IMG/VR virus record: IMGVR_UViG_3300024327_000016
Span: 1-42,380 of that record
Strand: one strand, 5' to 3'
Source: a virus
DNA length: 42,380 bases
Under the pieces are notes generated by a model that did not search any database, was not told the DNA's origin, and saw only the letters and a program-made list of their open reading frames with translations. Positions 1-42,380 of the stretch are shown here, in pieces (positions within the stretch are counted from its first letter, which is position 1; every line of letters begins with the position of its first letter). The translations under genes and the position numbers were made by a program.

Positions 1-42
1 GCTGATAAGTCTACTACTACACAACAATCTGGAGGTAAGTGA
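1..42 (+). CDS. 3' end of an upstream late gene (partial)
   Basis: Only the last 13 codons are present (ADKSTTTQQSGGK, then TGA). The reading frame is open from base 1. The TGA overlaps the ATG of the next gene (TGATG), and the GGAGG serving that gene lies inside these codons, so the two are translationally coupled. Nothing can be said about function. Confidence 0.6.
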   Translation, partial: ADKSTTTQQSGGK

Positions 43-554
43 TGACTATTTGGAATCAACAGAATAACGGTTATGAATTCCCTAAATCAAACGAGGAATA
101 TGCCGCAATGAATAATAGCGACATTAGGGATCGTTTTAACCAAGTAGGAAATGATCTTGTTGGAACTCTTGATAATGGGTATCGCAGGCCTGTATATTCT
201 AATGAAGATCAGAGAAAGATAGAATATATGGAGTACAGGAGAGACCAACTTCAAAGAAAGATGGCTGAAGAGTCTGCTTTACGAAGAGCAGAAGCTGAAC
301 GATATATGGCGCAAAGAGCAGCTGGACCATTAGGTGCTTCTATAGATGACAATCTAAGAACAGATATTCGTACTCCTTCTAGAGAGGCTGCTGCTAATTA
401 TTCTAGAGCTGCTGCTGATAGTACTTCTACTCCAGCTTATTCTTATTACGCCCAGAGTGATGATAGGTTAGACGGTCATTCTATTGATTCTGTAATGGAT
501 CCTGATTTTAGATGGACAGATGAAGGCAGAAAGCAGGACTGGTATTCTAAATAG
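42..554 (+). CDS. hypothetical late protein, 170 aa
   Basis: I do not recognise a family. The protein is hydrophilic, rich in Asn, Arg, Ala and Tyr, begins MTIWNQQNNGYEF and has no membrane segment. ATG at 42 is preferred to the GTG at 39 because GGAGG sits 8 bases before it. It heads a run of five co-oriented genes with short gaps that leads to the candidate ejection proteins, so a virion role is likely by position. A short AAGPLG string near residue 94 has look-alikes in the next protein (AAGPL, TTGPLG). Confidence 0.75.
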   Translation: MTIWNQQNNGYEFPKSNEEYAAMNNSDIRDRFNQVGNDLVGTLDNGYRRPVYSNEDQRKIEYMEYRRDQLQRKMAEESALRRAEAERYMAQRAAGPLGASIDDNLRTDIRTPSREAAANYSRAAADSTSTPAYSYYAQSDDRLDGHSIDSVMDPDFRWTDEGRKQDWYSK

Positions 555-563
555 GAGATACTA

Positions 564-1376
564 ATGGCTTACGGTCAACAACAAAACGTATGGGGTACTA
601 GAAGTAACGCATACGGCGATGAAGAAGAAGGTCAAGCCTTTGGATCTGGTATGGGAGGAAACTCTATCAAAGCTGTAGGTGGGGGCTTCAAAGAGAAGAA
701 CACAGGTAAGATGATTGCTAAGACTGGTGCTCAAATATTAGGCACTATCTATGGTGGACCTGCAGGTGGTATGGCAGCTGGTATGGCTGTTGATGCTATG
801 GTCCCTGACAAACAATCAGTTAGGTCTGGCACTAGTGGTTTCGGTTCTCAATCCGGCAGTACTGGCCAGAGTGGAACCTCTATGAGACCAGGTGGTAGCT
901 CCAATATGGGCAATGTAGCCACTTTAGCAGCTCAAGGCTGGGATAAGTATCAAGCTGGACAAAAAGCAGCAGGACCATTAGCTGATGAAGCGACACAGAT
1001 GGCTCTTAACGAGAACACAGCTGATCTAGCTAATAACGCTTATTCCCCAGCAGGAGACGCAGCCGCTAACGGAGCTACTGATGTTGCTGCCGATGGTACT
1101 GCTGATGCAGCTACTGATGGCGCAGGTAATGCGGTTATGTGGGCTAAAGCTGCTTACGACGTATCTAATAAACTAAATGAATCTGGTGTTACAGCTTCTG
1201 AAGCCCCAGGTGAATCTAAGTTTAATATGGATGCCTCCACTATTGGTCAAGAAAACAAACCGATAACTTTAGGTAGTACACCACAAACAACTCTTCCAAC
1301 TACAGGACCTTTAGGTAATCCTAATAAACCTCAGTTTGATGAAGAAGAATATATGAGAAAATTTGGAGGAAGATAA
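564..1376 (+). CDS. Gly/Ala-rich putative virion protein, 270 aa
   Basis: A low-complexity protein rich in Gly, Ala, Ser and Asp. A weakly hydrophobic Gly-rich stretch (GTIYGGPAGGMAAGMAVDAM) lies near residues 60-80; such segments are common in small ejected or internal podovirus proteins. The N-terminus MAYGQQQNVWG resembles that of the next gene (MAYNKQANPWG), which suggests a shared interaction peptide or a duplication. The SD is AGGAG 5-9 bases before ATG. The structural role is inferred from composition and position between late genes. Confidence 0.75.
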   Translation: MAYGQQQNVWGTRSNAYGDEEEGQAFGSGMGGNSIKAVGGGFKEKNTGKMIAKTGAQILGTIYGGPAGGMAAGMAVDAMVPDKQSVRSGTSGFGSQSGSTGQSGTSMRPGGSSNMGNVATLAAQGWDKYQAGQKAAGPLADEATQMALNENTADLANNAYSPAGDAAANGATDVAADGTADAATDGAGNAVMWAKAAYDVSNKLNESGVTASEAPGESKFNMDASTIGQENKPITLGSTPQTTLPTTGPLGNPNKPQFDEEEYMRKFGGR

Positions 1377-1377
1377 G

Positions 1378-2376
1378 ATGGCATATAACAAACAAGCAAA
1401 CCCTTGGGGTGGAGCAACATCTGAATTAGGATGGAGAGGATTTGCAGATGGTAGTAAACATGGTAATCCTGCTGCTATTGCTCCTCCTAAAGACGACATA
1501 TATAAGAAGCTGGCAATGAAAGCTCTTACAGATATTGGTGGGGCAGCATGGAACGAATATACAGCCCCTGTTAATACTGGACAGTCAATGTGGGGAGATG
1601 AATTAGCAGGTTTTGATACTGCTATCGATGCTAAAGTTACAGGAAAAGATGGTGCTCTTAGGGATAAGAATGCTGTTGAACTAGAAGCGGCTGAGAGAGC
1701 TAAGGCAGACTTTATACGCTCTCATCCTAATGCTGGTAAAGAAATCTACAATCGTCCTGAATGGACTGAGAATGTTCCTGACTTCTTGATGCCTGGGGGA
1801 AGTAGATACAAAGTCCCTGAGGGATCAATTAATACTAGACAGGCTAATGCTTATAGGAATAATTGGAAAGCGGATCGTAAGTTTGTTCCAACACCAGCTC
1901 CGTTAGCCAAGAAGAAAACTGTTGTTAATCCTAATCCAAATGCAGTTACTGTAGACCCTAATGCGGTTAGCACAGTTAACGCTAAAAGGATCAAAGAAAA
2001 GTCATTGGGATACGGAAATACTCCAGGATTTGTTCAGGTTAATCCTGAACATTCTTCTTTAAGACAAGGTACTTCAAGTGTATTAAACACTGTGCAACTT
2101 GCTGATAGATTAGATGATGTCCAAAACTCACTTCATACTCTGAAGCCAGAATGGTACATGAATGATGCGGAACTACTTACAGAGAACAAGAAAGACGCTG
2201 TCCAAAGCTGGATGACAGGCGGATTGTTCAGCATGTCAGACGCACAGACTTATTTCACTAAGGCCCCTCACGAGTTTGTTGAATTTAAGAAGAATCCTGT
2301 TGAATGGTACTTCACAAAAGGACCTGGCAAGAATGACAAGAAAGATTACAGCGGGCATAGCTGGTTCGGAAATTAA
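1378..2376 (+). CDS. putative virion protein, 332 aa
   Basis: No family recognised. It begins MAYNKQANPWGGATSELGW, like its upstream neighbour, and is otherwise hydrophilic with many aromatic residues near the C-terminus. ATG at 1378 is chosen over an in-frame TTG at 1363 because GGAGGA ends 6 bases before it and the previous stop codon is 1 base upstream. Likely part of the internal or tail-tube protein set, by context only. Confidence 0.75.
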   Translation: MAYNKQANPWGGATSELGWRGFADGSKHGNPAAIAPPKDDIYKKLAMKALTDIGGAAWNEYTAPVNTGQSMWGDELAGFDTAIDAKVTGKDGALRDKNAVELEAAERAKADFIRSHPNAGKEIYNRPEWTENVPDFLMPGGSRYKVPEGSINTRQANAYRNNWKADRKFVPTPAPLAKKKTVVNPNPNAVTVDPNAVSTVNAKRIKEKSLGYGNTPGFVQVNPEHSSLRQGTSSVLNTVQLADRLDDVQNSLHTLKPEWYMNDAELLTENKKDAVQSWMTGGLFSMSDAQTYFTKAPHEFVEFKKNPVEWYFTKGPGKNDKKDYSGHSWFGN

Positions 2377-2385
2377 GGAGATATT

Positions 2386-4596
2386 ATGACACAACAAGAA
2401 TGGGAAGCACTAAATGCTACTATGGGATACTCTCCCGAACAAGACGCTTCAATTAGAAAATCAGTACAACAAGCGACAGCAAATGGAGCTACTGTTCCTC
2501 CGGGTTACCAAAACTTATTGCCGTCGGTGGCAAGCTGGATGCCGGGTGAAGAGCAATATAGTATTTTCAATAGCCCAGAGTATGGTGAAGTTGATGCTTT
2601 TGGTTATGACGCTATTGACTCTGCCTCTACTGGAGTATTAGATAAATATTCTTCAGAGGTAAATGATCCTTCTTCAAACGTCAATAAAGTTGAAGTTAAG
2701 AAGCATAATGCAGATGGTACAGTAACCACTACTACTACTGAAAATAAGACAAATACCCCTTCGTTCAAAGGGACAAAGGACAAAGATAAAGATAAGATGC
2801 GGGTCCCAATGACCAATGCAGGTGGTATGACTGTGATCGCCACATCTCCAGAAGAGGTAGCTATGTACCAGAATAATGGTTATGTAGCTCCTAATACAGA
2901 GATGGCTTATCCTGAAGTTGGCTCTGATGATGCCCAGACAGCCCAAGGGTTCGATGATTGGCGTAATGAGTACAACTCACGACCAGAACTAGAACCCTCT
3001 CAATTCTTTGATAATCCTATGATTGACACAGATGCGATGGGTAATCCTATTCAAGATCAAACCTGGGATGGCAACAATGTAAATAAAGGTGTAGATAGAA
3101 CTAACACACGTCTTAATAATTTAGAAGGTATTGATCCTAATGATGATTACTACGAAGGCTTTATTCCAAGCAATTATCATTTGGAAGGTAACTATTATGG
3201 CGATGAAGCTGCTATGGTCGGTGATTCAGCTCTCTTTGACCAAGCTGAATTTGGGGATACTGAATGGGGAGGACGTAATACTACTCCTAAGACTATGTAT
3301 CATCCAAGCGGCTTTTCGCAAGTGATCAACGAGCCAGAAGCTCCTTTGTTTATTCGTGACGGTTACTTTAATACCCAAGCTGAAGCTACTGAAGATAGAG
3401 ATGCTCAGACAGCATTCGATAAGGCTGAAGCTGGACAAGACTTCTTTAATAATCAATGGGATGCTGAAGAAGCTTCTTTAGCAAATACCCCTTCTTGGTT
3501 AGGGCAATCAGACGGAGCTATCACAGATGCTGAACGTGATGATTTAGTCGCTCAAGATCAATCTATTTACCCTAATCAATCTTTTGATTGGCAAGGTAAA
3601 GGCGAAGGCCCTATGACAGACGCTGAACGTGAAAGCGCTAATAATCATAAAGAGGTTAACAAGAGTGAAGTGGCTAAAGAAGTAGTGACTACATTCCAAG
3701 ATAGAATTAATTCAGGAGCTAACCCAGAGGCTGAAATCAAACGATTTGTTGACTCTTCTGGTCATCTTAAAGAGTGGAGACCTCAGTTGTTTAAAGCAAT
3801 ACTAGGAACTCTTATAGGTGTGGCTAGTGGAGAGTCGTTTGGAGCTTCTGCAACCGCAGGCTTTGGTGTTGTAGGTGAAGATATTGCTAGACAAGAGAAG
3901 GTTGATGCTGAGATAGCTAAGGAAGACCGTAAGTTTGTAAGAGACCTTACTCTTAAGCAAGTTGAAGCAGGAGGCAAGGCTGTTACAGCTCGTAAGGACT
4001 TGCTGAAGTTTACAACTAAACGTCTTGAGACTTTATCCACTAACTATAACAACAACTTCTTTGCTAGTATGGATAAGAAGATGAAGGAAAAGATAAATAA
4101 GAAGATTCCTGACGTTGCTCAAGCTTACAAAACATCGTTCTCTGCGTATGCAAGTAGAGCTGGTATATCAGAAGACGATCTAGTGGCTCCTGTTGGGAAG
4201 AAGGCCAAAGGCTTAAAGAGAATCTTTGACTCTGGAATGAGAGACTGGATGAAATCAATGAGAGCTCAAGCTCAAAGCGATGACGATATCAGTTTATCAT
4301 CTTCTCCAGATGCTTTTATTAGAGCTAGAGCTTATCACACTAAGTTGACTAAAGATAAAGGGGTAAGTGGTGATATTGCTCCAATGCTTTTTGACAAGGA
4401 AGGCAACTTGGATGCTGAAAGACTATTGTCTTTAAGAGCGTCAGTTGATACTATTGTAAAAGGATCTGATAACTATCAGAATGCTGATGAAGTATTTAAG
4501 TCCCTAATTAAGATATGGAGAAAGATTAGTCTGGAAGACAGGAAAGACCTAACATTCCTTGAGTTTGCTAACTCACAGGTAGGACAATTGAAATAA
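2386..4596 (+). CDS. candidate ejection/internal virion protein, 736 aa
   Basis: A large acidic protein. Residues 1-420 are rich in Asn, Asp, Gln, Glu and Pro and look disordered. A short Gly/Ala-rich hydrophobic stretch (about 470-495, LIGVASGESFGASATAGFG) is followed by charged helices (IARQEKVDAEIAKEDRKF onward) likely to form coiled coils. This order, and the position directly before a 1346-aa protein, match the medium and large internal proteins that podoviruses push into the cell with their DNA (T7 gp15/gp16, P22 gp20/gp16). No enzyme motif seen. SD AAGGAG 6-11 bases before ATG. Confidence 0.75.
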   Translation: MTQQEWEALNATMGYSPEQDASIRKSVQQATANGATVPPGYQNLLPSVASWMPGEEQYSIFNSPEYGEVDAFGYDAIDSASTGVLDKYSSEVNDPSSNVNKVEVKKHNADGTVTTTTTENKTNTPSFKGTKDKDKDKMRVPMTNAGGMTVIATSPEEVAMYQNNGYVAPNTEMAYPEVGSDDAQTAQGFDDWRNEYNSRPELEPSQFFDNPMIDTDAMGNPIQDQTWDGNNVNKGVDRTNTRLNNLEGIDPNDDYYEGFIPSNYHLEGNYYGDEAAMVGDSALFDQAEFGDTEWGGRNTTPKTMYHPSGFSQVINEPEAPLFIRDGYFNTQAEATEDRDAQTAFDKAEAGQDFFNNQWDAEEASLANTPSWLGQSDGAITDAERDDLVAQDQSIYPNQSFDWQGKGEGPMTDAERESANNHKEVNKSEVAKEVVTTFQDRINSGANPEAEIKRFVDSSGHLKEWRPQLFKAILGTLIGVASGESFGASATAGFGVVGEDIARQEKVDAEIAKEDRKFVRDLTLKQVEAGGKAVTARKDLLKFTTKRLETLSTNYNNNFFASMDKKMKEKINKKIPDVAQAYKTSFSAYASRAGISEDDLVAPVGKKAKGLKRIFDSGMRDWMKSMRAQAQSDDDISLSSSPDAFIRARAYHTKLTKDKGVSGDIAPMLFDKEGNLDAERLLSLRASVDTIVKGSDNYQNADEVFKSLIKIWRKISLEDRKDLTFLEFANSQVGQLK

Positions 4597-4612
4597 TACA
4601 TAAGGAGCAACC

Positions 4613-7600
4613 ATGCTTACAGATTATCTAGAAGGTGAGAACGATATCCCAACACATGTTAGGAGGTCTATTCAAACCAACAAAGGTGAATACTGGTTTG
4701 TTGATGGAGACACTATTGAGCCAACTAGTAAAGCTGAAGGGGCTCCAGTCCGTTTTAGTGATATGTCGGTTCCAGAAACCCTTCACTTCTTAGAAGATGG
4801 AACTGTTAAGTATGGTGATTGGGATGGAGAAATTATTGCTGATGAGATTGCTGGACTAGCAAACTCTCAAGGTTTTAATATCCTTCCTGATGATTCAGAA
4901 GAAGACATCTACGACAGACTACTGTCTCCATTACAGAATAAAGATGGATTAGGTCTTGGAGATAAGGCTTACTACGAAGGCATTATTCCTTTAGATAAGT
5001 TCTCTTCTGACAAGCAGGTCGCTTTAGCTGAAGCTGGAAGAATGGCTAGGGGTATTAGAGAGATAGATCCTAACGACCCTTGGGCACAAGCTAGAGGCAG
5101 AGTTCAACAACATTGGAGAGACACTTTAGTTGGTGAGAAGGCTGTTGCTTTAAATGAAGCGGCTTATGCTGCAGAAGCAGGATATAGAGGCCCAGAGTCT
5201 ATCTATGTTGACCGTGAGGCAATGTTCTTGCATGCTGATAGAGACTTCATGAACCGTGCTGACAATCCTTTTTCAGCTGCTTTCGAGTCTAGTTGGATTG
5301 GCATTAAGCAAGGTATCCAAGGCGGCCGTTCTATGCTGGGTGATGCTCTTAATAACGAAGAGCTTTACTTATCTGGCAAGATTAATGCAGACATATACGA
5401 GAGTAAACTAAGGGAATTACCAGCGTATATTGACGACATTACTAATATTGAGGATGTATCTACAGCAGGTAACTATATAGCTGGCTTAGCTGGCATGGGG
5501 TTACCTTATATTCTTGGTTTGGTTGCTTCCTATGGCGCAGGCGCTGTTGTTGGTGGTGTGATCGGTGGGCCTCTTGGGGCTGGAATTGGCGTTGCTGCTG
5601 GTACTGCTATGCCTTGGTTGGTGTATGCAGGTGATACATATCATCGTATGGGCGGAGACAAAGATTCCAAGAATGCTGGTGCTGCAATGTCAGCTGGCTT
5701 AGCTATGGCCCTATTGGATCGTTTAGGTCTAAGAGGTATTATGAAGCCATCTTATGTGCTAACTAAAGATGGTATGGATCAAGTGATTGCTCAACACGCT
5801 AAGAAGACAGGTATATCAATTGACGCAGCCACTCTAGATGTTAAGAACAACTTGGGTAAAGCTCAAATGGATCTTCTTGATCAAGTAGAGGGTGTTGTAG
5901 ACATCTTAGTTAAGAAAGGCTTAGTTGCTAAGTCGTTTGGAAAGAACTTTGGTCGTGGTGCTGCTATTGAGGGCACTACTGAGATGGCTCAAGAAACAAC
6001 AGGCTACGTCACTGCACATTATGGTGGTGAGCATGGTGAATTTGATGGTGAAGAATACCGTAGAGTTCTAATCAATGCTGCTGCTGGTGGTGCATTGTTA
6101 GGTGGGTCTATGTCAGGTGTTAGTACAACTATCTCTGACTATGGTCGTCTTAAGCAAATGCAACGAGATTATTCTGCATCAGCAGATAATGTTGAGAAGA
6201 ACTATTGGCATGGTGGAGACGCTTATGACCAGCTTCAAACGCTTATGGATTCTCCAGAGTTTAAAGAAGCGGTTAAGAATGGCGACTCATCTTCTGTTAT
6301 TAAGGATGAATACGACAAGGCAGAATCTGATGACAAGACAGTGAACAAAGGCTGGTGGAAGACTATTAAAGACTTTCCTGGCAAGTTCTTTATGAAAGGA
6401 GGGTCTAAGTATCTTCAGAAAATGGTTGAAGATGAAACACTTCCTCCTGCGGTTAGACAAGCATACGCTATTCTAATGACTATTGAAGCTCCTAGTAACA
6501 AGTCGTTTATGCCTGGTCAGTCTAAGATTAAGATGAAGCAAAGACTTGCTGGAAAGATTAATATTTATCTTGAAACAGTTTGGTCTAACTTTATAGCAGA
6601 GTCTGGATTAAGAGCTGTTGGCAAGGATACTGACGCAGCCCTAAAGACTCTTAAAGAGTTTATGGCAGAGCGGACTAGGGCTAAGGACGCAGTGGTTCCT
6701 CATGGGGCTACCACTGTTAATCCTGTAACAACTCAGCTAGAAAGGGAAGGTAAGCTAGATGTTTATGAGAAGGCTGCTAAAGAGTTAGAAGCAGTCGCCG
6801 AAATGAATGCGTTGCTTTACGAAAAACTTACAGGTAAGGACTTAGATAGGCGCAAAGGTTATGTTGAGTCTGCTGCTGTTTTAGCTCCAGCTGAAGTTAG
6901 AAAGAACAAAGAGTTATTCGTTCAGACTTTAGTTGATGGCTGGACGCATATTGATCCTAAGACAGGCAAGGTTATTACAACTAAACTGTCTCGTGAAGAT
7001 GCTCATAAGTTCTATAAAGCTGTTGTTGAAGGTGGAGAGACCTTCTCAATGGGCAATATGACAGATGCAGAATTCAAACGAATGGGTTTACCTGACACAC
7101 TAAGAAAGACTAGTATGCATTTGAATTCATCAAATGTTATGAGAGATACATTCTTAGAGAAGAACATGTTTAAGGTTCTTAGTCATAACATTGCATCAAT
7201 GGTTGATTACGGTGTAGAAGTTCAGGTTGCTGGTAAGGATGGTAAAGGCGTAGATAGAGTATTGCATTTCATTAAATCTACTCTAGAGAAAGAAGGAATG
7301 GGAGACAGATGGGATCCTATGACTGCCAAGGTAATCATGGATTACAGAGATGCTTCCTTAGGGAGATATCATGAAATGGAGAACAAGAAACTTCTTGAGC
7401 TTCAATCTAACCTGTTGTTCTTTGGCTCTATTACGCAACTTGATACATCATTGTTAGCATCTCTTCCTGAGATTGGATTGTTGGTGTTAAATGCAATACA
7501 TGACAAGGAAGCTAAGCAAGTATTAATGCAGGCAGCTAAACAGCTATTCCAACATTTTAAGAAGTCTACTAAAGACTCTATGAGGTATATGGTTAAAGGC

Positions 7601-8653
7601 TCTGGGATGACTCCTGAGGAGTTGTCAGCTGTTGAAAGGGATTTCTATGCGTTCTATGGTTCACACGCTACAGGCGTATTAGGACATATCGATATCGGCC
7701 AGCAGATTGATCATATGAGTAAGTTTAAAGAATCAGTTCTTCAGGCTTTCTTTACATTCAATCTACTAAAGCCGTTCACTGACGCTACCCGTATTGCCGC
7801 CCTATCTATGGCACAAGATGCAATCATTAGAGACTTGGCTTTAGTGTTCCAACATTATGAGTCTGGTAGGAATATCGGAGCTGATGCTTATGAAAGACTA
7901 AGAGAGCTTGGTATAGATCCTAAGGCTATGGCGAAGGAATACCATACATTTGTTAATAGTCTTCATGCAGAGCTTAAGAAAGAGGGTTTAGATCCAACAC
8001 ATGACCCTGAAAGATACTATGCTGCTTTGCAGAGGATTATTAATCAGGAGTTAGGTCAAGGAAATAAAGACGCTCCATTCTATAGTTTGTTTGATCAGAT
8101 GCAGATTGCTCGTCATTCATATGTTGATAACATCTTAGCTAACCCTAACTCAGCTGACAGACCTATATGGTATTCAGATCCTCATTTCAGAATGATGGGT
8201 CAATACCAAGGTTTCTTATCTACATTCACATCTCACATCCTTCCAAGAGCTTGGAGAAGGTTCAGACATGGCAACCCATCTGCTAGATACCATGCGTATG
8301 CAGCAGCAATGACTATGCTTATGTTTGCTTTCCTTGGACAAATGCTTAAGGACGAATGGAAGTATGAAGATGGACACAACCCTTGGTTAGAAGACTATGG
8401 TTATGCTCAGAGAGGTATTATGTCTTCTGGATTGTTTGGTACATCTGAAAGATTCATTGATATGATTCATCCGATATACGATATCAACGAACCGTTCCTT
8501 GAACAACTAGCAGGAGACTTAGGTCCGTTTACTGGTACACTTAGTTGGGCGCATAAAGTGCTTGACAACGCAATGTCAGGAGATATGTCTGGAGTTGGTT
8601 ATTATGCTAAGAAAGCTACACCATTATTCGGCTCTTCTTACTTATTCAAATAA
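4613..8653 (+). CDS. large ejection-type protein with N-terminal staphylococcal-nuclease-like domain, 1346 aa
   Basis: Residues about 25-130 match the SNase (thermonuclease) pattern: VDGDT at 30-34, VRFSDMSVPE at 46-55 and IYDR at 99-102. Spacing from Asp33 to Arg47 (14) and Arg47 to Glu55 (8) equals Asp21-Arg35-Glu43 in S. aureus nuclease, and Arg102 fits Arg87. The calcium ligand Asp40 is replaced by Ser52. A Gly/Ala-rich hydrophobic region (about 290-355) could insert into a membrane, and a second Gly/Ala stretch lies near 490-505. The rest is a long helical protein of T7-gp16-like size. I infer that it is ejected with the DNA; a lytic transglycosylase domain was not seen. Confidence 0.75.
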   Translation: MLTDYLEGENDIPTHVRRSIQTNKGEYWFVDGDTIEPTSKAEGAPVRFSDMSVPETLHFLEDGTVKYGDWDGEIIADEIAGLANSQGFNILPDDSEEDIYDRLLSPLQNKDGLGLGDKAYYEGIIPLDKFSSDKQVALAEAGRMARGIREIDPNDPWAQARGRVQQHWRDTLVGEKAVALNEAAYAAEAGYRGPESIYVDREAMFLHADRDFMNRADNPFSAAFESSWIGIKQGIQGGRSMLGDALNNEELYLSGKINADIYESKLRELPAYIDDITNIEDVSTAGNYIAGLAGMGLPYILGLVASYGAGAVVGGVIGGPLGAGIGVAAGTAMPWLVYAGDTYHRMGGDKDSKNAGAAMSAGLAMALLDRLGLRGIMKPSYVLTKDGMDQVIAQHAKKTGISIDAATLDVKNNLGKAQMDLLDQVEGVVDILVKKGLVAKSFGKNFGRGAAIEGTTEMAQETTGYVTAHYGGEHGEFDGEEYRRVLINAAAGGALLGGSMSGVSTTISDYGRLKQMQRDYSASADNVEKNYWHGGDAYDQLQTLMDSPEFKEAVKNGDSSSVIKDEYDKAESDDKTVNKGWWKTIKDFPGKFFMKGGSKYLQKMVEDETLPPAVRQAYAILMTIEAPSNKSFMPGQSKIKMKQRLAGKINIYLETVWSNFIAESGLRAVGKDTDAALKTLKEFMAERTRAKDAVVPHGATTVNPVTTQLEREGKLDVYEKAAKELEAVAEMNALLYEKLTGKDLDRRKGYVESAAVLAPAEVRKNKELFVQTLVDGWTHIDPKTGKVITTKLSREDAHKFYKAVVEGGETFSMGNMTDAEFKRMGLPDTLRKTSMHLNSSNVMRDTFLEKNMFKVLSHNIASMVDYGVEVQVAGKDGKGVDRVLHFIKSTLEKEGMGDRWDPMTAKVIMDYRDASLGRYHEMENKKLLELQSNLLFFGSITQLDTSLLASLPEIGLLVLNAIHDKEAKQVLMQAAKQLFQHFKKSTKDSMRYMVKGSGMTPEELSAVERDFYAFYGSHATGVLGHIDIGQQIDHMSKFKESVLQAFFTFNLLKPFTDATRIAALSMAQDAIIRDLALVFQHYESGRNIGADAYERLRELGIDPKAMAKEYHTFVNSLHAELKKEGLDPTHDPERYYAALQRIINQELGQGNKDAPFYSLFDQMQIARHSYVDNILANPNSADRPIWYSDPHFRMMGQYQGFLSTFTSHILPRAWRRFRHGNPSARYHAYAAAMTMLMFAFLGQMLKDEWKYEDGHNPWLEDYGYAQRGIMSSGLFGTSERFIDMIHPIYDINEPFLEQLAGDLGPFTGTLSWAHKVLDNAMSGDMSGVGYYAKKATPLFGSSYLFK

Positions 8654-8665
8654 AGGTAAATACAA

Positions 8666-11600
8666 ATGAGTAAATTAACAAGTGGACTCTTAAGGGGTTC
8701 TAAACAAAGTGTGTTTGATGCACCTGAACAGGTAATCGAGGACATTGATAAAGACATACGCTTCGATGATGATATAGATATAGATACTGATCAAGCTATG
8801 GTTAAGTACGTGGAATCTAAAGAGAATAAAAGTACTGACGAAAGAACAGAGAGCCAGGTCATTTTAGATGATCTTGATATAGCTTTGAATTCTACTGAAT
8901 CAGTAGTTCCTATTATTGCTCCAGAAGGCGATCCTATAATTGATGCTAATCGAGAAAGAATTGAGAAGCAGAGAATGGAGAATGTATCTCAGTTTCCTAC
9001 ACAGGAATCTGAGTACGAAACATTCACACCTGAAGAGGATAAGGTTACTCGCAGAGAGCCTGCTAAGTTTGAAGAGTTTGCAAGGTTAATCGATGAGGGT
9101 AGTGAAGATGCTGCGTTCGCTTTATTAAATGAAGGCGATGATACTGTTAGTCGTCCTGACTTTGATGAGGTTATAACTAGCCACAAGCAGATGACTTCAT
9201 TGCTTGGAGAAGAGGCTGGAAAGCTTAACTTTAACTTTAGTGGAGCGAAGAAAACTGAGTTCTATGAAAGGCTTAACAATGAAGAGAAAGCCCCACTTGG
9301 AGATGTTAGAAGTTTGGCTGAATACGGTAAGCGTTTCTTAGCTTTGCAAGAGGAAGCTGAAAGGAATGACTTAGGTCAGGCTTTTACTGATTCTATGATG
9401 TATTCTTTCATGCACTCTCTTTTAGAGCAACGCTGGAGAAAGGAACAAAGAGAGAATGACATTAAAGATGGTAAGCCAGAGTCTGAGATTGCTGAAAAGG
9501 AAGAATCAGGAACTGTTGCCATGAATGGTCATATAGGCTCATTAGTTGAGTCTGCTTTTAACATTAAGAATGGCGACAAGATGACCCAGGGAGTTACAGG
9601 GGCAATCACTAAAGAGATTGTGTTAAGAGCTAACGACCGTTTAGTAGCGGCAGGAATGCCGTCCTTGTTTGAGCAAAGAACAATTAATAAGGATGGTAAA
9701 AGCTTAAACATTGTTGAGTTAACCGAAGCTGGCCTTGACTTGGCTCAGAAGCAAGAGGCCATGGTTCCTACTTTGATTCCTAAGGCAGTCGTAAAGGTTA
9801 GGTTCGAGCGTAAGATGAATGAAGAGGGCACTAAGGTTAAATGGAACAAGTCTCAGAAGAAGAAGAGAGACAAGTCTTTAGACTATGGCGACTATGCTCA
9901 AGCCCAGAAGTCAATAACTTATCAAGAAAACATTCCTTTTACATCTAATGGAGAGTTGTTTATCCGTATTGAAGAGTCTTTAGCGGATCCAGAGGCTAGA
10001 GAGATCATTGATGCTGATTTCATTGGCCTTGTTGGCTTAGAGATGAAAGACGGTACTATTTCTAGAAGAGATAAGAACGGAACTCCTTGGAGGTTTACAC
10101 CTATCTTAGATGCGAACAATCGTCCAATGCTTAATACAATAACTGATCCTACTAATGAGCGTTATGGCTTTAAATATGAGGTAGAACTTAGCCTTTCAGA
10201 TAGAGCTAGATACAGATTGTATGACAACACAGCAATGTGGATTCAGGATACCCAGGACGCTATCTTTTATTATGACTTCATGATTGGTAATGATAGAATT
10301 TATTTGAAGCAGAACATTGGTAACTGGCATAGTGGCAAGTTTGCTAGAAGTCTGTTGCAGACTGGAAGGCCTTATCAAATCAATCACAAGAGCCCTAGAG
10401 AAGTTGGAATGCATAAAGCATTGATACTTCAAAGGGCTGGTCTTGAGAAGGATGATAACCACAAGTCTTTATATGTTGAAGAGCTTATAACTAAGTTTGA
10501 TACTAATGTGGCTAAGTGGTCTAAGATGTATTTCAATCATCTTAAAGAAGGCAAGTCAGGCATTCCTATTAAGCTTCTTAAAAAAGCTGATGGTGATTGG
10601 GAATACTTAACCGCTGTTGAAGAAGCTCTTAGGTTCGATACTTACTTAAAAAACCCTACTAATAAACCATACGAAACTAGATTCTTTACGGAGCTAGACG
10701 GAACATCTAATGCTCTTGCGTGGTCAGCTGTTCAGGCTGGTAACACATTAGTTTCTAGATTGACTGGCCTCCTTCCTAAGATTGAAGGTGATGCTGAAGA
10801 CACCTACTATTACACAGTAGAGACCTTTGCTAAGGAAATGTTTAAAGCATTATCATCTCAATATAATGGAGATGAGGCTACCAGAGTTAAGTTCAAACAG
10901 TTATGGAAATATCTTGGAGTTAAGAATAGAAGCCTGGCTAAGAAGCCGTTAATGATATTCGTTTATGGTGCAAGTGGCTTTGCGATTAAGCTTGACTTTG
11001 GCGCTACTCTTGAGAAGCTTGTTTCTGAAGATGGTTTTCAAAGGTTAGCTAAGAAAGATCTAGGTTTAACTTCTAAAGAAGGACAAGAGTTTAGAGAGCT
11101 GTCTAAAAGGATAATGGTTAAGGCTATTGAAACTAACTTCCCTGATCTAAGGGCTTATACAAAGGCTATGGCGGCTATTACAGAATATTCTTTGAATCAA
11201 GGCTTAAATCCTACGTTTAAGAATCATGCTGGTCATATTCTTCACTTTGGCAGGCTTGTATCCCATGTTGATAAAGAGAAGTCTTTCAAGGCAAGCTTTA
11301 AGGATGAAGAAGGAAAGGTTGACAGGTTTAATGTTGATGTTTTGACAAGAACTCATGATCCTAGGGCCTTATCAGTATCTGCTAGTGGCAAGGAAGTGTA
11401 CAAAGCTGTTAAATCAGCTGCTGTAATGGTTACCCATAGTAATGATTCTGAAAACATGAATGGAGGCTTTATTGATTCCTTTGAAGACCTTCAGAAACAA
11501 GGTAAGCAATTCTATGGAGCTCAAATCTTTGATGGTCTTATGACTACTACTACTCAAGCAGAGATGTCTGCACGTCATCTTAACAAATGGTTTAAGAAGA

Positions 11601-11857
11601 TCAATGCAGAGATATCAAATCTTGATAGGTTCATTGCTGGTATGAAGAAGCAGGCAAAAGAGAAGGGTATTAAGTTCGACCTTAGCTCTCAGACTATTCT
11701 GCTTTACAATCCTAGAACTGAAAAGGAAGATGTTAAAGTTAATCTTATGAAGTTAGTTGAGAAACTAAATAAAAGATATAAGGATTTACAGATAGAGATG
11801 GCTAAAGAAGCAGCTCGTCAGTTTCCTATTCCTAGATGGAAGAATAAATCGAAGTAA
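8666..11857 (+). CDS. putative virion-associated single-subunit RNA polymerase, 1063 aa
   Basis: I read this as a diverged T7/N4-family RNA polymerase. Motif B is NRSLAKKPLMIFVYG at 754-768: Arg755, Lys759, Tyr767 and Gly768 have the spacing of T7 Arg627, Lys631, Tyr639 and Gly640. Motif A is TELDGTSNAL with Asp678 (T7 Asp537). THSNDSENM at 923-931 matches T7 VHSQDGSHL (His784). Motif C is AQIFDGLMTT with Asp956 (T7 Asp812), with Phe where T7 has His811. GNDRIYLKQN at 541-550 fits the TxxGR-type region. It is the last gene of the late operon, directly after the large ejection protein, as expected for a packaged polymerase such as N4 gp50 but about one third its length. The first 60 residues share peptides with two early proteins of this phage. 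Confidence 0.8.
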   Translation: MSKLTSGLLRGSKQSVFDAPEQVIEDIDKDIRFDDDIDIDTDQAMVKYVESKENKSTDERTESQVILDDLDIALNSTESVVPIIAPEGDPIIDANRERIEKQRMENVSQFPTQESEYETFTPEEDKVTRREPAKFEEFARLIDEGSEDAAFALLNEGDDTVSRPDFDEVITSHKQMTSLLGEEAGKLNFNFSGAKKTEFYERLNNEEKAPLGDVRSLAEYGKRFLALQEEAERNDLGQAFTDSMMYSFMHSLLEQRWRKEQRENDIKDGKPESEIAEKEESGTVAMNGHIGSLVESAFNIKNGDKMTQGVTGAITKEIVLRANDRLVAAGMPSLFEQRTINKDGKSLNIVELTEAGLDLAQKQEAMVPTLIPKAVVKVRFERKMNEEGTKVKWNKSQKKKRDKSLDYGDYAQAQKSITYQENIPFTSNGELFIRIEESLADPEAREIIDADFIGLVGLEMKDGTISRRDKNGTPWRFTPILDANNRPMLNTITDPTNERYGFKYEVELSLSDRARYRLYDNTAMWIQDTQDAIFYYDFMIGNDRIYLKQNIGNWHSGKFARSLLQTGRPYQINHKSPREVGMHKALILQRAGLEKDDNHKSLYVEELITKFDTNVAKWSKMYFNHLKEGKSGIPIKLLKKADGDWEYLTAVEEALRFDTYLKNPTNKPYETRFFTELDGTSNALAWSAVQAGNTLVSRLTGLLPKIEGDAEDTYYYTVETFAKEMFKALSSQYNGDEATRVKFKQLWKYLGVKNRSLAKKPLMIFVYGASGFAIKLDFGATLEKLVSEDGFQRLAKKDLGLTSKEGQEFRELSKRIMVKAIETNFPDLRAYTKAMAAITEYSLNQGLNPTFKNHAGHILHFGRLVSHVDKEKSFKASFKDEEGKVDRFNVDVLTRTHDPRALSVSASGKEVYKAVKSAAVMVTHSNDSENMNGGFIDSFEDLQKQGKQFYGAQIFDGLMTTTTQAEMSARHLNKWFKKINAEISNLDRFIAGMKKQAKEKGIKFDLSSQTILLYNPRTEKEDVKVNLMKLVEKLNKRYKDLQIEMAKEAARQFPIPRWKNKSK
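8752..8828 (+). repeat. copy 1 of a 71-bp near-identical inverted repeat
   Basis: This stretch inside the 5' part of the 1063-aa polymerase-like gene matches the reverse complement of 31280-31350 at 70 of 71 positions, apart from one extra 6-bp TAGATA here. Both copies are read in the same protein frame (RFDDDID, VKYVESKEN), so a coding segment was recently copied between a late and an early gene. Confidence 0.9.
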
Positions 11858-11862
11858 ACAAA

Positions 11863-11910
11863 CAAACCCCACAGGTTTCCGTAATGGATTCCCGTGGGGT
11901 TTTGTTTTTT
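11863..11910. terminator. bidirectional intrinsic terminator between convergent operons
   Basis: AAACCCCAC (11864-11872) pairs with GTGGGGTTT (11894-11902). The arm continues with further A:T pairs, and TCC/GGA inside the loop can extend the stem. A T run follows on the + strand (GTTTTTT) and the flanking A run gives U-rich RNA on the - strand. It lies 6 bp after the stop of the late operon and touches the stop of the last early gene, so it likely ends both transcription units. Confidence 0.9.
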
Positions 11911-12229
11911 AAGTACTAACTTCTTGTTGTTGTGTTACCTTGTTCAAGTATAGATGTAAGTCCTTTATTATTTCATCATTCAGACTGTCAAAAGACAGTG
12001 TTGCTGGGCTTGTATCTGTTGAGCCATCTGTTAGCCTGACTAAAGTATCTTTTGACTTTAAATCGACAATAAACTTACTCATCATCTGAAGGGTTGGAAA
12101 GAAGAACCTGTATTCTCTTTTCTTCTTTCCAATACATATAGGGTTTTTGATTAATATCCAGTTATAGTTGTCTTTAGTAACTCCGTAATCATCATCAATC
12201 ATAACCAGATTGTCTTCCATCCTAGACAT
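11909..12229 (-). CDS. hypothetical early-region protein, 106 aa
   Basis: Last gene of the - strand block; its stop lies in the foot of the terminator. Mixed alpha/beta composition with an acidic start (MSRMEDNLVMIDDDYG) and a basic, aromatic middle (GKKKREYRFFF). No family recognised. Its ATG shares a base with the stop of the gene upstream (TAATG), so it is probably translated by reinitiation. Confidence 0.75.
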   Translation of the reverse strand: MSRMEDNLVMIDDDYGVTKDNYNWILIKNPICIGKKKREYRFFFPTLQMMSKFIVDLKSKDTLVRLTDGSTDTSPATLSFDSLNDEIIKDLHLYLNKVTQQQEVST

Positions 12230-12564
12230 TAGTAACCCCTTTGCTTTGTAACAGCTTTAAGTAGATCCTCGGCTTCCTTTCGTTTGTTGTTTACAATCTT
12301 GTAAGCTTCCTTCTGTGCCTGTTCAGATGCTTTTCCTTCTTCCAGTAGTCTTGCCTTTTCAGCTTTAAGGTTCATTGCTCCAACAACATCCATCATTGCA
12401 TCATTGATTGCAGGTGTGCCTTCTAGTTCAGGGTCTAAATTAAACTCTTCGATGTAGTCTTTATCTGAGATGCCATGCATACTCATTACATTATAATCTT
12501 TCATATCTCTCCTTGCCTTATCGGCTTTGTTATCTATCCAACCATAATCGGCTAGGTCTTCCAT
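12229..12564 (-). CDS. hypothetical charged helical protein, 111 aa
   Basis: Acidic in the first half, strongly helical in the second (KAEKARLLEEGKASEQAQKE), with no Cys and no membrane segment. Coupled by TAATG overlaps at both ends. No family recognised; position next to recombination genes gives no clear hint. Confidence 0.75.
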   Translation of the reverse strand: MEDLADYGWIDNKADKARRDMKDYNVMSMHGISDKDYIEEFNLDPELEGTPAINDAMMDVVGAMNLKAEKARLLEEGKASEQAQKEAYKIVNNKRKEAEDLLKAVTKQRGY

Positions 12565-12818
12565 TAATGCTTACTTGTGATGATAGGTGAGGGCTTCTTA
12601 TTCTCTGCTTCATCTTCATCTGCTAAGTAATCTAACATTGCATCAATCATATTACTATCATCAGCAATACTAAATACCATTTCAATTACTTCTGTTCTGT
12701 TTAACTTTTCATTCTCATCATCTACAATTGTAAATGTCGCTCTACATGTTCTCATCTCTTTCTCCTTTATTGGTTCATTATAGTCATACAGCCTTTCACA
12801 ATACTCTTCTAAATTCAC
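12564..12818 (-). CDS. hypothetical acidic protein, 84 aa
   Basis: Starts MNLEEYCERLYDYNEP and contains a beta-rich core (RATFTIVDDENEKLNRTEVIEMVF) before an acidic tail. The start overlaps the previous gene's stop by 4 bp (ATGA). No family recognised. Confidence 0.75.
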   Translation of the reverse strand: MNLEEYCERLYDYNEPIKEKEMRTCRATFTIVDDENEKLNRTEVIEMVFSIADDSNMIDAMLDYLADEDEAENKKPSPIITSKH

Positions 12819-13174
12819 AGGAAGTTTAAGCTCCTGGCATAATTCATCAGGTACTGATCCTTTTCTTCTATAGTTCTGTTGTTAACTGTGTCTCTTTTAA
12901 TCTTGCTTGTTAATATTTCATACTTTGTTTCTACTACCTTCCTCTTTTGTCTTTCTTTATGCCATTCCTCAACCCAAGAAACATTCGGGTTCTCTTTTAT
13001 CTTATTGTAAGCCTCTCTCATTACTTGCTCAGCAACCACTTCATCTTCCCTATCTATACATCTATTCATATAATGAGAATAGACATCTTTGTGTTTAAAG
13101 CCAGACGCTTTTGCAATGTTTGAATATTCTTGAGCTAATATTGAGCAAGCTTCTTCTTTACTTTCTTTGTTCAT
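12815..13174 (-). CDS. hypothetical helical protein, 119 aa
   Basis: Hydrophilic, rich in Lys, Glu and Tyr, probably all-helical. SD AGGAG 6 bases before ATG (AGGAGAACAAATG). It opens a run of four overlapping genes ending at the terminator. No family recognised. Confidence 0.75.
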   Translation of the reverse strand: MNKESKEEACSILAQEYSNIAKASGFKHKDVYSHYMNRCIDREDEVVAEQVMREAYNKIKENPNVSWVEEWHKERQKRKVVETKYEILTSKIKRDTVNNRTIEEKDQYLMNYARSLNFL

Positions 13175-13199
13175 TTGTTCTCCTGTTAGTTAGATAAGG

Positions 13200-13319
13200 T
13201 TAGCGATCCCAGAACTGGTCTCCAACTTTCCCTCCCCATTTGTTAATCTTAATCTTAATGCGAATAAATAAGCAATACATGCACATCCTATTCCACCACA
13301 TACTTATCTTATTTAGCAT
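13200..13319 (-). CDS. small basic Trp-rich protein, 39 aa
   Basis: ATG at 13319 follows AAAGGA at a normal distance. The peptide begins MLNKISMWWNRMCMYCLF and has a basic middle (IRIKIKINK) and a Trp near the C-terminus. The first 20 residues could associate with a membrane. It fills a gap that would otherwise be non-coding. Confidence 0.55.
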   Translation of the reverse strand: MLNKISMWWNRMCMYCLFIRIKIKINKWGGKVGDQFWDR

Positions 13320-13493
13320 TTAGTTCCTTTGTTTGTTACTTACATCTTCTCTTAATAACTCATCACACATAATAATAGCTGATTCTGTCATATGAATAGC
13401 ATCTGAGTTCTCTTTGCTTGAATGTTTCTTAATCCTATCAAGTATTTCTTTAATACCTTCAATCTTAATCTTACATTGTTCATAAGAATGCAT
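13320..13493 (-). CDS. small helical protein, 57 aa
   Basis: Starts MHSYEQCKIKIEGIKEILDR; charged and probably helical. Its ATG shares a base with the stop of the membrane protein upstream (TAATG). The SD of the next small gene (AAAGGA) lies within its last codons. No family recognised. Confidence 0.65.
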   Translation of the reverse strand: MHSYEQCKIKIEGIKEILDRIKKHSSKENSDAIHMTESAIIMCDELLREDVSNKQRN

Positions 13494-13681
13494 TACCCCT
13501 CCCTGAATATTTCCAATATGTACTTACCTTTATGTTCTTCAGCTTTGTAAGTAAGGCTGCCCTTATGATGATCCATAAGAGCTGTTACCATACCTTCCTC
13601 AAACTTGCGAACGCCATGTCGCCAGGTTATATACCCTCCCCCGAGAGTGAATATTATTAATCCTAATATTATTTCAATCAT
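13493..13681 (-). CDS. small single-pass membrane protein, 62 aa
   Basis: A hydrophobic N-terminus (MIEIILGLIIFTLGGGYITW) forms one membrane span, followed by a charged tail that should face the cytoplasm. Start context AAAGGAGTAACAACATG is the strong form used across this phage. Possibly a host-envelope modifier; function unknown. Confidence 0.75.
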   Translation of the reverse strand: MIEIILGLIIFTLGGGYITWRHGVRKFEEGMVTALMDHHKGSLTYKAEEHKGKYILEIFREG

Positions 13682-13685
13682 GTTG

Positions 13686-13859
13686 TTACTCCTTTGTTAT
13701 TCTTTCTTCGTATGCAACATGGTTAAACCCCATAGACTTTAGTATCCTTAGGGTTTCTAGCCATGATGAACATTGATCTGTTGTAGCAGGGCCGCATGTT
13801 GCCATCACAACTCTGTAACATTTCTCTATTGCTTCGTTAGTTTGTATCGTCCTCGTCAT
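13686..13859 (-). CDS. small protein with three Cys, 57 aa
   Basis: Reads MTRTIQTNEAIEKCYRVV and contains CGPATTDQCSSW. It overlaps the end of the RusA-like gene by 23 bp in another frame. The next gene's AAAGGAG overlaps its stop. No family recognised. Confidence 0.6.
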   Translation of the reverse strand: MTRTIQTNEAIEKCYRVVMATCGPATTDQCSSWLETLRILKSMGFNHVAYEERITKE

Positions 13860-14247
13860 TGATCTCTCCTATGAGCTCAACAACAACATGATCTTCGACA
13901 TCCTTACCAGCCTCACCGAAGTCAACAACGAATCCTCTTACGAATTTAAAGTTGTCATCTTCTAACTTACCACCTTCTACAATGGCATCCATTAAGAACT
14001 TATGTACTGGAAACCAGTAGTTGTCTAAGTCTTTAGGTCGGTTTCCTTTGAAGAATAATGTGTATTCAGGTCTAATCCAATTGAATCTTGGTAGAGACTC
14101 TGTGAATCCTGATACAAGCTCTGAGTAGTCTTTCTTGCATTTAGCTTGAGAGCCCCAGTGCATCTTCTTAAAGATATTCTGTGATAGTTTTACAACTTTA
14201 CCCTTTCGAGTAAAGGTTGGATATTCCAATATGGCATTGTACTTCAC
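13837..14247 (-). CDS. RusA-like Holliday junction resolvase, 136 aa
   Basis: Carries the RusA signature: KGNRPKDLDNYWFPVHKFLMD followed by GGKLEDDNFKFV, i.e. an Asp-x-Asp-Asn cluster, a Lys-bearing helix and a second Asp-Asp. In E. coli RusA these acidic residues bind metal for junction cleavage. Length fits the family (about 120-140 aa). ATGA overlap with the exonuclease gene upstream couples them, as expected for a recombination module that resolves branched DNA before packaging. Confidence 0.8.
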   Translation of the reverse strand: MKYNAILEYPTFTRKGKVVKLSQNIFKKMHWGSQAKCKKDYSELVSGFTESLPRFNWIRPEYTLFFKGNRPKDLDNYWFPVHKFLMDAIVEGGKLEDDNFKFVRGFVVDFGEAGKDVEDHVVVELIGEINDEDDTN

Positions 14248-15056
14248 TTGACTTTCCTGATAGACCAGCCACCTGTCTTTGTGTTCTTAGTTAGCTGAAC
14301 TTGATTGCCTTTGTATGACCTGCCATCACAAAGATCAATAAGCTGTTGGCGAAAATCTTTCTGCTTTCTAGTAGCTTCATCTGCATCAGACTTAGCCATC
14401 CTCCAAAGCATTGCTAATTTGCACCATTCCTTATCATCTCTCACAATAACATCCCTATCCCCAGCTTCAGGTTTACCCTCGAAGTATTTAGCCCAACCAT
14501 CTATGATCTGTTGTTGAACTTGTTTATCTTGTTTTACAATTCTGTGTAAGCCAACTTTATTCTTTCGGTCATATACCCAGAAGTTACATTGGTCTTGTTT
14601 AGATAATAACATCTGTTGCTGCATTTGTAAAACATAATGAATCGGGAGGTCTTCTTCTAACTCCATATTAGCCCATAGGGGCGAGCAGGATCCGCTTAGA
14701 GGGACTTTAATCTCTACGATAGAGTTACCCTTGCCTCGCTCCATTCCGTCCAAGGAAGCCATCAATGGTAATCCATCAATTTCATCTGTAATACAAACTG
14801 GAATGTAAGTCTTGCCAGAAACCTTCTCGTATAGTTCACGAGCCTCGTCTTCTGTTTCTGTTCCAATCTTCATAGCTTCATTAAGTTTAATGTGAAGCTC
14901 CCCATTCTTAACCTGCCATAATTGTAATGGAGTCTTTGGTGTCCAAGGTGAGAGTTCTAATACTGATGCAGCTTCTGATGCTGTTCCGTGTAGTCTTCTA
15001 ATTTTTAGCCATTCTTCACTACCCTGTGGCAATTGTTCTTCTGAGTATATCTTCAT
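14244..15056 (-). CDS. YqaJ/lambda-exonuclease-type recombination nuclease, 270 aa
   Basis: Opens with QGSEEWLKIRRLHGTASE, the conserved start of the YqaJ family. The catalytic set is visible: Glu in TETEDEARELYE, Asp in MASLDGM, and the ExK pair in IVEIKVP. Gln/Met-rich HYVLQMQQQMLL is also typical. These enzymes degrade one strand of duplex DNA 5'-3' and work with a strand-annealing or ssDNA-binding protein; the candidates here are the T7-type SSB upstream and the RusA-like resolvase just downstream. SD AGGAGAA 4-5 bases before ATG. Confidence 0.88.
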   Translation of the reverse strand: MKIYSEEQLPQGSEEWLKIRRLHGTASEAASVLELSPWTPKTPLQLWQVKNGELHIKLNEAMKIGTETEDEARELYEKVSGKTYIPVCITDEIDGLPLMASLDGMERGKGNSIVEIKVPLSGSCSPLWANMELEEDLPIHYVLQMQQQMLLSKQDQCNFWVYDRKNKVGLHRIVKQDKQVQQQIIDGWAKYFEGKPEAGDRDVIVRDDKEWCKLAMLWRMAKSDADEATRKQKDFRQQLIDLCDGRSYKGNQVQLTKNTKTGGWSIRKVK

Positions 15057-15156
15057 GTTTTTCTCCTATTGTTTTAATTTAGTGAGGTCTTAAAGACAGC
15101 GTTAGTGGCATATCTTCTGTTTATACAAGGACTTCACTCATTGCCCTTTATTCATA

Positions 15157-15564
15157 CTATGTGAATGAATTGATAAGTTTCCAATGACCCTCTGGATCGA
15201 AGAACATTCTTTTTTTCATTTGCTTGTTAGGCTTCTTGTCGTGAAGAGGCTTTCTTATTGGTGGTGCTAGTACTTTAGCTGGGTCTGTATAACAAGACAA
15301 CCTAGTTGAAGCTGTAGAATGAGGGCAACCTGTGAATTCAGCCACCTGCTTTGCTGTCCATTCACTGCCATCATCTAACTTGTATAGTTTGTAACCCTTG
15401 ATTCGTTTAACTTTATCTATAGGTCTTAGTACATATACATGGTCTTTTGTTTTACTTAATCTATGATATGCACTGCTTAATGAACAACCTACTAATTCAG
15501 ATAATGACTTAGTAGTCCATATACTGCCATCATCTAATTTCCATTCCTTTCTCTTTCTTTCCAT
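15157..15564 (-). CDS. tandem helix-turn-helix DNA-binding protein, 135 aa
   Basis: Two copies of the same about 30-residue unit: KLDDGSIWTTKSLSELVGC (from residue 9) and KLDDGSEWTAKQVAEFTGC (from about residue 62), each followed by SxAxxRLS. The pattern suits a small HTH in which the Ser-rich helix contacts DNA. A basic linker and a Lys-rich tail (KKPNKQMKKR) flank the repeats. Probably a regulator or a DNA-structuring protein of the middle operon; it could also guide the adjacent nuclease. SD GAGGAG 6-11 bases upstream. Confidence 0.7.
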   Translation of the reverse strand: MERKRKEWKLDDGSIWTTKSLSELVGCSLSSAYHRLSKTKDHVYVLRPIDKVKRIKGYKLYKLDDGSEWTAKQVAEFTGCPHSTASTRLSCYTDPAKVLAPPIRKPLHDKKPNKQMKKRMFFDPEGHWKLINSFT

Positions 15565-15802
15565 GAGCTCTCCTCGTTTTATTGTATTAATTAGTGGTCA
15601 CTATGCATGAAAAAGGACGTGACCAAGCCTTCTAAACAATTCTTGCCAGCTATGAAAGGGAAACATGAAAACCCAAAGGAGACCGACAAGAAGGATCCAC
15701 GCACTAGATCCAAGGTTCGTAACTACTTATACATACGACAGTAGTTGTGCCGTCTTTATAACCCACTGCGGAGCGTACTCTTTTGCAGCAGAGATGATGT
15801 AC
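15565..15802. other. 238-bp gap in the - strand operon
   Basis: No convincing gene. On the + strand, 15607-15744 could encode a 45-aa Lys-rich peptide (MKKDVTKPSKQFLPAMKGKH...), but it has no SD and would oppose the operon. On the - strand, 15727-15810 is open in a frame +1 to the helicase and reads GEYIISAAKEYAPQW..., a plausible amphipathic helix. GTCAC (15597-15601) can pair with GTGAC (15619-15623). Confidence 0.3.
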
Positions 15803-17362
15803 TCACCCAAGATTTAATGACTCTTGTCTGTCTTTCTTTTTAAACTGAGAAGGAAGTTCTCCTTCTGCTTGCTTTCTCTTAACCTCTTTGATTTGTAGGT
15901 GCTTAACATATGACTTGGTTTCTGCTGATGGCATGACTGCTTTGTAGTCTCCTTTTGGAGGCCATTCACCAAACCTTTGCTTGTACTTATAAGCTGACCA
16001 GCCAGGCTTGTACCCTTTAATTTCTCCCATCCCGATCAGCTCTTCATAGAAGACCTTTCTGAAGTCTGGAGCATATTTCTCTTTAGCCTCAATTACCCTA
16101 GTCTTCTTGTTAACTAATCCTAATTGAGAATCTAAGAATGCAACGTATTCAGATTTAGTTTGATGTATCTTACCACAGGTAGGACATATGTTTGATCCAG
16201 AGTATGTTCGGAAGCAGCCTTCACAAACAATAACAGAGTCTTCTTTAGTTCTTTCCTTGCGTTCAGCTCTCTTTCTTAGGATACCAGTACCTAAGTCCCA
16301 TTTATGTTCATCGTCAACAAATCCGTTAATATAAACAGCGCCTGAATGATCAATTACCATTGCATTTTGTTTGCTTTTATGGGGTCTAAGAACCCTGCCA
16401 ACCATTTGAATATATAGTCCAAGTGATTTAGTTGGTCTTGCAAGTACGCAAACTTCAGCGCAAGGAGAGTCAAACCCCTCTGTTAGAACCATACAGTTAC
16501 AAAGTACAGTTATCTTTCCAGAGTTAAAGTCCTTTAGGGTTTGCTCTCTTTCTTCGTTCTCAGTTCCACCGTCTAAATGTCCAGCTTTGATTCCATTAGA
16601 CTTGAACGCTTCCATTATGTTCTGAGAATGTTTAACTCCTGATGCAAAGATTAATGTTTGTTTGTCTTTAGCTAGGTGTTTCCAGGTTGAGACTATATCT
16701 CCCACTAGCTTAGGTTGATCCATTCTATCGTTCAATGATTTGGAATTAAAGTCTCCACCAATTACTCCGATTCCTTTTAGGTCTGGGACGCTTGGTGAGT
16801 AATATTTAACATCTACCAGAGAACCAAGTTTGGTTAACTCTTTAATGCTAGGAGCTGACACCATGTGTTCATATACACTTCCCAAGCCTTCTCCGTTACC
16901 TCTAACTGGGGTTGCGGTTAATCCGATTAGTAAACTGTTTTTGTATAAGCTTATTATCTTTAAGTAGGTGTTTGAAAGAGACCTGTGGCATTCATCAATA
17001 AAGATTACATCTGCCTTAGGTAGATCCATCTTCTTAGCATTGATAGCCCTTGCTCTTAAAGTATCTACTGAGGCAATCTGGACATCACAAGTCTTATCAG
17101 ATCTATGATTAGCCATTATGATTCCGTGTCGTATATCAGATTGCGTTAGCTTATCTGAGGCTTGTGTTATGAGTTCTCTTCTGTGTGCCAGAAAGAGAAC
17201 TCTTAGGTTGTTCTTAACAAAGTATTTAACTAGTGCAGCTGCCATTACTGTCTTTCCTGCGCCTGTAGCTGCCTGTAGTATCACTTTCTTCTTTCCTTGT
17301 CTGTGTGACCTAACTAGTTCGTTTAGAACATCCTTTTGGTATTGTCTTAATATGAAGCTCAT
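15803..17362 (-). CDS. superfamily 2 DEAD/DEAH helicase, RadD/SSL2-like, 519 aa
   Basis: All SF2 motifs are visible: Walker A AATGAGKT (31-38), Walker B IFIDECH, motif III GLTATP, motif V LTEGFDSP and motif VI QMVGRVLRP. A four-Cys zinc ribbon (CEGC ... CPTC) follows near residues 384-400, as in RadD-type helicases that process branched DNA. A DNA-remodelling enzyme; not the hexameric replicative helicase. The ATG overlaps the stop of a 22-aa upstream ORF (ATGA) and has no SD of its own, so translation probably depends on coupling. Confidence 0.88.
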   Translation of the reverse strand: MSFILRQYQKDVLNELVRSHRQGKKKVILQAATGAGKTVMAAALVKYFVKNNLRVLFLAHRRELITQASDKLTQSDIRHGIIMANHRSDKTCDVQIASVDTLRARAINAKKMDLPKADVIFIDECHRSLSNTYLKIISLYKNSLLIGLTATPVRGNGEGLGSVYEHMVSAPSIKELTKLGSLVDVKYYSPSVPDLKGIGVIGGDFNSKSLNDRMDQPKLVGDIVSTWKHLAKDKQTLIFASGVKHSQNIMEAFKSNGIKAGHLDGGTENEEREQTLKDFNSGKITVLCNCMVLTEGFDSPCAEVCVLARPTKSLGLYIQMVGRVLRPHKSKQNAMVIDHSGAVYINGFVDDEHKWDLGTGILRKRAERKERTKEDSVIVCEGCFRTYSGSNICPTCGKIHQTKSEYVAFLDSQLGLVNKKTRVIEAKEKYAPDFRKVFYEELIGMGEIKGYKPGWSAYKYKQRFGEWPPKGDYKAVMPSAETKSYVKHLQIKEVKRKQAEGELPSQFKKKDRQESLNLG

Positions 17363-17427
17363 CTGAATGTGTTATATAGAGAGACCCCAACAAAGATAGC
17401 GAAGTATAGTATAAGAAATAGTTCCAT
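17359..17427 (-). CDS. 22-aa membrane peptide coupled to the helicase gene
   Basis: A tiny ORF with a good SD (AAAGGA, 7 bases before ATG) encodes MELFLILYFAIFVGVSLYN plus TFR, almost entirely hydrophobic. Its TGA overlaps the helicase ATG. It may act as a leader that brings ribosomes to the helicase start, as a membrane micro-protein, or both. The 119 bases upstream (17428-17546) contain a GTTGCA/TGCAAC stem-loop and no other ORF worth calling. Confidence 0.55.
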   Translation of the reverse strand: MELFLILYFAIFVGVSLYNTFR

Positions 17428-17546
17428 GTTGTTTTCCTTTAATTGTTTAGTTTAATTAGGGTTGCATTGTAAGTACGAAGTGCAACATCTTCGGAGCAGT
17501 TTAGACAGCGAACTTACTTAACTGTATCTTTTCCTATAACTAGGGA

Positions 17547-18095
17547 TCAGAAAGGGATATGTTCCTCTTCTTCTACGCCTGCTGTTACTTCTGCTAGGTC
17601 TACTTTCTGTTGTTCTTTGAATTCGAAGTTTGGTGTGAAACTGTCACCTTCTGATTCATATTCAACAAGTTCTAGAATCTGTATAGCTTCAAGGTCTGCC
17701 GTCTTTCCTGGCTGTCCTTCGTATGTCCAATCTCTTACAGAACATTGGACATTACAGACTGAGCCGTTACCGATTAGACCTGTATATGGGTTGCCGTAAG
17801 TATCTACAACAATGACAGGTTTCTTAGGTCCTCCTTTTCTTCCGAATGTGGCAGACTTACTTACAGCAATGGTCTTTAATCCATCTTCAAGCTTAAGATC
17901 TCCTTCTCCATCTCTACGGAACTTGTTCATCTTCAGAGCTTTAAATGCTTCTGAAGTTTTGTCATCTAGGCCAATAACCATGTTCCAAGTAAATGGCTTA
18001 GTACCATTGTCTCTAAATGGTGCTTCTGGGTTGGCTGGGTCTACTTTAGCCCAGAATACTTTCACGTTACTAAAATTATATGTTTCTTTAGACAT
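17547..18095 (-). CDS. T7 gp2.5-like ssDNA-binding protein (DUF2815 type), 182 aa
   Basis: Matches the phage ssDNA-binding OB-fold family in its start (NFSNVKVFWAKVD), core (KPVIVVDTYGNPYTGLIGNGSVCNVQ) and size. The C-terminus is acidic and ends EEEEHIPF; T7 gp2.5 and bacterial SSBs use such an acidic tail with terminal Phe to recruit partners. It is the first gene after a class II phage promoter and precedes helicase, exonuclease and resolvase genes, so it probably coats ssDNA or anneals strands during recombination. Confidence 0.82.
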   Translation of the reverse strand: MSKETYNFSNVKVFWAKVDPANPEAPFRDNGTKPFTWNMVIGLDDKTSEAFKALKMNKFRRDGEGDLKLEDGLKTIAVSKSATFGRKGGPKKPVIVVDTYGNPYTGLIGNGSVCNVQCSVRDWTYEGQPGKTADLEAIQILELVEYESEGDSFTPNFEFKEQQKVDLAEVTAGVEEEEHIPF

Positions 18096-18126
18096 ATTTG
18101 TTCTCCTTTGGGTTCGAGCTTAATTG

Positions 18127-18170
18127 CTCTATAAGGACACAATAGGAATTTCGTATACTGCGTAAGGGAT
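18127..18170 (-). promoter_or_regulatory. class II phage promoter A
   Basis: On the - strand this reads TATTGTGTCCTTATAGAG, preceded by TTACGCAGTATACGAAATTCC. The 44-bp block differs from 31683-31726 (+ strand) by one base. TTATAGAG resembles the T7 CACTATAGGG initiation region, so the start is predicted at G18129. The RNA would begin with hairpin GAGC-AAUUAA-GCUC. It lies directly after the 809-aa polymerase gene and fires into the ssDNA-binding, helicase and exonuclease genes. Confidence 0.75.
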
Positions 18171-18177
18171 AAACCCT

Positions 18178-20607
18178 TTAACAGAAGAAATACTTTGAGT
18201 CCTTTATTTGTTCTAAATCTAGACTTCCAGACTTAGGTTCTAACACATCGAACTTATCATCCATCCCAATGAACTGTGATTTCATATCTTTAAAGACATC
18301 ACAGTTGTATATTGAAATGAATACAGACTTAGTTATCTCAAGCAATTGATCAACATCGTCCGCATGGACAGAGAAGCTATCGTGGATTGCCCCAAATGAG
18401 GTAATTCCTTCTTCATGTAGTTGATTAATTACTAAAGACATATGTGCCGCATCCATTGAATGAACATAGTTGGGACTAATCCCAGATGTTATTTCATGAA
18501 CAGAAGGCACGTCTGTTATCTCTCGATAGATAATATCGATTCGTTTCTTACAGAAGCTGACAACTGCCCTCTTCTTCTTAGTTGACCATTTCTCAGCAAC
18601 AACTTCAAACCCACTTGGGGTCTCCCATTGTGCTGATTTATAGCCAAGTTCTTTAATCCTATATTTCATTAATGCCTGTAAGTAGTTCTTTACAGCTACT
18701 GGTCCAGAGCATAACGAGTTATAGGTTGAAACTAAATCCTTAGCAAGTTTATTAGCTACTGATCTAGTTATATTGTATTTAGCAGTCATTCCTGCGTCAT
18801 AACAATCTGTGTAAATGATGTTTGATATACACCTAACCCCTGCATCATAAGCTTTGGTCATAGTCCCTCTCTTACTTATTCCTTTACGAATTAACTTCAT
18901 TGGAATCTTAGCAAGGATTTCTCCAAGGTCATTGTCTATGTTTGAGTTTATGATTCCCTTAGCAACCACGATATAGAAATCAATCGGTTTCTCTTGGGGT
19001 ATTAATCCAACCATAGCTCCAGCAATCTCATCCTTACTCATAGCGGCTAAGTGTTGGGTTCCGTTTACTGAGCCGTCAATAGCGATAGGTATTTGAGAAT
19101 AGTAGTCACCATCCTCTGCTAAGTATTGGACAACCTCAAAGCACAATGACAAGAATACCCAAGGCTTCTCAGCGCTCATCCAAGCCTCTTTGTCTTCTAT
19201 TGGATCTAACGCTATACTTAAGAACATATCAAGATTATATTCAGACCAGTTAATCCTGTCTTGCAACGTCATCTTGTCTACAGACATATCAGGAATACCA
19301 TCTTCCTCTAAGTCTTTAATGTAGTCAGACTCTATCCAATTAGCCTCTTTTAATTGGTTTATTGTGTAGGACTGGTTATAACTGTTTGCTATGTGAATAA
19401 GAAGATGTTTGTATCCCTTGTCTGTCATTACTTTCTTTTCTGCAAACATTAGATGCCCCCTTGCAAGGTCTGATGATTGATAAGAGAAATACGGATCACG
19501 AGCATACATCCTTCCCCTGAAATCAAGAAAGCTTGCAAGATAGAACTTATATCCTATCCATCCAGGAGCTTCTTTAGTTCCGTGAATAGTATTAAGGATA
19601 AACTCATCTCTGTTTGATTTAGACTGGGTTCTTAAGCATAATTGCTTAGCCTGCCATTGTCTGTTCTTCTTTTCATAGATTTCAGCGCATTTAGATATTT
19701 GCTTTGTAATCTCCTTTAATCGTTTCTTGTCAGATTTAACCTTTTTAGCTTGTTTTTCCAGCTTAACCATTTGAAGCTCTATAACTTTTACTTGAGATGA
19801 GTTGCCTAAGTGAGGCTCAAACAAGATATCGTTGTGGTACAGATCAACATCTTTGTATTCTTTGTTCTCATGTTCTCTCTTAATATCACGAGCCTCAAAT
19901 TGCACGTCAGAACCATCTTTATCTCTTAGCCTGATGCTACTATCAATTAACAAAGAAGTAAGCGTATTGGATATCTCAGCTACCTTAGGATTGACTTCCC
20001 ATCTAACTTGTTCTATGTTATTCACAGCTTTCAGATAAGGTTTAGACTTATCAACTTTAACAACGCCTTTAACAAGCCTATCTTCAACTCCAAGAACAAC
20101 TCTCTTATTAGAATCCCATTTAGGGTACTTCCTAGCCGAGATGCCAATTCTTTCCTTGACTAAGAATTTAATCCCTTTAAATCTAGATCCTATTTCTATG
20201 TGGTAAGGTTGGAACCTGACTTTGACCTTCTTATCTTTTTCTATTAGCTGCTCATAAGACATATACTCTTCTCTATGTAAGGTTATATAACCATTGTCAA
20301 TCAATGCTTCTATGATTAAAGAACCTAACTGTATTGCTCTGTTTGTTTGAATCTTGTTTATGTCAAGAGTTTTAGCGGTTATTTCTCCTATCTTAACTAG
20401 AGAATTGGTTAATGGAACTTCCCCTTCATGTTTACAGAATGAGTAGGTTAAGAAGTTAAATGCATCGGCTACTATTGAGTAACTTCTAAAGTCATCTCTT
20501 AAGCATTTAGCATCTCTAAAGATTTGTACAGCAACTCTTTTGTTGTTTTTATAATCAGTTACAATTTCCTCAATAGCCCACACTATCTCTTGTATCTTGA
20601 AATCCAT
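18178..20607 (-). CDS. T7-type single-subunit RNA polymerase, 809 aa
   Basis: Full-length relative of T7 RNA polymerase (883 aa). Seen in order: LDFRGRMYARDP (361-372); motif A AIDGSVNGTQHLAAM with Asp511; motif B KGISKRGTMTKAYD with Lys579 and Tyr587 (Asp588 replaces the usual Gly); SPNYVHSMDAAH (711-722); motif C GAIHDSF with Asp743; aromatic C-terminus YFFC. It transcribes phage DNA from its own promoters, most likely class II; one of these sits just downstream of the gene. SD AAGGGG. The gene follows the primase by 9 bp. Confidence 0.95.
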   Translation of the reverse strand: MDFKIQEIVWAIEEIVTDYKNNKRVAVQIFRDAKCLRDDFRSYSIVADAFNFLTYSFCKHEGEVPLTNSLVKIGEITAKTLDINKIQTNRAIQLGSLIIEALIDNGYITLHREEYMSYEQLIEKDKKVKVRFQPYHIEIGSRFKGIKFLVKERIGISARKYPKWDSNKRVVLGVEDRLVKGVVKVDKSKPYLKAVNNIEQVRWEVNPKVAEISNTLTSLLIDSSIRLRDKDGSDVQFEARDIKREHENKEYKDVDLYHNDILFEPHLGNSSQVKVIELQMVKLEKQAKKVKSDKKRLKEITKQISKCAEIYEKKNRQWQAKQLCLRTQSKSNRDEFILNTIHGTKEAPGWIGYKFYLASFLDFRGRMYARDPYFSYQSSDLARGHLMFAEKKVMTDKGYKHLLIHIANSYNQSYTINQLKEANWIESDYIKDLEEDGIPDMSVDKMTLQDRINWSEYNLDMFLSIALDPIEDKEAWMSAEKPWVFLSLCFEVVQYLAEDGDYYSQIPIAIDGSVNGTQHLAAMSKDEIAGAMVGLIPQEKPIDFYIVVAKGIINSNIDNDLGEILAKIPMKLIRKGISKRGTMTKAYDAGVRCISNIIYTDCYDAGMTAKYNITRSVANKLAKDLVSTYNSLCSGPVAVKNYLQALMKYRIKELGYKSAQWETPSGFEVVAEKWSTKKKRAVVSFCKKRIDIIYREITDVPSVHEITSGISPNYVHSMDAAHMSLVINQLHEEGITSFGAIHDSFSVHADDVDQLLEITKSVFISIYNCDVFKDMKSQFIGMDDKFDVLEPKSGSLDLEQIKDSKYFFC

Positions 20608-20616
20608 GTTTTCCCC

Positions 20617-21576
20617 TTAATTGTTCATTTCAATTCTTACATGCTCGCTCTTTTTCTTTATAGTCATACTAGACATTAGTACATCATTCTGATCTTGACC
20701 TATCTTGTCTGGAACAAATACCCATGCTTCTATTCCCTTAATCATAAGCCTTCTTCCTAGTTTGTATGCTGCTGCTTGACCTGTGTAGTTGCGATCATTA
20801 TCAGCATATATCCAGACTTGTGTTATCCCTTCTGGAGGTACGAAGTTTTCTAAACAATTAGCATTCATTGCTGCAAATGCAGGCAGTCCTGAGTCGATAT
20901 GGGCAGCGTATGCAGATTCAATACCCTCAGCTATACATATCTTCTCATCGAAGTCAGTGTGTAACCTAATAGCCGCACCTGATATAGTTCCTTTTGGAGT
21001 CATTATCTTTCTAGCAGGGTCTATATCTGCCTTTTTCCCATCTTTAGTATAAGTAAGATGATAAGATACGCCAACACCTTTCCAGTCTTGAATTAAAGCA
21101 ACCAGTACCTCATACTCTCCTTGGCTTTTCATGTTTTTGTAGAACTTAAGGTTTGCTTGTTTTAGTCCGTCTGGGTAGGTTGTAAATCCTCTGGAATCTA
21201 AGTATTTAGTAACTGATGTATGTCCCCCTAAATTCCTAGCTTTCTTTGCTACAGACTTTAATGCGGGAACAGGATTGAACTTAGGGTTGTCAACTGGCAT
21301 TCCTCCAGTTATTCCCAAGACTCCTTTGATTTGTTTAGCTGCAGTGGCGAAGTTAATATCAAAGTACTTCTGTACAAGACCCCAACCATCTCCATTACCA
21401 CAACCTCTACATAAGTATAGGCCGTCATTGTTATAGTCTGTGAATCTGTATCTGTCTTTGCCACCGCACAACGGACATGGCCCGTTCTTGCCTTCTAAGA
21501 AGTTCTTAGGAAGTCCGAGTTCTTTTAAGACTTGAAACCACTTTCCTTTAACTTCTTCAGTTACATCTGTTTTCAT
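20617..21576 (-). CDS. DNA primase with zinc ribbon and Toprim domain, 319 aa
   Basis: A zinc ribbon at residues 34-59 (CPLCGGKDRYRF ... CRGCG), as in P4/T7-type primases, is followed by a Toprim domain: CIAEGIESAYAA with Glu217 and VWIYADND with Asp259. It makes RNA primers. Unlike T7 gp4 there is no RecA-type helicase domain; the protein ends after Toprim. ATG at 21576, preceded by GGGAG, is preferred to the in-frame TTG at 21588. Likely co-transcribed with the RNA polymerase gene. Confidence 0.9.
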   Translation of the reverse strand: MKTDVTEEVKGKWFQVLKELGLPKNFLEGKNGPCPLCGGKDRYRFTDYNNDGLYLCRGCGNGDGWGLVQKYFDINFATAAKQIKGVLGITGGMPVDNPKFNPVPALKSVAKKARNLGGHTSVTKYLDSRGFTTYPDGLKQANLKFYKNMKSQGEYEVLVALIQDWKGVGVSYHLTYTKDGKKADIDPARKIMTPKGTISGAAIRLHTDFDEKICIAEGIESAYAAHIDSGLPAFAAMNANCLENFVPPEGITQVWIYADNDRNYTGQAAAYKLGRRLMIKGIEAWVFVPDKIGQDQNDVLMSSMTIKKKSEHVRIEMNN

Positions 21577-21607
21577 GTTTTCTCCCAAGTAGTTGATAAT
21601 TTTAACA

Positions 21608-22249
21608 TTAGTGTTTTAGGTATGTGATGTTTTTGATAGAAGGATTCCAACATTTAGTACAGCCCTTACATTGTCCGTTAGTTTCAAATGCCCTACAAGT
21701 TGCCTTGTCTGGATTTGTTGTAACAGTTGATGTGTGAGCGTACTTAGGTGGTTTCCCATTAATCATAGAGCCGCTCAATCTTATCAAGAGATTCTTAGGC
21801 ACATCACCTTTGAAGTTCTTAATTAAGACTGATTCCTTGGTAGGAAGCCAATGGTTAATCTTTGGAGTTTGTCTAGCCACTTCGATAATCTTCTCAAGGT
21901 GCTCTTTACTTTGCAAGTCACCACTGTCGAAATGTCTGAACAAACCCGATTGGGTTATCCTCTTCTTATGATTTAAGATAAACACCCAAGCCTTTACCCA
22001 ACTGTTGTCGGATATCAACTTGGTTCTGCGTTGCAGTGCTTTCTTGACGTTTGAAAATCTGTAGTTACCTTTTCTGGCATAGCAGTCAAAGCATACAGAC
22101 CCTGGTATGAGAGCTAGTCTTGATCCTGTCTTGCAGTCAAATGCTGACAGATTACTACTGCAGGTGTCCAGTTTAGATGTTTTAGCCACACCTCCAGTAA
22201 TCTCTTGTGCTCTTTTGAGGGTTGTTATTTCTATATTCATGTTATTCAT
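21608..22249 (-). CDS. GP88-family phage protein, 213 aa
   Basis: Matches the phage 'gene product 88' pattern: ITGGVAKTSKLDT, CFDCYARKGNYRFSNVKKAL, HFDSGDLQS and WLPTKES, ending with a Cys cluster (CRAFETNGQCKGCTKCW). The Cys spacing suggests a metal or Fe-S site. The family is common in phages and, as far as I know, has no established function. It precedes the primase and polymerase genes. A second ATG at 22240 is an alternative start. Confidence 0.75.
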   Translation of the reverse strand: MNNMNIEITTLKRAQEITGGVAKTSKLDTCSSNLSAFDCKTGSRLALIPGSVCFDCYARKGNYRFSNVKKALQRRTKLISDNSWVKAWVFILNHKKRITQSGLFRHFDSGDLQSKEHLEKIIEVARQTPKINHWLPTKESVLIKNFKGDVPKNLLIRLSGSMINGKPPKYAHTSTVTTNPDKATCRAFETNGQCKGCTKCWNPSIKNITYLKH

Positions 22250-22264
22250 ATTGTCTCTCGTTAT

Positions 22265-22280
22265 TTATAGTGATGTATAA
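22265..22280 (-). promoter_or_regulatory. possible T7-like promoter upstream of the GP88-primase-RNAP genes
   Basis: The - strand reads TTATACATCACTATAA, similar to the T7 core (TACGACTCACTATAG) but 2 bp shorter and without TTGTGTCC. A hairpin (ACTTCT-TGGG-AGAAGT, about 22307-22322) lies upstream, as at class I sites. The rest of the 109-bp gap has no gene. One copy only, so this is tentative. Confidence 0.3.
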
Positions 22281-22358
22281 TGGCAACTGATGGATCGCTA
22301 CTCACTTCTCCCAAGAAGTACTACTCTCCTCAAGGAATAGATGCGATTCATCACCTCA

Positions 22359-22607
22359 TTATTGTTTAGCATGTGAAGCTACTTCATCATCAGGAACATT
22401 TTCATGTACAGCAGACCAATCAGACCAGAATAGGTAATCTTCGTCACTGTCCTTCTGTATTTCATCAAAGACAACATAATCATTGTTTAAATTGTCTCTG
22501 ACATACATTCCTGTGACGCATATTTCATCACACATATACCATTCACCGTCTTCTGTCATAAAACCGTTGTCTATCGGTACGCCACAATGGCTGCAATTAT
22601 GTATCAT
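22359..22607 (-). CDS. small putative zinc-binding protein, 82 aa
   Basis: CSHCG near the start and CDEIC about 20 residues later give a possible four-Cys zinc site. The rest is acidic. It shares the peptide EDGEWYMC, and 25 identical bases, with the gene just upstream. Start overlaps that gene by 11 bp. Confidence 0.65.
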   Translation of the reverse strand: MIHNCSHCGVPIDNGFMTEDGEWYMCDEICVTGMYVRDNLNNDYVVFDEIQKDSDEDYLFWSDWSAVHENVPDDEVASHAKQ

Positions 22608-22666
22608 TATTTTCCTTCTTCATAACTTCTGTTCTAGCAACACACATATACCATTCACCGTCTTCT
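22530..22666. repeat. 25-bp direct repeat in two adjacent genes
   Basis: The 25 bases at 22530-22554 recur at 22642-22666, 112 bp apart and in two different genes; both encode EDGEWYMC in frame. This suggests a partial duplication of one small early gene. Confidence 0.9.
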
Positions 22667-22929
22667 CTAAGAACGATGTAGCCAGTGTCTGACGATACTT
22701 CTAATGCATCACAAACATCTTGCCACACAGCCTTACTTCTGAAATCTTCTTGATATAGTTCTAAGTAGTTCATATTTACTTCTTTGTTTATAGGTTTGAT
22801 ACGATAATCAGCGCTAGTATCATCAAAGTCTGAAAAAGACTCAACGACATACCACCGCGCATTAAAACGATACTCAACCTCTAGTCCATCCATATAAGCA
22901 TTTACATATGCTTTTAGTTCTTCAGTCAT
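22597..22929 (-). CDS. hypothetical early protein, 110 aa
   Basis: The first half (LEVEYRFNARWYVVESF ... YRIKP) has the look of small phage early proteins ending one module with YRIKP. The second half contains EDGEWYMC, shared with its neighbour. Possibly two fused small domains. SD AAAGGAG. Confidence 0.65.
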   Translation of the reverse strand: MTEELKAYVNAYMDGLEVEYRFNARWYVVESFSDFDDTSADYRIKPINKEVNMNYLELYQEDFRSKAVWQDVCDALEVSSDTGYIVLREDGEWYMCVARTEVMKKENNDT

Positions 22930-23074
22930 CTTTATTCTCCTTTAGTATCTTCTTAGCCAACATATCAACAACCTCAGTTAGTTCATCACTCAGGTAGTCA
23001 TCTAATTCCATAACGACCTTACCTTCAATGCGTGACAAACAAAGTAACACTCTCATAATCTCTGATTTATTCAT
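22922..23074 (-). CDS. small helical protein, 50 aa
   Basis: MNKSEIMRVLLCLSRIEGKV and an acidic C-terminal half. ATG at 23074 is chosen over ATG at 23080 because GGAG is 8 bases away from the former and only 2 from the latter. It overlaps both neighbours by 8 bp. Confidence 0.6.
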   Translation of the reverse strand: MNKSEIMRVLLCLSRIEGKVVMELDDYLSDELTEVVDMLAKKILKENKDD

Positions 23075-23309
23075 CTTCATTCTCCTGATTAGTTACGTGC
23101 TTTTCATACGTGCTTTTCAAGCAGCCCAAATAGTCAAAGTCATCGGGAGTTATCATTAACTCTTTCATTGCTTTCATCTCAAGCGTTAGTCTAGTAACAG
23201 TATCATCTAAGCGTTCTACGTGTTTTATTAATTGTTTCCAAGGCTTTTCATCATTCATAGGCATCGGCATCTCATATTTAGTTGGCTCGCTTAACTTGTG
23301 TTTACTCAT
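23067..23309 (-). CDS. hypothetical coiled-coil protein, 80 aa
   Basis: Pro/Met-rich start (SEPTKYEMPMPMNDEKPW), then a likely coiled coil (LIKHVERLDDTVTRLTLEMK). Start overlaps the upstream stop (ATGA). No family recognised. Confidence 0.65.
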   Translation of the reverse strand: MSKHKLSEPTKYEMPMPMNDEKPWKQLIKHVERLDDTVTRLTLEMKAMKELMITPDDFDYLGCLKSTYEKHVTNQENEDE

Positions 23310-23458
23310 TTTCTATTCTCCTGTGTTAATACTTTCATTCCAGTCTTCTCAATCTTACAATGATAATCATTGATGTATTCTTGAGCTTCTTCCCTTGTTG
23401 TGAAGTCCATTGCAAGGTAACCACCTAGCATTGAACTATATACATGGTACTTAGTCAT
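23306..23458 (-). CDS. small beta-beta-alpha protein, 50 aa
   Basis: MTKYHVYSSMLGGYLAMDF followed by TTREEAQEYINDY: two short strands then a helix. This plan recurs in at least five other small genes of this block (24429, 24929, 25335, 25810, 26202). SD GGAG; coupled to its neighbours by overlaps. Confidence 0.6.
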   Translation of the reverse strand: MTKYHVYSSMLGGYLAMDFTTREEAQEYINDYHCKIEKTGMKVLTQENRK

Positions 23459-23705
23459 ACCATCTCTCCTTTTTAATATTACCACTTGCTGTTAATAAAC
23501 CCTCGAAGCAGCCTGTGTATGTATCAAACAAAAAGGTTACGTTGATGTACTTAACGTTATCAGGGTAGTTATCCATAGGTTGTCCGCTATCATCTGCCTG
23601 TACTGTGAGTGCGATGTACTCTGAATCAGCTTCCATTGTGATTGCCCTTTTGTAATGAGGTATTAAGATACTCGACATTACAGTTAAATCATTTTCCATA
23701 CTCAT
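23451..23705 (-). CDS. hypothetical protein, 84 aa
   Basis: Beta-rich (EYIALTVQADDSGQP, VKYINVTFLFDTYTG). SD GGGAGAG before ATGAGTATG; either ATG could serve. No family recognised. Confidence 0.65.
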   Translation of the reverse strand: MSMENDLTVMSSILIPHYKRAITMEADSEYIALTVQADDSGQPMDNYPDNVKYINVTFLFDTYTGCFEGLLTASGNIKKERWYD

Positions 23706-23706
23706 A

Positions 23707-23889
23707 TCATCTCTCCCTAGTTAATTGGTTAATTTGACACGGATAACCGCTGTCATCTTGGTACATGTCACAGAACGCTTGTGCATCAATCCAATCCATT
23801 GGCTGATCACTTACTACCAACCCAGACTGCATCTCCGCCACCTCGAACATATCTTCTTTAAGACCGTAACTCTTTGGTTCTTTAATCAT
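23707..23889 (-). CDS. hypothetical acidic protein, 60 aa
   Basis: MIKEPKSYGLKEDMFEVAEM, with two Cys (AFCDMYQDDSGYPC). SD AAAGGAG 7-8 bases before ATG. No family recognised. Confidence 0.65.
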   Translation of the reverse strand: MIKEPKSYGLKEDMFEVAEMQSGLVVSDQPMDWIDAQAFCDMYQDDSGYPCQINQLTRER

Positions 23890-23890
23890 C

Positions 23891-24145
23891 TTATTTCTCC
23901 TTTGCTCTGTCTATTTGTGTTACTCCTTCATACGCTTCTAAATCAGCAATCGCTTCACTTACCATATCCTGTACATAATACATATCAATCATTCCCTCGC
24001 TACTGCCCTCCATCATACCGACAGCCCAATTCCACTGCTCCTCGGTATCAACTTCTGCTTGAAATTTATCAACCCAATCAATCATTAGTTCATCATCGGG
24101 TTCGTATGTTTTCTGTAGTAGTTCAATTACTTTAGATACTTGCAT
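23891..24145 (-). CDS. hypothetical acidic protein, 84 aa
   Basis: MQVSKVIELLQKTYEPDDELMIDW and a long acidic helical remainder. ATG at 24145 is chosen over 24151 on SD spacing (GGAG then 7 bases). The N-terminal pattern (helix then EPDDELMI) resembles small phage early proteins, but no function is known to me. Confidence 0.65.
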   Translation of the reverse strand: MQVSKVIELLQKTYEPDDELMIDWVDKFQAEVDTEEQWNWAVGMMEGSSEGMIDMYYVQDMVSEAIADLEAYEGVTQIDRAKEK

Positions 24146-24407
24146 CTTCATTCTCCATCACTGTATAGTTTGCAATTTTACGTAACCTAAACCTAAGGGC
24201 TTTAACCTCAGCTTTTAGTTCCTCTGCGTCCTCTAACCTGTCACTCACTGAACCGTGCCAACCTTGTGCAATATTATCTACCTCACACTGTGAGTATCCG
24301 TGGTACTCTAGGTAGTTAGCAAATGAAGCGTTCTCCTCTGCTAGGTTTTCACATTGTATTTCTAAATCCTCGACTAATGTCGCTAGGCTTGCTTTATTGT
24401 TATTCAT
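24132..24407 (-). CDS. coiled-coil protein, 91 aa
   Basis: Mostly heptad-like helix (LATLVEDLEIQCENLAEE ... LKAEVKALRFRLRK), probably self-associating. Start context AAAGGAGAAATAATATG. No family recognised. Confidence 0.65.
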   Translation of the reverse strand: MNNNKASLATLVEDLEIQCENLAEENASFANYLEYHGYSQCEVDNIAQGWHGSVSDRLEDAEELKAEVKALRFRLRKIANYTVMENEDASI

Positions 24408-24428
24408 ATTATTTCTCCTTTGTTCTGT

Positions 24429-24569
24429 CTATTTGAACGCTACATCAATCCATACATCCTCATAGTCATAACCTTTGTCTCTATATTCCATTAATATTTC
24501 ATCGGCTGTATCTCTGTCTACGGGGTGTTTTGTAACTTCAGTTCCACCTATCCATACTGTATATTTCAT
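24429..24569 (-). CDS. small early protein (YxVWxGG type), 46 aa
   Basis: MKYTVWIGGTEVTKHPVD, then a helix and GYDYEDVWID. It parallels the 46-aa gene at 24929 (YIVWVGGSVIGEYES ... GYEDTRIE), so the two look like paralogs. Followed by its neighbour's AAAGGAG. Confidence 0.6.
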   Translation of the reverse strand: MKYTVWIGGTEVTKHPVDRDTADEILMEYRDKGYDYEDVWIDVAFK

Positions 24570-24580
24570 ATTATTTTCCT

Positions 24581-24754
24581 TTAATATTCAAATGTATCTA
24601 ATGGTTGGTTGGCAGCACCATCGAGGTTAGCGTAGAAATCTTCTTCGCTCTCCCAAACAGTAACTAAACCCTCACCAATAATCAATACTCGTGAGTTATC
24701 ATCTACTTGTATTAAGTAGTTACCTCCGCCCGTTTCAATTCGTTTAGTGTTCAT
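24581..24754 (-). CDS. small early protein, 57 aa
   Basis: MNTKRIETGGGNYLIQVDDN followed by beta-rich sequence (RVLIIGEGLVTVWES). Start overlaps the upstream stop (ATGA). No family recognised. Confidence 0.6.
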   Translation of the reverse strand: MNTKRIETGGGNYLIQVDDNSRVLIIGEGLVTVWESEEDFYANLDGAANQPLDTFEY

Positions 24755-24927
24755 AATGTAACTTCTTCAATCCTATTGTAAAAACTCTCAATTTCTTTAT
24801 CTTCTGAGCCACCATCGTTAATTTCATCAATCATTAACTCATAAGCATCATTGATAGCTTCTTCCAAGTGTGGGTATTTACTGATAGCTTCAAAAGAATC
24901 AGACCTAACTTTTTGTAGATCATTCAT
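24751..24927 (-). CDS. small acidic helical protein, 58 aa
   Basis: MNDLQKVRSDSFEAISKYPH and an acidic tail. Start context AAAGGAGAAATAATATG. No family recognised. Confidence 0.6.
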   Translation of the reverse strand: MNDLQKVRSDSFEAISKYPHLEEAINDAYELMIDEINDGGSEDKEIESFYNRIEEVTL

Positions 24928-24928
24928 A

Positions 24929-25069
24929 TTATTTCTCCTTTAGTTCTATCCTTGTATCCTCATACCCATCAAGTATCCAATCATCAGCCACCTCTTGTGC
25001 TTCGTTTAATGATTCATACTCTCCTATTACTGAGCCACCTACCCACACTATATAGTTATATTCATTCAT
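24929..25069 (-). CDS. small early protein (YxVWxGG type), 46 aa
   Basis: MNEYNYIVWVGGSVIGEYES, then NEAQEVADDWILDGYED. Paralogous to the gene at 24429 and to the wider strand-strand-helix set in this block. SD AAAGGAG. Confidence 0.6.
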   Translation of the reverse strand: MNEYNYIVWVGGSVIGEYESLNEAQEVADDWILDGYEDTRIELKEK

Positions 25070-25099
25070 CTTCGTTCTCCTTTCTTTTAATTACTTTCA

Positions 25100-25345
25100 T
25101 TAGATTAATACCTCCCAGTCAAGTTCATCACCATCTTCATCTAACTCGGTTATATACTGCCGCTCAGGTGAGCTATAATCACATTCACCTGCAGCTGAAG
25201 ATTGGTAAGATTTCCAGTCTTCACCTTTGTTGTGTATTACATGAAGTACATCATATTTAATGTACCAACTCGTTACATTTCTCAGGTCAAAGTCAATCTC
25301 AAACCAAGTGGGTGCTACATATAGTGCTTCTACTTTATATTTCAT
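25100..25345 (-). CDS. hypothetical acidic protein, 81 aa
   Basis: MKYKVEALYVAPTWFEIDFD and an acidic C-terminus (LDEDGDELDWEVLI). ATG at 25345 lies inside the upstream gene's last codons; an in-frame TTG two codons earlier is less likely. Another strand-rich small protein; no function known. Confidence 0.6.
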   Translation of the reverse strand: MKYKVEALYVAPTWFEIDFDLRNVTSWYIKYDVLHVIHNKGEDWKSYQSSAAGECDYSSPERQYITELDEDGDELDWEVLI

Positions 25346-25517
25346 GCTCAATTTCCTCTACTGTATATATCTCGCTTCCACCGTGAGTAGCTCGACAAGA
25401 CCAAGTATCTTCGTATGCTTGACGCAACGCTATTTCCTTAGCTTGGTCTTCATCTGAGGCTTCTATTTCTGTCCTGTAAACATTGCTTACATCTACTTCT
25501 ACTGTATATATATTCAT
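25335..25517 (-). CDS. small beta-beta-alpha protein, 60 aa
   Basis: MNIYTVEVDVSNVYRTEIEA then SDEDQAKEIALRQAYED: same strand-strand-helix plan with the EAxxxDxA element as the genes at 25810 and 26202. Start overlaps the upstream stop. Confidence 0.6.
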   Translation of the reverse strand: MNIYTVEVDVSNVYRTEIEASDEDQAKEIALRQAYEDTWSCRATHGGSEIYTVEEIEHEI

Positions 25518-25726
25518 ACTTCCTCCTTTTCATTGCTGTAATGTCTATTTAGACAAACAAAGTTATCTTCATAATGCTTGATTACAGAGTTGTAAAGCAC
25601 ATATGCAGCAGTAGTTGCTGGTAGGCGTTCTTCTTCTGGCATAGCTCTAATTACCATATCTACATATTGCATTGCTTCTTCTACTGTGTCTCTTGTGGCG
25701 AACAAACCGCTTCTTTCTAGTTTCAT
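25514..25726 (-). CDS. hypothetical protein, 70 aa
   Basis: MKLERSGLFATRDTVEEAMQ; helical, with two Tyr-rich stretches. ATG at 25726 is preferred to an upstream in-frame start because of the context AAAGGAGTAATAACATG. It is the first gene after a class I promoter at 25751-25792. Confidence 0.65.
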   Translation of the reverse strand: MKLERSGLFATRDTVEEAMQYVDMVIRAMPEEERLPATTAAYVLYNSVIKHYEDNFVCLNRHYSNEKEEV

Positions 25727-25750
25727 GTTATTACTCCTTTGTTTCAATTG

Positions 25751-25792
25751 AATTCACATAATGGACACAACGAGGAACGAGGCCGTGTACAT
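25751..25792 (-). promoter_or_regulatory. class I hairpin promoter, copy 1
   Basis: The - strand reads TTGTGTCCATTATGTGAATT (25751-25770). Just upstream, ATGTACAC (25785-25792) pairs with GTGTCCAT (25761-25768), one mismatch. The spacer is CGGCCTCGTTCCTCGTT-like and has no clear inner stem here. It lies between two - strand genes, about 30 bases before the next ATG. Shares its core with copies at 31211 and 32768. Confidence 0.65.
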
Positions 25793-25809
25793 ATGGAATT
25801 AATTGTTGT

Positions 25810-26043
25810 TTAGTTTACGAACGTCATCGCATCAAACTCATCTCTTATGGCGTGATTTGATTCAGTCCAATCCTCTATCTTTGCATTAGCATCTTGAAAG
25901 ACATGCTTTGGCAGGGAATGAATATCAACCTTTGATACCCAGTCCTCTACTAGTTGTTTAGCTTCGTCTAAACTTGATGCTTCTACTCCTACCCAATCAT
26001 GTAATTGGATTTCATATCTAACCTCGTACATCTTCTTCATCAT
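25810..26043 (-). CDS. small beta-beta-alpha protein, 77 aa
   Basis: MYEVRYEIQLHDWVGVEASS then LDEAKQLVEDWV: the strand-strand-helix plan of the paralog set, with a C-terminal extension. SD GGAGAG before ATGATG. It ends just before a class I promoter. Confidence 0.6.
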   Translation of the reverse strand: MMKKMYEVRYEIQLHDWVGVEASSLDEAKQLVEDWVSKVDIHSLPKHVFQDANAKIEDWTESNHAIRDEFDAMTFVN

Positions 26044-26209
26044 TTCTCTCCTTCATTATTAAATACGCCATGCTTCCTCCGATGTCTCTTTGGCTACATT
26101 CTATTTCAAATGCATCATCGTAGTCTTCGCAGGCATTAGCTACATCTCTTAGGTCACTTGCATCTAAGAAGTCCCTTGCTAGGCTTATTAACTCTTGTTG
26201 ATTAGTCAT
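26018..26209 (-). CDS. hypothetical protein, 63 aa
   Basis: MTNQQELISLARDFLDASDL; acidic, helical. It overlaps both neighbours. SD GGAGATG a few bases before ATG. No family recognised. Confidence 0.6.
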   Translation of the reverse strand: MTNQQELISLARDFLDASDLRDVANACEDYDDAFEIECSQRDIGGSMAYLIMKERNDEEDVRG

Positions 26210-26378
26210 CTATCATCTCCACATAATCTCCAATTGCAATAACCTCAGTTTCCTTTAGGTATTTACTTGGATCTTGTTGGTATTGTTGTTGGGCTCTTCC
26301 TACTGCTTCAGATTCAGTTTCTGCTTCAACATAAATCATGATGCTGCTAAAGTCTACCGCTACTCCATATTCTTTCAT
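26202..26378 (-). CDS. small beta-beta-alpha protein, 58 aa
   Basis: MKEYGVAVDFSSIMIYVEAE then TESEAVGRAQQQY: clear member of the strand-strand-helix paralog set. SD GGAGGAAAC before ATG. Confidence 0.6.
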   Translation of the reverse strand: MKEYGVAVDFSSIMIYVEAETESEAVGRAQQQYQQDPSKYLKETEVIAIGDYVEMIDD

Positions 26379-26674
26379 GTTTCCTCCTTTAGTTTTAAGT
26401 ACATAATCCTTGAGTCTTTTGTTGCTGACTTAGCTTCAATCAACCCTAAAGCCTTCATGTTTACTATTCCTCGCTTGATTGTAGATAACGATTGATATCT
26501 AAACATAGGATGTTCAACTATCTCACTAACATATGCCTTATCTCCTCTCCAGCCAATGTAGGCTAAGATTTGGAATTCAGTTCCAGTTAAGTTTCTAGTT
26601 TGACTATTCCCTTCTTGTGAAGCTTTAAGAAGTGTCATATACCTCCAAGCTATCTTTGCATTATCTTCATTCAT
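26375..26674 (-). CDS. winged-helix (MarR-like) regulator, 99 aa
   Basis: TGTEFQILAYIGWRGDKAYV, then SLSTIKRGIVNMKALGLIEA as recognition helix and wing entry, then SRIMYLKL: the order of a MarR-type winged helix. Likely a small transcription factor for phage or host genes. Start context GGAGAAATAACATG. Confidence 0.65.
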   Translation of the reverse strand: MNEDNAKIAWRYMTLLKASQEGNSQTRNLTGTEFQILAYIGWRGDKAYVSEIVEHPMFRYQSLSTIKRGIVNMKALGLIEAKSATKDSRIMYLKLKEET

Positions 26675-26675
26675 G

Positions 26676-26834
26676 TTATTTCTCCTGTAGTACCTTTATT
26701 ATTAATGATATCTCATGCTTTTCATCACTTCCAAGCCTGTCTGACCAACTTAGTAATGATGTAAGCTTTCTTATCGCTATATCCTTATTGATATTGATTC
26801 TCATTGCTGAGAGATGTTGATGTTTATCTTTCAT
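26676..26834 (-). CDS. small basic helical protein, 52 aa
   Basis: MKDKHQHLSAMRININKDIA; resembles a ribbon or helix pair typical of small phage DNA-binding proteins, but I cannot place it. SD AAGGAA. Overlaps the membrane-protein ORF upstream by 11 bp. Confidence 0.55.
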   Translation of the reverse strand: MKDKHQHLSAMRININKDIAIRKLTSLLSWSDRLGSDEKHEISLIIKVLQEK

Positions 26835-26931
26835 CGTTTATTTCCTTATTGTTGTATTCAATAATGTGTACTAATTGATATGCCATCCAAAGAACAGCAA
26901 TTCCTGCTATTAGCTCTACTATATCCATCAT
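26824..26931 (-). CDS. 35-aa single-pass membrane protein
   Basis: MMDIVELIAGIAVLWMAYQL gives one membrane span with a short charged tail. SD GGAGGAG directly before ATGATG. Too short for most gene finders, but SD, hydrophobicity and packing support it. Confidence 0.55.
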   Translation of the reverse strand: MMDIVELIAGIAVLWMAYQLVHIIEYNNKEINDER

Positions 26932-27005
26932 AACTCCTCCAACATCTTCTTAGCTTCTCGAACAGCTTCATTATGAGCCTTTCTGGCTTCTACCTTTCTT
27001 TCTAC
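26928..27005 (-). other. in-frame open continuation after a TAA stop (25 codons)
   Basis: Directly after the TAA of the 74-aa gene, the same frame stays open and reads VERKVEARKAHNEAVREAKK and MLEEL before TGA. The peptide is a textbook charged helix, and there is no start codon. It could be a decayed C-terminus of the upstream protein, a readthrough extension, or chance. Confidence 0.4.
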
Positions 27006-27230
27006 TTATTCCCAGTAGCCCTCCTTTGATTGAAAGTCTATGATTGCTTGTGCTTCGTCTGGAAACGCCTTGACTAATCGTCTTTGGTTTCCAGAATCGG
27101 CATGTGAAATACAGTCAGCTAGTTTAGCCATAAAACCTTCTAACCTCCTATATTGCCAATCCCATACAAACTGCTCACTTCTAGTTACTTCTGTCTTGCC
27201 ATATGGCATCATATGCACTAATTTATTCAT
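27006..27230 (-). CDS. small phage protein with ADxxN...FP motif, 74 aa
   Basis: DWQYRRLEGFMAKLADCISH, then ADSGNQRRLVKAFPDEAQAI. The AD..N..+L..AFP.E pattern occurs in many small phage early proteins of unknown role. Its stop is followed by an open in-frame helix (26928-27005). Confidence 0.65.
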   Translation of the reverse strand: MNKLVHMMPYGKTEVTRSEQFVWDWQYRRLEGFMAKLADCISHADSGNQRRLVKAFPDEAQAIIDFQSKEGYWE

Positions 27231-27549
27231 GATATTCCCTTCCTGTTATTGTTAATGTTGAGCAGTCAATGACATATGTGCCATTGTTGCCGTTGTTGTA
27301 GTCCATCTGACCTACAATTCCTACACCCAAGGACAAATTGCCCTCAATTTCATTGTTAATTACCCCAATCAACCTTGCCTTGGCGTATTCTGCATCTCCC
27401 ATTCTGCCTTCCATTACTTTTCTAGTTTTCTTAAGGTAACCTTCAACTGAATCAGGTGATCCATTCCAATGTAAATAAATACCAACCGCACATTCACTGA
27501 ATTTCTGTGTTGGTAGCTCTCTTAAACATAATACGGCTCTGTTTCCCAT
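27223..27549 (-). CDS. conserved phage protein (NRAV...YLHWNG type), 108 aa
   Basis: MGNRAVLCLRELP and CAVGIYLHWNGSPDSVEGYL match a family widespread in phages whose function I do not know. ATG at 27549 is chosen for AAGGAGAAATAACATG. Acts presumably in early takeover, by position only. Confidence 0.7.
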   Translation of the reverse strand: MGNRAVLCLRELPTQKFSECAVGIYLHWNGSPDSVEGYLKKTRKVMEGRMGDAEYAKARLIGVINNEIEGNLSLGVGIVGQMDYNNGNNGTYVIDCSTLTITGREYHE

Positions 27550-27566
27550 GTTATTTCTCCTTATTG

Positions 27567-27968
27567 TTATAGTTCTGCTGTGAAGTAGCAATCGCGTTCT
27601 GGATTATCTTCAAAGAACTTCTGAATCTTTCTGCCTAAACTAAGTCTTGCATACCATTCAAGTTGTCTTCTAATAGCGTCTGCGTTAATGACTTCATCAT
27701 GCTTCTCTTTCCAGTATTTGATGATCATGTCATCGTTATAACCTCTGGTTTGCTTAAAGAATTGGTCTAGTCTTTCTTTCCAGTTTCCAAGCTCTTTGAG
27801 GCACTCTTTAATGCCTTCTTTCACATCTTCATCTTTACAGTCACTTGGTATGTGATACTCAATATAATTTGGTTCTGCTTCGGCAGCTCCAAAGAATTCC
27901 GCATCACTACTGTTCTGTACTCCAAACCAGAACTTGCCTTCGATGTCTCCTTGATAATATCTACCCAT
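27567..27968 (-). CDS. conserved phage protein (GRYYxGDIxGKFWFGVQ type), 133 aa
   Basis: MGRYYQGDIEGKFWFGVQNS is the signature start of a phage protein family seen in many unrelated phages, without known function. The rest is helical and charged. ATG at 27968 follows AAAAGGAG. Confidence 0.72.
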   Translation of the reverse strand: MGRYYQGDIEGKFWFGVQNSSDAEFFGAAEAEPNYIEYHIPSDCKDEDVKEGIKECLKELGNWKERLDQFFKQTRGYNDDMIIKYWKEKHDEVINADAIRRQLEWYARLSLGRKIQKFFEDNPERDCYFTAEL

Positions 27969-27969
27969 G

Positions 27970-28167
27970 TTATTTCTCCTTTTCTTGATTAACATACTCG
28001 TCCAATTGGTCGAATACTGATTGTTTAGAGCCTTTGTAACCGAACTCTTTCTTTACTTGGGCATAAACGCTTTGTTTAGAATGTTTCATACCCAATACCT
28101 CCATCCCTAGTGCTGCACGTAGCGCAATAAGCCTGAATAAGCTTGTATTTGTTGTTAGTGTTCCCAT
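27970..28167 (-). CDS. small phage protein with SKQSVY/SKQSVF repeat, 65 aa
   Basis: Contains HSKQSVYAQVKKEFGYKGSK followed by QSVFDQLDEYV: a short repeat (SKQSVY...SKQSVF). GSKQSVFD also occurs at residues 11-18 of the 1063-aa polymerase-like protein, with different codons. Start context AAGGAGTAATAACATG. Confidence 0.65.
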   Translation of the reverse strand: MGTLTTNTSLFRLIALRAALGMEVLGMKHSKQSVYAQVKKEFGYKGSKQSVFDQLDEYVNQEKEK

Positions 28168-28178
28168 GTTATTACTCC

Positions 28179-28553
28179 TTAGAAGTAGTTATGCTTTTTA
28201 CAATGTTTCATATAAGCTCCGTACTCTGCTTGAATATCATCATATGTAATCCCATGATGTGCCAAAGCGTCAACTACGTCATCAATCTGCATAGATATCT
28301 GTGATTCATAGTTAGCAAGTTCTCGCCAAATGATAGCTTCTTTACTATTATTTGATAAGTCTTGTTCAACAGACTTTTTGATGCTTTCATCAACATCTTC
28401 TATAAATTGAGTTGCATTCTTTTCAGGCAACACTAGGCCGCCTCCCATTGACATGTATTTGACATCTTTCTTCTGTTGCCTTTCAAGTTGCTCTTTACTA
28501 AAGGCGAAGAAGCCTTGGTGTTTATTAAGGATTTCATCTATATTTGCTCTCAT
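28179..28553 (-). CDS. conserved phage protein (FFAFSKEQ type), 124 aa
   Basis: NKHQGFFAFSKEQLERQ and YMSMGGGLVLPEKNATQF match a widespread small phage family. The C-terminal half (DDVVDALAHHGITYDDIQ) is helical. Function unknown. Start context AAAGGAGAAATAACATG. Confidence 0.7.
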   Translation of the reverse strand: MRANIDEILNKHQGFFAFSKEQLERQQKKDVKYMSMGGGLVLPEKNATQFIEDVDESIKKSVEQDLSNNSKEAIIWRELANYESQISMQIDDVVDALAHHGITYDDIQAEYGAYMKHCKKHNYF

Positions 28554-28571
28554 GTTATTTCTCCTTTATTG

Positions 28572-28913
28572 TTATAAACCTTCATTGTCTCTTTCTCTGA
28601 GTTCAGTTTCCTTTTCAGAGAACTCTTTGTCTTCAGGTGTTGGTTTGTAATCACCTAAATTAAACTCCATCTTAGCTTCCTTTGAAATGTCTCCAATGTT
28701 GTCTCCCATGGAGTCCCATAAAAAGTCAATAAGATTAAGGGTAATGAAGTTATGAACATCTAAAATAGCATCTTCATCTTCCATTAGTTCTTGATCTAAC
28801 CTCATGTGTTCATCTATATATCCTTTAAGAGCTCTAGGCATTACAGATTGAAACTTTCCGTATGTATTGTCTAGTTGATTTTGTAGCTGATTTATTAGTT
28901 CTTTACTTGCCAT
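28572..28913 (-). CDS. hypothetical helical protein, 113 aa
   Basis: MASKELINQLQNQLDNTYGK; acidic middle (ELMEDEDAILDVHNF). No family recognised. Overlaps the upstream gene by 11 bp. Confidence 0.65.
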   Translation of the reverse strand: MASKELINQLQNQLDNTYGKFQSVMPRALKGYIDEHMRLDQELMEDEDAILDVHNFITLNLIDFLWDSMGDNIGDISKEAKMEFNLGDYKPTPEDKEFSEKETELRERDNEGL

Positions 28914-29088
28914 ACATCACCGCCAGTCTTTGATCATTCAGATATCTAGTAGCATCTGAATGAAGGGTTTCGTAGTCTCTTAACTTATAAAGACTATCTA
29001 TTACATCCGTTGGCAGACTATCAAAATGATCTACTTCTGGAAACCTATTAAGTATTTGCTTTTGTTGTTTGCTTAGTGTTCTTGCCAT
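28903..29088 (-). CDS. hypothetical protein, 61 aa
   Basis: MARTLSKQQKQILNRFPEVD; small, mixed charge. SD AGGAGTAAGAG before ATG. Its last part could bind nucleic acid (RYLNDQRLAVMYGK), but this is a guess. Confidence 0.6.
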   Translation of the reverse strand: MARTLSKQQKQILNRFPEVDHFDSLPTDVIDSLYKLRDYETLHSDATRYLNDQRLAVMYGK

Positions 29089-29182
29089 CTCTTACTCCTA
29101 TTTCTATGTAAAGGTAAATTAAGAAAGCCAACCAAATGATTGATCCTCCTATTAATAATAGTGCTATTAACTGTGTTTCCAT
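29048..29182 (-). CDS. 44-aa single-pass membrane protein
   Basis: METQLIALLLIGGSIIWLAF followed by LIYLYIEIG: one long membrane span. ATG shares a base with the upstream stop (TAATG). It runs 41 bp into the next gene in another frame. Supported by coupling and hydrophobicity. Confidence 0.55.
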   Translation of the reverse strand: METQLIALLLIGGSIIWLAFLIYLYIEIGVRDGKNTKQTTKANT

Positions 29183-29439
29183 TAGTACTCTAGTCTTGAG
29201 ACTATTTTGTCAATGGTTTTGTTTACAATGTCGTCTTTGGCATCGTCAAGTTGATCCTCTATTTCATTATAAACAATAGATTCAATCCTGCCTTGATCTG
29301 GCAAATCTAAAGACAGGATAGTTTCATCAATCATCTCTTGAATGATTAACTCTATTGATTTGTTATTAACATTCTCTATCTCACTTTTAAGCTCTTTAAT
29401 AGTTGCTTTTAATTGATCTATTTGGTTATATTCTTCCAT
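29182..29439 (-). CDS. hypothetical coiled-coil protein, 85 aa
   Basis: QLKATIKELKSEIENVNNKS is a clear coiled coil, followed by an acidic helical region. Start context AAAGGAGTAATAACATG. Function unknown. Confidence 0.65.
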   Translation of the reverse strand: MEEYNQIDQLKATIKELKSEIENVNNKSIELIIQEMIDETILSLDLPDQGRIESIVYNEIEDQLDDAKDDIVNKTIDKIVSRLEY

Positions 29440-29454
29440 GTTATTACTCCTTTG

Positions 29455-29652
29455 TTATATTGTTAAAACGAACATGATAAAAGCCCAAACTAGAGCTAAT
29501 ACCGTTAAATAAGAGAGTTTGACGTTTCTATGAGCTGGGTTTAGACCAATTCTGAAACATCTCACACCCCATATGCTTAAAGATAAGATTAATCCAGTTA
29601 GGATTAAAACTATCGTTGAATGAAAAGTTATATATGTGTTTGTAAGATCCAT
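29455..29652 (-). CDS. two-span membrane protein, 65 aa
   Basis: Two hydrophobic segments (TIVLILTGLILSLSIWGV and SYLTVLALVWAFIMFVL) joined by a basic loop. SD AAAGGAG. Possibly an early envelope modifier or superinfection protein; a holin role is possible but the early-region position argues against it. Confidence 0.65.
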   Translation of the reverse strand: MDLTNTYITFHSTIVLILTGLILSLSIWGVRCFRIGLNPAHRNVKLSYLTVLALVWAFIMFVLTI

Positions 29653-29655
29653 TGT

Positions 29656-29829
29656 TTATTTCTCCTTTGTTGTCGATTTACTATCTAACCAGTCTAAGAA
29701 CTTCCATATTGCTTCTTCTGAAGGCTCTAATTGTTGCGCCTGTTGCTCCATTTCATCTTGAGAAGGGCTTATATCCATTTCGATGTTATCCTCTTGCATT
29801 TCGAGATGTTTATCTGAAAAGTAACCCAT
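29656..29829 (-). CDS. acidic Met/Gln-rich protein, 57 aa
   Basis: MGYFSDKHLEMQEDNIEMDI; strongly acidic, ending in an amphipathic WKFLDWL helix. ATG at 29829 follows GGAGAAATAGC. No family recognised. Confidence 0.6.
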   Translation of the reverse strand: MGYFSDKHLEMQEDNIEMDISPSQDEMEQQAQQLEPSEEAIWKFLDWLDSKSTTKEK

Positions 29830-29830
29830 G

Positions 29831-30028
29831 CTATTTCTCCAGTTCTTTAACAATAGTATCCCAAATCCAACATCTGAATTGAGATGGTTTGTATTGGAAC
29901 TCTAAGTTGGTTTCTAACTCCTCTTGGAAGTCCCACATTAGCAACTGCATATCTGCATGATTGTTATGTAACCATTTAGTTACCTTTACTTGTATTGCTA
30001 TTCTTGTTTCTACTTCATGCTTCTTCAT
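29831..30028 (-). CDS. hypothetical protein, 65 aa
   Basis: MKKHEVETRIAIQVKVTKWL, Trp- and Gln-rich later. ATG at 30028 is chosen on SD spacing (GGAG then 7 bases); an ORF reading further upstream lacks an SD. No family recognised. Confidence 0.6.
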   Translation of the reverse strand: MKKHEVETRIAIQVKVTKWLHNNHADMQLLMWDFQEELETNLEFQYKPSQFRCWIWDTIVKELEK

Positions 30029-30230
30029 TTTCATTCTCCTTAATGATGTATTTAGATGCGAAATCCAATACTTTTGATATCGATAAACGATGGTCAAGGT
30101 TTGTGATTTCTATTTCTATACCGTTTTCAATAAATTGACTAAAGTTGTATTCCTCTAGTTTAGATACTGCACATAATTCAAATACTTCTATTGATTCTTC
30201 ATGGTTGTTTGTATGAATTGTTATTAACAT
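30015..30230 (-). CDS. hypothetical protein, 71 aa
   Basis: MLITIHTNNHEESIEVFELC; alternating strand and helix, acidic tail. Start context AAAGGAGTAATAATATG. No family recognised. Confidence 0.65.
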   Translation of the reverse strand: MLITIHTNNHEESIEVFELCAVSKLEEYNFSQFIENGIEIEITNLDHRLSISKVLDFASKYIIKENENEEA

Positions 30231-30289
30231 ATTATTACTCCTTTAATTGGTTTAGCAGTATCCTTAATAGACACTGCTATTGATTGAGA

Positions 30290-30685
30290 TTAGAACGGTT
30301 GATCTATCATGTGTTGTGGAATCTGAGGCTGTTCTTGTTGTGCAGGAGCTTTGTCCAGCATTTGAAGAACACCTTGGTAACCTGCTACAACAACTTCAGT
30401 CACATATTGTGTAATGTTGTCTTTGTTAACGAAGCTACGATGGTTTAATTTACCCTCAATGTATACTTTAGAGCCTTTCTTTAGATACTTAGCAGCAATA
30501 TCAGAAACCTTACCTCTGAACACTACTCTATGTATTTGATTAGACTCTACTTTGTTACCATTCTGGTCTTTGTAAGACTCATCTGTATAGATATTTACAT
30601 TGGTTAATGAACCGCCATCTTGAAATGTTTTAGTTTCTGGATTAGCGCCTAAGTTACCTACAATTGTTACTTTATTGATTGACAT
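30290..30685 (-). CDS. ssb: single-stranded DNA-binding protein (bacterial SSB type), 131 aa
   Basis: Classic SSB OB fold: MSINKVTIVGNLGANPETKT, then HRVVFRGKVSDIAAKYLKKG, then KVYIEGKLNHRS, a Gln/Pro linker and a C-terminal DQPF tip like the DDDIPF tip that recruits host replication proteins. It protects ssDNA during replication. It is the phage's second ssDNA-binding protein. The leader (30686-30869) carries stem-loops and a degenerate class I promoter. SD AGGAG. Confidence 0.93.
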   Translation of the reverse strand: MSINKVTIVGNLGANPETKTFQDGGSLTNVNIYTDESYKDQNGNKVESNQIHRVVFRGKVSDIAAKYLKKGSKVYIEGKLNHRSFVNKDNITQYVTEVVVAGYQGVLQMLDKAPAQQEQPQIPQHMIDQPF

Positions 30686-30696
30686 GATTATGTCTC

Positions 30697-30753
30697 CTAA
30701 TTATTATAGTAATGCACACACTGTCGAGGCTGTCCTCTCTTGGTACACATTAC
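30697..30753 (-). promoter_or_regulatory. degenerate class I hairpin promoter upstream of ssb
   Basis: The - strand reads GTGTGCATTACTATAAT, close to class I GTGTCCATTATGTGAAT. Arms 30743-30753 and 30709-30719 can pair over 11 positions with three G:U wobbles, and an inner GAGG-ACAG-CCTC stem fills the gap, the same two-stem plan as copies 2 and 3. A second hairpin (30767-30782, GAAGC...GCTTC) and ATTGTC/GACAAT (about 30845-30865) lie upstream. Confidence 0.45.
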
Positions 30754-30869
30754 GAGTTATAAAGATGAAGCGAGATTGCTTCGTAATACACACTGGTTTA
30801 GACAATGTATATTAAGAAGAAATTAGGTAGTTTAGGTGGTGTATTGTCTTACCTAGGACAATGTATGGT

Positions 30870-31055
30870 TTAACAAGTACAATTGTTACTGTACTTATGG
30901 AAGTCTTTACCAGCATATTGAAGCTGTTCTTCGACTAATGGCATTATGTCTTTGTTAACATATGTTATGTAATAGTCGTTATTGTTGTTATCAACATCAT
31001 TGATTTCACATTTAAAACACCATGTGTCATCGTTCCAAATAGCAATTGTTTCCAT
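30870..31055 (-). CDS. hypothetical protein, 61 aa
   Basis: METIAIWNDDTWCFKCEIND, Asn/Asp-rich middle, ends NNCTC; four Cys in all. Start context CAGGAGTAATAATATG. First gene after class I copy 2, with a 155-base leader. Confidence 0.65.
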   Translation of the reverse strand: METIAIWNDDTWCFKCEINDVDNNNNDYYITYVNKDIMPLVEEQLQYAGKDFHKYSNNCTC

Positions 31056-31210
31056 ATTATTACTCCTGTTATTAAATAAGTAAGCAGTTTGGGAATGTCT
31101 TTCAATTCAGTCTTGCTTAGGACTATGGAACAGTCTGCGTGCTCTGATAAATCAGTAGCTATGTCATTTGTGTGACAGAGGCAGTTCCCGAACTAGAATT
31201 AACATTAAAG

Positions 31211-31262
31211 ATTCACATAATGGACACAAATGAGTTCGCTCTTTAACTCATGACGTGTACAT
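31211..31262 (-). promoter_or_regulatory. class I hairpin promoter, copy 2
   Basis: The - strand core is TTGTGTCCATTATGTGAAT. The outer arms ATGTACAC (31255-31262) and GTGTCCAT (31220-31227) pair with one mismatch; an inner perfect stem ATGAGTT/AACTCAT (31030s excluded; exactly 31230-31236 and 31245-31251) fills the gap. It follows the stop of the 109-aa gene and precedes the 61-aa gene. The leader downstream (31056-31210) has no gene. Confidence 0.7.
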
Positions 31263-31271
31263 AGGTTGTCA

Positions 31272-31601
31272 TTAGCCTATATTCTCTTTAGATTCCACGT
31301 ACTTAACCAGAGCTTGATCAGTATCTATATCATCATCGAAGCGTATGTCTTCAATGTTTTCTAGATAATCATGCATCTCTAACCTTTCCTTCTCAATGTC
31401 TCTTTCTGGAATCACACCATCAACCGCTATGTCAAATGCCTCCCACCATAGCTCGGCACTTATGCCCATAGACATAAAGGTTAACTGAAGCCCATCCATA
31501 AACACACTCCACTCCTTGTATTCATTTAAAGTATCAGGCTTAACTTCATGTTGTTGTTCTAGTATCTCATGGATACTTCTTGCAAGTTCTATTGCATTCA
31601 T
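31272..31601 (-). CDS. early protein sharing its C-terminus with the virion polymerase, 109 aa
   Basis: A helical protein (MNAIELARSIHEILEQQHEV) whose last 25 residues (RFDDDID...VKYVESKEN) are nearly identical to residues 31-55 of the 1063-aa polymerase-like protein. ATG at 31601 follows GGAGGTCAT; upstream ORF codons overlap the DnaA box and are unlikely to be translated. It could regulate or mimic the polymerase, or the shared tail may mark both for the same partner. Confidence 0.7.
   Translation of the reverse strand: MNAIELARSIHEILEQQHEVKPDTLNEYKEWSVFMDGLQLTFMSMGISAELWWEAFDIAVDGVIPERDIEKERLEMHDYLENIEDIRFDDDIDTDQALVKYVESKENIG
31280..31350 (-). repeat. copy 2 of the 71-bp near-identical inverted repeat
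   Basis: Matches 8752-8828 in opposite orientation (70 of 71 positions, minus a 6-bp insertion there). It covers the 3' end of this early gene and ends 18 bp from the class I promoter copy 2. Confidence 0.9.
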
Positions 31602-31643
31602 ATGACCTCCTTGGTCGTTATTATTATTGGTGTTATTGGTATA

Positions 31644-31676
31644 GTTATCCACAGGTTTTAAACAGTTGTGGATAAC
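31644..31676. promoter_or_regulatory. inverted pair of perfect DnaA boxes
   Basis: TTATCCACA at 31645-31653 and TGTGGATAA at 31667-31675 each match the strong DnaA box. With one flanking base they form a 10-bp perfect inverted repeat around 13 bases. They sit at the edge of the 820-bp non-coding region and 7 bp from a class II promoter block, so they probably recruit host DnaA to a phage origin. Confidence 0.75.
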
Positions 31677-31682
31677 TCCGCA

Positions 31683-31726
31683 ATCCCTTACGTAGTATAC
31701 GAAATTCCTATTGTGTCCTTATAGAG
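31683..31726 (+). promoter_or_regulatory. class II phage promoter B
   Basis: ATCCCTTACGTAGTATACG followed by AAATTCC and TATTGTGTCCTTATAGAG; 43 of 44 bases equal promoter A. Predicted start G31724, giving RNA hairpin GAGGG-AAUUA-CCCUC. It points toward the late operon, 1.2 kb upstream of the TerS-like gene, and may also prime replication as T7 origin promoters do. Confidence 0.75.
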
Positions 31727-31803
31727 GGAATTACCCTCTCTGATTATATTGGACAATGACGAGCTGAGATGGGCACAGCTTCGAGTCTCTAATGCCCGCA
31801 TTA
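31724..31803 (+). other. possible structured leader RNA after promoter B
   Basis: No ORF. Three hairpins follow one another: AGAGGG/CCCTCT (31723-31739), AGCTG/CAGCT (about 31762-31780) and TAATGC-CC-GCATTA (31790-31803). GGGCA/TGCCC offers an alternative fold. Could be a small RNA, a stabilising leader or part of the origin. Confidence 0.35.
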
Positions 31804-31854
31804 AGACACATAGATGAACCATAGATGTACATGGATGATTCTTGGAGAGGATAA

Positions 31855-31970
31855 CAGTAACTAAGTAGATTTCGATTACGACCCACATAAGACTCAGTAA
31901 TGAGTTAAGTGAAACGATAGAGGGAAAGTATAGAGTCTGTGAAGATTCAATACAGTCTACTTAGTTACTG
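31855..31970. repeat. 15-bp perfect inverted repeat in the non-coding region
   Basis: CAGTAACTAAGTAGA (31855-31869) and TCTACTTAGTTACTG (31956-31970) flank 86 bases that include a smaller inverted repeat (ACTCAGTAATGAGT, about 31891-31904). CTCAGTAATGA recurs near 32026. Such symmetry fits protein-binding sites of an origin or partition-like element. No gene lies here. Confidence 0.7.
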
Positions 31971-32061
31971 ATATGCTTTCTGATTCGAGTCTTGTTTAGG
32001 TAATCGTAACTGTACTTGGTAATGGCTCAGTAATGAACATTGATGATGCATAGTGTCATAT

Positions 32062-32229
32062 CAAATGTGTTCAATGATGCCATCAAATGTGTTCAATGAT
32101 GCCACGTAGATGTAGTACATAGATGCCATCAAATGTGTTCAATGATGCTATCAAATGTGTGGCACATAGATGCCATCAAATGTGTTGCAAATGTGTTCAA
32201 TGATGTCATCAAATGTGTTGCAAATGTGT
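32062..32229. repeat. iteron-like array of eight CAAATGTGT repeats
   Basis: CAAATGTGT starts at 32062, 32084, 32130, 32152, 32177, 32188, 32210 and 32221. Spacings are 22, 46, 22, 25, 11, 22 and 11, close to multiples of the DNA helical turn. The fuller 22-bp unit is ATGATGCCATCAAATGTGTT plus CA, and includes the palindrome TGATG-C-CATCA. Typical of initiator-binding iterons. Confidence 0.75.
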
Positions 32230-32303
32230 TGCACATACACTAATACCCCATAGAAACACTCAAGTACCATGTAAGGACAGTGTAGGAACGACTATCCTGC
32301 TAT

Positions 32304-32328
32304 AAATTCCTATTGTGTCCTTATAGAG
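32304..32328 (+). promoter_or_regulatory. class II phage promoter C
   Basis: AAATTCC followed by TATTGTGTCCTTATAGAG, identical to A and B in this 25-bp core but without the upstream TTACGNAGTATACG. Predicted start G32326; TAGAGG (32324-32329) can pair with CCTCTA (32342-32347). It fires toward the late operon, through the antisense of the 101-aa early gene. Confidence 0.72.
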
Positions 32329-32423
32329 GACAGTATTGCACCCTCTAAGCTCCGTAATTGTGTCTTAAAGGCACGATTACTACCTCAGTGATACCTAAGG
32401 TAGGGTCAAGGCTTATAACGCCT

Positions 32424-32729
32424 CTAATCGCTTGCTATTTCAAGGTGGACATTACTGTCATCCCAAGAGATAACAAAGCCGAACCTATCTGATTCTAGCA
32501 TGTACACACCTGTGTCCAGCCTAGACCACCACTTAGACAGCTGAACGTGCTCTACTAAAGCTCGCATTAACTTACGATGCTTACTTACATTCAAGTCTAC
32601 CTCGATAGACCCAGATTGCTTACGCTTTCTGATTATCTTGCCGATAGCCTGTTGTGCTAGGTTGCCTCTAGTAGGCTCGATATGATACTTAAGTCCACCT
32701 ACGTGAACGATTGTTGAATTGATATCCAT
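32424..32729 (-). CDS. first early protein, 101 aa
   Basis: MDINSTIVHVGGLKYHIEPT, with a basic middle (KIIRKRKQSG, VSKHRKLMR) and strand-rich C-terminus. No family recognised. It is the first gene after the rightmost class I promoter and so probably the first phage protein made. Start context TAGGAGTAATAACATG. Confidence 0.7.
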   Translation of the reverse strand: MDINSTIVHVGGLKYHIEPTRGNLAQQAIGKIIRKRKQSGSIEVDLNVSKHRKLMRALVEHVQLSKWWSRLDTGVYMLESDRFGFVISWDDSNVHLEIASD

Positions 32730-32767
32730 GTTATTACTCCTATGTTGTTATAAATGAATCGAGAATG

Positions 32768-32807
32768 ATTCACATAGTGGACACAAGAGCTTGCTCGCCG
32801 TGTACAC
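32768..32807 (-). promoter_or_regulatory. class I hairpin promoter, copy 3 (leads the early operon)
   Basis: The - strand core is TTGTGTCCACTATGTGAAT. Outer arms GTGTACAC (32800-32807) and GTGTCCAC (32777-32784) pair with one mismatch; inner stem GAGC-AA-GCTC. The outermost pair is G:C here and A:T in copies 1 and 2, a compensatory change. It lies about 45 bases before the first early ATG. Confidence 0.72.
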
Positions 32808-32868
32808 AGAAGCCCTAGAGAGTTAAGGGGGTGTCAAAGTATATCGGGGGGTGGTTGTAATATATAAT

Positions 32869-32940
32869 ACCCATAGACGATGTACAGATAAGATTTCAAA
32901 TATGACCCATAGACGATGTACAGATAAGATTTCAAATATG
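32869..32940. repeat. 36-bp perfect tandem duplication upstream of the late operon
   Basis: ACCCATAGACGATGTACAGA to TTCAAATATG (36 bp) occurs twice back to back at 32869-32904 and 32905-32940, ending 19 bases before the TerS-like ATG. TATAAT (32863-32868) lies just before it without a good -35 box. Candidate operator, leader element or packaging-recognition site. Confidence 0.85.
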
Positions 32941-32959
32941 ACAAAACAAGGAGATTTAT

Positions 32960-33379
32960 ATGCCAAGAAAGAAGGCTACGTTAGAGGCTAAGATTAAAGC
33001 TAGAAAGGATGGTGGAGAAAGACTGAAAGAGGCTGGGAAAGCTTATAGGTTCAAGCCAGGGGTCTCTGGAAATCCTACAGGAAAGGGAAAGAAGGGAAGT
33101 AAAAACAAACATGTAAGCATCCCTTCAATTGAAGAGGCTATGAAGGATATGGTGCTGATAGATGGTAATATCCCAGCATCTGTTAGGCTTATGATGTTAA
33201 TGGAAAGGAATATGGCGCAGAATACGCCCACTGGCGATAAGATGGCTCTGGAATGTATTAAAGAGATTAATAAGTACACTGAAGCAACTAAGGATGCTAA
33301 GGAAGTGAATAAGAACGATGTAGAGGATTTATCGAATAAAGAAATTAAGGAAAGACTGTTTAAGATTGTTAACGACTAA
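32960..33379 (+). CDS. putative small terminase / DUF5681-like DNA-binding protein, 139 aa
   Basis: A basic N-terminus carries RFKPGVSGNPTGKGKKGSKN, the FKPGxSGNPxGRxKGSKN signature of DUF5681-type proteins often found next to TerL. The remainder is helical. TerS binds phage DNA and hands it to TerL. SD AAGGAG 6-11 bases before ATG. First gene of the packaging and head block. Confidence 0.65.
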   Translation: MPRKKATLEAKIKARKDGGERLKEAGKAYRFKPGVSGNPTGKGKKGSKNKHVSIPSIEEAMKDMVLIDGNIPASVRLMMLMERNMAQNTPTGDKMALECIKEINKYTEATKDAKEVNKNDVEDLSNKEIKERLFKIVND

Positions 33380-33390
33380 GGAGGTTCAAG

Positions 33391-33510
33391 ATGCAAAAGC
33401 TGATTGATTTGATGAAAGATATCATTGCATTGTTTAAGAAAGACACTACAAAGAAGAGTACAAAGAAGAGGGGCCCTGGAAGACATAAAGGCTCTAAGAA
33501 CAAGAAATAA
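33391..33510 (+). CDS. 39-aa basic protein with AT-hook-like GPGRHKGSKNKK tail
   Basis: MQKLIDLMKDIIALFKKDTT followed by a Lys/Arg-rich tail GPGRHKGSKNKK. KGSKNK also occurs in the TerS-like protein. SD AAGGAGG; the stop overlaps the TerL ATG (TAATG). A likely DNA-binding accessory of packaging, or a remnant of a second TerS-like gene. Confidence 0.6.
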   Translation: MQKLIDLMKDIIALFKKDTTKKSTKKRGPGRHKGSKNKK

Positions 33511-35144
33511 TGAATCCTAATAAAGAAGCTGCTCAGTTATTGGCTGAATTAGAGAAGCGTAAGGTGTGGAAAAGATGGAAGAGAGAACCAAGGGCTTTTA
33601 TTGAAGAAGCTTTAATGATCTATCCTAAGGATGCTGACAAAGGTCTTATCCATCTGACAGTTAACAAGGCTCAAGAGGTTGTTGTTGATGAGTATATTAA
33701 GCAGATGAAAGAAATCGGATATGTCCGAATGATCATCAGTAAGTACAGACAGGCAGGGTTCTCAACTATATCAAGTGCTTTGATCTTTCATAGAACTCTC
33801 TTTTTTAAGAATACGAGAGCTGTAATTATTTCGTTAGATAAGCCTACGACTGAGAGTATCTTTAGTATGAGTAAGACATTCTGGGAGAATCTTCCTGAGA
33901 ATGTTAGGCCAGAGTTAGGGGTATCGAATAAGAGGGAAATGGTCTTCAAGGAGAACGATTCCAAATTTAGATTGTTCACAGCTGGAGCAGATAACCCAGG
34001 ACGAGGCACTACTAATACTGCGTTACTTTGTGATGAAACTGCTTTCTTCCAGAATGCTGATAAGGTTATGGCTGGACTATTCCAGTCTGTAGCGCTCACT
34101 AAAGGTAGTATTATTATCATTAATAGTACATCTAACGGTGCTCAAGGTGTTTATTATGATTTGTGGAATAAGGCAGAGAAAGGGGAAGGTAACTTTACGC
34201 CTTTGTTTGTGCCTTGGCATCTACAAGATGAGTATAGGCTTAAGTGTCCCGATAATATCGAATTAACTCCCGATGAGGGCAGGTTAAAGGAAAGATGGGC
34301 ACTAGATAACGAGCAGATCTTTTGGAGAAGGATTAAGGTTGCAGAGACATCCACAGCGATGTTTAAGCAGGAGTATCCTTTTACAGCTGAAGAAAGCTTC
34401 TTACAAAGTGGTAGTTCTGTATTCAGTAAAGAAACTTTGGACAAGTACATTACCATAACCCCAGAGAGCATAAGAGAATATAATGACGACTATTCTGCGT
34501 TTGACGAGTCTAATGAAGGAAGTTTATCCATTTGGCAGGCTCCGCAAAAGAACTCAAAGTATTTAATCGGGGCAGATGTCGCTTTAGGTGTAAAGGGCGA
34601 TTACTCGGTAGCAACAGTAATGAACTCGGAAAGGGAGGTTGTGGCTATTTACAGAAGCAATATTACTGACCCTGTTAGATTTGGAAAGATTTTGTTTTAC
34701 TTAGGTAGATGGTATAACAACGGATTGATTTGCCCAGAGGCAAACTCAATTGGCATTGCAACAGTACAGCAACTATTTGGCATGAATTATCCAAATCTGT
34801 ATCAGCAAAGAAAGACTGCTAACACAGCCTCAGATAGTATTAACCATTTAGGTTTTAAGACAACAACAGCAACAAGAGCCCCAATTATTTCTAATTTAAG
34901 AAGAATGATTGAGGATGAGGATATAGCGATTCCTAGTAGTTTGATAATAGAAGAATTAAGAAACTTCATTATTACTCCAAGTGGAAAAGCAGAGGCCTCA
35001 GTAGGACATCATGATGACATGGTGATGAGTTTAGCAATTACTTGTGAGGCTTATCGTACACATGGTCATTCATTAACTAACCAAACCTTTAGTTGGGGAG
35101 AGATTAATTCTCAGTACCAAGCCCCAGATACTAAGTGGTTATAA
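33510..35144 (+). CDS. terL: terminase large subunit, 544 aa
   Basis: ATPase: Walker A variant RQAGFST (80-86), Walker B ALLCDE with Asp175-Glu176, motif III INSTSNG (205-210). Nuclease of the RNase H fold: GADVALG with Asp356, ICPEA with Glu410, HHDDM with Asp502-Asp503. It pumps DNA into the prohead and cuts it. Length and order are usual. Translation is coupled to the 39-aa gene. Confidence 0.93.
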   Translation: MNPNKEAAQLLAELEKRKVWKRWKREPRAFIEEALMIYPKDADKGLIHLTVNKAQEVVVDEYIKQMKEIGYVRMIISKYRQAGFSTISSALIFHRTLFFKNTRAVIISLDKPTTESIFSMSKTFWENLPENVRPELGVSNKREMVFKENDSKFRLFTAGADNPGRGTTNTALLCDETAFFQNADKVMAGLFQSVALTKGSIIIINSTSNGAQGVYYDLWNKAEKGEGNFTPLFVPWHLQDEYRLKCPDNIELTPDEGRLKERWALDNEQIFWRRIKVAETSTAMFKQEYPFTAEESFLQSGSSVFSKETLDKYITITPESIREYNDDYSAFDESNEGSLSIWQAPQKNSKYLIGADVALGVKGDYSVATVMNSEREVVAIYRSNITDPVRFGKILFYLGRWYNNGLICPEANSIGIATVQQLFGMNYPNLYQQRKTANTASDSINHLGFKTTTATRAPIISNLRRMIEDEDIAIPSSLIIEELRNFIITPSGKAEASVGHHDDMVMSLAITCEAYRTHGHSLTNQTFSWGEINSQYQAPDTKWL

Positions 35145-35156
35145 GCGAGAGAGCGA

Positions 35157-37412
35157 ATGAGCAAACATAAGATAGAGAAAGTAGATGATGACATGTTGAT
35201 CGATTCGATTGACAGAAATATCCGTAATACCACAGGTGGTTATACAGGGTCTTCAGATGCTGCAAAGAGAAGAGAGAATTCAATTTATGAAATGAGTTTA
35301 GAAGCTAAAGGAGACTTATCTCCCCAAGGCGTGTCTAAGATTGTTTCTTCAGATTCTGCAGAGATTGCAGAGGGTTACACCGCGCTGTTAACTAAGTTAC
35401 TACTTGATAACAATAAGTTAGCATTATTCACACCGTATAGCAACGAAGTGGCCTCTATAAAGGCCTCCCAGGTTGCATCGGATGTAGTGAACTACTGCCT
35501 ATTCAATTCTAATCCTAATGGCTGGACTAAGCTTGAAACATGGATTAAGTCTGCAGTTGTATTTGGGAACAGTGCGCTAACCTGGGGATGGGAAGAAAGA
35601 TTTGACTACGAAGTTGAAGAGTACGATACCATTCAACAAGAAGCGCTAGATCAAATCTTGTCTGATACAGATGTAGAGATTGTTGGAGATCTTAACATCC
35701 AAGAGAGCGAATTTATCAACCTAGAGTTAGGGGATACCGTTGTCTATGAAGATGTTAGATTAAGACGAAAGATTGACAAATCTGGAGTTAAGGTAACGAA
35801 CATACCTCCTGAATCATTTATGATTGATAAGGCAGCAGATACAGTTGCTGAGGCTAAGTTTGTTGGTTTAGTAACCGACATGACCCATTCTGAGATTAGA
35901 ATTAACTGGCCAGACTTTACTGGAGACCTTTCTGAGATGGGGGAAGAGGCTTCTTTCAGAGATTCTGAATGGTCTCTTGAGTCTTATGCTCGTAAGCAAT
36001 CAGCAGGTATCGATAACTGGAGTAATGTAGATGATGCGGAAGATGAGGCAAATATCTCTATTACTGTGGTTGAATGTTGGATTCGTTCTGATCGTGACGG
36101 TGATGGTATTGCTGAATTAAAGCATGTCATTAAAGCTGGAAACACGATTCTAGAAGAAGAAGACGCTTCCTATATTCCGATTGCAATATTGAATCCAATT
36201 GAGATTCCTCATGAATTCTACGGGTTGTCATTATTAGATATGGCTCGCCCACAGACGCAAGCTACTACAGCTGTTATGCGTGGCTTCGTAGAGAATGTTT
36301 ATTTTGGTAATTACGGCAGAACGCTAGCCGATCCTAATGTAGTAGACTTTGCCGCTTTACAGAACCCATTACCTAAGCAAATTATTGCTACTAACGGTTC
36401 TCCTGCGAATGCTATACAACAGATTACTCCTGAGCAAATAAGCCCAGGAACAGCTGGAATGCTTGAGTTCTTAGGTTTGCAAAAAGAGCAATCAACAGGG
36501 CTTACTAAAACTGCAATGGGATTAAATGATACATTGTTTGTTTCTGGCAACTCTGAGCAGAAGATGGCTGGCGCTCAGAACGCTGCTCAAATTCGTGTTG
36601 AACACATTGCTAGAAGATTTGTTGAAAGCGGTATTAAGGATTTATGTCGTGGAGTCTTGAAAGAGATGAAGTCGAATTTAAAGAATCCTATGAGATACAA
36701 GACAGACAAAGGTTATGCTTCATTATCTGCTGATGATTTACAGACCATGCCTTCAAATATGGATCTTGAGATACAAGCTAACCTTGGGGAGAATTCAAAT
36801 CAGAACACTGGTATGAAATTGAATGAAATAGCTCAATTACTTCCTATGATGGCCCAAGATCCTGAGGCAGCTGCATATATAAATCCAATGGCTGCATTTA
36901 ATCTTGCAACTGATATTGTGGCAAACATGGGTCTAGATCCTACTAGATACTTAATAGATCCTGCTGATGAAGCTGCTCAACAACAGATACAGCAGAAGCA
37001 ACAAGAGGCAAATGATCTTTCTGAGAAAGCTAAGCAGATAGAGTTGGCTAAGGCAGAGCTTGATACTAAGACAGCTTCTGCTAATATTAGTTACTTGAAG
37101 GCTGAGATTGACAATAAGAAGATTGATAATAAGCGTCAGTTACTCACAGCACAAGATGAATCAAATCGTAAGTGGGCTGAGGTCTCTGTTAAAGCTCAAG
37201 GAACTGAAGGGGCACAAGTGCCTAGACAAGTTCCTGTTGACTTTGAAAGCCTTTATCAGGATACTGAAGAGCAAGAGAAAGAAGCAGCAGAGATACAACA
37301 GCAAGGTGAGCAATTAGCCCAAGCTGCTATAGAAAACCCTGAGCAAGCTATGCAGATGGCAGAGCAAATGGGTATGGATCCATCAGCAATGATGGGTGGA
37401 CAACAACAATAG
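35157..37412 (+). CDS. portal protein, 751 aa
   Basis: Large podovirus-type portal (P22/SU10-like size). Typical features: an N-terminal charged helical region, a central FGNSALTWGWEERFDYEVEE, FYGLSLLDMARPQTQATTAV with the long helix, and a Gln/Glu-rich coiled-coil barrel tail (from about residue 610) ending in Met/Gln repeats. It forms the ring through which DNA passes. It follows TerL by 12 bp. Confidence 0.85.
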   Translation: MSKHKIEKVDDDMLIDSIDRNIRNTTGGYTGSSDAAKRRENSIYEMSLEAKGDLSPQGVSKIVSSDSAEIAEGYTALLTKLLLDNNKLALFTPYSNEVASIKASQVASDVVNYCLFNSNPNGWTKLETWIKSAVVFGNSALTWGWEERFDYEVEEYDTIQQEALDQILSDTDVEIVGDLNIQESEFINLELGDTVVYEDVRLRRKIDKSGVKVTNIPPESFMIDKAADTVAEAKFVGLVTDMTHSEIRINWPDFTGDLSEMGEEASFRDSEWSLESYARKQSAGIDNWSNVDDAEDEANISITVVECWIRSDRDGDGIAELKHVIKAGNTILEEEDASYIPIAILNPIEIPHEFYGLSLLDMARPQTQATTAVMRGFVENVYFGNYGRTLADPNVVDFAALQNPLPKQIIATNGSPANAIQQITPEQISPGTAGMLEFLGLQKEQSTGLTKTAMGLNDTLFVSGNSEQKMAGAQNAAQIRVEHIARRFVESGIKDLCRGVLKEMKSNLKNPMRYKTDKGYASLSADDLQTMPSNMDLEIQANLGENSNQNTGMKLNEIAQLLPMMAQDPEAAAYINPMAAFNLATDIVANMGLDPTRYLIDPADEAAQQQIQQKQQEANDLSEKAKQIELAKAELDTKTASANISYLKAEIDNKKIDNKRQLLTAQDESNRKWAEVSVKAQGTEGAQVPRQVPVDFESLYQDTEEQEKEAAEIQQQGEQLAQAAIENPEQAMQMAEQMGMDPSAMMGGQQQ

Positions 37413-37423
37413 ATGAGAGATAG

Positions 37424-37741
37424 ATGACACAAAAATACAATAGACAGCAGGGTTATAAGAAAGACCCTGATGGAAAACCAAAAAAGGTATCGGTTTATGA
37501 TGATGCACAAAGGACCTTGACTAAAGGCTACCAATGTGATGAAATAAAAGATACTATGACTATGGTGACTGAGGATATTCTCAATCAACTGTTTACACAG
37601 TGGCTAGAAACTAAGCACTTTGAAACAGAATCGAGAGAGTTTCTCTATAAGTTAGCAATTAGTCAAGGAGCAGTGATGAAGAACATCGAGCGCTCAATTA
37701 CTGCTAAAAATAACAAAGCTCGTGAAAAGGATGATGAATGA
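37424..37741 (+). CDS. hypothetical head-region protein, 105 aa
   Basis: Basic N-terminus (MTQKYNRQQGYKKDPDGKPK) and helical C-terminal half. Position between portal and scaffold suggests a head-assembly accessory. The ATGA overlap with the next gene couples them. No family recognised. Confidence 0.7.
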   Translation: MTQKYNRQQGYKKDPDGKPKKVSVYDDAQRTLTKGYQCDEIKDTMTMVTEDILNQLFTQWLETKHFETESREFLYKLAISQGAVMKNIERSITAKNNKAREKDDE

Positions 37742-38031
37742 TGAATGATGTAGAGGGAAAAGCTCTAGCTAGAATTGAATCTAGCATAAAGATGACATTA
37801 AGTACGATTGCTTTAGGGCGTGGGCTAGGTGCTCAAGCTTCTGAGTTTAACAACTTAATTAAAGCTAAAGAAAACATTCTTGCAATGCAAAGGCTTAATG
37901 CTAAAGCAAAACCAGCGAAGAAAGAGGTTACGCAAGAAGGTTCAGTTACATGTGAGCATTGTGGTCAAACAGGGTTAACAAAGTTAACTTATGGTAGATG
38001 GCACGGTGATAAATGTAAAGGCAAGAAATAA
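37738..38031 (+). CDS. small protein with C-terminal CxxC-RWH-C zinc finger, 97 aa
   Basis: A helical N-terminus is followed by CEHCGQTGLTKLTYGRWHGD and KC, the C-x2-C...RWH-x3-C finger that recurs in phage DNA-binding and endonuclease proteins. The rest shows no nuclease motif. Possibly a DNA- or terminase-binding accessory. Confidence 0.7.
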   Translation: MMNDVEGKALARIESSIKMTLSTIALGRGLGAQASEFNNLIKAKENILAMQRLNAKAKPAKKEVTQEGSVTCEHCGQTGLTKLTYGRWHGDKCKGKK

Positions 38032-38067
38032 GAGGTTCTATTTAAGAACTATTTGATGATTGATTGA

Positions 38068-38099
38068 GAGGGTTTAAATAGACCCTCCTATAATAGGAG
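38068..38099 (+). promoter_or_regulatory. alternative hairpins that bury the scaffold gene's SD
   Basis: GAGGGT/ACCCTC (38068-38087) and CTCCTA-TAA-TAGGAG (38085-38099) share bases 38085-38087 and so exclude each other. The second masks the AGGAG used by ATG 38105. A GTTCT/AGAAC hairpin precedes them (38035-38049). Suggests translational tuning of scaffold. TATAAT at 38089 has only a weak TTGAGA 19 bp upstream. Confidence 0.5.
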
Positions 38100-38104
38100 A
38101 CTAT

Positions 38105-39175
38105 ATGTCAGAACAAAAAAGCGAAGCTACCTTTAGTAATGGAGATGAGTCGCAAGTTTCAGACTTTGACTTTGATGCTTTGGCGGATGAGGTTCTCGGT
38201 ACAGATGAGATCGCTACCCAAGAAAGTAATGAAGACACAGAAGAACTCACAGACGATGATCCCATCGTTGACGAGGACGCTGAAGAAGTTGATGAAGTAG
38301 AGGAAGATAGTGAAGAGGAAGAAGCTGAGGATGAGGATGAGTCTACGGACGCTACCCAAGATGACGATGCAGATGATTCGGAAGAAGGTGAAGAAGGTGA
38401 AATCGATATGGACTTTGCAGTCCCAGTTAAGATTGATGGGGAAGAAAGCAATGTCACTATGGAAGAGCTTGTCGCTAATTATCAGACTAAACAACATCAG
38501 TCGAAGAAAGGGGATGAACTTGCGAAACAGGCAAAAGAGTTAGATGCTTATAAAGCAGACGCTCAGGTATTTGCTAAAATAAATGCACAGTTACTACAAG
38601 ATCAAGATGACAAAGACAAGCGAATCTTATCAAACCTTGAAAAGAAGGTTGATGAAGCTTACGCTGAAGATGACTTTGAAGCTAGTAAACTAGAAAGACA
38701 GTTTAATAAGGCGACAAAGGAATATTCTCAACGTAAAACTAACAGAGATTCAATGTTGGAAAATATGGGACGAAAGGTTCAAGAAGAGCAAGTGGGGCAA
38801 TTCAACAAACAAGTTGAAGCATTCCATGCTGCAATTCCTGAGTATGTTCCAGATTGGTCAAACGATGTGGCACAAGCTAACAGAGAGTTCGCCTTAAAAG
38901 GTGGACTACCTGAACATCTTGTTGACTCAATGGTAGATCCTGCAGTAGTTGCATTTGTGGACAAATTCCGAAGATTAGCTGAAACTACTTCTAAGGGGGC
39001 TGTTAAACGAAAGAAAGCCCCAGTTAAAAGAGTCTCAACTAAAAAGCCTGTTTCTAAAACAACTAAAAAAGAAAACAGAGTTGATCAGTCTAGACAAAGA
39101 GTTAGTAAAGGCAAAGGAACAGAGAACGATTCAAAAGTTCTCTTTGATAATGTTATTGACAATATGTTTGGCTAG
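38105..39175 (+). CDS. putative scaffolding protein, 356 aa
   Basis: The first 110 residues are extremely acidic (long Asp/Glu runs), followed by charged helices (about 150-250) and a basic tail (KRKKAPVKRVSTKKPVSKTT). Such asymmetric charge and a position directly before the capsid gene are typical of scaffolds, whose basic end binds coat protein. No protease motif seen. Confidence 0.75.
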   Translation: MSEQKSEATFSNGDESQVSDFDFDALADEVLGTDEIATQESNEDTEELTDDDPIVDEDAEEVDEVEEDSEEEEAEDEDESTDATQDDDADDSEEGEEGEIDMDFAVPVKIDGEESNVTMEELVANYQTKQHQSKKGDELAKQAKELDAYKADAQVFAKINAQLLQDQDDKDKRILSNLEKKVDEAYAEDDFEASKLERQFNKATKEYSQRKTNRDSMLENMGRKVQEEQVGQFNKQVEAFHAAIPEYVPDWSNDVAQANREFALKGGLPEHLVDSMVDPAVVAFVDKFRRLAETTSKGAVKRKKAPVKRVSTKKPVSKTTKKENRVDQSRQRVSKGKGTENDSKVLFDNVIDNMFG

Positions 39176-39203
39176 TCAGCCTGTCTAATATAAGGATAGC
39201 AAA

Positions 39204-40220
39204 ATGGCTACTAAATTTGGTACTTCAACCATAACGGGCAGTTTTACTGCTCAGGGTTCTCAGAAAGAGGACCTAGCAAACTACATCTCTAATATATCTA
39301 GAGATATGACTCCATTCATGTCTTCAATCGGTAAGAACAAAGCTTCTGCGATTACTCATGAATGGTCAACTGACACTTTAGCTGCTGCTGCATTGCAAGC
39401 TGCAGTTGAAGGTTCAAGCTTCGCAGAATCTGCCGGTCCTGTTGTACAGAAGATTGATAACAAGGCACAGATCTTTACTAAAGGTATTCGTGTTTCTGGT
39501 TCTCTTGAAGCTGTAGACAAGGCTGGACGTAAGTCTGAATTCAAATATCAGACTGAGAAGCGAGGTAAAGAAATCATGCGTGACATTGAGAAGACTTTAG
39601 TGTCTTCTCAAACAAAAGGTACGCAAGGCTCTTCAGCCTCAGGTGGCATTCAAGCATACGCTCGTAAGATGGGCGGATACCAGTCTTATGCTGGTGTAGC
39701 AGAATCTGTTGCATCTGTAACTTCTGGATCATTAACAGTGACACAAGCTGCTGGTGATGGTTCTGATGTTGCTACTGCAGCTGGTACTGGTAAAGCTTCT
39801 GAGCCATTTACTTTAGCAAGCATCAATGAAATTCTTCGTGAAATTAACGGCGAAACTTCTGCAGCTCCATCTAAAGTAATGATGTCAACAGCTAACAAAG
39901 TAAACTTCTCTAACTTAGTTAATACTTCTTCTATGAATACTCGTAGAAATATTGATGAGAAGGGCAAGTTACGCCAATCAGTTGATTTGTATGAATCTGA
40001 CTTTGGTGATGTTGAGTTAGTTCACAACTACTTAATGGATGATACTGAAGTGTTCGTTTACGATCCTTCTCTATTATCAGTTGCAACTCTTCGTCCGATT
40101 CAGTTCCGTGATATCAACGAAGACGGTGACTCTTTACGTTCTTACATGGTACACGAGTGTACTTTGGAAGCTAAGAGTCCATCTGGTAACGGTGTTATCA
40201 TTGATGTGTCTTTAACTTAA
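39204..40220 (+). CDS. major capsid protein, SU10/DUF5309 type, 338 aa
   Basis: SFTAQGSQKEDLANYISNIS, RDMTPFMSSIGKNKASAITH and EWSTDTLAA are the N-terminal signature of the SU10-type (DUF5309) HK97-fold coat protein. FQFRDINEDGDS-like end (IQFRDINEDGDSLRSYMVHE) also fits. Length is normal. SD AAGGA. A strong pair of hairpins follows the stop. Confidence 0.88.
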   Translation: MATKFGTSTITGSFTAQGSQKEDLANYISNISRDMTPFMSSIGKNKASAITHEWSTDTLAAAALQAAVEGSSFAESAGPVVQKIDNKAQIFTKGIRVSGSLEAVDKAGRKSEFKYQTEKRGKEIMRDIEKTLVSSQTKGTQGSSASGGIQAYARKMGGYQSYAGVAESVASVTSGSLTVTQAAGDGSDVATAAGTGKASEPFTLASINEILREINGETSAAPSKVMMSTANKVNFSNLVNTSSMNTRRNIDEKGKLRQSVDLYESDFGDVELVHNYLMDDTEVFVYDPSLLSVATLRPIQFRDINEDGDSLRSYMVHECTLEAKSPSGNGVIIDVSLT

Positions 40221-40240
40221 TAGGTTAAGCAAAGTTGAAT

Positions 40241-40308
40241 TAACCCCTGCTTTCGGGTGGGGGTTATTCTTACCAAGAAAGATTCTAAGAGTCTTTGTCG
40301 GTAAGAAT
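40241..40308 (+). terminator. two hairpins after the capsid gene, likely partial terminator or mRNA stabiliser
   Basis: TAACCCC (40241-40247) pairs with GGGGTTA (40260-40266). Then ATTCTTACC (40266-40274) pairs with GGTAAGAAT (40300-40308), with inner AAAGA/TCTTT. No long U run follows, so read-through into the next head gene is expected. Phages often place such a structure after the capsid gene to raise its relative output. Confidence 0.65.
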
Positions 40309-40324
40309 AATAAAGAGATGAGAG

Positions 40325-40627
40325 ATGAGAGAAATAAGAGAACAATTATTTAAAGATTATGAAGTACATTCAGATGCCAGTGGCATTGGTATAGTACAAG
40401 ATATCGAGCCTCATTTAGAATGGGCGAAAGCTCAAAGAGAGTTCGGTAAAAAAAACAAGCGAATCGATTCAGGATTTAAACCGTTTTGCAATGTACCAGA
40501 TACAATTGCATTAGATATTATGACAAAGTATGGAATTAATATCCATGATAAGAATATCCAACCTGAAGAAATGAGAAAGTTTAAACATATCATGAAGTTT
40601 AAATATCCTCATCTTATGTATTACTAA
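40325..40627 (+). CDS. hypothetical head-region protein, 100 aa
   Basis: MREIREQLFKDYEVHSDASG; basic, ending KHIMKFKYPHLMYY. Small proteins of this kind sit between capsid and adaptor genes in several marine phages; role unknown. SD GAGATGAG is weak. Confidence 0.7.
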   Translation: MREIREQLFKDYEVHSDASGIGIVQDIEPHLEWAKAQREFGKKNKRIDSGFKPFCNVPDTIALDIMTKYGINIHDKNIQPEEMRKFKHIMKFKYPHLMYY

Positions 40628-40645
40628 CTAATTTAGGAGCCCTAT

Positions 40646-41515
40646 ATGGCCATCATAGATCAAGCTACATTACGCACAAATATTGCGGATTGGCTGAACA
40701 GAACAGATTTAACCGATACTCAGCTTGATTTATTCATTCAGATGGCTGAAGCTAAGGTTTATGAGAAACTTCGTGTTCCTCCTTTAGAGGCTTTAGAAGG
40801 CTTCTCAGTAGCTAGTAGCAATTCTAGTATTACTATTCCTTCTAGGTTCCTAGAGTTAATTGAATTAAGATTAGTAAAGGCAGGAACCTGTTCGGTTGCT
40901 CCAACTACTAATACAACTAGAGCTTTATGTTCAGCTGCTAGCGGTACTTGGACAGACTCTGATAAAGACGATGATGTTTCTTATCGTAGGATTGATGGCA
41001 AGGCTTTTCATAATAACAAGATGAATTACTCTTTCACTAGAGAGCTAACTAGTTTCTTATTAACAGATAAAGAAGGAGAGCAAAGTGCTTCTGGTGAGTA
41101 TGTGTTAAAGTATTATAAGGCTGGCGAGGCTATTGGCACTACCTCTTCAACTACTACAACAGCTGGTGCGTTTACGATTGGTAAGTACTATACGATTACT
41201 ACAGTTGGAACGACAGATTTCACAGCAATAGGAGCTTCAGGTAACACTGTAGGTGTTATATTTAATGCCACAGGAGTTGGAACTGGAACTGGAACTGCTA
41301 CTATTGAAGTAATTCCTTATATCTTGTCTAGCGAGTATGAAACAGTTCTTTATTCATCATTAGCTATTGGCTCTGCTTTCTTAGGAAGTGTTGAGGACGA
41401 GGCTAGATATTATCAAATGTTCTTAGATAAGATCACAACATTAAACGATAAAGCTAAAGAGGCAGAGCTCAAAGGAGCTACATTTACACAGATATTTTCT
41501 GAAGCTTTAATATAG
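40646..41515 (+). CDS. head-tail adaptor protein with inserted surface modules, 289 aa
   Basis: The start (LRTNIADWLNRTDLTDTQLD ... AEAKVYEKLRVPPLE) and later FLELIELRLVKAG match the podovirus adaptor ring protein that joins portal to tail (SU10-type). Two insertions interrupt it: a Cys pair with GTWT (about 79-98), and a Thr/Gly-rich module with TTVGTTDFTAIGASGNTVGV (about 165-225). The latter repeats in many marine phage tail proteins. SD AGGAG. Confidence 0.75.
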   Translation: MAIIDQATLRTNIADWLNRTDLTDTQLDLFIQMAEAKVYEKLRVPPLEALEGFSVASSNSSITIPSRFLELIELRLVKAGTCSVAPTTNTTRALCSAASGTWTDSDKDDDVSYRRIDGKAFHNNKMNYSFTRELTSFLLTDKEGEQSASGEYVLKYYKAGEAIGTTSSTTTTAGAFTIGKYYTITTVGTTDFTAIGASGNTVGVIFNATGVGTGTGTATIEVIPYILSSEYETVLYSSLAIGSAFLGSVEDEARYYQMFLDKITTLNDKAKEAELKGATFTQIFSEALI

Positions 41516-41524
41516 GAGAATAAT

Positions 41525-42380
41525 ATGCCTAGAAATTCATTTTATGATGGTAACGCAGGCGATACGATTGCTATTGATAACTCAGCAGCAGCAGCAGCGG
41601 TAAGTGAAACTAATGCAGCAGCTTCCGAGTCTGCAGCAGCGGCAAGTGAGACAGCAGCAGCCGTTAGTGAAACTAATGCAGCAGCTTCGTATGATTCATT
41701 TGACGATAGGTATCTTGGTGTTAAATCATCAGGACCTACACTAGATAATGATGGTGACGCCTTAGTAGATGGTGCGTTGTACTTTGATACAACAACCAAT
41801 GCTATGATGGTTTACGATTTAGGTGGAACAACCTGGAATCGTACTACACCAACAACATCAGACCAAACAAAGATTAATACCGTTTCTGGTATTGCAGCTA
41901 ATGTAACCACAGTAGCAGGCATATCAGCAAACGTAACAACAGTTGCTGGCATCTCAAGTGATGTAACTACAGTAGCTGGTAAGAGTACAGAAATAGGACG
42001 TTTAGGTACAGCAGCTGCTGTAGCTGATATGGCTATCTTAGGTACTGCTGATGTAGTATCTGATATGAATATCTTAGGTACTGCTGCTATTGTTGCTGAT
42101 ATGGCTATCTTAGGTACTGCAGATGTAGTAGCTGATTTAAACACTCTAGGTACTGCAGATGTAGTAGCTGATATGAATACCTTAGGAACAGCTGATGTTG
42201 TTTCTGATATGAACACACTAGGTACTGCTGATGTAGTAGCTGATATGAATACCTTAGGAACAGCAGATGTAGTTCTAGATATGAACACACTAGGAACAGC
42301 AGATGTTGTTTCTGATATGAACACACTAGGCACTTCAGCTAATGTAACTGCAATGGACACTTGTGCTAGTAATATCACAG
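41525..42380 (+). CDS. tail-fibre-type repeat protein, N-terminal 285 aa (runs off the window)
   Basis: Open to the end of the window. Residues 19-55 are Ala/Ser/Glu/Thr-rich (AAVSETNAAASESAAAASET), like the linker of T7-like tail fibres. A small globular part follows (YDSFDDRYLGVK ... GALYFDTTTNAMMVYDLGGT), then three VTTVAG decapeptides, then ten LGTADVVADMNT dodecapeptides that may form a beta-helical or coiled shaft. It probably binds the host surface; the tip is missing. SD AGGAG. Confidence 0.75.
   Translation, partial: MPRNSFYDGNAGDTIAIDNSAAAAAVSETNAAASESAAAASETAAAVSETNAAASYDSFDDRYLGVKSSGPTLDNDGDALVDGALYFDTTTNAMMVYDLGGTTWNRTTPTTSDQTKINTVSGIAANVTTVAGISANVTTVAGISSDVTTVAGKSTEIGRLGTAAAVADMAILGTADVVSDMNILGTAAIVADMAILGTADVVADLNTLGTADVVADMNTLGTADVVSDMNTLGTADVVADMNTLGTADVVLDMNTLGTADVVSDMNTLGTSANVTAMDTCASNIT
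42002..42361 (+). repeat. ten 36-bp coding repeats (LGTADVVADMNT)
   Basis: Ten units of exactly 36 bp in frame. Units differ mostly at third positions and at a few residues (A/S, M/L, N/A). The array lies in the fibre shaft and could expand or shrink by recombination. Confidence 0.9.

Follow-up and report, generated by a model that had tools for sequence, protein, structure and literature searches.

The DNA analyzed here (the window, 42,380 bases in length) comes from an IMG/VR virus record. Its late genes are read rightward, from 32,960 to the end of the window and further from 39 to 11,857, and the early and middle genes are read leftward and occupy positions 11,909-32,729. The same virus is represented by another record (G002; 50,107 bases), which overlaps the window at both ends, and by arithmetic the two records together give a circle of about 57.2 kb. 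The nearest isolate is the Roseobacter phage CRP-7, whose portal protein is 43% identical, whose genome layout is alike and whose genome size (58,106 bp) is close to that of the circle. The CRP-7-type phages are a widespread marine group; the cultured member, CRP-7, has a Roseobacter RCA host.

The final rightward late gene, designated gene V, starts with ATG and is followed by a terminator-like hairpin and then by convergent genes (Table 1). The gene order and the hairpin confirm the earlier reading of the sequence, which had placed this ORF last in the late operon, after an ejection protein (gene E). The T7-type RNA polymerase (RNAP) gene of the early and middle region encodes the other, non-virion enzyme of the phage, and the Pfam and PHROG searches showed that the replication genes are separate from gene V. 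An insertion near the N-terminus of the gene V protein is without counterpart in the closest relative and was duplicated from an early ORF.

Table 1. Features of the window considered in this work (positions refer to the window).
Feature	Position	Strand	Basis
Four further cysteine-free late-cassette ORFs (171, 270, 337 and 736 aa)	39..4596	+	ORF list, Cys count
Gene E, ejection protein, 1346 aa, no Cys	4613..8653	+	homologue in all relatives examined
Gene V, compact single-subunit RNAP, 1063 aa, no Cys, proposed virion RNAP	8666..11857	+	PHROG 414, hhalign, Foldseek, Cys count
29-aa insertion near gene V N-terminus, 88.5% DNA identity to 3' end of early ORF 31272-31652	8742..8828	+	
R544...K558...R561 (GNDR-IYLKQNIGNWHSG-KFAR), counterpart of N4 TxxGR R424/K437/R440	10295..10348	+	hhalign with 11 Schitoviridae vRNAPs; MAFFT with N4
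Motif A, E676-L-D678-G, catalytic Asp	10691..10702	+	D invariant in 18 homologues and in 45/45 RNAP cores
Motif B, R755-xxx-K759-xxxxxxx-Y767-G768	10928..10969	+	alignments
THSND (923-927), counterpart of T7 HSQD (H784)	11432..11446	+	T7-type RNAP alignment; sequence
Motif C, I-F-D956-G	11525..11536	+	alignments; F-D as in most N4-type vRNAPs, not H-D
Terminator-like hairpin CCCCAC...GTGGGG with T run, closing late operon	11864..11910 (about)	+	sequence
Element 2, T7-promoter-like ATTCCTATTGTGTCCTTATAGAG, just downstream of T7-type RNAP gene	18127..18149	-	exact 23-mer
T7-type RNA polymerase, 809 aa, 11 Cys	18178..20607	-	PF00940 E=1e-68; phrog_414 E=7e-111
Element 1 copy 3, 3' arm some 45 nt ahead of early start codon	25752..25791	-	
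Element 1 copy 2, containing stem-loop ATGAGTT-AAAGAGCG-AACTCAT	31211..31261	-	
Element 2, pointing toward late genes	31704..31726	+	exact 23-mer
Element 2, pointing toward late genes	32306..32328	+	exact 23-mer
Element 1 copy 1, candidate early promoter, ahead of first early gene	32768..32806	-	

According to the profile searches, the gene V protein shows similarity to RNAPs. It matched PHROG 414 'RNA polymerase' at E=5.2e-12, and the hhalign comparison of the single sequence with 15 T7-type RNAPs gave a probability of 97.2 and E=3.9e-11. When gene V was paired with its nearest relative (L008), the match to T7-type RNAPs reached E=2e-14 over 560 columns. The controls all remained at E 0.12 or worse; they comprised five shuffled versions, the sequence in reverse, the gene E product, further virion proteins without Cys, and two internal proteins from other phages that likewise lack Cys, one of which is annotated as a putative vRNAP. 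L008 itself matched PHROG 414 at E=6e-11, and its catalytic domain matched PHROG 2206 'virion RNA polymerase' at E=1e-8. In addition, the virion RNAPs (vRNAPs) of Schitoviridae matched the gene V pair at E=4e-7 and three members of its family at 1e-9, with clean controls. Pfam and phmmer against the PDB found nothing relevant for gene V, profiles A3 and A5 found nothing relevant among PDB sequences, and 50,697 phages searched by tblastn with the full-length protein yielded no match. As for the catalytic part, all 30 of the matches listed were annotated as RNAPs, with E values of 0.002-10. Judging from these similarities, the ORF can be assigned with high confidence to the single-subunit (T7-superfamily) RNAPs. 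The sequence-only reading had claimed a second, compact enzyme of this kind among the virion genes and had named a profile search against polymerase families as the check; PHROG 414 and the hhalign matches above controls bear it out, and the separate T7-type RNAP is real.

Counterparts of gene V were collected by searching IMG/VR with the T7-type RNAP (38 loci) and with the ejection protein (7 loci). Each CRP-7-type phage with enough flank among those examined has an ORF of 1040-1290 aa, bordered by a homologue of gene E on one side and on the other by the T7-type RNAP gene in convergent orientation. Members of this family are 13-15% identical to the window protein, and the closest relative, L008, about 63-66%. 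The CRP-7 counterpart is gp33, annotated 'hypothetical protein', which carries YARGLVVAGLYG and AIHDAL. Taken alone, gp33 is too divergent and gave no good match to RNAP profiles; its assignment to the family is made because of its position and of the family profile, which matched T7-type RNAPs at E=5e-7 with the window clade left out. CRP-7 gp33 and the metagenomic counterparts share with the window protein the gene slot, the catalytic columns, the lack of Cys and the length range, but motif C reads H-D in many of them, and in some the motif-B Lys is replaced by Arg. One phage (G005) was excluded from the earlier family work, and the position of its gene was predicted before looking. An ORF of 1134 aa without Cys was found at the predicted position; it matched the family profile at E=3e-65 and carries KSYAKSVLLTTDYG and PVFDNF, an FD motif C. 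The compact polymerase gene characterizes the CRP-7-type group as a whole and not a single phage. The paper describing CRP-7 reports only the T7-type RNAP, ORF30 (PMC6918029), and our literature search found no paper naming a virion RNAP in CRP-7-type phages.

The amino acid composition of the family is unusual in one respect. No Cys was present in 22 of 22 family members, in 15 E proteins and in 11 Schitoviridae vRNAPs, whereas T7-type RNAPs (about 820 aa), including those of the same phages, contain 9-14. If Cys occurred at the T7-type rate, a chain of 1063 residues would lack it with a probability of about 5e-8; for the portal/terminase rate the figure is about 0.003. The lack of Cys extends to all six ORFs of 39-11857 (3,923 aa) and likewise to gp33-gp35 of CRP-7 (3,826 aa). 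Since other ejection-type proteins are also cysteine-free, this feature speaks for delivery through the tail and not for polymerase activity; as a sign of a polymerase in its own right it was rejected, the proposed vRNAP of phage StenR_269 and ICP2 gp6, both cysteine-free, failing to match the RNAP profiles. The composition of the gene V family fits packaging and ejection.

The slot of gene V is that of N4 gp50, and gp50 is last and convergent in other Schitoviridae too. The upstream gene E encodes a membrane-type segment rich in Gly (about aa 285-340) and shows similarity to the N-terminal region of N4 vRNAP (PHROG 2206, E=1e-8); hhalign with the N4 vRNAP N-terminal domain detected just a 36-column motif (E=1e-3). 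In N4 vRNAP, the membrane-spanning N-terminal domain is part of the same chain (PMC12633501). It is possible that gene E corresponds to a separated N4-vRNAP-like N-terminal part (a 'split vRNAP'), which stays a suggestion because hhalign backs the likeness weakly. The gp50 slot, the lack of Cys, the late ejection cassette and the N4-like motif C are indirect signs, in line with the miniature virion polymerase of the sequence-only reading, that the gene V protein is packaged and ejected. A different role is conceivable for an active second RNAP that is made late and used in the cell, unpackaged, for example for late genes or replication priming. The location in the late operon would suit such a role, as would the overall profile scores, which slightly favor the T7-type (non-virion) over the N4-type enzymes. 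Set against the 9-14 Cys of intracellular phage RNAPs, the cysteine-free state of the whole family makes an intracellular role unlikely, as does the placement of gene V within a cysteine-free ejection cassette, in the slot of gp50.

The catalytic motifs of the window protein are ELDG (A), NRSLAKKPLMIFVYG (B) and IFDG (C). Asp678 and Asp956 had been proposed from the sequence as the motif-A and motif-C residues, together with a motif B of exact T7 spacing and a likeness of THSND to T7 HSQD, and the alignments agree on each point. Asp678 is located in ELDGTSNA and Asp956 in QIFDGL, both in invariant columns; R755, K759, Y767 and G768 correspond to R627, K631, Y639 and G640 of T7; the THSND likeness is as claimed. 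In addition, M763 takes the position of T7 M635. The only invariant columns of the 18-member family alignment are M1, G567, D678, G701, Y767, G768, G856 and D956, so that D678, Y767-G768 and D956, named beforehand, account for four of only eight; clade-wise shuffles of this alignment gave 0-2. In each of 45 cores of T7-type, N4-type and gene V family enzymes, the Asp residues of motifs A and C are aligned, and so is the Tyr of motif B, for which one core has Phe. The N4 vRNAP signature R424, K437, E557, D559, R666, K670 and D951 aligned with R544, K558, E676, D678, R755, K759 and D956 of gene V. In motif C, F955 is found in place of T7 H811, as in most N4-type vRNAPs, and the DxxGR of T7-type RNAPs is reduced to IGNDR.

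The last two changes (H to F in motif C and a degenerate DxxGR), as well as the extreme divergence of the family (13-15% identity), might point to a former polymerase that has lost catalysis and now serves in a structural or ejection role. However, F-D is normal in the active N4 vRNAP, and every clade retains both catalytic Asp, the Tyr-Gly pair and the Lys/Arg eight residues ahead of Tyr, although almost all other residues vary. Loss of activity is accordingly considered very improbable.

3D modeling with AlphaFold, using 18 sequences as input, gave poor models of gene V for both the whole protein and the core (mean pLDDT 41 and 47; TM-scores to matches of about 0.2), in which fingers, palm and thumb could not be seen directly. 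When these models were compared with 350,542 PDB chains in Foldseek, the best 14 and the best 24 matches, respectively, were all single-subunit RNAPs, and the N4 gp50 RNAP domain was among the best matches of the first search. The ranking backs a single-subunit RNAP identity as support and not as proof, because the models are poor. Klenow-type polymerases, which belong to the same fold superfamily, come after the RNAPs in the Foldseek list, and a family-A DNA polymerase or primase-like enzyme might be considered on this ground. With all better matches being RNAPs, Met at the motif-B K+4 position as in T7 RNAP (this residue is Phe in DNA polymerases) and separate replication genes in the phage, there is hardly any room for such an enzyme. 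The idea that the protein is no polymerase and resembles one by chance, for which the empty Pfam and PDB sequence searches might speak, can practically be dismissed in view of the profile, conservation and fold evidence with their controls.

Two kinds of promoter-like elements were found in the window. Element 2 (ATTCCTATTGTGTCCTTATAGAG) is present in three exact copies, with 0 expected, and the same three copies occur in a related phage with an 82% identical T7-type RNAP; from its sequence (...TATAG) it looks like a T7-type promoter. Element 1 has the consensus TGKACACG-...-TTGTGTCCAYTATGTGAAT and occurs on the early strand only, in three copies in the window (0.03 expected) and in four copies in the relative, several of them shortly ahead of the start codon of an early gene. 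The two arms of the element can pair in seven of seven copies, some with one mismatch, and one copy has a 7-bp stem and a 3-nt loop; the format of N4 vRNAP promoters is close to this (PMC4496689). In two corresponding copies, the loop AAAGRGCG is kept and the stem is altered on both sides. Compared with shuffles, a clear gain in stability is seen for the hairpins of 4/7 copies overall and of one of the three copies in the window. The two elements separate the early genes (element 1, partly hairpin-forming) from the middle and late genes (element 2, T7-promoter-like). Sigma-70-like sites show no excess in the early region (30 vs. 37.8 expected). Element 1 is the candidate early promoter, probably that of the virion enzyme; it could also be a variant T7-type promoter, given that TTGTGTCC is common to both elements. 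CRP-7 and other relatives were also searched for promoters of the hairpin or repeat kind, with no convincing result.

Considering all these data, we regard it as likely that gene V encodes a catalytically competent RNAP, synthesized late and then packaged and ejected, which transcribes the early genes before phage protein synthesis. The protein would be equivalent to an N4 vRNAP reduced to its polymerase domain, with the membrane and ejection functions residing in the separate upstream gene E; the N4 mini-vRNAP comprises 1106 aa within a 3500-aa chain, and gene V encodes 1063 aa. Packed into the particle, the polymerase would exit together with E and the remaining proteins that lack Cys; it would then transcribe the early genes from element 1, with no phage protein yet made. 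The early region would then yield the 809-aa T7-type RNAP, which would read element 2 and take over the middle and late genes. In N4, vRNAP is followed by the heterodimeric RNAPII and then by host RNAP (PMC12633501). The scheme of the window phage would be that of N4 in outline, but its vRNAP would be compact and its second enzyme a single chain.

The sequence-only reading had regarded a phage with two such polymerases as an unusual design. As a two-polymerase design it has a precedent in N4, which has vRNAP and the T7-like heterodimer RNAPII (PMC4496689, PMC12633501); the novelty lies in the compact, stand-alone enzyme and in its presence throughout the CRP-7-type phages. No precedent for a stand-alone virion RNAP of 1,040-1,290 aa was found, and the Schitoviridae vRNAPs of our sample are always chains of about 2850-3600 aa. 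To our knowledge, packaged single-subunit RNAPs are essentially confined to N4-like phages, and it is puzzling how the giant vRNAP chain gets through the tail; the parts of vRNAP that delivery needs would become apparent from a stand-alone version of 1040-1290 aa. A broader proposal, which could equally turn out right or wrong, is that the CRP-7-type marine podoviruses are a second lineage that injects a single-subunit RNAP, in a minimal stand-alone form that uses hairpin-type early promoters and yields to a T7-type RNAP, with the membrane/ejection gene kept separate. If true, the giant vRNAP of N4 would represent the fused form of a modular system, and early transcription independent of host RNAP would be more widespread than thought. 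CRP-7-type phages may begin infection without host RNAP. The family would also offer a small natural polymerase for biochemistry and a function for the hypothetical gp33. With the gene in the same place in the cultured CRP-7, the idea of a packaged mini-polymerase is directly testable there.

As for the branch of single-subunit RNAPs to which gene V is closest, the motifs and the overall scores point in different directions. The 11 Schitoviridae vRNAPs have E-x-D-G in motif A, R...K.PL...YG in motif B and mostly F-D-G in motif C, and gene V is N4-like in motifs A and C and T7-like in HSND and in the overall scores (2e-14 for T7-type vs. 4e-7 for N4-type in hhalign with the gene V pair, slightly favoring the T7-type). 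The tree of the 45 cores contained a T7-type clade (89/94) and an N4-type clade (98.5/99), with the window pair between them and the rest of the family nearer N4; its branches are very long and the family does not form one clade. A clearly closer relationship to the N4-type was rejected as an artefact of a narrow T7-type profile, and membership in the N4 branch is not claimed because a broader profile reversed the order.

Among known systems, the P23-45 (tail-tape-fused) and phiKZ (jumbo-phage) virion RNAPs resemble the proposed enzyme in that an RNAP is delivered with the genome, but they are kin of the cellular multisubunit RNAPs, a different fold (PMC10770324, PMC4666361). The T7-type RNAPs of Autographiviridae share motifs A, B and C and HSxD with gene V; unlike them, gene V belongs to a virion cassette, lacks Cys, and has F-D instead of H-D and IGNDR instead of DxxGR. 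The N4-type vRNAPs have in common with gene V that they are single-subunit RNAPs without Cys encoded by the last late gene, convergent with early/middle genes, and their R424, K437, R440, D559, R666, K670 and D951 are all matched; N4 also encodes a T7-like RNAP. They differ in length (2850-3598 aa in the Schitoviridae sample against 1063 aa) and in their fused N- and C-terminal domains, neither of which gene V has. The N4 plug/helical domains PF21624, PF21894, PF21769 and PF21867 were not detected in gene V by Pfam, but this absence weighs little, as the pYD6A vRNAP also scored below threshold. Gene V further departs from N4-type vRNAPs in the T7-like HSND ahead of motif C, and the window phage departs from N4 in carrying a complete one-chain T7-type RNAP alongside, against the two-subunit RNAPII. 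We propose that the gene V protein resembles N4 vRNAP in its way of working and stands outside that family by its size and domain make-up.

Near the 5' end of the gene for the proposed virion RNA polymerase (positions 8666-11857, plus strand), a segment was found that is an in-frame copy, with 88.5% identity, of the 3' end of the early ORF 31272-31652. The polymerase of the closest relative does not contain this segment. The copy is probably a recent duplication that adds an acidic N-terminal segment to the polymerase.

As for other repeated elements, the T7-promoter-like 23-mer is retained in the related contig IMGVR_UViG_3300009703_000029, and the repeat arrays close to the early/late divergence possibly represent an origin or regulatory region. 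The ~72-nt repeats are located inside a late ORF truncated by the window end. Two hairpins of the cultured Roseobacter phage CRP-7 share the loop TGTAATG and have unlike stems (CACACC/GGTGTG versus CCTCC/GGAGG); this pair is not clearly above chance.

Coordinates of the analyzed features (L004, CRP-7; L012 and L088, loci of polymerase family members; L098, phage StenR_269; others, window)
Feature	Coordinates	Remarks
87-bp segment	8742-8828	matching stretch at 31280-31357
T7-promoter-like 23-mer	18127-18149 (-), 31704-31726 (+), 32306-32328 (+)	three exact copies
CAAATGTGTTCAATGATGCCAT-type repeats and 36-bp tandem pair	32062-32240, 32864-32935	
~72-nt tandem repeats	42002-42380	self-matches
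Hairpins	L004:331-349, L004:1133-1149	early strand
Further divergent polymerases	L012:9528-12968, L088:3406-6807	
"Putative virion-associated RNA polymerase"	L098:36735-43547	2,270 aa; annotation

Since motif C of the divergent polymerases contains Y-D (SIYDAF) or F-D (PVFDNF), the residue preceding the catalytic Asp is variable across the family. The StenR_269 protein, which gave no match to T7-type and N4-type RNA polymerase profiles, was named for its size, helix content, and absence of cysteine (PMC10747016).
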